64,000 nucleotides of DNA from positions 12,290,434 to 12,354,433 of the forward strand of contig NC_049989.1 in the NCBI RefSeq assembly GCF_000003815.2. The letters are read 5' to 3'. Every line of letters begins with the position of its first letter. The stretch's first letter is position 1. The position numbers were made by a program, and so were the translations under genes. Below are positions 1-64,000 of this stretch, one piece after another. The notes beneath the pieces were generated by a model that worked only from the letters and a program-made list of their open reading frames with translations, was not told the origin of the DNA and searched no databases. This stretch comes from Branchiostoma floridae (Eukaryota; Chordata; Leptocardii; Amphioxiformes; Branchiostomatidae).

Positions 1-61
1 GCAATTTGTGCTTTCTGCCTCATACTCTCAAAATATATGTGAATAAATAGATAAATAAATA

Positions 62-345
62 AAAGGGCCTAGGTGGAGAGGAGGTTGGGGAGGGGGTTAG
101 GAAGGGGGAGGAAGGTAGATAGGCAAAACGGTTAGGGAGGGGGGGGAGGGAGTACGCCAAAAAGGGGGAGAGGGGGTTAGGGAGGGGGAGATAGGCAAAA
201 AGGGGGAGAGGGGGTAAGGCAGGGAGGGGGGTACGGGATTAGGCAGGGAGGGTGATAGGGTGGGAGGGGGAGAGGGAGGGATAGGGAAGGTATATATGTG
301 TGTATGAGCGTGTGTGTGTATGTATGTGTGTTCGTGTGTATACAT
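62..345. repeat. G-rich low-complexity block and TG tract
   Basis: GGGGGAGAGGGGGTTAGGG-type repeats (62-290) with many G runs, then a TG-rich tract (297-345). The open frames on the other strand are compositional. Confidence 0.85.
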
Positions 346-1431
346 ATAATAGTGTTAATATATGCAGAAGTTGCGCTTAACGTTAGCCATCTTGTGCACA
401 CTAGAAACCCTTCTAGATACCGAGATGCGCTAGACAAGAAGACACGAAATGGAATAACAACATGGACCACAGCTCGGAACTACACAATATGAACGTAATG
501 TTGATCAAGTATATTATATACACTATATAATGTCCTTGTATTGATATATTAGACGACAATGCAGTCACACACGTAATAATTACCACCTCGGCGTACTTAG
601 CTCGTCACGTACTTTTGGTGGCCATATCAGTTTAGACCAAAGCATATCAAAGAATGTTGTCTACAGAAGTCACTTGAGTGGTGACTGTATACTGGATATT
701 GTGAAATTAAACAAGCAGTATACATGATACGAGTTTTTGAAAACATTAGTCAGACTCTCCCTTACTTCGAATTCGAGAGAATTCGTGAGAACTGCAGCCA
801 ATGCAGCCAAAATGCTATCTTCGATCTTCATCAACATAATATCTTTAAAAAACGTGTATTCACACACTTCTTTCAAATTGTGAGTCACCAATATGATATG
901 TTCAAGTTTAATGATCAATTTTATTTATACCATTTATTAATGTACATGTTGATCAATGTTTAATCTTGTTCTGACGTAATTTGAAGTGTTTTACGTACAT
1001 AGCACATAGCATGTAACGCGTTAGGCATAGCTGGGATTCTCCTTGTATAATGAACGATCCACCGAATCAGAAGATAGGAATGTCTCAGCTCATTCGGGCA
1101 AACATAACAAGAAAGCCTCTTTAAAAAAGCTGGCCGGTGCGTATTTTGGAAAAAGCCTGGATGTTAAACAAAATCCCACGAAAAAAAGAGTTTTTAAACA
1201 TCGAATTACTGAATTGGTCTTTCTTCTATTAAAAAAACACTACATGAGATTTGTCTAACAAAGAAAAAAAAATTAGCAAGTGGGGTACCGTGCTGTAAAC
1301 CGCTCGGCCACGCTGGCTCGATTACGCAATAGCACGTATAGAAGGGCTATTTGGTTAAAGTGACCGATCCATGCATCCATGCATCCATTGAAAATGCATC
1401 CATTGAAAGACCCGCTTCTCCTGTCTCAAAG
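346..1431. other. No gene recognised
   Basis: Only short frames without motifs. A small ATGCATCCATTGAAA repeat lies at 1370-1408, just before the exon 1 copy. Confidence 0.6.
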
Positions 1432-1525
1432 CCGGTGCGTCGCGCAGGTGTGCACGCCCCCTGCCAACATCCCGGCGAACTGCACCGTGCTGATCATAAT
1501 CTCCCCATAGCTGTCGTTGGGATAG
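1432..1525 (+). pseudogene. Second copy of PKS exon 1 (decayed or alternative exon)
   Basis: This stretch encodes PVRRAGVHAPC...NLPIAVVGI plus a G before GTGAGT at 1526, the same ending and splice phase as the exon at 9130-9235. Similarity runs on for about 200 bases into the following intron (CTGGGCAGCCCAAAAC occurs near 1670 and 9370). It has no in-frame ATG; the frame is closed upstream by TAG at 1339. A possible acceptor (CTTCTCCTGTCTCAAAG) ends at 1431. It may be an alternative exon fed by an upstream start, or the relic of a duplicated gene. No second PKS body follows it in this window. Confidence 0.6.
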
Positions 1526-1794
1526 GTGAGTCGATCTTCTATGCACATAGTTACTGCTGTATAGAAACTGCTTTAAATTCAATAAGGGAGGCGAACTGGA
1601 GATAGAATAGAACTGATTCCATAACCTAAGGCCATACTAATTTGAATATATGGATAACACCCTCTGGGCAGCCCAAAACGAGGCGTGCCCCCCCCCCCTC
1701 AAAAGCTACATCTACTATTAGAGTGCATAGCAAACGATTTTTGTAAACAGACTAAACGTATGCGAGCGTTATTATCATCCATATATTAAAAATT

Positions 1795-2230
1795 TACGTG
1801 TAAATGCGGGGATTTAATTACTCGGTAGCGGGGAATGGAGTGTTCGCTGAGGTTTTGAGTTCGCGGTGGCGCCATACACCAAAGTCACATAGTACTGTAT
1901 GTTTGCGGTGGGTTAGAGTTCGCGGTGAAGTTGCCTCGCGAAAACGGCGAACATCGCGAATATTTCTGCATTTACAGTAAATGTGGCCTTATGGCGCAGC
2001 TGAGGTAGGCTATGGGACCGGTGAAGTGAGGTGAGGTGAGGTAAGGTGAGGTGCGTTGAGGTAAACTATTCACATGTCAAACATCATCCACTGACACGGA
2101 AAGTCACCCCACAAGTGAGGACACAGTTTAATACTCACTTCTGCATGGCCTGTCTAATCGCTTATCGTCCTTCACTGTCTTATCGCGACGGACAAGTCGG
2201 CTACTGTCAGTGGACTGTTTACCTCCATGA
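1795..2230 (+). repeat. Segment duplicated near 10749-11150
   Basis: A degenerate MITE (to 1979), then AATGTGGCC, AAACTATTCACATGTC, CATCATCCACTGACACGGAA and GTGAGGACACAGTT. The same order occurs at 10949-11140. Together with the exon 1 copies, this points to one local duplication. A short GAGGT repeat (2025-2065) lies within it. Confidence 0.6.
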
Positions 2231-2679
2231 AAAATGGAGGTATAGTTTTGAGTGTGTCTGTCTGTGTGTGTGTCTGTGTCTGTGTGTGTGTGTTTGTGTT
2301 TCCGGATATTTGTGGACATCATAACTCGAGAACCTCTTGATGGACTACGATGATATTTGGTATGTGGGTAGGGGCTGGGAAACAGCTCCCAGACCTGGTC
2401 GTCCCTCTTCTGCCATTGATGAGGCATCTGTTAATTGGAGGACCAACCTGGGGTGTCCTACTAAAACGGTGTCCAGAGCTGCATCAAACAACGGGAGAAA
2501 TGTATAACTCTGGGTGGGTCCTATGACATGTAGAGAAAGACTAAAAACTGTGCCAAGTTTCTTTAATCTCCTGCTATGGGAAATGGGTCAGGGGCATTAC
2601 TGATTGAACGCCCCTCGTATCTGCCACTCAAAAATCATAGCGCTAGCCATGGCATGTCCAGAACTCGAGATATTGAACA

Positions 2680-3760
2680 CGGAAACGGGTACCATAACAA
2701 ACCCCCACATAACCACCAAATATCATGCAAAACCATCTACAGCTTCTCGTTGTCCGCAAACACACACACACACACACACAGCCCGCTGCAGTACCGACAG
2801 ACAATACCGGGTGAACTCAACCTTTGTTTTCCCAACCGCTACTCAAATACCAAGAATCATGAAGATCCATCAAATACCAAGAATCATGAAGATCCATCAA
2901 ATGCCAAGAATCATGAAGAGCCATCAATCGGTTCTTCAGTTACATAATGACCTACATAATGACTTTCTTAACACTACGGCATAACCCAAAATATACCTTC
3001 TTGGTGAGGGTAATAACAAGGCCACAGAACCACCACGCTTTCACTTTCTCATGCCACGTAAGGATCACCGAAATAAGGGGGGAAAACACCCCTTCACATC
3101 AAAATGGTAAAACCCCTTCCAATCATACACTTCTGCTTAAAGCGATAGTCCTCTAACAAAGAACATGACACCCCGTTAACTAATAAACAACGTCAGGTAT
3201 ATTGATTTCATACTAAAAATAATGCAAATCCACCAATCCCTGCTTGACTTATCCTCTTCCAAAGATAACAACAAAATCGCCCACTGCAGTTCAAAACAAG
3301 CCGCCAGGGGGGCAAAAAGTTACACGACTTACTCCCTGCCCGAAGACGTATCCACTATTAAAAAATCATGAACCTGGCACTTGAGGACAATTTTACCACA
3401 AACTTTGAACCTCCGCTGCAGTACCTTAACTCGCCGGAGGAGGCCCATCATCGAACTTGACCTTCATTTTCCCAACCCCCACATAATTACGAAACATCAT
3501 ACACAACGATCCACAGCGTCTCGAGTTATCTTGTACGAAAACACACACACAAACACACTCGCCCCGCTGCAGTGCCCACGGAAAGTGCCAAAAGGCCCAT
3601 TATCGAACTTGACCTTCATTTTTACAATCCCACATAACTACCAAAAAATCATGCAAAATGATCCACAACGTCTCGAGTTATCTTGTACGCAAACACACGC
3701 ACAAATACACTCGCCCATTCCAGCTGCAGTGCCGACGGTATTGTTGTTTTTGAACAGGAC
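2680..3760. repeat. Three diverged repeat blocks with (AC)n tracts
   Basis: Similar blocks near 2690-2800, 3470-3590 and 3620-3745 share CCCACATAA, CATGCAAAA or CATACACAA, TCTCGAGTTATCTTGTACG, an (AC)n tract and GCTGCAGTGCC. Between them, 2845-2925 holds a 27-bp unit three times (CCAAGAATCATGAAGATCC). The open frames here are by-products of repeats. Confidence 0.65.
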
Positions 3761-4855
3761 CTTCGTAACCGCTACTCAAATACAAGTATCAGTAAGGTCC
3801 ATCCACAGCTAATCTAGTTATATGCTGTTGACCTACATATAGAGACACAACACTCAAAACATAACCTTGCTATAATGGCGAAGGTAACAACAATCCACTT
3901 TTCATTTAGGTAGAAAGATCACGTGCCACTTATCCACGTGTATCTCCATCCTGCCGAGGCCGAACAGACAACGTACAGTACCTTCACCTCATTCGACCCC
4001 ACTACGACCTGTTTGCATCAGACCAATTAGTATACAGGAACATAGCATATTTAATAAGTGCACGAGGTGTGAAATGTCCTCTGCAGCTTCAGCATATTCG
4101 TCCGACATTACTGAAGTAGCGTGAAGGAAACTGAATCAATGGACAGGGAATTAACACTGAAGCAAAACCAGTACCCCCAACCGCCTGACTGACATTCAAC
4201 AAGTCGGAAAGCACCGCCAGCTTTATCCCACAAATCATCAATCATATGGATGATCCAATGAGCCAGAAGTGGTGATAGGTTACTGTATGGGTGTGTTTCT
4301 TAGCCTTCTAAGCAGGCTTTAAGTGAGTCTAGCTTATTTTTCTGATGGTATATGAGTTCTATTGCGCTCGGTTTGTATTCGACTCGGAGCGTGTGGAGAT
4401 TGTCAACTATGACTCCTGTGCAATAAAAATTGAGTACTATAGAATTTGGTAACAATATGACTATGTTATCAGAAAACAAAGCCTGACTCGCTGAGCCTGT
4501 TAAGGGGGCTACATATACCTTGCCTTTGAAAAGCTGTCAAAAACCAGACAGAACTGTCTGGTCACGGGTGCCCAAGATGTCGGTCTGCTGGGTGTAGATT
4601 GAGAGTTTTCGCAGGAACTCCGCAAAAAAATTGAACGTTCAACGGCATCCGATACGAATGAACCAGTGTCGTGTCGTCCAATGCAAGGTAATTATATCGC
4701 TCTCTTTTTATAGACTTCCTAAGTAAAAATAAACTAACCTGTGTCGTAGGGGCGTTTGTACGCGTACGCGTCAGTTCAAACACGTACTCAAACTTCATTA
4801 TTTTCACTCCGCGTACCGAAGGTACGCTTCGAGTGAAAATATTGTTTTCGTACCG

Positions 4856-4985
<130 letters not shown>

Positions 4986-4999
4986 CCTGTCACGACCTT

Positions 5000-7760
5000 T
5001 AAAGTGTTTCCTCTCCGTCGTTCTTAGCCCGAATGACCTGAAATTTGGCACAAGTGTACCTTGGGTCAATACCCTCAGACGTTTTTTTCGGTTTTTTGAT
5101 AGATACTTTTAAAATGATTTTATGGATGTTTTTAGGTGGTGTTTTGACCGAACTGTATAATTGTGCCTCCCGTGCCCAGGTATTAAACCCAAGGGACCCG
5201 AAATTTGGTATGATAATGCATGAGATATTTACTAAAAGAACCCTGTTATCATTTTTGGCACAAAATCACTTAAAAATGATTTATAAGCCAATTTGGCGGG
5301 GTTTTTCGTCTGCGTTTTCGTCTTCACCGCCTCTGAGCGTCTCACCATATATGGTAAATGACGTAATCACCTTCCCTGTGGTATGACCAGGTGGCGGCCG
5401 TGCACGTGGTCACCCCTGCTTGCTCTAATTAATTAATATTAATGAACACGCGTCGCAAACGTCATCCGGCGAATGCGGGTGTTGTTGGAATATCTGCTGT
5501 TATCAAATTCATGAACGACGAATAATGACACGGTGTGAGGGCATTGTTCTCAGTGCTATTGTCACCAATTCAAATCAAATTTATTGTCACAAACCTCGAC
5601 GCAAGCACAAGATACGTTGGCACATTTTAGACAGGAGGCCACCCTCAGTCAAGTGTAGCCTCTACCAGGCTCCACGGATCGGTGGTCTAATTGTAGAAAG
5701 TGGACAAATAGAGTCAATAGTATGCTAGGAGAGTCGGCCGGCCAGAGGATTCATTTCAAGTGCAGGATTCACCACAGAACAAGTCATCAACAACAGAGAG
5801 AAAAATATCGCAATCCCAGTGCGAAAACCACAACGCCTAACGTTAAAGCTCAGAGCTGTTTGGCATGGTCGATTTGGCGGTGCTTGAGCCCCGCTGTTAC
5901 ACTGTCCACAATTAAAAGCCGCTCCGCGTCAAAAAAAATAGAAGAAATTGGTCAGGAAAAGACAGAAAACACGCCAGATAAGTTAACGTCACATGGCCGA
6001 GGACTATAGTTTGCGACTTGCAATTTGCCAGGCCGGCCAACACATATAGGCCAATTAACTCCAACCAAGAAGGTTATATACTAGGCTTTTATTCCTTGAA
6101 CTTGGCAAAAGTCCTCTATTCAACCAGGCGGAAGTCTGGTAGTGACTAATCAACCGCCGCGCGGGTCGCCTTGCTGCCACATGTACACATGAGCACATAA
6201 AAAAATAATGACATATGTATTAGCGTTGAATTATTATTTTTGAGAAGGTTCCGTTTATCACGGAACTGCTGTTGTTTCAGAAATCTCACTGACTTTTGCT
6301 TGCAAACACGTAAATTCCTAACTTGCAACTACAGTATTCTCAGCGGCGCTCAACGCGTTCCTACGTCTCACCATTTGTGGTAAACAAAGCCGACAAAAGG
6401 GTCCTTGAACACGCAGCTGGCAGGTGTCTCGGTAGCCAATCAGCAAAGACTTCGTACTACTTAGTGGATCACGTGCGCAGTGCCGCGCATAATAAGGTTC
6501 TCGAGATCTGTTAGTTTATGTGAAAAATAAATGGAACTTTAAGGTTATAACAGACGTATAATTACTGCAATTGCTGAGTCCTTTTAGACAAAAAGCATAC
6601 AAAACATTTAGATATATGAAACAGACTTCGTGCAAACATACAGTGGCTAATAATCTTTGTTCATCAATATAATGTATTACCTGATTAACTCTAGGTATAA
6701 AAACGGAATGTGATCCTTTTTGTCTGAATACAATGTGCATAACTTTATATGTATTTGTACTGATAATGTCATTGCAGTTCAGCCATGATATCCAATCGGA
6801 TTTTTAAAAAAATGCACTTTGCTAAAAACGGCTAATAAGCATATCTTGGTAAAGAGTTAAAAGTGTAGTGAAGTTTGTTTGGAGAGGTACCGGTCTGCTT
6901 GTATGAAGATTAGTTATGCTTGTGACAACCTTGAATAAAAAAATAATTTAGTGCAGTAATTGCCCTTGCCTTGTGTAAATAAGCAGGAAAACTTTAATCA
7001 TAACCACGCTATTGTCTGCTGTGGGTACGTAATACTAACGTTTAGGGTCGCATAACGTGTTAACGCATCTGTAGAAAAAATACAACACAATTTCCGTTTG
7101 TGAAATAAAACCTTTTTTCTTGAAGTAAAACGGTGTCTTCTTTGTTAATGTGTGAAACACTAGCATGTTGTGTGCGTGTTGTTATCAAGAAATAAAAATT
7201 GGATTACCGTATACATAATAAAAATAGTATAGTAGCAACGTAGTTCCAGGTCATTCTCACATGGGATTTATTTTTTTCAAATTCAATTTTGGAACAGTCC
7301 ATGTTTGCATAAAGGGGGAGAGCGGAGTGAAAATAGCTGAATTTGCTCCTAAGCAAATGCCGGCCTTTCTAGTTATTATTATTGATTTCTTCATCCATGT
7401 GAATTTCCAACGATGCATCATCAATACAAATTCAGCTTTATTTGCTTATTGTGGAGTAATATGGGCTTCGGCACTGGGTTTACCCAAGTCGAAAAGCCAA
7501 ACTAAATGACCCCCTGTATAATATGTTTAAGGTCGTATGGAGTAAGTGACATTTTAGTTAGTGCCATACAATTTGAGTAGCCGCTCTTGCTTTTTGGCGC
7601 AAAGATTCTCGTGTTTTTATTGATACTCGTACAAGATTCGTGCATTTTACATAGTGATTCATGCGTTTTTATGATATTTGTGCGAATGCCAAGGCAAGAC
7701 TGACGTCACCCGACTAATGACGGGATGGGAAAATTAGTCACCGGTAGCGAGACGTTGTAT
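5000..7760. other. No gene recognised
   Basis: Mostly AT-rich sequence with diverged repeats (CCCGAATGACCTGAAATTTG near 5028 and CCCGAAATTTGG near 5198 are related). Apart from the MITE fragment at 5640 I see nothing functional. Confidence 0.55.
5640..5745. mobile_element. Fragment of the long-TIR MITE family
   Basis: Contains GCCTCTACCAGGCTCCACGG and AAGTGGACAAATAGAGTCAA, as in the left arms of the elements at 41744 and 61253. The matching right arm is only faintly seen near 6005-6050. Confidence 0.5.
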
Positions 7761-7761
7761 A

Positions 7762-8111
7762 AAGCTTAGGGCACAAACCGCCGTGAGCGTGCGTGCAATT
7801 TGTCCATGCGATTCTTTGGAAAGACACGTCCGCTACGTATTTCTGAAAACATTCAAGCTGTACAGGGCAGGCGCTAGGCGCGTCGCTTGTACTGGTACGT
7901 ACGGGGGGTGAATCCGCAGCCCGATGGCACACAAAAATTTGCTTGCACGTTAAGTTCTACGGCGACGAGTCTTCGTGCTCCGAAATCCGTCGGATTCCCA
8001 TGAGTTCGTACGGAGGCGGTACTTATCCCTTACGGATCCCAAAAGATTGTCCACGTTTTGGCATATAGACAGCACGTATTTGCATGTACGGCGGGTTGTG
8101 CCCTTAGCTTG
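7762..8111. mobile_element. 350-bp MITE-like element
   Basis: The ends AAGCTTAGGGCACAAACCGC (left) and GGCGGGTTGTGCCCTTAGCT (right) are imperfect inverted repeats of about 22 bp. There is no coding potential inside. Family unknown. Confidence 0.6.
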
Positions 8112-8339
8112 ACACAGGCTAACCCAAAATGTTTTGTGATAACCACACCTATAATTTTCGCTCTATGTTGTCGGCCACTCTCTTGCCCCATTTGCTTCTC
8201 GTCATATCTGGTATCTATTTACGAGTAGTCATGAGTGTTGGACGTCGGACAAATAAGAAAATGTGAAATGTTGAATGATTATAACCAATTGTAACTTCTT
8301 CTGTGAAAAAGGTTGGTTTTTGTACTTAGTCATTTCAAT

Positions 8340-8650
8340 CCTGATAAGCGCTATATCATGCACATAACGAACAAACGGACTCCAAATGTGTCCCTTACCA
8401 GTTTTGTGATCAGACATTAGCAACCACAAAAACCCACCCATACCTGGGTGTTACATTAACAACTGGCCTGAAGTGGGGTGTCCATGTTAACAAAATAACA
8501 ACCAAGGCTAAACAGACATTAGGAGTGATCAAACGCAACGTCTGGGCATGCCTAACCAAGGTGAAATCATATGCATACACATCACTGGTAAGACCGAACC
8601 TTGAATATGCCGCTACAGTATGGGACCCGTATACAAAATGCCACGTTGAT
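8340..8650 (+). mobile_element. CR1/L2-like RT C-terminal fragment
   Basis: The + frame through 8441 encodes YLGVTLTTGLKWGVHVN, then KAKQTLGVIKRN and LVRPNLEYAATVWDPYTK, the classic thumb-region signature of CR1/L2-type reverse transcriptases. The piece is truncated on both sides. It is followed directly by a (GATT)n-like repeat (8645-8750). Confidence 0.75.
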
Positions 8651-9129
8651 AGATCGATCGATTGATCGATCGCTTGAACGCTTGATTGGTTGGCTGACCG
8701 ATTGATTGATTGATTGATTGATTAATCGATTGGTTGGTCGGTTGGCTGGTTGATTAATAGATAACCCATGAGAGCATATGAGATGGTGGTTTCGACTGTG
8801 GCCCTGTGGTCGGCAGTGGTGGTTGGTAGATTGGTCATTTTCAAGTTCTGTTTGATTGACGGATTGAATGGTTCATAGGTATGCGTCCAATTTAACCATT
8901 TAAGCAGCATTATCATTTTGGCATACGTATGCATTTTATGCTCTCTTTCACGATATCGCTTGATCAGTTTTGAGACATTGTTGTCTTGTTTTCTCCGTTA
9001 TGGACATCATGTTAGGAATAAACGTCACGTAGACGACATCTCCTTTCTGTTTCCTTTTGTCGAAAATTATCAATTTTGTCCGCAGGTCGTCACCAGAAAG
9101 AAGACAGTCTCAACAGAACGACTTGCACC

Positions 9130-9235
9130 ATGCCACTTGAAGGTACAAAACGCGCAGGTGTGCACGCCCCCTGCCAACGGCCTGGCGAACTGCATCAGAC
9201 TGATCAAAATCTCCCCATAGCTGTCGTTGGAATAG
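9130..9235 (+). CDS. PKS exon 1: start codon and first KS strand
   Basis: ATG at 9130 opens 35 codons ending PIAVVGI, then one base (G) before the donor G|GTGAGT at 9236. The exon at 22626 starts with GT TGC CGG, so the join reads VVGIG-CRMPGG, the standard N-terminal KS motif. The exon may extend 5' as untranslated sequence to an acceptor (TTTTGTCCGCAG) ending at 9085. The match in both protein motif and splice phase is strong evidence although 13.4 kb separate the two exons. Transcript data would settle it. Confidence 0.85.
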
Positions 9236-12200
9236 GTGAGTCGACCTTCTATGTGCAGAGAAAGTGCTGTAAATGCAGTAAGGGAAGCGAACTGGATCTA
9301 GGATTAAAAGAATAGAATTGATTCCATCCTCTTGGGTTATACTGATTTGAATATATGGATGACATCCTCTGGGCAGCCCAAAACTGATGCGAGGTACCGG
9401 TGTGCCAGAAAGTTTGTGCCCATTAATTAAATGCTGCATCTATCATCAGAGTCACTGCACGAAAACAAGAATACCTAGCAATGTCTGGTTTCTTACACTA
9501 CCGTGGAACTTGACATGTCCTGGTCGTATAAACGAATTTCTAGCCACGGTGTCTCCGGTGCCGAATATCCCCAATCATTGCCGGACATGGCCATGTCCGG
9601 TAGTTCGCGATACCCGCACACTGCGTGTCTTGAGAAGTGGTTCAGTGAAGGGGTAGTGTGTATTCAAGTGATAATTGCTATCAATGTTTGTTTTTTTAAG
9701 AAAACGGTACTGAAAACAGTATAAACCTATCCATAGAATTAAAAAAACGAAAAACTTCTTTCTCTGTATCTTATTTCTTGCATTAAAAAAGCTTATGATC
9801 CTGATAACATTTTAACGTGTGTATATTCAGCTTACGGTACCGCAGAGTGACTTTACAAATTTCAAAGTTTGCACATGCTGCATGAATTATAACATATGAC
9901 AGTGCAACAAAATTTTTGACAGTTGAACATGTCTATTTCGTAACATGAAATGTTTCTACCCCGTATACTCAACTTTTCATGCAGTGAGTTTTCGCAAACA
10001 ATATTTAAAAAATTAGAGTCCATTCCAAGACACCATGAGGGTTTTTAGGCGATATTTATAATTAGTCTGAATTATTTTGAATAAAAGAATATCTGAGCCA
10101 CAATAACTAAATCATTTTCAAAAAACTGACTGAGAAAGTACTCATATATTTGAATTCCTTTGAATATTTTAGAAACATTTTGAAAGTAACTGTACAAAAA
10201 TATCTTTATTTAGAATAATTGTGATACCTCTGTGTGATTATTTCACATTTACAAATATTTACAAAAAATGGTAAACCTCGCCAAATGGTTAAATTAGTTT
10301 ATTGCCCCCATAAAAGTAAGCCCTATTGTTGCATCTGTATATTTTTAGATGTCACTGCTGGGCACTGGTGGGTCCTTTGTGGTGGGCCATTGTTGCATGG
10401 CACCCAACCACACTTTGCAAGGATGTGTGAATTGCTATCTTCCCAGCCCACTGAACCATTTTTAAAAAATGGTAGAAAATGGTAAATAATGGTAGAATCC
10501 TGTTATCATTATTTAGAAACAATTAGAAGTATCCAATTCCACACGATGAATATTTCCAAAGTTTTACAGGACCAGGTAATATTTATAAAGTTGAAACAGT
10601 GTTACAAATATTTCTGAAGTATCAAATGTCCCAGACATATAATTACAAAACTTTAAAATCAATTCTAAACAATGGCCACAAACATCCGCATGGTGTCTTG
10701 GAATGGACTCTAAACGGACAAAAAAATTATATCATCCATATAATGATGTACTGTAAATGCATTTAAGTTCGCGGGGATTTAAATTCGCGGCAGAGGGAAA
10801 CTCCGGGAGTGTTCGCTGAAGTTTAGAGTTTGCAGTAGCGCGCCCATACACTGTAGTCACATACTGTAATGTAAAAAATGTTCACAGTTGGCTTGAGTTC
10901 TGTGAGCGGTGATATACAGCTATCGTGAACATTTCTGCATTTACAGTAAATGCGGCCTTTTCTAATTATTACCGCGCAGCTGAAGCAAACTATTCAAATG
11001 TCACACATCATCCACTGACACGGAAAGCCACCCCACCAGTGCAAGTGAGGACACAGTTACTCACTTCTGCATGACTTGTACTGTCTAATCGCTTATGAGG
11101 TGACGGTGAAGGACCGACCAGTCGGCTACAGTTTGGACTGTTCGCAATTGTATACAGCCATGTCTGATGTGTGTGATCATTTGTTGGAAATGGCGTTGCG
11201 GACCAATTAGAATTCACAATGAACGCACCTTTTTGCCGAACAATTTTCTCTTCGCAAGCTCGCATCAGTTTTCGAGTTCACAGTGAATGTCAGCCGTGCA
11301 ACAAACAAATAAACAACATTTTGCAACCTTCGTGCCTTAACGTACTGTAAATGCAGAAACTTTCGTGGTGGATTAATATTCGCGTTTTTCGCGGCGGTCG
11401 CTTCACCGCGAATTTAAAACCACCGCGAACATTTTTCCATCACAGTAAGAGACTACAGTGCATGGTGCTACCGCGAAATTAAAACCACCGCGAAAAGTCC
11501 ATTTTCCCGCTACCGCGAAATTAAATCACCGCGAACTTAAATGCATTTACAGTATCCTGAGGCGCTAGAACCAGTAATTAAGTTGCGCAAGCCACTGTGC
11601 GCATGCTTACTATTGAAGGTGAAGGTTGAGGAATGACATGTATCTAGATGTCTTTTGAAGTGATTTTTTTTGGTTGTCATTGATATGTTATTGTGTCGTA
11701 CCTGGTTAAATAGTTATAAAAACATGGAAAACTTCAATTGGGAAGTTGCAATTCAGCACCAGAGTAGTAGAACGGGCTTTCGGAATTACTGCCAAATACC
11801 AAAAACTGGATAAAAGTCTTCCTTTTAAAGAGTCCTGAACTCCACAAGATCGTGTTAATTTCCCATAGTTCCCATGGTGATTTTAGGAAGTAAAACATGC
11901 ATGCTATTTCACATTCTAAGATATGATACCCACTAGTTTCGTCTACATCAAAAAGCTTTCAGGATTGAACATTATCAAACACTCTAATGTCACCACTGGT
12001 AAAAGAGGATAGTTTACGACTTTATTTAGGATAGTTAGCGAGTTTGTTGTAATGTTGTTGCAATTTTCCAAAACAAGATATAGCTGTAATTTTTACGACA
12101 TGTGCGCTTATTCGGAAAAAACGTGCTAAATGTGACAATATTTGTGTACGAAAATTCCGTGACAAATATAGCCGGCCCTGATTTTTTAATTTTATTTATT

Positions 12201-15200
12201 GATCTTTAGGGTAGTCCCTTCAGTTAACGTAATAACTGATTTCCAAGGGAGCCCTATATACATGTTCGCACATGTTCGCACAACGACGGGTTATACCGCC
12301 CCTTGAAACTTGAAACTTTATTACAATCAACTTTGCAGCCCCCATAGGGGCTGAATTGCATTGATTTTACACAACATATCATAACACAAAATAGCACTTC
12401 AGTCACCAGCGTTATACATATTGACAATTTGAGAAAGAAGCGAGATATCAATATAAAATCTTAAAACATATTTACATCAACATTTAGATAAAGCTTTTTG
12501 GGCTAGTGTCCGCGGTACAAACGACATCTTGTGTCGACGTGTTTTACTATGTGGCGTTTTCATTTCCACATTGCGACGTAGGTTGTATTGAGTTTTTACA
12601 ACAGGGGGCAGAAACTGTCTGCAGGGATGTGTAGTGTCCTTAAGGATCCGCTGCAGCTCGCGCATAGAGGCCTCGTGTCGCCTGGACTGTAGTGTAGGGA
12701 GTAGATGATGGTCCACGCCAATGATTTTGCAGCAGAGTTTTTGAATTTTTTCCAGTTCATCCGACAGGGTCTTTGGAAGCCCTCCCCACACAGGTGATCC
12801 ATACTCCACAATTGGCCGGATGAATGAGGTATAGATAGTTAGTAGTAAGTCAGAGGGTAGTCCGGCCCTTTTAGCAAGGCGTAGGTAGTGTATCCGTGGT
12901 TGTGCTTTGGATACCATACTTTTAACTTGTTCGTCCCAAGTAAGATCATGGGTAACAATAACTCCCAGAAGTTTGAATTTCGTGACTCTTTCCACTGGCT
13001 GGCCACCCAGCATAAGCGGTGGGGGATTAACTGGAACTCTGCGGCAGCTTATTACCATGTCTTTTGTTTTCTTTGCGTTTGCTTCCATGCTGTATGAAGC
13101 AGCCCATGACTCTACAGCAGTCATAGAGGTTTGTAGGATACCAGGAAGTGATCCCATTAGACACTCAGAGTTAGTCAGGTCATCCGCATACTTCACTGGG
13201 GTAACACTGGGGTGGATGTTTTCGTCCAGACAGTTCATGGCTATGACAAATAACGTCGGCGACAATATTCCTCCCTGGGGTGTGCCAGCTAGAACGGGTC
13301 GCGAATCCGAGACACATCCTCCCCATTTCACGCGCTGGTTGCGACCACTCAGGTACCTGTGTGAAAATTTGCCCATCCCGGACTAGTCCGGACCGGCATG
13401 AACCGTCAGTTCGAACCATGCAATAGTCCGGGGGTCGGACGGGTCGGTCGGACGGGACGGACGCTCGACAGTTCGCAGAACGGTTCGGACGGCCATAAAG
13501 GGTCCAGATTGGCCGCTTGGACTAGCCCGGACTACGTCCCGGACTGGTCCCGGACGGCATCGTTCGAACGCTTTCGGGCGGCGGCCTGGAGCGGGCCGTT
13601 CGAGCCGGTACGGCTCCGCCCGGGCCGGACGGCCGAACGGGCGGTTCCCATAGCAACAAAGCGATCCGAACCGTCTGGGGGCGTGCAGAGCACCGCGGGG
13701 CGCCGGTTCGGACGTCTGCGGACGTCTGCGAACCACCAATTTACATGGCAACTGTACCTCCCAAACACCCGTGGAATGCGTAAAATCGTGCTGTTGTGAG
13801 GTGGAAATCGCTGCCCAAACAGTTCGGACGGTCTGAACCGCCGGAATGCCGTCACAAAATAGAAAGAATTTGAATGCAATTCATCCCTCTGCCGCCAGCG
13901 CTCCTATAGACAAAGTATTAATGACGGCTTGAAGTTACAGAATGACACCAGCCGCAAGACAATCAATGTAAATCACATGTGCCCTCACTTTGACGTTATG
14001 TGCGTGCGGAGTCCCAGGAAACATTTGATTGCCCGCACAAACCATGTACAAAGCGTGAGTAATGGATTTCTGATGTCTTTCCGACTGAAGCGTGGTTACC
14101 AAACATGTGGTGGAGACACTATCACTAATATATGATATACATTCAAGTCCATAATCTAGAAGATTCATTTATAAACATCATTGAATGCCCTAATATATTC
14201 ATGCCAACGCTAGGCACGTTACGCACCCAGCGGCGGCGAGGGTTCAGTGACCCCATCTCAAACGTAAACAAGAAGACGATCCTATGAAGAAGCCAAACAT
14301 TTTGTTGGTGTGTGTTGAACTTTATTGTATTTTGTTGAAAGAAAGTTGTATCTAAATATTGAATTGTAATATATATGTTAATCTAGTGCCACAAAATATT
14401 ATTCTACGTGTCTAAAATAAGACTAGTTTTGATATAGGTGCTGGCCCCCATACGTGAATTGAACTCTCCCACACTTGATTGAAGCCTCCCGGTCCTTTGG
14501 GACAGCCGCCCGACAAGTGCGCACATGTCTATAACTCGTTGTTTGTTGTTTATCTTACGTTCCATGTGTTAATTTTTGGCACAGTTTGCACATCCATTGA
14601 CAGGAATACCACTAAGAATGATGTCGTCATTATACCCATTTCCTTTGTGTTTCTTGCCTTTTTTCACGAGCAAGTTATTCAAAGACGGGAAAATACGATC
14701 CAGATATCAATTTGCGAGCTAGTGGCTAGGCCACACCCACACAGCGCGAAACTTTAGGTATAGAGGCGTGCCGCTGTCCATCATCGCGTGGCGACCGACA
14801 AAATAATTAGCAACCATATATCCGCTAGCTGGGTGTCATGCTGTCCGTATTAGAAAACGTCTGCACAATTATTATTGGAATCTTTCGGCAGTAAATTTAC
14901 TTTGCGCACTTGTAAGCGACTTTTGACAAGACTGGTCGGTGTTCCCGTAAAGCTTTCCTTCTGTCCTAATCCCAGCAAAACTGGTCTCCGGGGACAGCCG
15001 CCTACCAGACCGATTCGTAGGGCAGGAATCAAAATGTCACACTACAACGGGTCTCCAATTTCTGGAAGGGTGGCAAAATCACCAATTGCAACGTCCGGCC
15101 GCACCGTTGAGCTTCGGCCGTAAGTCTAGAATCTACTTAAATTATTCAGCAAAGCAAATAGGATGTAAAATCTGCTTGTCTCTAGTGTATAGTTATTGTG

Positions 15201-18200
15201 CATGTGATTTCATTAACTTTTGTAAAATCAACGATATTCAGAAGGCTTCAGAAGTACCACGAGTGATACAACATGTATCATACAATGTTGATTGAATGAG
15301 TAGAGATTAAAAGACGTCACCCTAGAGGATTATTGTTAACCTACGCCGTAGACGTTTCAACTTTCACATCGCTTGATAGATTTTTATGCCCGTCAAAGGC
15401 ACATGTGTGAATTAGCAGGCGAAATCTTTACTTGCGGCACAAGTAAACAAACGCTTTTTGAAAAGTTGGTAAGGAGGAACAATATTAAACGGGGAGGATT
15501 ATTGTCGAGGAAATTCCGCTCGTGAGGACATGGATATAACGTCCTTGGGAGGAAGTTACTAGTATGCCATGGTGAGGAGAAGTAATTCTATGGAACGTTG
15601 ATATTAATATTTTTCAGTTGTAGTTGTACTCTACTCTCTCTACTCTATATGAAGCATGGACATGGACACCTGACGTGCTAATTCAGATTACGCTTAGTCT
15701 ACAGTTTAGTCTTTGTTCTGTGCATTTAGTCGTTACACAGCATTGGGCATGTACACAACCAAGATACACTTACTGAAGTACAGAGAAGAAAACAAATTCG
15801 CTGGAATTTCACAGGTTTTATCCCCAGGGGCAGGCAGGCGAGTTTCTAAAGCTTGAATCCCTGCTGACAATAATCCTGATAGCCCGTCCGAACGGTTCAA
15901 ACGGTTCGGGATTTACTGTGGCGTGTCCAGAGATCCGCCTGGCTCCGACATGTCCGACCCGTGATAACGTTGCCCCCAACCAGGGAGGTTTTATCAAACC
16001 CGGGACATTGAGGAAACAACTTCGTTACCTTCGTCATGGATTTAAAATTACCTCCGATCAGTGGTGTATGCGGAAATTGTAAGACGATCATAATCACATC
16101 ATTATCTTCGCCGAGAAGGTTATATTTATGATATAATTTGCAACGGTACGTGGAAACATGACTTCCTCTTTGCTGCAACAAGTGAATATTACGTCATCAT
16201 ACCACTGTGTTTCCACGAAAATGGGCGCTGAAACAACATTGTGCATAATACAGCCCACAGGAGTCCCAGTAAGTGCGGAAAAAATACATGCCTTCAGTTA
16301 GCCAGGATTTTGACTGTGCTGTTGATAATTTCACATCTAACACACTTGGTAACACAGCTAAACGATGTAAAACAGTTTCTTACCAGTTCAGTCTTGAACA
16401 AGATGGGATGTTTGTATTCCAGTCCGTTCGTATTCCACGGAAGTTTCGGCAGTCGGTTGGAACAGCACCAGAACATAATTCCACACAAATTGTTTGTGTT
16501 GCTAGTCCTTTTCCATCTCTCCATGGCAGTTTGATGCATCCTGACCCGAAACGACAACGTACAAACCCCTCACGCGACACCTCTTCCAACTTATCCATGA
16601 TAGTCTGTACATTTTGCCTTAGTATACGACTAAAAAGCGGAAAAATAACACAGGACATCAGGAAACGGTTTACTGATGAGTTTTCAATTTGAAATGACCG
16701 CGACGCACGCGCAATGCTCATGTTATCCCCAGGGGCAGACAGGGGAGTCTTTCAAGCTTGACACCCTGCTGACAATAATCGTGATAACCGGTCCGAACGT
16801 TCAGAACGGTTCGGGAGGCACTGTTGCGTGTCCTGAGATCCGCCTGTCCCTGGCCAGATCCAGGGCAGTTCTCTAAGTCTAACCTTTCATATTACGAAGG
16901 ATGAAGCGTCCAAATTTCTCAGGGGAACATGACACTGACCCCTAGATTGTGCGTCACCATCCCCAACCCCTATCAATTTGCGACGCACGGGTAGTGCATA
17001 GTCTCTCCTTCTGTAAGTGTAACGTGCTGGATGCAGCCATCCACGGCGTTTCTTGATCCAGTCGTCGCTTCGACTAACGAGTAATATATTTTCGAATTTT
17101 TATTGTACGTTTATGCTCTTAAAGCTAAGTACAGGTCAAAATGATAAAGTAGTTCTAACGCTTCTAACAACAATATGCATATAAAATGGTGGCGTTAGAT
17201 GTTCGGCTAACCGTTCCCTGTGTCCTGTTTTGGATACCGTACTCCAGCGTGACACAGCACTGTACTTGTTTTTAGTCCCACTTTCTTGATATAATGTCAA
17301 GGGGAATATCACTGGTCAAACTCAACACGTTTTCAGAGAGTCGATTGAAGTCTCGCTGCTACAGGTCGTCCAACAGGTGATCCAACCAGGTACTGCTCAC
17401 AAGTTCCTTTCCGGCCAAAGCATGCGCTTTGACTCCAAACGATGGTGGAAATTTTGGTAAGTGAGAAACATTCAAAATATTGCACTTCACAAATCATGTT
17501 AGGTATTGTCCACAAGGCGAGATAATGCCGGACGCCATGAAAGGCAATAAAGATGCTAAATACATTTTCAACATTATCTCCCGTATTATTGCACATTTGG
17601 ACAGAATCGTCGCTTGGTACAATGACAGTCAATCGAAACGTAGCGCAACTCAATGTCGTCTTATTTGTAAAGCGCCAGAGACAATTATTTAATCATAGGG
17701 TAGAAAGATTATATTTAGTTCTACAGAAAACAATGGTGGTCTGTAACTTTTCCCCGCCCGTTTTAACGCCGTGCGAGCATGATCAATCCCGAGTCGTATG
17801 GTGAAGACCTCAGGTGCCAGGGTGACCTACAATAGCATTGTCGTTTATTCTTCTTATAGTACTTTATTACACTGCGCTTGGAAGACAACGATTTTATTGG
17901 CGTGGGCAATGTAGTTAGTAAATCAAACACGACAGCAGAACGGACAATATAGCGTTCGTGTGATTTAGAAACGAAATACGGCGTGCCGAATTCTTATTCG
18001 CCATGCCACTGCGACTATCCAAGCGGTATCTGCTGTTACGTGTTTAAGACTTTTTTCTCATTTATCGCTAGAGAAAAATAAAGAGACAAACAGGACTAAA
18101 ACATATTCATTCTTCATGAGAACAGACTTCGTAACAATGACTTGTTCATACCTATAGATATTCATATGTCTGTTTAGTTATAGACCTTACGAAAGTCGCT

Positions 18201-21200
18201 TTACTTTTGTCGTGTCAATAAAGATTTTATATGCTGCATGCACGGCATTTGGTAGTGTACGAGATACGATACAAAGACTGGTACTTCGTGGCAGATTACC
18301 CTTTAATAATGGTCGAGAGGATAAACATGTAGGTGTGATCCGCGTACTCAACGCTGCATGGGCGTGATGGGCAATCCAAACTGTGCAGGTCGCGTACTAT
18401 TCCCTGGCCGGCTTACTCTTCTATTCATTCTATTTCTACGGTTTTCCAGCGACCCGGAGTCTGGTACTGGTAGAGACTAACATTTTCCTGCAAGGAGAGA
18501 GCAAGCCGACATGCAAGTCGGCAAGCAAGCCTGCCGACTTTATTAGACAAACAGGCATTTGTCGCAGTTCTCCCAGACGTATTTTCCCGTCCATAAAACT
18601 CGGACAGGGCCCACAACCTAAATTATGTCACAAAATGTGGCAATATGTAACTGCGAAAATTTTGGCATTGTCTTAATCACGTGGTTGAACAACGTGTTTT
18701 GGCTCGCCATATTCAGATGAATTTCCAAGAAACTTGATAGTGGGGCATAGGATTTCAGTTTCAGTTTCTTACAACCAATCATGTGGCTCATTATTTGCAG
18801 TGAAAATCGACGTCTCCGGCTCATTTCGTACAAATCGTAGCGATTGGCTAGCCAGTAAATAGATTGTCCCACACTGTACACATCAAACGGCTGCCGCCAG
18901 CATGGCGCCATGGTAACGGCCAATGTGTGGTGGGAAGACCACCAGAGCGCCGCTCACGTGCGCCTCACAGGCGGGATGTCAATCAACCCGCTGTTTATTT
19001 CAGCGGGTGCAGCCTGGAACTGGGGTCGCCGTGTTTTCCAAAATCATCTCGCACACTGGACAGCCGGGCTTTCTGAGCAACGTTCGCACATGCAGAAAAA
19101 CTGCACTGAGTAGCGGAGCAGATTCTTCAAAGGGTGACTCAACACTGTAAGCTGGAAATTGGAAAATGAACAGCATTTTATAAGTGTATGTAAACTTTGC
19201 TAGAAGACCCATCAGTTGGTTTTTGCTTAACTCTATTGAGTATTGTATTATACTCTACTCTTCACTTCAGATAGCCGTGCGTGGTGACATATATGTACAA
19301 GAAAACACGTCACCCATTCATTAGTCGCGGCCAAAATATAATATAGAAGAAAAGTTGTAGATTTGAAGGTAGAAAAATCTCAATTTTTTAAATTTTCATA
19401 GTACATTTTGTATTGTTCTGGCGATAGTGCAACGCTATTACTATTAGTGTTCGCCCGCTCTGGCTGTTGCCCCGCAATAATGGACGTAATGCATGCCTCT
19501 AACAATGTCTAATAGTCTCACCTACGGACTTTGCTGCTCTTCTGGCCGCTGCGCCTAGTGTACGGAAGGGGGCGCTGTCGCACGGCTTCATACAATTTAG
19601 GGACTTAGACAAAATTTGGCAGGGCGGCGGCAATTTTTTCTAAGTGTTTTACGGCGCCCGAAGCGTCCGGCGGTCCTGAACTGCCGAACGTGCTGAACCA
19701 CTTAATGACGGTTCACCGCCCGGCGCTCGGACTGGCAGCCTCGCGGGCCGGACGGCTTTGACGTAGGCGGACCGCTCGGACTGCCCTCGGACCGGTCCGA
19801 ACCGTTCGGGGCGAGTTGATTTTCACACAGGCAGCTAGAGATGCATGCCCAAAGGTTTCGTCTTACGCCCAACCTTGCCAGGCTACACAGGAGCTTCCCA
19901 TGGTCAATGTTGTCGAACGCTCGGGAAAAGTCTATGAATGCAACATGGACGTCCATTTTAGGATTGCTATTTACAGCGTCATGCCTTGCTTTGTTGTCTG
20001 TATGAGGGCTGAGACGGTAGACCTACCACGCCTGAAACCGTGCTGTGAATTGAGAATTTTGTCATCGGTGTCTCGCAATAGTAGCTCACGGACAAAGACC
20101 TCCAGCACTTTGCCAAGACAACTAGTCAAGGAGATCCGACGAAACTCTTCGGGACCTTTCGGTTTAGGTGTTTTTGGTACAGGCACGACAAGTTCCTCTT
20201 TCCACTTGCTTGGAAAGGTTCCCTTCTGAAGACAACTGTTGTAAATGTCCGTCAGGATCGGAGCGAGCTCCTCGTGGAAAGTTGTCAGAAGCCAGGGTGG
20301 TAATTGATCCCCCCCGGTTGCCTTACGTGGATTGACCCGTTTCAGCTGAAGCTTCACCTGGCCTATTATATGCTCAGTTCAGGTAAAAATCCGTCCGAGA
20401 GCTGGCTGGCTACATCCGCAACATCAGGAATGGAACGCTGTACGTTGGCCCAGACTGAGGAGAAGTGTTCGCTCAGGGACTCGCACATGTCTTTCTCTTC
20501 GGTAGCTGAGCTTTGAGGAGTTCTCCCTCTCGGCGCCGACACTCCTATCAGGGACTTGACCATGCTGAACCATTTGTTTGAGTCTGTGTGCTTGAGTTCT
20601 TCCACTTCTCTCTGGTAGTACAACTTTTTGGCAGACTTCAGACAGCGTTGAACCTTGTTTCTTAGCTTTTGGTAAGCACCAGTGTTACCCGACATGTAGG
20701 TTTTCTGTCTCTCAGCTATCAAGCGCTTTATGTGTGGGGTTATCCACGGCTTGTCTTGGGACGTGACTTTTCCCTTCTTCAGTGGCACTGTCTTGTCAAG
20801 GAGTGGACACACGATGGAATAAAAGCGCTCTACTTTCTGGTCAACGTTTGCGGTTTCCTCCACTGGCGTAAAGTCTACAAGGTTAAGTGCTAGCCCGAGC
20901 GCTCGCATCGCCTCAGGAGTACACTTCCTACGGCGGTGAACAAACACTGGATCCTTTGGCCAGGGTCTACCCGGGAGAGTTAGGAGCTGATGGTCAGACT
21001 GGCCAAGCGGTGGGTGATGCTGCGGTTGTTCGTTGTAGAACTTGGTCAGATTAGTGAATATAGAATCCAGCTGATTCTGACCTCGTGTTGGAGATTTTAC
21101 CACCTGCTTCAGTCGACACCTTGTGCACAGGGGCTGGTGCTTCAACTGGTTCGTGTCCCCCATCAGTATCACTCCAGACAGGGGGTATTTCATCTCTGCA

Positions 21201-24200
21201 GACTGGATAGACTTACACAAGTACGAGATGACTTCTGTGTCAGGTTTGCACCTTATCGTACCTGGTGGAGGATTGTACAGCACGCCGGTGATGATGCTGT
21301 TAACCCCTCTCGGCAGACGATCTGGGCGTATCCTAAGCCACAGGCACTCAAACGAATCATCTTCCAAGTCAACAAGTCTACTGTGAGGGATAGAGGATCT
21401 AACGTAAGCACATGCACCTCCATCCCCGCCACCAGTGCGGTCCTTTCTGTGCAGCACGAAGCCATTTAAGTCTACAACACTGTCTGGAATGTCTGGACGC
21501 AACCATGATTCGGTGATTCCTAATACCGATGAGCCTGTCTGTTCTGCAACAACGGTGAGTTCGTCTACTTTGGGCAGCAGCGAACGGGCATTACACAGTA
21601 ACATGGTTGGGAAACTATGACGAGCTTGCTGAGACTTATATTGCTGCGTTTTCTCGTTGATCATGGTCACCTGCTGAAGAACTCTCATTCGATCAGCGTG
21701 TTGTTTACTGTCCCATGATGATTTGCATATGAAACCCCGACGGGGGGTGCTTATCCTCCTAGTGTTCACAACTTGGATAAAACGCTTCAGGTTCTTGCCA
21801 CCCTTCTTACCTCTGGGTCGGGATCGTCTTAGAAGACCATGGCTGAGTAATCGCTCTTTTAAGGTTGACACAGATGGAGTAGCAGCTCGCCGGAGACTCG
21901 TTAAGAACTCCATGGAGTACTTCAGTGGGGCGGCCATTGTTCAGGTTGAGTGTTGTCGTCGTGACACGAAGTCTCCTGTTTGCGACGATTCAGGAACCCA
22001 GTTCTTCCATGAGTAATCCAAACCTGCCCACAAGCTCTCAGAAACACGACATCTTGCATAGAGCCTCCAGAATACGATATACAGTAAAATTGACGGAAAA
22101 ACAAAGGAAACAGGGCAGAGGTACAAAATACCGCGGCTGCCCTCGAGGGGCGCCACCTGTTACCCTTACGGGGTGACACACCCGTCCGGGTGAATGATGT
22201 AGATCACCATGTGGCTGATACGAGACAGAGGTCGCCAGGCCTCCATCCGGGTGATTTGAAGTGAATCACCAACTTCCGACAGAAGGATTTGCACCAACGC
22301 ACACCGCACCATCGCACGTGTGGGGGTTCTTTAACGTGCATGGGGTATGGCTCTCCCCATACACGGGACCTCCATTTAACGTCCTATCCGAGGGACGACT
22401 CATTTTTCACTTGAGTAAAGTGAGGAAAGTCGTGTAAAGTGCCTTTCCCAAGGGCACAAGACCGGCAACACGGCAGGCGGATTCGAACCGGCGACCTCTC
22501 GGTCACGGGCCGAATACACTACCACTGTGCTACGCGGCCCCACCACGATTGCATCACCTTCGTTAGTAATGGGGCATATATCTGACTTTTCGAGAATCTA
22601 AACTGTAGGTGTATATCCTCCCCAGGTTGCCGGATGCCCGGTGGTACCACCAGCCCCTCCAAGTTTTGGGACGTCATCAGCGAAGGACGAAACGTCATCA
22701 CGGAGGTACCAGCGGAGCGATGGTCCCTGGACGTGTACCACAGCACCGACCCGCACCAGTCAGGTACCCACGTCACGCGCAGGGCCGGCTTTGTGGACGA
22801 CATCGACATGTTCGACCACACCTTCTTCAAGATCTCGCCTCGTGAGGCCGCCATGATGGACCCGCAGCAGCGCCACCTGCTGGAAGTGACGTACGAGGCG
22901 TTTGAAGATGCAGGTATCACGCCTGAGAGTGTGTCTGAGTCTTGTGGTGTGTTTGTGGGAATAGGCATGATGGATTACGCTTTGAACATGGCCGATGACA
23001 AACACCTGTTCAACTCGTATGCAAACACAGGCGTTGCGCACAGCGTGGCCGCAAACAGAATCTCCTATGCCTTCAATCTAAAGGGCCCAAGTCTTGCCGT
23101 AGACACGGCCTGCGCGGCGTCCATGACAGCCCTACACTTAGGGTGTTCCTCCTTAAGAATTAAGGAATGCAGCGTCGCCATCGTCGGGGGAGCCAACGTG
23201 CTCCTCATGCCGGAGGTAACGGTGGCGTTCAGTGCCATGGGGGTGCTGTCACCTGACGGATTCAGCTGTCCGTTTGACGCATCTGCCAACGGCTACGTCC
23301 GCAGTGAAGGGTTCGGCGCCATCTTGTTGAAGCCTCTCAGCGACGCCATACGGGACAGAGATCACGTGTACAGCGTCATCAGGGGAAGTGCTATATCCGA
23401 TAACGGCTTCAGTCAGAGCATCACCATGCCGTCCTCCGGTGAACAGGAGAAGCTGATGAGGACAACCTACGCCCGCTTCGGAGTCCCTCTCTCAAGCGTC
23501 ATGTACGTCGAAGCGCACGGAACAAGCACGCCCGTCGGGGATCCTGCGGAGGCTGAAGCCATTGGTAAAACCTTCGGTAGACGTTCAGCCTCTCCGTTGA
23601 AGATTGGGTCTGCGAAGAGTAATTTCGGACACATGGAGTGCGCAGCAGGCATGGTAGGGGTCATCAAGACTGCGCTGATGCTGGACAGGCGAGCCCTCTG
23701 TCCCTCCGTCAACTATACCAAGCCGAGCCCCAAAGTCGACTTTGACGAGCTCGGCATCTCAGTGCAAACTGAGGTGGAAACCTTTCCTGACAACAAGAAG
23801 GTGACCCTCGGCGTCAACAGTTTTGGGTTTGGAGGAGCCCTGGCTCATGTGATAATGGAAGAGAGCAGAGCAACACGATCAGTGCGTCCGACCTACAACA
23901 AAAGGGGATGGCAGTTTGGAACTAGTGACCAAGAAGGTGATTTCATCATTCTGCCGCTCAGCGGAAAGTCTCCGGACGCCCTCAGGGACCTTTCCGCCAA
24001 GTGGCTGACGTACAAAGAGAAGGATGCCATCAAGGTTTCCTCGTGGGTTGCCACGCGCAGAAACCACTATCAAAACAGACTTGCTGTCGTCACCAATTCT
24101 GGCGCCAAGACAAGAGAGGGCCTGCAGGGTTACGTCAACAAGATGGCTGCCGATGACGTCATAACTGGAACAACACAGAGCTCCCGCCCAAAAGTTTGCT

Positions 24201-27200
24201 TCGTTTTCCCTGGTCAAGGGCAACAGTGGAACGACATGGGGAGGAAGCTGTATCAGATGGAGTCTGTGTTCAGGGATACAGTTGATACATGTGACAGGAT
24301 CTTCGCGCGAGTCAGTGGATGGTCCCTCTTGCAGAAGACCGGGCTGTTCACTTCAAACGACGGCCCCGCAGAGCTCACCCTCGCGGACATGATTGTCTCC
24401 CAACCTGCCATACTCTTCACCCAGCTGGGCTTGTTTGCTTTGCTGAAGCATTGGGGCGTTTCTCCCGATGTGATCGTCGGGCACAGTCTGGGAGAGGTCG
24501 CAGCAGCCTATGCCTGTGGTGGTCTAACTTTAGAGGAAACCATCCAGGCTATCCACATCAGAAGCACAGAACAAGCCAAACTACAGGGAACCGGGAGCAT
24601 GGCCGCCATGCGCGCATCAAAGGCAGAGGCTGAGGTGCTCATTGCCAAGTGCGAGGGTGTGAAAGTGGCATGCGACAACTCACCTACATCTGTCACCATC
24701 GCAGGGTCAACAGACGCCATTGCTACACTGCAAGATCAAAATCCAACAAAGCTGAAAAAGCTACTTGTCTCTTGCGCGTTCCACACATACCACATGGACC
24801 CAATCAAAGACGAGTTTCTCGAAGCGATGTCTTCCATACAGACAAACGGAAAAGGACAAGATCGCGCACCTCTGTACTCCACGACGACAGGGTGTCACTA
24901 CACGGGGAAGTTTGACGGTCAGTACTGGTGGGAGAACATCAGAGGACAGGTCAAGTTCACTTCAGCCATTCAAGCCATCATCCAGAACCACAATGCTGAC
25001 GTTTTCATCGAGCTTGGCGCCTCCGCTACGCTGTTGTCATCAGTCAACCAGACACTCAAGCACGAAAACTGTCCCATGAAAGTCACCGTAACGTGTGGAC
25101 AGCGCCAGCAAAACGACCACAAGTGCATGCTGCGTGCCTTGGCTACCCTGTACGTGAATGGGGTGGACATCGACTGGAAAAACGCTACCCAGGACGCAGC
25201 TGAATGGGCGCCGGTCCCTACATACGCCTGGCAGCACCAGCGGCATTGGCAAGAAGCCGAATCCTCGCGGAAAAGAAGGCTGGGTCTGGAGGACCGTAGC
25301 TTCAAGGGGCAGAATGGCAACATCACCCTGGAAAAGTTCCCCTTCCTCGCAGACCACGTGGTGAACGAAAGCGTGGTGTTTCCAGGGGCGGGATACATTG
25401 AGTACATGGTGCAGATGGCCATTGATAGCTCTGAAAACCCGGCACTGGAGAACATCCAGTTCAAACAAGTCCTAGTCTGGCCAGAAGGCAGTGACGTCAA
25501 CAAAAACAAAGCCTCGGTCCAACTGACATACACGAAGGAGAGAGGAAAGATAGAGGTAGCCACAGACAGAGTACACGCGGGATGTCTTGTCACCAAGTCA
25601 GAAGATGCTGGGTCAGAGGGCAAACTGGACACCAAACCATCAGAGGACATGAAGACAGTGACCTGCGAAACATTTTACCAGCGATTCAGTGAGTTGGGGT
25701 TGCTGTACGGCTCCGAGTTCCAGGTCGTGAGTGAGGCGTTTGTGGGTGACTGGAAAGCCATCGGGTTCCTGAAGCCAGCCACAGATGCACAGCAAAGGGT
25801 CCAAACAACAACCTTGGACGGCTGCTTCCAGGTTGCCCTCTCTGCCATTGGTCCAAGCTCGACTCTGTATCTTCCAACAGAGATCGCCACATTCAAGATG
25901 TACGTACCATCTCTGCCGCTCGGGGAGCCCATGGTAGCTCATGCCACGATTGTTTCCCGTACCAGCATGTCATTCCATGCTAACATTGCACTGGCGACTA
26001 TCCAGGGAACGATCCTTGCACAAATCGACGGATTGGAAGCGACAAATGTTTCAGGCATCAAGACAGACGTAAACACAGACAGCTGTCTGTATGAAACAAC
26101 ATGGCAACCTGTCACCTCACCTCTGCCACCAACAAGTATCTTCTGTGACCTGTTTAAAGAGGACCGTCTACAGGAGCAATACGGGGACGACATGGAGATG
26201 ATAGAGACAGCAGAGAAAGCCCTACCTAAGCTCAAACGTCTGGCGGTGTCCTACATTCAACACGCACTGGACTCTGTCCCCGAAAATGAGGTCAACCCAA
26301 GAAACAAGCGGTACGTACAGAGGCTTAGAACCATCGTCGATGCTGAAGGCAAAGAAAAGAACGACTCGAAGTCGCTTGATGAAATCCACAAGAGCTTGGA
26401 AGAGGTGCGAAAAGAGGTCCCGGCGATGGAGCAGGAGTTCAGCATGCTGCGGCGGCTCGGAGACATGTTGCCGACCAGTCTTCGTGACCCTTCCGCTGCA
26501 TTGCCGATTCTCTTTGCCGCCGACTGCCTGGCCGAATACTTCATGGACTCCCTGACAACAAGGATGTACTACCGCGCTTGCGCAGATGCCATGGAGCAAG
26601 CTGTGAAGGCCGCACTTCAGCGTAAACAAACCCTTCGGATTCTCGAAGTTGGAGGTCGCATGGGTGGACTAGCGCGCCACCTTCTGAAGCCTCTCAAAAG
26701 TCAGGGAGACGCGGGACACATTGAGTACGTCTTCACTAACCTAAACATGAGCTCATTCGCAAATTGCAGTAAAGTACTTGAAGATTACACTTTCATCAAG
26801 TTCCAAGAGCTTGACATCGAGGCAGCAGTGGTTCCACAGGGCTTCGTCCCGGGTTCGTTTGACATCGTCCTCTGTATGGACATTCTTCACTCGGCTGTTG
26901 ACGCGATGGAAGGCTTGAAGAACATGCAAAGTCTTCTCTGTCCTGGGGGATGGATAGTCATGATGGAACCGACAAATGCTTTCCACATGTGCGAGCTGAT
27001 CTTCGGGTCAATGAAGCTCTGTTGGATTTATGACGATAACTACAGGACGGACAACTGTTGGCTGTCGCGAGAAGGGTGGAGCAAGGTTTTCGCAGATGGA
27101 GGTATGTGTGATGTTGTGAGTGTGTCTTCGCCCGAAGAGTTCTTCCATTCCATTATCATTGGAAGAAAGCAAATGTCATCGCGTGAAGTCCCTGCTGTAT

Positions 27201-30200
27201 TGAGTAAGACTGACAGCCAACAGTGGCTTCTCTTGGGCGATTCTACCAGCCCTCTTACCAGTGCGATACAGGGGATGCTACCCGACAACTCCATGGTGCA
27301 TCCTATCGGTACAAGGATCGACATCCCCAGCCAAGGCCCTCCGTTGAAAGTCGTGTATGTCTGGATAGGAGAGGACAAGTCTCTGGGATTCACACGCACG
27401 TTAACCAAAGCCTTGTACCAGGCTTCTGCAAGAGTTGAGAACATGTGGGTTTTCACAGTAGGCGGTAGCGTTGAGTGTGCGAGACCGACGTCATCTCTCC
27501 CCGCGGGCTTCTTCCGCGTTGCCAACAATGAGATGAGAGACCTTCCCATCTACACGGTAGATTTGCCATCAGAAGTTCTTAACGGGTTGACAGGCGTTGT
27601 GGAGACCCTTCTCAAGTCCGACCCACCAGCGGAGAGAGAGTTAGCGATCCGTAATAATGAAGTGCTGGTTCCAAAACTACTCAGAACGTCAATCTCAGAG
27701 GGTATCATCACATCTCCTTCTGGTAACTGGGCTCTGGATATCGCTACAGGGAAGACGGGAACATTGGACGACATGGCATTCTACGAGCAAGTGCCCACGT
27801 CACTGTCACCAAAACAAGTTAAAATCGAAGTTCACGCAGCAGGTTTGAACTTCAAGGATGTGATGATGTCTCTCGGGCTTCTGGAAGGTCTCAACTTGCA
27901 AACACAGTTTGGCCTGGAGTGTGCAGGGACTGTCGTGGAAGTGGGCGATGACGTGGACAACATCAAAGTAGGAGACGAGGTCATTGCGTTTGGCGATCAC
28001 TGCTTCGCGTCACACGTCATCTGTGAGGAACACTTCGTCATGGCCAAGCCTGCACACATCAGCTGGACGGATGCAGCTGGGTTTGGCGTGGTCTATCTCA
28101 CCGCGTACTACGCCTTGATCGAGAGAGCCCGGCTCCAGGAAGGACAGACGGTGCTGATCCACTCTGCCTGTGGTGGGGTGGGACAAGCAGCCATACAAGT
28201 GGCAGGCATGGTTGGGGCCCGTGTGTTCTGCACCGCTGGAACGGACGAGAAGCGCGCGTACCTTCGACAGATGGGGATAACACATGTTTCCGACTCCAGG
28301 TCAACCCAGTTCTACCGTGACGTCATGGAGTGGACGGAAGGTCAAGGAGTAGACGTAGTCCTCAACTCCCTGTATGGTGATCTGCAAACTGAGACTATGA
28401 AGTGTCTAAAGCCTGGCGGCACTTTCTGTGAAATCGGGAAACGCTCGATGCTGGAAAGCGTTGGGATGAACATGAGCCTGCTGTTGAACAACAAGGCTTT
28501 CTTCTCCGTTCAGATAGACCTGTTGATGAAGGAAAGGCCTAAATATGTCCAACAGATGATGGAGACAATAGTCTCTCTTCTGGAGTCAGGTCGAGTTAGT
28601 GTCGTGCCGACGACAGTGAAAAGCATCGACGACTACAAGGAGACGTTTCGCTGGACGTCGAAGGGTCAGCATATTGGAAAAGTTGTCTTCAAGGTACCTA
28701 AGAAGTTTGAACCGGAGAACCTGGTGCCTTCTCCGTATACCCTAGATGTAGATGGTACCTACGTCATCACTGGCGGGTTCGGAGGAATCGGACAGGCTTT
28801 GGCACGCTGGGTGGTGGACCGTGGAGCAAAGCACATCGCTCTCCTGTCCAGAAGTGGATGCAGGTCGGCTGAAAATCGCCACACAGTCGAGTACATCGAG
28901 TCCAAAGGAGCCAAGGTGTACACGTATGAAGTCGACGTGTCAGACAAGACAGCACTGAGGAATATGCTGAATCATCTCAGAGAGGACACCTCGGTCCCTG
29001 CACTGAAGGGAATCTTCCACCTGGCTGCTGTCATTGATGACGCCAATGTGTTGGACGTGACGGACAGTCAGCTGGAAAAGTCCCTGGCGGCGAAGGCGTG
29101 GGGAGCTCTCCATCTGCACGAGCTGACACAGAAGGATGACCTGGACATCTTCTTCCTGCTGTCCTCCGCAGCTGCCACGTGGGGAAACCCGGACCAGTGT
29201 GGGTACGTGGCCGCCAACAGCGTCCTAGACGCCCTGGCGGAACACCGACATCGTAAGGGTCTCCCGGCACTGTCTGTACAACTTGGGGCCGTCAGAGGCG
29301 TGGGGTTCTTAGAGGGGAACACGAAAGCAGCCAAAATCGTCAAAGGGAAGGGGCTGCTGAGTCTGCACGTTGAAGAGGTACTGCAGATGCTGCCGCGTCT
29401 GTTGAAGGCCAGAGACACCCCCATGGTCACCCTCGCAAACATGGTACGTTAAACTTCGAAAATTTCATGCTATGGCCATGGAATGTACTGCTGAATATGA
29501 AATATCTTTAAAATGTTTCTACATAAGAATCTAATAAGAACATCAATAGCATATTTTCGTTCTGTTTCTTAGTAAACCTTATGTTGCTGATAATCCCTGT
29601 CCGGCTAATTACTGTGTACTTTTCTATTCAGGACTGGACCAAATGTCTGCAGTTGTCGTATCCAACCAACATGAAGTTTCGGCATCTCGCAAGTGAAAAC
29701 AGCAAGACGAAATCTTGTATGTTCTCCTTTCATGGTGTTAATTACTTTGCCTACTTATCTTAGATGATCGCCACGTGTCATAATTACAAATACATGAAAT
29801 GTTGAAACGAGCTATCTTTGTATATTCTCCTAGGTTATCCTTTCGTCATTTTAGATGGTTGGCGGTAGCCTCAATGTACTTGATTTAAGCTATCACGACA
29901 TGCTCTTTAATAAACATTTGACACACACGTCAAAAGTTCAAAGTTTCTAAACACGATTTTCTCCCCTTTTCCCACCAGCTGACACTGACCTGAACGAAGA
30001 CGACCTCCGTGAGCGAGTGTTGGAGCAGCTGGGACAGATCCTCTGCATGCCTGCGGACCAGATCGACCCCGACCAGCCCATGATCAACTACGGCGTGGAC
30101 TCCCTAATGGCCGTGGACGTCGTTAACTGGATGAACAAGAACTTCGACCTCAGCGTGTCCCAACTGGACATCCTGGGCGGCATGACTACGTCCACCATGG

Positions 30201-30223
30201 TGGGGAAAGCTGTAGTTGGATGA
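9130..30223 (+). CDS. Type I polyketide synthase (KS-AT-DH-MT-ER-KR-ACP), four exons
   Basis: Join of 9130-9235, 22626-29443, 29632-29716 and 29979-30223; all junctions are GT-AG and in phase, giving 2417 residues. Domains by rough residue: KS 29-450 (Cys198 in DTACAAS, His333 in EAHGT, His371 in SNFGH); AT 557-885 (GQGQQ, Ser656 in GHSLGE, AFH 753-755, which resembles malonyl-type enzymes); a PTYAWQHQRHW linker typical of PKS near 900; DH 936-1175 (His946, Asp1100 in LDGCFQ); MT-like 1325-1490; ER 1737-2055 (HSACGGVGQ); KR 2078-2265 (TGGFGGIG, Lys2192, Ser2215/2216, Tyr2229, Asn2233, and IDD at 2172-2174, B-type-like); ACP 2345-2412 (Ser2378 in GVDSL). Such enzymes extend and reduce an acyl chain iteratively in the cytosol. 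The chain ends 39 residues after the ACP serine, so no thioesterase or reductase is fused. The order matches fungal highly reducing PKS and animal fatty acid synthase without its TE. Product and release partner are unknown. Confidence 0.93.
10749..10948. mobile_element. MITE-like element, TACTGTAAATGCA family, copy 1
   Basis: The left end TACTGTAAATGCA and right end TGCATTTACAGTA are perfect inverted repeats. The inside has GTTCGCGG/CCGCGAA palindromes. A TA at each edge fits a TA target duplication. A degenerate relative ends at 1979. Confidence 0.65.
11343..11554. mobile_element. MITE-like element, TACTGTAAATGCA family, copy 2
   Basis: Perfect 13-bp inverted ends (11343-11355, 11542-11554). 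The body is filled with ACCGCGAA-type short repeats (at least six). It lies in PKS intron 1, 400 bp from copy 1. Confidence 0.7.
12261..13355 (-). mobile_element. CR1/L2-like LINE, 3' half (reverse transcriptase C-terminal part)
   Basis: On the - strand an open frame encodes YLSGRNQRVKWGG, then motif AGTPQGGILSP and the catalytic YADD, followed by the thumb region (LVIVTHDLTWDEQV-type signature, SPVWGGLP) and a stop at 12477. The 3' end carries two copies of the decamer TGTGCGAACA (12261-12280), like the short 3' repeats of CR1/L2 elements. It continues the 5' half at 19832-22160; the two were one element before the insert at 13356-19831. Confidence 0.88.
15819..15943 (+). repeat. 125-bp direct repeat, left copy
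   Basis: It starts at TATCCCCAGGGGCAG and ends near GAGATCCGCCT; the partner is at 16724-16848, with both inside the 6.5-kb insert. It contains TGCTGACAATAATC and a GTCCGAACG...ACGGTTCGGG palindromic block like those at the insert ends. The copies enclose about 780 bp. Confidence 0.65.
16724..16848 (+). repeat. 125-bp direct repeat, right copy
   Basis: Partner of 15819-15943, diverged by scattered substitutions. The pair could be the ends of a nested element or a local duplication; which is not resolved from sequence alone. Confidence 0.65.
19832..22160 (-). mobile_element. CR1/L2-like LINE, 5' half (endonuclease and start of RT)
   Basis: The frame 21937-20366 encodes an apurinic endonuclease-like domain: NARSLLPKVDEL, TESWLRP (catalytic Glu), GDTNQ and QSDHQLL, then a linker to the RT. 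A stop and frameshift near 20360 separate it from the RT start (NPRKATGGDQLP, GFRRGRS, FIDFSRAFDNIDHG with the motif A Asp). The RT stops at CISS, just where the 3' half resumes with YLSGRNQ. With the 3' half the element is about 3.4 kb and inactive. It lies in PKS intron 1, antisense to the gene. Confidence 0.88.
22160..22541 (-). mobile_element. tRNA-derived SINE, copy 1
   Basis: On the - strand the head reads GGGGCCGCGTAGCACAGTGG with a pol III A-box (TAGCACAGTGGTAGTG) and B-box (GGTTCGAATCC). A long central domain follows (GACGTTAAATGGAGGTCCC, CACGTTAAAGAACCC). It is nearly identical to copy 2 in the sulfotransferase gene. It sits 84 bases upstream of PKS exon 2. Confidence 0.85.
22626..29443 (+). 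CDS. PKS exon 2: KS to KR in one 6.8-kb exon
   Basis: Acceptor CCCCAG ends at 22625 and donor ATG|GTACGT begins at 29444. The 6818-nt exon encodes residues 36 to 2308 and carries every catalytic domain except the carrier protein. The in-frame ATG at 22634 lies inside the KS motif (GCRMPGG), so it is a poor candidate for the real start. SAM-binding motif I of the MT-like region reads ILEVGGRMGG (1374-1383) instead of the usual ExGxGTGG type. This suggests a structural, inactive methyltransferase like the one in animal fatty acid synthase (inference). DH has Glu where HxxxGxxxxP has Gly, but keeps His, Pro and the later Asp. Confidence 0.95.
29632..29716 (+). CDS. PKS exon 3: KR-to-ACP linker
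   Basis: Acceptor TTTTCTATTCAG ends at 29631 and donor TCTT|GTATGT begins at 29717. The exon adds 28 codons plus one base (DWTKCLQLSY...NSKTKS), starting in phase 0 and ending in phase 1. No motif is visible; the piece links the reductase to the carrier domain. Confidence 0.85.
29979..30223 (+). CDS. PKS exon 4: acyl carrier protein and stop
   Basis: Acceptor TTTTCCCACCAG ends at 29978; the first two bases complete a Ser codon. The exon encodes an about 70-residue acyl carrier domain with GVDSLMAVDVVNWM around the phosphopantetheine serine (Ser2378), then stops with TGA at 30221. Nothing follows the ACP, so chain release must use another protein, a transesterification or hydrolysis step elsewhere, or release in situ. 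Confidence 0.92.
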
Positions 30224-30786
30224 TATCGCTTCCTTTGTTTGAGTTCTAATTAGGAAAAGCATTTCTGTAGACTGCCGTATTCAGAAAATGCTCTTTGTCT
30301 TTCATAAGGGAGGGTAAAACTGGATATATAGTTTTCTATTTTCTATACAAAACTCTGTAGATTTGCGGTTGTGATATTTATATAGTAAAGGGGAAATAAC
30401 GACCACAGATTGAATTTATTTGATTTTATGTATGCATGGTGCAATTTGTGGGTTGTCACATTGTTAGATTTGCTAATTGAATCTATGTTTAGAAATACTG
30501 ATATGTTGTAACATTGTTAGGTTTGGTATTTGATTAAATTTGTGGAAATTCTGGTATTGAAGTTAAATTGTGGTAGTATTGACGGCAATTTCTTTTCTTT
30601 GTGGCATTCGGAATATATGTTTAGGTGACTATTATCAACCATTAATTATAAGAATTAAGACTTCATTTACATACGTTATCAGTACCGGAAAAGCTTTTAT
30701 AGCCTTCTATTTCAAGATTTTATTCGACAATGAAGTATGATCACTGCATAGGAATTCATACTACGAGTACGCAAGCTGCCATGAGT

Positions 30787-30884
30787 ATCTTATTGGAAAT
30801 AAAAATGGTATATCTTATTGGAAATAAAAATGGTATATCTTATTGGAAATAAAAATGGTATACTTCAGAAATAAGTGAAATAAA
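30787..30884 (+). repeat. 25-bp unit x3 with repeated AATAAA, likely PKS poly(A) region
   Basis: A 25-bp unit containing CTTATTGGAAATAAAAATGG is repeated three times (30787-30861) about 565 bases after the PKS stop. Each copy carries AATAAA (30798, 30823, 30848), and a fourth lies at 30879. They are plausible poly(A) signals for the synthase; use of any one is not shown. Confidence 0.6.
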
Positions 30885-30947
30885 GAGGTTGTTGGTCAAG
30901 GGCAAAATATTGCACTGTGCGTATTTTGACCGTACGGTAGAGAGAAG

Positions 30948-31005
<58 letters not shown>

Positions 31006-31236
31006 CAGAGAGACAGAGAGACAGAGAGACAGAGAGACTGAGAGAATGTGTGTGTATGAGTGTGTGGGGGTGGGGGGGGGGGGTGCCTGTGTGTGTGTTT
31101 GTGTGTGTGCGTACGTTAATGCATGTTTGTGTGTGTGTGCGTGCGCCCGTGTGTGAGTGGCCGTGTTTTCTGTGTGTGCATGTGTGTTGGTGTGCGTGTG
31201 CGTGTGTGCACATGTGTGTGTCTGTATGTGTACATG
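30948..31236. repeat. (GA)n, (AGAC)n and (TG)n microsatellites
   Basis: GA repeats at 30950-31000, GAGACA repeats to 31040, a G run near 31070-31082, then a TG-rich tract to 31236. It lies between the PKS and sulfotransferase 3' ends. Confidence 0.95.
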
Positions 31237-32375
31237 TTGCCTTTTAACCGTATTGTCTTTGAGGTTTGCACAGACGACGATCGTTCATTGTAGCAGCAAA
31301 CGTCTTAAAAACACACATCAAAAGACCGGACCACTACTACTCCCGCGACCCAATCTCTGCTTGGAGAATACATTTTTGTGACATATATGTAACATAGCTA
31401 TTTTAAGGGAAGGTTATAACAACAATTACAAATATACGAACATACGACAGGTATTCATTGAACACAACTAATTTTATTTTTTTTAGATTGCAGAATGCAA
31501 TGCAATGCAAACCAAGGCAGCTTAGCTAGCTGATATTGAGTGCCAACACATACATATATTTACACTTCTCATAGAATTCACATAATTAACTCAAATGGTT
31601 AACGTATACTCCAAATGAAACAACAAAACAACAATATCAAACCCAAAGACAAACCTTCTTGAGTAGAACATAAGTTAAACTTGATACATAGTTTGGAAAA
31701 AAGACGAACACCCCAGCAAAACAATACGTGTTCCCTATCAGAAAATATGATAACTAAAGGTAGGAAAGTCAAATGGATTATACATGTAATATGAATGATA
31801 AACCATTACGTCATTATAATGCATAACACGAGTAAACTGAAATAGCAACCTCGCTTTAACGTGTTGGTAGGTAATGTAAAAACTGGGTCTGTCTAAGTCA
31901 TATACATAAGGCCACAGCAAGGCCACAGCAAGTAGATTTTATAGATTACATCCTATGCAGACTACAAAAATAACAAAAAGATACATGTAGGGGGAAAAGC
32001 AAGAAGGGTAAAACAAACAAGATGACTACATTTTGAAAATAGTCACCTTAACTTAAAAGTTGTAACAAGAATTACAGGAACAGAACGTTGCATCATTCAT
32101 ATATGTGCCACGTTTACGACTATCCAACTAGTTTCACTTCTACAACAGTCAAAAAAAGTCATGGCTTCCTATCTATCGTTTCTTCTGCAATTAGGATTCA
32201 ACACAACATATCCTCATTTTTGTAAATTGTCTTCGTGTTGACCATCTCCAGAAAAAAAAGCATTCTTGCTTCTTTCTTTAATCAGGCGAAGATTAATGAG
32301 CGCGCTGATGTCATCCAGAAATAACATGCTGTGGCCTAACTTAAACATTTCTGAACGATCGATGGCATTCATAGT

Positions 32376-39556
<7,181 letters not shown>

Positions 39557-39559
39557 CCT

Positions 39560-42160
39560 GGAGTATGAACAAACTGTGCTTTAGACTTAGAGGTAGATAC
39601 AACAGTGCTTGGATGTGTGGTTCTCTGCTACAGAACATGTGTTCCTTAGCCTGTCTAAAATCGCGCCCCTAGCGCACAGTTGCCACCATCTAGGGTGTCA
39701 TTGACCTCACCCAACAAGATATAATGTGAACGCAAGCTAATGTGTTCCTAGCTTGTTCATAAAGAGGCATATTTACATGGTACCATGTATCAAATTCTCT
39801 TATAGAGCCCTTATTTACTTGTTTATAAATCATACTGTTCCACAAGAGATTCGTGACCTAGATCAGTAACGGTTGACAGCGCCTGCATTGTCAGGAGCAA
39901 CTATTTCATACCGACTTTCCTGCAGGTGTGAAGCCATGCATGCGCTTTCTTCCCGACTGGCTGGTGGCCGGTACCTATATGTATCGCTATAGTTTCAACC
40001 TCGAACATAAAAAGAACGGCTCCACTTTCAACCCACCGTGAAATGAACTTCCAGCGAACTTAAAGCGACGTACAGCATATATACTGTCGGCGTTGCACTT
40101 CACTGGGATGGGCGGGGCTATGGAATTTGCAGTTGGACTTTGCTGTATTAGAGTTTTACCGTCATAGAAAGGGTAGGGACAGAAAAACAACACTTCTTGT
40201 GTAAACGTCGCAATTAACCGATCTGTTCTATGGACAAATTGTTTGCAGCGATCGCGCTTCAGACAAGGAAGAGACCATACGCAAAGTATCAGCCTGCATA
40301 CCAGAAACCTACCCTCATTTGACGTGCATTTTCTAAGGTGCTTGAGAAGCTTTTGTAAAATTTCTTTGGGGGCATGTTGAACCTGGAGGAGTTGGCCTGT
40401 GTCTACCATAGAGACAGCCAATAAGGCTATTAAAACCTTACCACTTGTTGGTGTATGAAAAGTCAACGCTTGGAGTCACGATACCACTCCTAACCGTGAT
40501 ACCTGTAGCAGCAATGTCGACAATGCAAGCTTAAGTTTAAAGGGCACAGGTCACGATTCAATAGCAATGGGTAAGAGGGTGGTTCCAGCATATGAGAAGG
40601 CCAAGGAAAACCTGCTTTAGCATACCATAAATTGTTGTGAAAATGTGCGTTGTGTGATTCAACACAAAAATTTCCTACCAACCCGTGCAAAAACCTCGTT
40701 ATGAAAAGGCAGTGCTAGACTGAAATTTATTACCTTCATTGTTCTGTCAGTCTGTCTGTCTGTGTAAAAGCGTTACCCACGCAGAAGTCCCCCCATGAAA
40801 AAGTGCCCCCCCCCCATGCAGAAAATTCCTTCATGAAAAAGTGCCCCCCCCCCCCATGCAGAAATGCCCCTTAGGAATAGGAGCCCCACATGCAGAACCC
40901 TCCCCCCCATTAACAGGGTGTTAAAGGTTCATGTCTTACCTTCTAGTATCTTCTATTGTTTTATGATAGAAATGAGAGTTGTCTTTTTCTTTCCGTCATC
41001 GTGTAATAGACCAATTCTGACCCTCTCTATCTTAAATGATAGTGTTTGTACCTTTGAGAGAATGAAGCGGCAATTAAATTGTCTGTACGTAAGTCAGGTG
41101 TTTTGTTTTGTGTGTTGTGTATGTACATTCATTCACTCAACATTGGTATGTTAGAATTTAGATGATATACATGTATTCAGACTACATTCATTCATTTCAA
41201 CCAGCCCCATGGTCATGAATTTGCAATAAAACCTTACAATTAATGGAACATTGTCCTTTAAAATCTTCTTATCTCCATTCGAACATATATAAATGCATAA
41301 GGTATATGTGAGTATACGCTTATATATATATATATGTATATGTATGTATGTATAGATATACTTGTTGGATCACCTTACCACTGCTTTACTTTATTCAATT
41401 TTATCTCACTTTGTTTTGTCCTTTGTCTATTTTATTTTCAAATGTCCCAGTGGTGATGATGATATTAGTTTCGCTATTATAGTACATCACCACTGTGTCT
41501 TGTTCACTGATATGCATACCAATAAAAAAACATGGTCATAGTTTCTTCAATTCATCATGTCAGTTGACTTGCAGACGGATTTGAAGCGTCTGGTGCTTTG
41601 GGGTTGAATCAGGGCAAATTTGGGGTCAAATGTGGAATTCTGATAAAGAGCCGTGAGTTTGGAGTCTGGGAGTCCGTCTGGGAAAAGGAAGGAAGCAAAG
41701 AAGGGAAGTGTGTGCCAACTCAAAGCTGGTGTGTTTCCAAAGGGGATTCACACGTGCGTATATTCAAGTCCGTACGAGGTCCGTGTGGAGTCCTTGGCCT
41801 CTACCAGGCTCCACGGGTCGATGGAGAAATAGTAGAAATTGGACAAATATAGACACATAACATGTTAGCCGTCCAAGGAGTATGGTTAGAGACCAGTTAA
41901 CTACGCTGGTATGTTATCTGGCTATATTTGTCCAATTTCCATTTTATCCATGCAGCTTCCATACAGACCTCATACGGACTTTTTATTTGCAAAATCATGC
42001 CCGATGGCTAATTGCACATACAGTCTCAAAATAAGAGTAGAGTCATTCAGTACATAACGTTAGTTTATAAACTACTACAAGGTGCTAGATTTACTAATGT
42101 AGGGTCTATATACTCAAGCGTGGTAGTTTATTTGTTCCTCGAGCAGCATTCAGTTGCTAA
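39560..42160. other. Intergenic: likely sulfotransferase 5' region, otherwise nothing clear
   Basis: It should hold the sulfotransferase promoter and a 5' UTR exon, neither of which I can place. The - strand frame 39987-40466 (159 codons) has no motif I know. A C-rich repeat (GAAAAAGTGCCCCCCCCCC) is at 40780-40870. Confidence 0.5.
41744..41990. mobile_element. Long-TIR MITE (CTCTACCAGGCTCCAC family), copy 1
   Basis: The left arm (CGTATATTCAAGTCCGTACG, CCTCTACCAGGCTCCACGG) is mirrored on the right by ATATTTGTCCAATTTCC and CCTCATACGGACT. The whole could fold as one long hairpin. A fragment of the same family lies near 5640-5745. Confidence 0.65.
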
Positions 42161-42420
42161 AGGTGGTATCTCGCGGCACTTAATTGGGGCACTGGTGTGG
42201 CACTGCGGGGTTCGTTCACTGCGGCACTGTTGTGTTATTTTCGCCGACTTTTTTTATTCTATAATCTAGCTATTTTGTAATACGTAAAAGTTTGAATTAG
42301 AAGACAACAGAATACAAAAAAAAGTAAGAAATTCGTTCTTTATCCCTGAAATTCGTTGGGTATAAACTTTTGAACCCTGCATTGCCGCACCGGTGCCCCA
42401 AGTGCAGTGAGATACCACCT
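42161..42420. mobile_element. 260-bp MITE
   Basis: The ends AGGTGGTATCTCGCGGCACT and AGTGCAGTGAGATACCACCT are inverted repeats with few mismatches. The body has GAAATTCGTTCTTTATCCC and AATACGTAAAAGTTTG, related to the elements at 58963 and 59519. It lies about 500 bp upstream of the PPxY-protein gene. Confidence 0.7.
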
Positions 42421-42926
42421 ACAAGAACGGCCACACCCCCGTCCCGCATACGCACAGGTATGCTGCACCTGAGGATTGTTTACTTTCCTCAGCCAAGCCA
42501 AATGTCAGAGGTCATCGGTCGCGGTTGATCAAACAGGTGAGACAGGTAAGACCAGGTACAGAATAACATCACGTGACCCGCTTAAGCTTGTTTGTACAAC
42601 AAAACAGTCAACCCAGTGACGAGCGTCGTACACAGGCTGGTATTTTTAAACGGCCAGGATATTTCCGACTCAGAACGTTTTAAGATGTAATCTTCTACCA
42701 CGAACATTGTGGTATCAGGTAAGGGGACTGGCAAACTTACAAAAACAGACAATTTAACGAGTACAAGACTCCCAGATCAGTTGACATTAGGTGTGGCGAG
42801 CGAAGCACTAAGTTACGTGAATCGTAGTCACGCAGGGGTTCAGCCCTCGCTATTTAATCCAAGGTTCAGGCAGTCTTGAAGAAGGACGGTTTAGGTCATA
42901 GAGAGATCTTCGATGCGGCTGCAACC

Positions 42927-45900
42927 ATGCCAGGTTGCTGCGGGAGTGGTGGAGAGGAGAGGACCGGGAACTCACAGAGGAGGAGGCGGCGATGGGTGCT
43001 GGTCACCGCGCTCGTACTGATCGTCGTCGGCTGCTCGGTCTGCGTGATAACCGTCAGCGTGACCGTGTCGCAGGGAAAACAAATGAGGTTTCCGTACGAG
43101 GGGATGGCTCTGTTGGCTATAGGTGTTGGCATGATGGTGGTTCACTCGAACTGTGGGGTACAGAAGATTAATAGAAGAGTCCCCCGTCGGGAAAACAATG
43201 GTCTACCCGACACAAGAGAACCTCAGCGGCCACCAGACGCCCCTCCAGCCTATTGGACTGTATTCTCGCTATTCAGGTGAGGTGTTGTTGTTGTTTTGTT
43301 TTTTACTGTCTCATTGTTTTTCATGAAAAGGTGAGAGATAATACATTTGCTAATAGCTAATAGCTTTAAATTGATAAGCAACGTATGCTGATAATTTATC
43401 GATCTGAAATTCGATAGACTTTGAACCCCTATCCCTTTCGCCCTTGGGGCTATAACTACCAACATAAACAACATAACACACATACATCATAAGATATACG
43501 TATCATTTGAGTGTAATAAACATTACTTAATGTATAATGAGTATAGAGATATACAACAGAGTAATGCACTTCAATTGTGTAATGTGTAAGATATGCTTAC
43601 TAGTACTGTTTGTTCATCCATATTTGACTTTAAGGGATACTGTATCTACTGCATAACGTTTTAACTGTTTCTACTGTATATCATTATGTCTAAGAAATCA
43701 ATTCATTTTGACAAACTAAAAGCATCGAAATCTTCTATATTTGTTAAGAATTCTTTGTTGTATGCTTAATTGCCAAAATTGCATTTTTTTAACAATGGCC
43801 TGAAATGAGGTGAACACTTTATTTTTTCTAATAGATGTAGTAAATTAGGTCTTGTAGGTTATAACACAAATAGTTTTCAACCATTTTTTTCATCTCTAAA
43901 ATTAAGGTCGGCGTAACCATTGATGGCATTGGACCGTATATATGTGATAATATACATGTACAATACCGTACATTGTAATCCCTGTAAAAAAAAAGAAACA
44001 ATTGTGGCGTTGTTTGAAAAATAGTATTTGTAATGGGAGGTTGGCTACGATGAGTGGAACACCTTTTTCCCTCAAAGAAGACAGTTTAACGTTATATTAC
44101 CCTTATCATCGTCTTTCTCCTTGCCAACTGTACGCAATATTTTTGTCGAATTCTGCTATCCATAAGAAGGAAGGCCTGGTGTAAGCTAGTACATTTGGCG
44201 GAGTATTTCTAAGTGAAAGTACCTAGGACAAATGACGTGGAACAGACAATTGCTGATAGTGATCTCTCTACGGTATAATTATATATTGTGCACCGAAAGA
44301 AGTGGACACAGTACTGTAGTCATTGACAATTGGTGCGCAATACATGCATGCATAATTGACATTTTAGTCTAGACGAGATATACAAGACTTTCAACTATCT
44401 CTGTATGACAAATACAGACGATGAGAATTTCCAAGTATGAAACGTTCAAAAGTAGAAAATAAATTGTGCAATTAGTTCTAGATTTTTGGATATATATGCT
44501 TAAGCCCTTTTTTGCTTCGAATTCCATTTCCATTTGATATATAATGTAACTTTTAAAAGATATGTTACATCCCTACACTAATATAACATGTAACTTTCCT
44601 TGTTACATATTGAGCATCTTAAATTGCTTGCATGTAACGACCCATAACCAGTCTTAGTAATCACAATGGAAGAGAACAACAGGTACCACATACAAGTATC
44701 CTTGTATATCTTTTATAGTGAGAGTCACTTGCACCGATGCCATCAGTAAAATAGACTTCGTGTTGATATCATGTTTTGGAGGAATTTTGGCCTGTTGTTA
44801 CTGTATGACAAAACTCATTCTTATGGTTTAAACTGGCTTATCCTGGTTAGTTGCACTGCCGTAAGCATTTGTTTCTTCTTCAACTTGTCTAACGAAAACA
44901 TCACGAGCAAAATTACTAGAAATTATGATAGTTTGCAGACCTGCCAATACAGTCCTGCAATAAGATTTTAAAACAAAATCTTATCTTGTACGATTTGATT
45001 TTTCCCAATGCCCTTTTCCAATGTATCTCATTTGTTTCAGCTAGTGAATAGAAATAATTAAATTGCATATATTTAACCACGTCCGTCCAAAATTCATACT
45101 GTTTAATATATTAATGTAGTTACTGATAGACTTGTTTTTTACGTCTCATTGCTAGAGGCTACCCATGTACTTTTTGGAACCTATGCTAAACGGGATTTCC
45201 ACTTTGTGGGCATGGTCTCTCTCCAGCTATCATCCCAGAAAAAAGGCTTTACCAAAAGAAAACATCCCGGCCATTCTCTGGTTGACTGACAGCTGATTAG
45301 ATGCCACGCCCACAAAAATGAAAACTCAGGCCGGTTTTGCAGAGCCTCCACATAATTTGTATACTGTATATGGGCCTCAAGTGAGCTATACTTAGAAGGA
45401 AACGTAATGAACCAGAGCATTAGCATTTTTGAAACAAAACAAAACATTTGCTATTGATGAGAAACCTTTGGTTGACAACAATAATAATGATTTGTCTTAG
45501 ACTTGGGAAAAACACGACTCAATACTTCAAAATTGGCTCCTTTTCCATTTACGATATCAAGATTATTTCATCGAGGCACATACCGACGTCGACGTGCATG
45601 CAAACAAATGCGCTGTGCTAATAAGTGTGAACCTCACTTCATAATTTTTGCACCATAAAAAGTTTCCCAAGCAATCAAGTATGAACATACCAGTCTGCTT
45701 CTAGATCTTATGCTGCTTACGCCGTTAGGATTGAATTTCTTATTTGCCCTCCCATACCCTTTTAACGTTCCACTCTTCGTATCCAAATCTGTGAATAATT
45801 AACTCGGTCAGTGGCCCTGACCCTGTTGACCTTACCGCTTGTATTCTATTATAATTGTTGCGAAAAGGCGTGTCCTTTAGTGCTGAAGCTCGCTGCAACC

Positions 45901-46998
45901 CTAAGGCACGTTACAAGCCTGTAAAGTTTTACGATCTTGTTTATCACAAGTTACCAAAGATTTTTCAATCCTATCACAATGGAGAATAGTCCTTGACCCT
46001 ACCCGGCTTTCTTTCTTGATTTTCATTTAATCTTTTGACATGGACATGCTATGGTCTTCATTTTTTTGGTGGCAGATATCTTGTAATGTAAGAAAGAAGT
46101 GGTGTGTGTTTGGGCAGCTTGCTCTGCAACTACAGCGGTATTCTGGTCAAAATAGTCCAACAAGCTGACGCAAAACGGGGCAGAGGAACGACAGATTTCC
46201 ATTAATATTCAGCATGCAGCTATTTTTGTGAGAGATGTACATATTGAAGTACAAAACATGGAATTTTGGACTTATAATAATTTACATACTTAAAGTGGAA
46301 AATCTATGTTTACAGTATTTTTCATTATAGGACTCAAATATTTGTATCATGTGTAGTTTGTGGCAGCTATAGCTAGAAGACTAGCAGATACCAATTATGC
46401 AAATAACTTCCTAATTTACAGAACTAATGTGAAAGTGTCATACTTATTCTAAGTGCATATAGTGCAAATGATTGGATTGTCATCATTACGACCTGGTTAG
46501 TTAAAGGCGTACATAACCAGGCGTATAATATATAAATTATGCAAATGTACGAGTCATTTGCATAATCAGAATATTTCATGGAGGTATGAGGTCTCCGAAC
46601 TCTTGTTGAAATATATTTTACTTCCACTTAGTTCCAACGAATCACCCGACAGTACTGTGCCTCCACCGACATCAGTGGAATCTACGTCACTCCCGGGCAG
46701 AACCGAACAACTTCCGCCGGTCACGGTCGTAGTAAACGAGCAGTCACCCCCACCACCACCGTTACCGCCTTTACCGACACCTGCAGTACTAGATGTTTCC
46801 GCACTGGTCTTGCCTGTGATGTCTACGTCACCGCTGCCCTCGTCACCGCCCCCATCATACCCCGCGAGCAGGTGTGACCCGGATGAACAAAATGGCGGCA
46901 CGGAGGATTTCAGTGACACGGACTCGCTTCCTCCAGAATATGACGACATCACAGACAATAGTAGTGGTAATGTTGAATCAGTCACTACGCGCCTGTAA
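42927..46998 (+). CDS. Two-pass membrane protein with proline-rich PPxY tail, two exons
   Basis: Exons 42927-43276 and 46632-46998 join in phase (AG|GTGAGG donor, CTTCCACTTAG acceptor) to give 238 residues. ATG at 42927 has a good context (GCAACCATGC). A basic run (RRRRR, 18-22) precedes a first membrane segment (about 23-48); a second lies at about 59-75. The tail is rich in Pro, Ser and Thr and holds three PPxY motifs (PPAY 106-109, PPSY 190-193, PPEY 217-220). Such motifs bind WW domains, for example in NEDD4-type ubiquitin ligases (family knowledge), so a trafficking or ubiquitin-adaptor role is possible. The layout recalls small proteins such as TMEM51, but I see no clear homology. It shares layout, not sequence, with the two genes at 55903 and 60817. 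Confidence 0.7.
43277..46631. other. Intron of the PPxY-protein gene
   Basis: AT-rich intron with no coding feature or recognisable repeat family seen. Short frames inside lack motifs. Confidence 0.6.
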
Positions 46999-49900
46999 CT
47001 TTCAATCTGTATACATATACTGCAGCAGTATATTTTTAAGTAACAGACAGTACTTATAATTACTCGCATGATGCATTGAGCCGTATTATAACATGTTATA
47101 AGAGTTACTTATCAATACCTAAAAGGAATAGATACCAATATTACTGGAAAAAGTGGCAATATGTGTTCATTTATTTCTAAACTAGTTACGTTTAGGCGTT
47201 ACAACGATATAATTTCGAAAACGCATTTAAAAGAAGTCCTAATTTCCAGAATAGAGTGTAATATGTTCCTATACATTTTGTAGACATTATTATATCAAGA
47301 AGTGAAAGATGCGCATTATTTCATTCTGTTGGTATCTTGTGAACAATTGGACTTCTTAGTGTGCTTGTTGCGCTTCATTTATGTAGAGATATTCATGATG
47401 AAGGCATTTTCAACACTAATAGGAAATGCATGGGTCTACACTGCGTTTAGTGAGTGTCATATTGTTTTACAAACAAACTCCGTGCGTACGTAACTCACCA
47501 CAAGCCAAATTTTGCAAAACACAGGCTGATTATGTATTTCATCAATGCAATGTGTATTGGAAAATAACACTCCTTTCTGGATATTAGCACCTCTTTGAAA
47601 GGGCAAGAATTGTTATGGCCTGTTTGGTACTAGCCTCTGTTTACACAATCTCTCGCTGATTGGGGTTAATGACCCTCCCCCTAGGGCGGAAATGATAAAA
47701 CCGGCCGCTAGGAGCGCGATTTTAGTCAGGTTAGTTTGTCTCAACGTGGTAACAAAGGAATAGTCTATATTTTCTTGTCTTTCCCTGTCTGGTAAAGTGA
47801 GCCGTAACTTTTAGATGGAATGTGACAGGGTTTATCAGGATTACGATAAGATTTATACAGTATTATCGGTATCGAGATGTGATAATTATACTTTTAACAA
47901 AACAGGACATTCTTAATCATATGTATGAGATGGGCTATAAGGCGAACCTGGTAACAAGGTATTCTGTGCAGCTATGCAATCCATGTACAAACGTAAAGAC
48001 AGAAATTATACTGAAATTATTTAAGGGAATGTCAGACCTTAAAGGTATAAATATTGGTTACTAGAGAGATATACGTTTTATAGAATATAATGAGATATGA
48101 ACTAATCATTTCCAGTGTATGAATAAAAAATATCTGTTAAAAATGTTGTCTTCATCTAGTGATTTATTTTCAAATTTTGTACTAAAAGTTTTTTGTAACA
48201 AATTGCTACTAAATCTGGGTCACTGTTAGCAATTAGGTATACATCTCGGTAGACATTCGTACTGAAGCTCATACTGGCCTTTATACTACAAAAAGGATAC
48301 TAAACAAGAAAGATGACATTTGCGCGAAAATATGTAATGTTTACCTTCACTTAATGTAGCCTAACAGTGACTACTGTTATGTTTATTCTTACTACAACAC
48401 ATTTATGTTTAGTGACCTGAGCCTCTCTAGCTCTGTGCAAAGCTACTCCATATGCTACATTGTGTAACCGAACACCACAGGGTGTCTGCTACTTAACCTG
48501 TAACCATGGTGACAGCCGTCTGGTCCAGGTCATTGACCTTATTCGTTTGGAGAAGAGTAAACAGTATGTTTACCTTCCGTGAAGCTAGATATAATTAAGG
48601 AAGTAATGACAACGTCTCTGACAACGTACAATGTTACAACTCTACAACTGCTGACCAACTAAATTAAGACAAATGTTAGCAAACGCAAAATCTACAAGAA
48701 CATAAAACCTTATACTTCGTGAGAGGTTTTTGTCCAATTCTTGTCTTATTCAACATTCGAATTATCGTGCTAATTCTGCCTTATATAAGCATTCGGCTAA
48801 ACCTATGGAAACAACTTTGGACCCGATCCAAACCAGCGTTTCCATTCTTCAAGTCTCTACTTTCACCATTTCCGTCACTGACAAACATACAAACAAAAAG
48901 AAAACAATACCTCCGTTTTACCGAGGTTACAATTGCATATTCTGTTTCATTTTCTATTACAAGTGCTACAACGATGTTGCTACTGCTAGATCTACAGCGG
49001 GGATCTTCACATGTTCATCTCTTTTCACTTTGACCCAGTTTCTCTGCAGGAAGAAAAATGAGGTCTTTTGGTAGCAATATTTGAAATCCGCGGTTTCAAC
49101 GATTCTGCAGTACAGTAGAAATAGAGAACACATGTTTGCGTTATGATTTCACAATACGAGTTCACTGTGAAAACGGCGAAAATTTCAGTTGAACATTTTC
49201 GGATTTATATTGTCATTATGTGACTATGGCATGTGCGTTTTTGAACTTCTTTCTTAATATATCTTGTGTTTGAAAGCCCAAGCATGTCCAGGACAAAAGA
49301 TAAAAAACAGTACTTCAGGAATCTGCTGCAGTACCAAGGACAGACACCAGGTGGGGTGGGGGAGGGGCAAGATAGATCCTTCCTAGACGTACCCTCATAC
49401 CACATTCATTACTGCTAAACAGGGCACAGGACAATACCTCCAAAACAGACGATACTTCCGCTGCAGTACCAAGGACAGATGGTAGGTGAAGGTGGAGGGG
49501 GGGATAGATCTTCCAAGAACTATACCCATACCACTTATAATCACCATCCAATCGGAAACAAAACAATACCTCCATTTTTCATAGCCTCCATAGCAGGCTC
49601 TCTGAGGCCTTTTTTTGCTCATATAATACATTTTTGCTGGCATTTCTTTTTGTACGCTGATTGCTGGCCTTATCTGACTGCCAGCTCGCGGACAGCAAAA
49701 GTGTCTTATGATTAAAAAAAAGAAAAAAAAGACATTTTTTCATACAGGGAATAACTAAAGCCAGAACCTCAGATCTTCTTGCCGATATTGGCGCCCCCTG
49801 AAACCCTGACCCACATGTAACCTATATCCTCCAGTAACCCCCTTGTAAATGTCGACGGCTCTCGCCCACTCACTCATTTCACTTCGCTGCTTTAGAATAG

Positions 49901-50500
49901 GTTGCGGCAAGTCACAACCTGAACTTATTAATCTACTAGTACTCTTCATATAACAACACAAGCATCTTCGTGGCTTCAAAACGTAGAGTTTAATACTCAA
50001 GCTGATTCGGAATTATTCCAACTAAAGTTACTTTTCTCTTATGTAAATGAAACACTTTGCAACGCCCACGCTCTTTCATTTCATATCCGCCTACGTCGAC
50101 CTTCATCTAACCATAAAAGGACGGTATTGAGCCTCGATGCCATACTATTGCTCGCTTTACAAAGTCTTAGTTTTTTTTTCATTGTCAAGAGCCGTTCTTC
50201 TGAACAGGACCCTTGCTTGTGTAACAAGTTATTTGCCTATTTTTGCCGTTTTGCCTATTTGCGGATAAAGCCGAGGTAAGTCAGAATTAGTACTTATACC
50301 GGTAAGAAAATCAGAAAAATGGGGCGTGTCTATCAAAACGGTATGCTTTACATCGATAAAGGCTACAGTACAGTATAGGCTACACATACAGGTAATAAGT
50401 TGAATATACAGTACACAAATTAACAGTTACCCAAGCAATTGGATTTGATTTTTGAACGGTCAGACGTTTTCGGGTGGAGTCCTCTATCTTTTGTTAGTTA
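46999..50500. other. Intergenic, no gene recognised
   Basis: AT-rich. Two or three diverged copies of about 140 bp with CTGCAGTACCAAGGACAGA lie at 49300-49585. Nothing else supported. Confidence 0.55.
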
Positions 50501-50603
50501 NNNNNNNNNNNNNNNNNNNNNNNNNNNNNNNNNNNNNNNNNNNNNNNNNNNNNNNNNNNNNNNNNNNNNNNNNNNNNNNNNNNNNNNNNNNNNNNNNNNN
50601 NNN
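50501..50603. other. Assembly gap (103 N)
   Basis: Unknown bases. Confidence 0.99.
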
Positions 50604-50689
50604 TGTATGGTATGTTGAATTTGTCTATAAGCAGACTGTGTGTTGTAAGTATACTACAATATGCCAACACCTTACGTATTGCGTATTAT

Positions 50690-51740
50690 AGTTTGGTATG
50701 TGGGGTTGTGCCTCGTTAATGTATATAGTCTCTATACCCCACTGCCCCTCCCCGCCCACATGTGTTATGGTTAAGTTTACGAAAGAGTATAACATACATT
50801 TTTGTCAGCCATTTAGCAACACCTCGTCTACAACACAACGGTGTATCTAAAGGAAACAATCGTTTGAAAATGATAAAACTAAGTTAGTAACAGTGACAGC
50901 GAAAGACATTCAAAGAAAAGATAGCTTATTTTTACAGGTCATTGAGCTTAGCGTGTGTGTCTTGTTATTGACCCCCTCCCCCAATTGTTGCCCGAAGGTA
51001 GGAACAATAGAAGCACGTGCCCAAACACAAGCGCGCACATCATTGTTACAATATATTTTTGGTATAGTTAGCTGATATTAATCTGTTTGCCCATCTCAAA
51101 AAAAATGAATCAAAACTTGACAGATTTTCTTCTAAGTTTTTTATTTACTTCATATTTACCACAAAACAAGGCTCTAAGAGCCGCTCACATGTTTTTTTTC
51201 GGTTACTGTACTGATTTGTGATTGCAAGTCAGTTTTACATAGTGTATATATGGTATGAAGACTTTAACTAGCATGTATTGCATATCATAGTTTGGCATGT
51301 GGGGTTTCTATGGTGTGCCCCTCCCCTGTCCATATATCTTATAGATAATTTTACTTAAGAAGTATAATTCATATCTTTGACACTTTTTAACACCTTGTCT
51401 ATAAAACAACGACTTATCTAAAGAAAATCATCATTTGAAAATGATAAACAAAGTTAGTTAGAGTGGCAGTTGACGACATGTAAAGAAAGAAACAGCTAAC
51501 TTTTACAGGTCGTTGACCTCAATTTGTGTGTTCTGTCAATCTTATCCGTTCTTTTGCCCGAAGGTAGGAACAAGATAGAAGCACGTAAATACAAACGGAC
51601 ACATTATTACAAAATGCTTCTGATATAGTAAACGGATAATAATCGTAAAAAAAAACAATTAATCAGAACATGACAATTTTTTAAACTTTTTTTTTACTTA
51701 CTTCAGATTCACCGCAAAGCAAGGCTCTAAGAGGCCCTCA
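50690..51740. repeat. Diverged tandem duplication of about 550-600 bp
   Basis: The two halves share TTTGGTATGTGGGGTT (50692) / TTTGGCATGTGGGGTT (51292), TTTGAAAATGATAAA, TTGCCCGAAGGTAGGAACAA and AAGGCTCTAAGAG (51168/51719) in the same order. The left edge is hidden by the gap at 50501-50603. No open frame is shared. Confidence 0.7.
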
Positions 51741-52153
51741 AAAAGAGTCAAATATTTGGGTTACTGTACTGATATGATGACAGATATTTGTTAACCTTTG
51801 ACATCTACTGGGCCCATCCGGAAGCAATCACGAGGATAGGAAGTCATATCCTTAACAATGTAGTTCCAGGAAAGAAGCGTTCAGCATGGTTCCTCTTCCT
51901 GTTAGATGTACAAAATGTATTATGAAAGAAAAAAGGGTGATTTGGTTGGTGCAATTGTCCTACGATTGCTAACTTGGGGCATTTTTTAGGACAGTCATGC
52001 ATGTATCCTAGAATGTTCAGCTGTCTTGGTATACAAAACGCTCTCTTGTATTCTTGTGGGTGGTAAAAATGGCTCTATTACTGCCTGCTTACAAATCCTA
52101 TCATCAAAATCGTATGACGATCGAACAACCTACATCTGACCGCGCTCTCATAA

Positions 52154-52310
52154 CCCCCTCACATGTAGCGAATTCGATCGGACGACGAGTCTGCGAGCTC
52201 TAAATTACGAGGAGGCATGACCCTGACGGGAAGGGGGGGAACTCTGCCATTTCTTCGTCGGCATCATGGTCATGCCTCCTCGTAATTTAGATTTTCGCTA
52301 AATGTGAGGG
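52154..52310. mobile_element. Nested inverted-repeat element
   Basis: The outer arms CCCCTCACATGTAGCGAA and the complement of TTCGCTAAATGTGAGGGG enclose a perfect 23-bp inner inverted repeat (52200-52222 and 52268-52290, core CTAAATTACGAGGAGGC). A second CCCCCTCACATTAGG sits at the edge of the gap at 52539, suggesting another copy. Confidence 0.65.
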
Positions 52311-52538
52311 GCGTATTACGACACTAAGGCTAAGTCTATCTAGCTATTTCATGGATGACATCCTTTGCAGACTACAATAATATTGACAAAAAGCAAGATA
52401 GGTAAAAAAAAAACAAGATGGCTAAATTTTCAAAAGAGACACCATATACGTTGTAGAAAGAACTGAAGTGACAAAACATGGTAGCACAGTCATTCATTCT
52501 TCAAGAAGTAAGTGTAGTAATATCCCCCTCACATTAGG

Positions 52539-53032
52539 NNNNNNNNNNNNNNNNNNNNNNNNNNNNNNNNNNNNNNNNNNNNNNNNNNNNNNNNNNNNNN
52601 NNNNNNNNNNNNNNNNNNNNNNNNNNNNNNNNNNNNNNNNNNNNNNNNNNNNNNNNNNNNNNNNNNNNNNNNNNNNNNNNNNNNNNNNNNNNNNNNNNNN
52701 NNNNNNNNNNNNNNNNNNNNNNNNNNNNNNNNNNNNNNNNNNNNNNNNNNNNNNNNNNNNNNNNNNNNNNNNNNNNNNNNNNNNNNNNNNNNNNNNNNNN
52801 NNNNNNNNNNNNNNNNNNNNNNNNNNNNNNNNNNNNNNNNNNNNNNNNNNNNNNNNNNNNNNNNNNNNNNNNNNNNNNNNNNNNNNNNNNNNNNNNNNNN
52901 NNNNNNNNNNNNNNNNNNNNNNNNNNNNNNNNNNNNNNNNNNNNNNNNNNNNNNNNNNNNNNNNNNNNNNNNNNNNNNNNNNNNNNNNNNNNNNNNNNNN
53001 NNNNNNNNNNNNNNNNNNNNNNNNNNNNNNNN
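52539..53032. other. Assembly gap (494 N)
   Basis: Unknown bases. The gap follows CCCCCTCACATTAGG and ends just before the TTAA-flanked element, so it probably hides repeats. Confidence 0.99.
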
Positions 53033-53046
53033 ATTCAGGGCATTAA

Positions 53047-54018
53047 CCCTCAGACACCCGAGTGGGGTCCGTTTGGACCCCAGGCGTACATTTTGAAGTG
53101 CCATTGGAACATTTTTGATCTGAAGAAAAAATCCTTCCGTGACTTTGTCAGTCAATATGTCTTATACCTTCTCCTAAGTTTTCGCAAAGATTGGTACAAT
53201 TATGTGGAAATTATAAAGAAAGTTTGTGTTCAGTCCCTCTGGGGTCCAAACGGACCCCAGCAAAAATGTGCAGTTTTTAAAACAAACTTTGGAGGCTATC
53301 TCATTAACCACTTATAGTAAGGCTACTAAACTTTTAGACGATAATAACAATGTAACCTTTAATCCTCACAAAAATTTCTGTGTCATCAACATGTAATGTG
53401 GCGACATTATGACGTCATTTACCTAATCAGGGCGGCCATCTTGGATTTTGACCAATGACGTCATAAAATTAGCATAAATTACAAATTTTAAGTCATGAAA
53501 ATTACATTGGATTTCATAGAATTTAATTGTTGTTAGAAAACAGGTGTATTTTGCCAAGAAAACCTTGTTTAAATTGAAATTGTCAAATTTTGGCAAAAAT
53601 ATGCCTGTTAGAATATGGTTGCCATGGCAACCCCAAAAAGTGATAAACTTACTTTATTGACCAAAAACTTTTGCAAACAATATTTTTTGATAAATTACGA
53701 AGTTTCGTAGCTTTAGCTCTAGCCGTTCATGAGTAATGCGACATAAATGTTGCTGAGGGCCTCAAAATTCCCCTATCTGGTCGGAATAGGTTTAGTGCAA
53801 AACGTGGTCCTTCTGAACTTTTGCATAAATTATGATAATGAGTTGGAATTAGCAACACATTAACATCTCAAAATCTTCCTCTTACATTGACGAAGCAATG
53901 TATATACAATGATCGCCGATAAGAAATGGTACTGAGATTTTATGAACAAAACATTTTGGGGTCCGTTTGGACCCCACTCGGTCATTTTAGTCGCAAAAAA
54001 GGGTCGGGTGCTTGAGAG
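53047..54018. mobile_element. TTAA-flanked inverted-repeat element (piggyBac/Kolobok-like, non-autonomous)
   Basis: TTAA flanks both sides (53043-53046 and 54019-54022). The ends are CCCTCAGACACCCGA and the complement of CTCTCAAGCACCCGA. Inside are three copies of the hairpin GGGGTCC-N4-GGACCCC (53064, 53241, 53958). No transposase frame is present. TTAA targets are typical of the piggyBac and Kolobok superfamilies (family knowledge); which one is not settled. Confidence 0.7.
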
Positions 54019-54022
54019 TTAA

Positions 54023-54935
54023 TAAAAGAATTACGTATATCACTATATAACTCACATTCCAATACAAAATGACTTCATTTTCAATATCTTTGGCGTTACA
54101 AAGTGTACAGATTCTATCACTCGGCGCGCACAGAACCCCGAATCTTGCTNNNNNNNNNNNNNNNNNNNNNNNNNNNNNNNNNNNNNNNNNNNNNNNNNNN
54201 NNNNNNNNNNNNNNNNNNNNNNNNNNNNNNNNNNNNNNNNNNNNNNNNNNNNNNNNNNNNNNNNNNNNNNNNNNNNNNNNNNNNNNNNNNNNNNNNNNNN
54301 NNNNNNNNNNNNNNNNNNNNNNNNNNNNNNNNNNNNNNNNNNNNNNNNNNNNNNNNNNNNNNNNNNNNNNNNNNNNNNNNNNNNNNNNNNNNNNNNNNNN
54401 NNNNNNNNNNNNNNNNNNNNNNNNNNNNNNNNNNNNNNNNNNNNNNNNNNNNNNNNNNNNNNNNNNNNNNNNNNNNNNNNNNNNNNNNNNNNNNNNNNNN
54501 NNNNNNNNNNNNNNNNNNNNNNNNNNNNNNNNNNNNNNNNNNNNNNNNNNNNNNNNNNNNNNNNNNNNNNNNNNNNNNNNNNNNNNNNNNNNNNNNNNNN
54601 NNNNNNNNNNNNNNNNNNNNNNNNNNNNNNNNNNNNNNNNNNNNNNNNNNNNNNNNNNNNNNNNNNNNNNNNNNNNNNNNNNNNNNNNNNNNNNNNNNNN
54701 NNNNNNNNNNNNNNNNNNNNNNNNNNNNNNCAATATAGGTACAATACATGCATCAAATAACTTACATTGCAGTGATACTGAGGGATTATTTTCGCCCAGA
54801 GTTGTTCTAATGCTAAACATCGCTCTTAGCGCCTTCTTTTGGAGGGTTTTCATGGCTGTGCTGAAGTTACATCCCGCTGTGAATACCACGCCTAAACTAA
54901 ATATGATGTCACAGTTGTGCAATTTACCTCAGTGG
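54023..54935 (-). mobile_element. LINE remnant around an assembly gap
   Basis: On the - strand, before the gap, it encodes LGVVFTAGCNFSTAMKTLQ, KKALRAMFSI and LFDACIVPIL, an RT C-terminal pattern. After the gap comes FGVLCAPSDRICTLCNAKDI, the Cys-rich end of such ORFs. 581 N (54150-54730) hide the middle. The TTAA-flanked element at 53047-54018 abuts its 3' end and may have inserted into it. Confidence 0.65.
54150..54730. other. Assembly gap (581 N)
   Basis: Unknown bases inside the LINE remnant. Confidence 0.99.
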
Positions 54936-55461
54936 TACCACCTTTATTTATAGCTAATATAATTTTGACACGCCCTGTCTGGTAAAAATAAAAATCTGGA
55001 GGTCAAATGTTCCAAAACTGTACATGCTGTTTGTCGATAACTACATACAAGTAAGCACAAGGTAAGGAATGATTTTGTTACAAATGTTTATAAGTATATA
55101 GAGCTACTACTTCCTTGTGACCTGAAAATACCCCATTGTGTTATATCCATCTGACTTCATTCGACCTTCAGGGTGAATTATGCACATGAGTGTGCAAAAC
55201 ACATTGTGCTATCAACAATATAATATTAATAGCACAATCTTTAGATAAATGCGTTAAATGACCAGTTGGCTTGGCCAACAGACAAGAGATCGAGAAGTAT
55301 TGGGTTCCATTCCTGGCACTCTTGGCTAGACCTTGTATCCCTTAGTGTAGACATGGGTTACTGGCTTTGTTTTTTTTTCTATTTTGCTTTTGAACAGACG
55401 TGGAAAATGTGCACTGCACTCAAGTTTTTGTAACTTATATTAACAGTGCCACATACACGGT

Positions 55462-55665
55462 ACAGACAGAAGGTAAAGGTAGTCCTTTTACCTCCCCGAC
55501 CGAAGTCAGGTGCCCATTTTTACACCTGGGTGAAGTGAGGAAGGTCGTGTTAAGTGCTTTTCCCAAGGGCACAACGTCGGGGCGGGGCACGGTGGGGATC
55601 GAACTCAGAACCTCTAGGTTCCGAGCCGAGCCGAACGCTCTACCAGTTACGCCACGCCCGACTTC
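55462..55665 (-). mobile_element. tRNA-derived SINE with a different tRNA head
   Basis: On the - strand it has GGGCGTGGCGTAACTGGTAG (A-box), GAGTTCGATCCCC (B-box), then GTGCCCTTGGGAAAAGCACT, the central segment also found in the SINEs at 22160 and 33122. It lies about 240 bases upstream of paralogue A. The swapped head with a common body shows that related SINE families share a central domain. Confidence 0.7.
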
Positions 55666-55902
55666 GGTTGGGGAGATAAAATGCAGTGGAAGGAGAGGGA
55701 CGGGCTCCGTCATCCTGTAGCGAGCCCTAAACACAATGTTATTGTTAGTGTCCGCCATGTTAATGCTTATATTTTGACTCTTCCGTGTTGTGTTTATTAG
55801 AACACTTACATATCTACTTCGTTGTATTCAACAAATGGCTATTAGTCCTAAAAGATTCTTGACATTTTCTTCCCAGACGCAAGTGTTGAATAAAGATCAA
55901 CA

Positions 55903-56721
55903 ATGGCACATTTCAAAGCTGCAGTGTGTGTGTACATGACAATCCGAGTTCTCGGCATCGTGCTATTCCTGTGTGGAGGCATCCTGATCGCTGTTACACT
56001 GTCGGTCGAAAGCTGCCTGCTTTTCTGCAATCATGATCGAATGCCGACAGGGGGCATCACAGTCTTGGTCGCTGGGGTGGCGGCAGTAATTCTCAGCGCC
56101 GCCTTGCAGTGGTGCAGTGAAGTGCAGAACAAGGGAGGTCCCACCGACGTGGAAAACGTGCTAGTACACTACACACGGCTGTCGCCAGAGTACAACACAG
56201 ACTCCAAACGCCCATCTCTTGAAACTGATACCGCGGAGGGCATTACTGGACAGTCTGTGAAAGGAGAAACGATCATCACGCAAGCTGCTATAGACGAAAA
56301 ACTGAAGAGGATTCCAGAATGGCGCCTCTTACGGAGCAATACCGCCGAGCGAGATGGCAAATTCCCTCGCGGAATAAACTCAGTGCAGATGAGTCCATCG
56401 TACAGCGAGGTAGATACCTTTTCCTTCACGCTATTCGATGATAAACATCGAAGGTACCCTGCTACACCCGACTTGTGCTATTGTTCGGAATTTGGTGATG
56501 ATCATGGTACAACAGGTTCTCATGCAAAAAGAATGGGAATTTGTAATGATGGAATGACAACCAACCAGGCGAATGATGAAACGTTTGAAAGAGGCGAGAA
56601 TGCTTCAAAAATGCCCTGTAGTCCTGCGGCAAACCGGCCTCGATCGCAAAGCCTTTGTTTTCCATCCACTGTCAAAACCTCTACAGACACTGCTAACACC
56701 ACACACACGCGAAGTGACTTC
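55903..56721 (+). CDS. Two-pass membrane protein, paralogue A, cut by an assembly gap
   Basis: ATG at 55903 follows a likely UTR acceptor (TTTTCTTCCCAG ending at 55876). The frame stays open for 273 codons up to the gap at 56722. Membrane segments lie at about 15-38 and 50-71, separated by a short Cys-containing loop (CNHDRMPTGG). The cytosolic tail begins with HYTRLSPEYNTDS and is hydrophilic. HYTRxSPxYNT and the TM2-Trp-Cys ending (LQWC) are shared with the gene at 60817, so the two are paralogues. After the gap an open frame runs to 57055, but it contains a dispersed repeat also seen near 61905-62000 and may not be coding. The 3' end is therefore unknown. Confidence 0.7.
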
Positions 56722-56821
56722 NNNNNNNNNNNNNNNNNNNNNNNNNNNNNNNNNNNNNNNNNNNNNNNNNNNNNNNNNNNNNNNNNNNNNNNNNNNNNNN
56801 NNNNNNNNNNNNNNNNNNNNN
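56722..56821. other. Assembly gap (100 N)
   Basis: The round length suggests a placeholder of unknown true size. It interrupts paralogue A, so the frame across it cannot be trusted. Confidence 0.99.
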
Positions 56822-57055
56822 GGCTCACATACATTCGCTGTGGGTCGTCGTGAGATTTTGATATTATTAAATTTCAAAGCAAGCAATTGCAGAACGAAAC
56901 AAAGACAAGAAAATAAGGCATTCCTTTACCATAAGAAAACAGCTGAATTTCGCACGACTGTGCCAAGAGAAGAATGTCGGCAGTTTGCGATCGTACGACG
57001 ATCGTACGACATACATGTATTTGACCGTGTCCTTGGTACTGAAGTACTAACGAAC

Positions 57056-58237
57056 TGAACATGAGTGTGAATAGGGACAAGACCACGATATCTCTTGTTT
57101 TACACTCGTCGGGAAAAAAGACTGAAAAGTGACTTATGCTAATAATACATTACCGTCATCCAAATATCAAATTATATACGCCATATGATGTAGATGATGT
57201 ATATATCTATAGAATATTGTTTTCATAACAAGTTTACAAGGGTGGACAAAAAGTAGCTTTAGACGAGATCGTCGTTTTTCTTATAGATCATAAATAGTGA
57301 AACGTATAGTTAATGTCTTATCTATCTTCAAGTACGGAGGATTTTGTTTTCGATGTGTCTGTTTGTCATGTGGTTGAGTTGTACATTAATGTTACTATGG
57401 TTTTGTTTCTGCTCTTATGTTGGTGATATTTTAGCGTAATGATATTTATATGTGGTTATCTTGGTTTATTGATTTCAATTGCAATTTGTGTCTAATCACT
57501 TATGTTTTCATTGTTTTGTATGAGTTTATGTCTAATGACTGTACATTGCTATATGGCCCGTGGGTGGCAGAAACCAAACAAAGATCTAAAAGATTGTGTG
57601 TTTACTTGTGTGTCAATGTAGTCATTTGAATATAGGGGCAGGAAATGAGGGGGAAATGGAAAAAACGCAGACTGACATGCAGGAAGTGGAGCTAGGTCAA
57701 AGTTGAAGTCGAAATGGTCAGATTAGTTTTTTGCACTACTGTACGGACGACGGGTGGGGGGGGGGTACTAACAGGATAAGGTGAAAGGTTTAATTTATCT
57801 CATTTATTGATTGATGGATTGATTGATCGATTGATGATCATACAGTAATGTCAGCGATTTCACGTCACTTCCTGTGTAAGGCGACAGGATGACCTGTGTA
57901 GTACGAAACGATTATCGGCCTCTGTCACTAACCCTAATTTAGGTTCAATTATCACCGAACCATCACTAAACTAAAGATTAGTGATCACTCCACTGTAAGC
58001 CTCAACCAGAGTTACCAGACCAAATTAACCAGAGTTACCAGACCAACTTTACCAGAGTTACTTTAATTTTGAATGGGTGGTCGCTCATCCTTAGTTTATA
58101 GTCCTGGCTAGGAAATTAAATATCTTGTAAGTGAATGTCCTTCAACTATGTCGGAAATGCCACGTTTTGGAAATACACATGTACTTTGTAAATTTGTCTA
58201 CATATCTCAAAATAAAGTAGAAGGAAATCATAACGTC
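57056..58237. other. Intergenic with short repeats
   Basis: An ATTGATTGATGG-type tract is near 57805-57840, and ACCAGAGTTACCAGACCAA occurs about three times at 58003-58055. No gene seen. Confidence 0.55.
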
Positions 58238-58320
58238 ATAACGCCTGGTCCTTTGCTATAACCTCCGAATAAAACCACCGAGTTTTTATGAGGTAGTTAT
58301 AGCAAAGGACCAGGCGTTAT
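58238..58320. repeat. Perfect 25-bp inverted repeat, 33-bp spacer
   Basis: Arms at 58238-58262 and 58296-58320 (core CGCCTGGTCCTTTGCTATAA) are exact complements. It would make a stable stem-loop if transcribed. Confidence 0.8.
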
Positions 58321-58962
58321 AACACCATGTACACCGAGGAACAGGCGGGTCATTAACGTTATTATCATATCAAAGGACTGTGTATTAGGCTCCAACATCT
58401 CCAACCAGGACCTACTAGAAGCTAACGAGAAGGCCGTGGCCTGGCTGCAGTACTGGCACGGAACGATATGATGATGATCATATAGCCTACCCAAACTTGC
58501 AAACTCCTGTATGACACTATACGTGTGAATTCCTTTGTCGAATTTCTGAAAATTCACATTTGGTACATACATTTGTAAGGAGATTACAGATTGCATTTTG
58601 AAACCAAAATTTCCACAGAAAATATTCGAAACATTGTAGTCTTTGGCTCATCATGGAACATCAATGTTAACAGAAGGAGCCATTCCCCCCCTTCTTGCAG
58701 TCTGTACTTATTCCCTCTGCTTTGGCACGCCGGGCCGCCTGGAATCTTTGTGTTACGGCGTCATAATGAACGTGGAACGGGGCCTTCTGATTGGTCCGCG
58801 GCCCCTGGCTATATGATAATACAATAAAGATTAATTGAAATAAATGCTTACAATTAGTTCTTGCTATATTCTTATACCAAGGAAGGCAACCACAACATAA
58901 CTTAGACCACACAAGTTACTATCGAACAGCCTATAAAATGTAATTGATATAAGGACTGAAAC

Positions 58963-59214
58963 CTAAAGGTGCGCTCCCACCGCACTTGTGTCAAACTTGT
59001 TCCACTGCGGGTCGAAAGAAGTCAACCAATTTCGGAGATAAAGAACGAGTTTTCTTTGCATTTGTGTATTTCGTCGTCTTCTAAGTCATACTTTTACATA
59101 TTACGCAATATATAAATTATAAAAAAATCGGAGAAAATACCAAATCAGTGACGCAGTGAACGAACCCCGCAGTGACGCAAGCTTGACACAAGTGCGGTGG
59201 GAGCGCATCTTTAG
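58963..59214. mobile_element. 252-bp MITE with 32-bp inverted ends
   Basis: The ends begin CTAAAGGTGCGCTCCCACCG and pair with 59183-59214 with one mismatch in 32. The body shares AAGAACGAGTTTTCTT and CGCAATATATAAAT with the copy at 59519. Confidence 0.75.
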
Positions 59215-59518
59215 TGACCTATAGTATTGGTAAGCCCAGTGCTTAACAGTAAAACCTCTCACATTCTTATTCACAACGTTGTACAAAGCGTGCAATTGCG
59301 TTCATTTGTTGTCGTACCCGCGACGTTCCTAACTGTAATTACAGCGGTTAGGTTATGTGAGGGTTTAGTCTGAGAACAAAAGACGTGTTTGTTTGAGACT
59401 CTAGAGCTCGAGGGGCGGTACATGTAACATTACAGTACACTTTCACTGTGATCGACATTACTACAGAAGTTTACATGTCCTGCGTTCGGTTCTAACTAAG
59501 TTAAGAGTAAATGTGCTT

Positions 59519-59760
59519 TCTCGCTGCAGTTGCGTAAAGCTTGCGTCAATGTGGGGTTCAAATAATACTCAACGAATCTCAACGATAAAGAACGAGTTTT
59601 CTTACTTTTGGTGTATTTCGTCGTCCTCTAAGTCATACTTTTACGTATTGCGCAATATATAAATCATTAAAAAATGGAGAAAATAACAAAACAGTAACGC
59701 AGTGATCGAACCCCGCAGTGACGCAAGCTTGACGCCATCGCGATAAGAGTGCATCTTAAG
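59519..59760. mobile_element. Diverged copy of the 58963 MITE
   Basis: Same body (AAGAACGAGTTTTCTTAC, GTATTTCGTCGTCCTCTAAG, CGAACCCCGCAGTGACGCAA) in the same orientation as the neighbour. The inverted ends are badly decayed. Confidence 0.65.
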
Positions 59761-60816
59761 GCCATGTTGATTTGATCATATTGATGACATCCTATAGGAA
59801 CCTCAAAACTTATGCGAGCGTGAGAATAAAAAAAATTGACCATAAAAAAGGTGCCTTCATTCTAGTGACCAGTGGCCAGCTGACTCCCTTTGTCCGGCAA
59901 TGCTCCTTAGCCAGCTTTGGTACTATCTTATGCCACTGGTAAATCTGCCTGGAGATTACAACTAGACGGCAATTGTGCTGCGACCTCGTTGCGACTTGAG
60001 TTGGATTTATCATGCAAAAAGTAACAGTACAGTAGTGTAACTGAAAAGACGATAAAACACACAAAGCGTTTAAAAGCATCGTTTTTATTATTGAATTTCG
60101 TTGAGCGATCTGTCATATTTGAGGTCGTAGCGATGTCGCCTCCCGAGTGGAATGGAGTGCCGCCGCAGTCTCGTCCTGTCATTATACCCTTAAGCAGTCA
60201 TTAACGATTCGCCCCCGTTTTCCCACGACCTAACCCAAGGATTATATCAATAATCGTCATACCAGATACCTGGACAGACAGGGGTCGTCCACTTCAAAGG
60301 GAGGAATGCAGGGTTATGCCTTTAGGGGCCATTAAAGTATTTATCGACCCTTCAGGCCACCTGTTGGCTACGTGTAGTACTGCACGTATTTGCCCCGTAC
60401 AAGACGTACATATGACACAAGATCTGAAAACATTTGAGTAACAAACAACAAGTTCGGTTCTATTTTGTTCCCCGCCACTCCAACCCAACCAAGGATGGTT
60501 TTAACCGGACTAGGTGCGGTATGACCTGAAGTACCCTCCGGCAATAGACAAGCGTTTCACGGACTTACAACGGATGTTATTATAGTCAAAACCATAACTC
60601 AATCGTCTGCATGAGTTCACTCTATCCCTCAAAAACCTGTTTTCGGCCAAGTTGCCTGCGTTTCGGTGCCACGGTATGTCTTCGTGCGTAGCTAGTAAGA
60701 TAATTTTCACCAGGTTAAAAACTGCCTAGGGGCATCTGCCTTGGCCTTGTGGTCTCGCAGTGACTCAGAGCTCGCCATAGCTTATCTGTAACTGACGTAC
60801 ATAAAGTAAGCACAAT

Positions 60817-63800
60817 ATGCCGACTTGTTTCTACAACGCATTGCGGATATCCGGTGGCATCATGTGTGCAATGGGTTTCATCATTATCTGCGTACAGACT
60901 CTCTCCGAGTGTCGCGACAAACACTTCTGCGGGAAAGATCGTCCCCCATACGCGGGGATAGCCTTCCTCCTACTCGGTGTCATCGCCATCGTCAGCGGCT
61001 TCGTCTTGCTGTGGTGCCGGGGGAAGAAGGAGCACGAACTGCAGATCGAGGATAAGGTCGAGCCGAAGGTCCACTACACGAGGGCGTCACCTGGCTACAA
61101 CACGGAGTCAGCGCGTCAGTCCGTTGACACCACTCCCTGTAACACCCCCGACTTCCTGTCACGTGGAGGGACGCTGGACGCTAAGATACTGTGCGAAAAG
61201 CTGGACTGTGTAGCCATGGAACGGGCCTGTAGGAATGATGGTAGGTAAAGCCGTGTTCACAACTACGTATATATTCAGGTCCGTATGAGTTCCGTATGGA
61301 GTTCTTGGCCTCTACCAGCGGGCTCCACAGGTTGCTAGAAAAAGAGGAGAAATTGAAGAAATATAGACACATAACATGCCAGAGGAGTTAGCTGTCCGAT
61401 GAGTATGGTTTGCGACCAGCCAACTCGTCTGGCATGCTATCTGGCTATATATGTCCATTTTCTATTATTTTCCCAGCGACCTGTGGAGCCTGGTAGAGGC
61501 TAAGACTTCCATACGGACATCATACGGACTTGAATATATACGAAAGTGTGAACCCACCCTAACGCACTTTTCTGTATCAGAACTGTTGTACAGTAATGTT
61601 GTACCAGACCTATATCTGTTTTTGTAGAAACCTTGTTTTATAACGAAATATTTAGTTCAACCGTCAAGAACGGTATGTTCTTATACTTAGTGTAAATGTT
61701 ATGAATTATTGCACTCGATATGTATTTTGCATTTCTCTCCCAAGACCAGCCCTTTGTACTAGCCACAGCTAGTTGGGCAACCTTAGCTGCCTGGAATGTC
61801 AGCCAAACAAATAAACAAATTAACAAACATTAGTCGTAGGTAGTCATTTTGATGTCTCAAATCTTTTTAAGAACGTACCACCGAGAAAACATTGAAACAT
61901 CCTTTTTTTTCATAGCAAGACAGCTGAAGTTCGTACGACAAGTGATCTTAAAAATGCGTACAACGTTTGCTATTGTACGACGATCGAACGACGAGTGGAC
62001 CCCCTTTTTTTATTTTGTGCGTATATTCAAGTGCGTATGAGTTGCGTATTGGCAATTTTTGGCTTGGACAAAAATGTGCGTTAAGAAGTTATTTTTAAAT
62101 TTGATTCATGCATTGGACAGTCTGCTTATCAAACCGAAAAATTAGATTTTTTCGGCCGCAAACTTAACCTATGGCAAAAATGCTAATACTCAAACGCGCA
62201 CTTTATATACGCAAAAAATGTGAAGGATGCCATAGCACCATCTCAGCGGTCTATATTTCTGACTTATTAAAAGTCCCTGAGGTTAAATAGACCACATCTA
62301 ACATGTGCCCTAACAGAAGGCCCCTACCCTATTGCAGGTTGTTCAACCGAGGTTGACCGTCCACACCTGTCCTTGGGTCCGTCCGGACAACAACACACCC
62401 CGCTCCTATCGCCACCCCACCCGCCAGGCGACATGGACTCTCTCCGCAAAATACGCCAGGACTATGCCGTCCTCGACGAGACTTCAAGACGTCTTCCCCG
62501 TACACCGTCCGTGTCTTCAAACGTCTCCAAGAAACTATTGGGAACCGCCAGATCGTCAAGAAGATCGTCTTTGTCTGGAAGTCAGAGGTACTGCCATTCC
62601 CTGGTGCCGTATTCGGGGAGTTCGGAATCTTTGTACAGTGAGGATGAAGACTTAAGTGAGCAGACAACATTGCTCACACGTGACAGTAGTAAGCTTGAGC
62701 TTAACACAGCAGATATTTACACCGAAGAAAACAGTCGCCGCGGGTACTTCTTTTTTCCAGCTGCAAGGAAGGAACCACGACGAGACACATGGGGGAACCG
62801 GGGAACGTTCAAGCGGACTCCAGCGTTCTACAACCGCTGGGAACAGTCAGAACTCAGTCCACAACTCGTGCAACTATATTCGTCAGCGGAGGATATTCCC
62901 AGCTCTTTACAAGCAAAACCACAGGCCGATAGATACAACAGGGCCCACGAAAAACCTACACAAAACAACTGGCTTTCTCGGAACACCACTTGGTCTACGT
63001 GTACGTTTTACGAACAATTAGATACTTTATGTGACTATGAAACGCCCCTGAACCGAACTCGTCGTGAACAGGACTGTAAGTGTGACGACTGTAGTAGTAG
63101 AATCAGCCGCAGCCAAACGACAGTGGTGGAAAATGACGGCTATTCTACTGACGAAGAGGGTTCTGAATTTGGGGACAGCGAAGCTGAAATAAGACTGGCG
63201 TCCCCCGCGAGGTCAATAACTGAGAGACCGAAGACGCCATTTGTGGGACGAGCACAGCACAGGTGGTTTTTCTCTTCGGATGAGGAAATCGTACCGTCAG
63301 GCAAGTCCACACCTGACCATGGTCTTCCAAGTAACCGTAACACCAACAGCTATGCGCATGAAGACTTACAAAGCGGGAGAAATAAAATGGTGACAACCAA
63401 AATGACAAGCGGTGAAAGTCATCAAAATGTGGACGAACTGTCTCAGCGAACCCGGTCCAATTCAAAGGTTTCTCGCTCACCAAGTAAACGTAACAGCTCT
63501 ACGAATGAAGACTTACCAAGCGGGAGAAACAAAATGGTGGCAACCAAAATGACAAGCGGTGAAAGTTACCAAAATGTGGACGAACTGTCTCAACGAACCC
63601 GGTCAAAGTCAATGGTTTCTCGCTTAATGAGTAACCGTAACGCCAACAGATCTTCGCCCGCAGACTTAGCAAACAGAAGAAACAAAATGGTGGCAACCAA
63701 AACGACTGACCTCGAAGATAACCAAAATGTGGACGAACTATCTCAACGAACCCGGTCCTATTCCATGGGTACCCCAAAGGTATCTCGCTCACGACGAACC

Positions 63801-64000
63801 GAGAAACAACAAATGGACCGGGAAACAACATTCGCTTTGCAACGGAAACGGTCGCGATCTTTGGATCCAAAACAGACGAAGTATGATTCTATGCCAGCTA
63901 AAAGTAAACAAACTCGACCAAGGGAAAAACCAGGGGCCCCTAATCATCTTGTACGGCAGAGTAGTATGAGGGTATCCTCAACTGAAGAACACTCAAACAG
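60817..64000 (+). CDS. Two-pass membrane protein, paralogue B, with long repeat-bearing tail; runs off the window
   Basis: Exon 1 is 60817-61240 (GATG|GTAGGT donor). Exon 2 starts at 62338 after CCCTATTGCAG and stays open in phase to the last base of the window, so at least 695 residues are encoded. Membrane segments lie at about 9-27 and 46-67, with a loop ECRDKHFCGKDRPP between them. Residues 85-99 (KVHYTRASPGYNTES) match paralogue A. The exon 2 tail is rich in Ser, Arg, Gln and Asn, has acidic patches (SEDEDLSEQ) and a CKCDDC motif. Three diverged copies of a 49-55-residue repeat follow, each with RNKMV and NVDELSQRTRS. No enzyme domain is recognised. The tail could be a scaffold or signalling region (inference). 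Confidence 0.75.
61253..61556. mobile_element. Long-TIR MITE (CTCTACCAGGCTCCAC family), copy 2
   Basis: About 80-bp inverted arms run from GTGTTCACAACTACG on the left to the complement of GGGTTCACACTTTCG on the right. It lies in the intron of paralogue B, 12 bases after the donor. No coding content. Confidence 0.75.
62338..64000 (+). CDS. Open exon 2 of paralogue B (incomplete at window end)
   Basis: There is no stop in 1663 bases in the phase set by exon 1, which is highly unlikely by chance in about 45 percent GC DNA. Codons encode a low-complexity polar tail; CKCDDC lies near 63080 and the 150-base repeats span 63330-63794. The stop codon lies beyond the window. Confidence 0.75.
63330..63794 (+). 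repeat. Three coding tandem repeats of about 150 bp
   Basis: Unit starts are at 63330, 63483 and 63630, of 51, 49 and about 55 codons. Conserved cores are S(N/K)RN at the start, GRNKMV or RRNKMV in the middle, and QNVDELSQRTRS near the end. Unit lengths are multiples of three, so the frame is kept, as expected for repeats growing inside a real coding exon. Confidence 0.8.

Follow-up and report, generated by a model that had tools for sequence, protein, structure and literature searches.

A probable animal type I polyketide synthase with a degenerate methyltransferase domain, and a neighboring sulfotransferase gene, in amphioxus

Genes at the locus

The window analyzed here is a 64,000-nucleotide stretch of the Branchiostoma floridae genome that includes a large polyketide synthase (PKS) gene on the forward strand and a cytosolic sulfotransferase (SULT) gene on the reverse strand. 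The PKS gene model, based on splice sites and reading frame, comprises four exons and three introns, encodes 2417 residues, and ends with a TGA at 30223. The initial annotation had placed the start at 22626, but a splice and frame scan indicates that the gene begins earlier and that a first exon had been missed. This exon (9130..9235, + strand; recognized by motif and splice scan) carries the start codon CACCATGC, encodes the N-terminus MPLEGTKRAG...NLPIAVVGI, and ends at the donor G/GTGAGT (slash, exon boundary). We infer that it is spliced to 22626 across a first intron of 13.4 kb, a join that gives VVGIGCRMPGG in frame.

Exon 2 (22626..29443, + strand; acceptor CAG/GTTGCC, donor ATG/GTACGT) is a single 6.8-kb exon of 2272 codons without a stop that, based on Pfam, encodes the KS, AT, DH, MT-like, ER, and KR domains. 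Exon 3 (29632..29716, + strand) was placed by splice sites and frame and provides the KR-ACP linker, and exon 4 (29979..30223, + strand) encodes the ACP (motif YGVDSL; Pfam PP-binding, 1.7e-12, and ACP_SdgA_C, 8.7e-11) and the stop codon. The frame is maintained through both, there is GT-AG at every junction, and the gene is apparently complete and intact. A chance open reading frame (ORF) or a pseudogene can be ruled out, given that a single exon stays open for 2272 codons, that the splice sites match, and that the motifs are intact; the frame is not accidental because those codons carry six recognizable domains, with an ACP exon in addition.

Three introns in 2417 codons is few, as is the case for mollusc PKSs. 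In the latter, however, the few introns are described as concentrated at the N-terminus (Lin et al. 2024), whereas two of the three amphioxus introns are at the C-terminus. Genes for fatty acid synthases (FASs) and animal FAS-like PKSs (AFPKs) are described as intron-dense (Lin et al. 2024), in contrast to the 6.8-kb exon found here, which speaks against placing the gene in the FAS/AFPK line (see below).

The initial annotation passed over the adjoining gene, which has six exons (32376..39556, − strand: 39556-39400, 38676-38450, 35466-35334, 34823-34729, 33866-33710, and 32485-32376, delimited by their junctions). Its product matches Pfam Sulfotransfer_1 over the full profile (1-255 of 255; 4.7e-63) as well as SULT entries in the PDB, and the gene is intact as read. 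The two genes lie tail to tail, 2.15 kb apart.

Domain order and catalytic residues

The highly reducing domain order claimed previously holds: Pfam gives KS, AT, DH, MT, ER, and KR in sequence, with the ACP in the last exon. The resulting KS-AT-DH-MT-ER-KR-ACP architecture matches the reducing order of canonical animal type I PKSs, KS-AT-DH-(MT-like)-ER-KR-ACP.

Key residues were compared with 249 tblastn HSPs; these came from 80 bacterial loci, which contributed several modules each. The KS retains C198 (C in 128 of 136 HSPs), H333 (134/137), and H371 (136/136), and the AT retains S656 (S in 122/132). At AT position 754, the amphioxus protein has the F of malonyl-type domains (F in 90 and S in 14 of 120 HSPs), within a CAFH motif that we take to be malonyl-type; given this motif, a methylmalonyl-type AT is unsupported. 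Also present are DH H946 (69/71) and D1100 (55/57), the ER GGVG motif (its glycines occur in 37-38 of 38 HSPs), KR K2192 (93/93), S2216 (91/93), Y2229 (76/93), and N2233 (92/93), and ACP S2378 (84/84). The earlier statement that all reducing domains keep their key residues thus stands with one blemish, in that the DH motif HxxxGxxxxP reads HxxxE (G in 37 and E in 7 of 71 HSPs). The linker PTYAWQHQRHW, previously cited in favor of a PKS, is indeed PKS-type: among 118 bacterial post-AT matches, its P is present in 118 and the W at its end in 112.

A probably inactive methyltransferase domain

The degenerate C-methyltransferase domain (26390..27199, + strand) has EVGGRMGG as its motif I and FTN as its post-I motif. 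The sequence ILEVGGRMGG, on which the initial annotation based loss of the SAM motif, was located at residues 1374-1383. At three positions, which we take to be within SAM-binding motifs, the amphioxus protein has R, M, and N in place of the G, T, and D/E (D in 27 and E in two) found in every one of the 29 bacterial C-MTs aligned; none of the three substitutions occurs in any of the 29. An arginine in the glycine loop would be expected to hinder SAM binding.

Could the domain nevertheless be active with an altered SAM site? It retains the catalytic-type His (29/29) and Glu (E in 24 and D in 5 of 29), along with the LDIE and QGF segments, and its predicted structure is a confident C-MT fold (pLDDT 86). 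Set against the three changed positions and the expected effect of the arginine, however, these features leave activity improbable. The model is closer to PKS-type C-MTs (TMq 0.74-0.81) than to FAS pseudo-MT regions (0.56-0.60), and most sequence relatives of the domain in the PDB are PKS C-MTs, with no FAS among the 11 matches (E up to 0.1). The domain is a PKS-type C-methyltransferase that is probably dead.

Affinities of the KS domain

By similarity, the KS is PKS-type, as the initial annotation had proposed on the basis of the linker. It scores 427 bits against CurL versus 271 bits against FAS, and the two FAS rows have the lowest identities (38%-39%) of the 47 KSs compared. The KSs of the Elysia AFPKs EcPKS1 and EcPKS2 score 435 and 412 bits against a FAS KS, and are thus much more FAS-like; neither is among the 60 best matches of the amphioxus KS (the 60th scores 234 bits). 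Recent transfer from a sampled bacterium is not supported by any close match: the closest KS identity in the 47 rows is just 50.6%, and a strict first scan of genome contigs confirmed none of 27 pattern matches.

The KS phylogeny suggested previously as a check gave no stable placement in two trees, both built without any animal PKS or AFPK sequence. A clade of the query with FAS does not occur in the best trees, but approximately unbiased (AU) tests do not reject it (p 0.148 and 0.277). This is a point in favor of the gene being a member or offshoot of the FAS/AFPK line, together with the descriptions of AFPK mo-clades 1-3 as lacking a thioesterase (TE) and of many AFPKs as keeping a pseudo-MT (Lin et al. 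2024). Against it stand the KS scores and identities, the MT fold, the PKS-type linker, and the intron structure, and we consider this assignment very unlikely. The AU test also did not reject a grouping with LovB (p 0.153; one fungal row), although LovB is not sister, whereas a clade with MAS was rejected (p 0.0077).

In the first tree, the only sister is Dictyostelium PKS16 (support 80/56; one amoeba row), which is also third in the whole-protein PDB table (758 bits) after two MAS rows. This raises the question of whether the gene is an amoeba-like PKS of the mo-clade 5 kind (Lin et al. 2024), a lineage of its own that is the sister group of amoeba PKSs, was found in mollusc data, and is possibly symbiont-derived. 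However, the support is weak, both branches are long, and identity to the PKS16 KS is 41.7%; when the two longest rows were dropped, the query instead grouped with four verrucomicrobial PKSs (79/77). Moreover, active MTs are described as likely for mo-clade 5 in particular (Lin et al. 2024), whereas the SAM motif is lost here. Symbiont contamination would be at odds with three features of the window: its spliceosomal introns, its LINE and SINE-like repeats, and a SULT gene of animal type. An amoeba-like origin thus seems unlikely.

Comparison with known systems

Overall, we consider it quite likely that the gene encodes a canonical animal type I PKS with an intact reducing set, a dead MT, no TE, and a reduced, unmethylated product. 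Its reducing domain order is common to SpPks1, CrPKS, ApPKS, MuPKS, and the mollusc PKS clade (Lin et al. 2024), and canonical animal PKSs, like the amphioxus KS, are described as nearer to bacterial PKSs than to FAS (PMC6334511). SpPks1 and CrPKS are described with a non-catalytic cMT, which the motif loss parallels, but without the KR Tyr that is present here. Vertebrate PKSs are listed as KS-AT-DH-ER-KR-ACP (PMC6334511), without the MT-like domain of the amphioxus protein. The initial annotation implied that a missing TE and a degenerate MT are odd. This is not the case: the combination is ordinary, because echinoderm and vertebrate PKSs have already been described without a TE, and the echinoderm ones with a non-catalytic MT. 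The gene, as read, is a further animal PKS with features already known from its animal relatives.

More distant systems differ in specific respects. The fungal HR-PKS LovB has the same domain order and homologous KS (41.9% identical) and C-MT domains, the SAM motif of the latter being broken in the amphioxus protein. When the whole protein is compared with the PDB, MAS (772 bits) and Dictyostelium PKS16 (758 bits) match best. MAS is not known to carry an MT and uses a methylmalonyl substrate. Metazoan FAS is described with the same order of core domains and with an MT-like domain that is non-catalytic (Lin et al. 2024), but differs in its TE, its KS, and its MT fold. EcPKS1 and EcPKS2 are TE-less and encoded in an animal genome, and the EcPKS1 MT is described as unused for methylation; in contrast to the malonyl-type AT and intact ER GGVG here, EcPKS1 has a methylmalonyl AT and neither enzyme is described with a functional ER.

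Product, release, and a possible partner

Activity and product are what we infer from the domains. The AT would load malonyl-CoA for condensation by the KS, and KR, DH, and ER would carry out reduction, the extent of which would be programmed, as the chain grows. There would be no SAM methylation because the MT-like domain is presumably structural only. A malonyl-type AT and an intact KR therefore predict a reduced, non-aromatic chain, probably a polyene or fatty-acyl-like product that is linear and unbranched, is reduced in part or in full, and is possibly sulfated afterwards by the neighboring SULT; by its sequence, the enzyme is one that would build fat-like or pigment-like chains.

As claimed initially, the protein ends at the ACP, with the TGA at 30223 directly after it, and scans of 94, 86, 136, and 122 ORFs turned up no TE or hydrolase family. 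This includes the search for a downstream TE exon, which covered exons of 37-42 amino acids and longer within those sets of ORFs. Absence of a C-terminal TE fits a canonical animal type I PKS and departs from animal FAS, which has one. The acyl chain would remain on the ACP and be released in trans or by spontaneous cyclization. Mycobacterial MAS is also described without a release domain, its product being handed to the acyltransferase PapA5, and a trans-acting release partner has been suggested for vertebrate PKSs (PMC6334511). For most TE-less AFPKs, the offloading mechanism is described as unknown (Lin et al. 2024).

The SULT is a possible partner of the PKS. In the pigment cells of urchins and of Xenoturbella, PKS and sulfotransferase are described as being expressed together, and their linkage here would mirror this if the two genes make up a biosynthetic pair (a gene "bundle") in which the reduced chain is sulfated, perhaps on an ACP-bound hydroxyl as the release step. 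We regard this pairing as tentative and on balance doubtful. The titles and abstract openings searched contained no report of such a linkage, which is not a claim that it is absent from print. If conserved elsewhere, the linkage would give a lead on animal polyketide pathways that can be tested; otherwise, the SULT is a chance neighbor. For the question of how TE-less animal megasynthases release their products, this locus offers a complete gene whose reducing set is intact and to which a candidate tailoring enzyme is physically linked.

The PKS gene and its predicted first exon

The large plus-strand exon of the PKS gene (22626-29443) runs for 2272 codons without a stop, and is joined by two frame-compatible exons (29632-29716 and 29979-30223), in the last of which a TGA terminates the protein. 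Because the KS frame of the large exon opens within the motif GIGCRMPGG, an upstream exon was sought, defined as one ending in ...VVGI/G (slash, junction) with a donor. Two sites match this pattern in its strict form, one at 9.2 kb and one at 1.5 kb. The former has a start codon at 9130 (context CACCATGC) and, when joined to the PKS frame, gives MPLEGTKRAG...NLPIAVVGIGCRMPGG and a protein of 2417 residues. We infer that this exon (9130-9235) is the predicted exon 1 of the PKS. The match at 1.5 kb is part of a duplicate of exon 1 and its flanking intron, in which 1441-1679 corresponds to 9151-9384 (79% identical over 248 alignment columns) and 2057-2165 to 10981-11096 (82.5%). From 9154 on, 81 of 90 bases match, and 82 of those bases are exonic. 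The duplicate retains the donor and an open frame, with no ATG in that frame, and is either a decayed copy or an alternative first exon. Poly(A)-like signals occur 3' of the gene at 30533, then from 30798 onward.

Domains and catalytic residues

Pfam identifies KS, AT, DH, MT, ER, and KR domains (best 25 of 27 families, E up to 1), and the last exon supplies an ACP (PP-binding, 1.7e-12). Residues were compared with 249 tblastn HSPs from 80 of 590 confirmed bacterial loci, with several modules per locus. The catalytic residues of KS, AT, DH, KR, and ACP and the GGVG motif of ER are all present. The observation made in the initial annotation is correct. In the DH motif HxxxG, E replaces G (bacterial HSPs: G 37/71, E 7/71). 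The post-AT linker, PTYAWQHQRHW, had been read as PKS-like, and it does fit the consensus of 118 bacterial PKS matches (P in 118/118, F in 77 or W in 41 at the fifth position, and a final W in 112/118); presumably, it contrasts with the linker of FAS. AT position 754 is F, as in 90 of 120 bacterial HSPs (S in 14), which we take to be a malonyl-type signature. AT motifs were used for the same kind of argument in a passage of PMC7280274.

The methyltransferase domain

At E up to 0.1, the MT region has 11 PDB sequence matches, most of which are C-methyltransferases of PKS or related type (CurJ, AprA, DisA, PsoF, 7dmb, citrinin PKS, LovB, PKS16); the other three are weak matches to other methyltransferases, and FAS is absent from the 11. 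A tblastn search with the MT gave 31 matches across 22 of the 80 bacterial loci, and 29 were aligned after leaving out the truncated L012 and also L041, which lacks the C-MT motif and carries P instead of the glycine. In motif I, R1380 and M occupy positions that are G and T in 29/29 aligned bacterial C-MTs, and the post-I acidic residue is N here versus D (27/29) or E (2/29). The His (29/29) and Glu (E 24/29, D 5/29) are kept. In a Foldseek comparison (best 50 of 1866 matches), an AlphaFold model of the domain (pLDDT 86, pTM 0.85) scores TMq 0.74-0.81 against PKS-type C-MTs versus 0.56-0.60 against psi-domain chains of human FAS, although the input alignment comprised only C-MTs, which biases the fold comparison toward them. 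Judged from these residues and matches, the domain probably descends from a C-MT and has lost SAM binding, as opposed to deriving from the pseudo-MT of FAS.

Affinity of the KS

Among the best 60 of 200 PDB matches, the whole protein scores 772 bits with MAS, 758 with PKS16, 618 with DEBS, 609 with 7zma (a bacterial chain with two KSs), 600 with pig FAS, 549 with LovB, and 446 with EcPKS1, an animal FAS-like PKS (AFPK) from Elysia. With the KS alone (best 60 of 134), the scores are CurL 427, PikA 385, MAS 348, PKS16 346, LovB 314, and FAS 271; the 602 bits of 7zma are a sum over its two KSs (288 + 311). EcPKS1 and EcPKS2 are not among these best 60, the 60th of which has 234 bits. With a FAS KS as bait, EcPKS1/2 score 435/412 bits and CurL 299. 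Pairwise identities to the window KS over 47 rows are lowest for human and mouse FAS (39.1% and 38.0%) and reach 50.6% for bacterial PKSs.

A KS phylogeny, the check proposed at the outset, gives a shifting placement. In a tree of 48 rows (the window KS, 38 of the 80 loci by our choice, and nine reference KSs, leaving out psoA and the second 7zma KS), the window KS groups with PKS16 (support 80/56), whereas after removal of the two longest rows it adjoins four Verrucomicrobia (79/77). AU tests on the 48 rows leave window+FAS (p 0.148), window+LovB (0.153), and the grouping of all four (0.079) unrejected; union with FAS is again not rejected in the reduced tree (p 0.277). A window+MAS clade is rejected (p 0.0077).

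Thioesterase search and the neighboring sulfotransferase

ORFs were compared with Pfam in four scans. At 30.2-46 kb on the plus strand, 98 ORFs reach 42 aa, and all but four in a simple-repeat stretch, 94 in total, were scanned (E up to 0.5). Elsewhere in the window, 102 ORFs reach 85 aa, of which 85 were scanned together with one additional ORF (E up to 0.1). Two further scans, with a minimum of 37 aa and E up to 0.05, took in 136 ORFs from the 150 longest on the minus strand at 30-52 kb and 122 from the 150 longest on the plus strand before 22.5 kb. Among the 94, 86, 136, and 122 ORFs scanned, there is no thioesterase or alpha/beta-hydrolase family.

The scans did turn up Sulfotransfer_1, in an intact six-exon cytosolic sulfotransferase gene on the minus strand (39556-32376; Pfam 4.7e-63, profile 1-255 of 255, with exon junctions, including an exon 4 boundary at 34729). 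It lies tail-to-tail with the PKS, the stop codon of which is 2.15 kb away, and matches SULTs in the PDB (exon 2 omitted from the query). The PAPS loop has the sequence PKSGTN, where PKSGTTW is usual. A GC-rich, near-palindromic tandem array occupies 35852-36133 within an intron of this gene; part of the array recurs in inverted orientation near 38303-38379.

Urchin pks and sult are described as specific to pigment cells (PMC3144734), and a PKS and a sulfotransferase as expressed in pigmented cells of Xenoturbella (PMC10951248). For a freshwater mussel, higher levels of two PKS transcripts, numbered as neighboring genes, are reported in animals with purple nacre; one of the two is also raised in golden animals (PMC12652611). 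The linkage seen here, at one locus, may reflect either a functional pairing or coincidence.

Comparison with known animal PKSs

Passages of Lin et al. (2024; PMC10764717) state that all animal FASs have a TE, that AFPK mo-clades 1-3 lack one, with the offloading mechanism unknown for most, that animal PKSs and AFPKs have a FAS-like architecture with exceptions at the C-terminus, and that mollusc PKS genes have few introns. Echinoderm PKSs are likewise described as lacking a TE, and CrPKS and SpPks1 as having a non-catalytic cMT and no KR Tyr (PMC11414698). In PMC6334511, animal PKSs are given as KS-AT-DH-ER-KR-ACP, nearer to bacterial PKSs than to FAS, and without a release domain, a trans partner being suggested. 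EcPKS1 is reported to have no TE and no functional ER, and to use methylmalonyl-CoA as substrate and not SAM (PMC7280274). Given these findings, the features that the initial annotation singled out as odd have published precedents in animal PKSs; its interpretation is mostly sound, but the gene is of a standard kind. Unlike the urchin and crinoid pigment enzymes (SpPks1, CrPKS), in which the KR Tyr is missing, the window PKS has an intact KR, and thus its product is predicted from sequence to be a reduced chain. The locus is of modest interest; that the gene is complete and has a sulfotransferase linked to it adds slightly to this.

Repeats and other open frames

PKS intron 1 contains LINE-like reverse-transcriptase and endonuclease fragments on the minus strand (12480-13382 and 19705-21940); Pfam analysis of 86 ORFs found RVT_1 in three and Exo_endo_phos in one. 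A dispersed element, SINE-like in appearance, is present in two 95% identical copies (22181-22543 and 33250-33611), the first ending ~80 bases 5' of PKS exon 2. Introns, the LINE-like and SINE-like repeats, and the SULT gene together point to an animal source for this DNA. Small proteins with two hydrophobic stretches are encoded on the plus strand at 42858-43277, 55894-56700, and 60805-61245. The last two are related (38% over 108, E 7e-18) and have VHYTRxSPxYNT in common; that at 55894-56700 has no Pfam match at E up to 0.01. A plus-strand open frame of 576 aa (62271-63998) runs past the window end and includes a 147-bp tandem repeat at 63328-63757.
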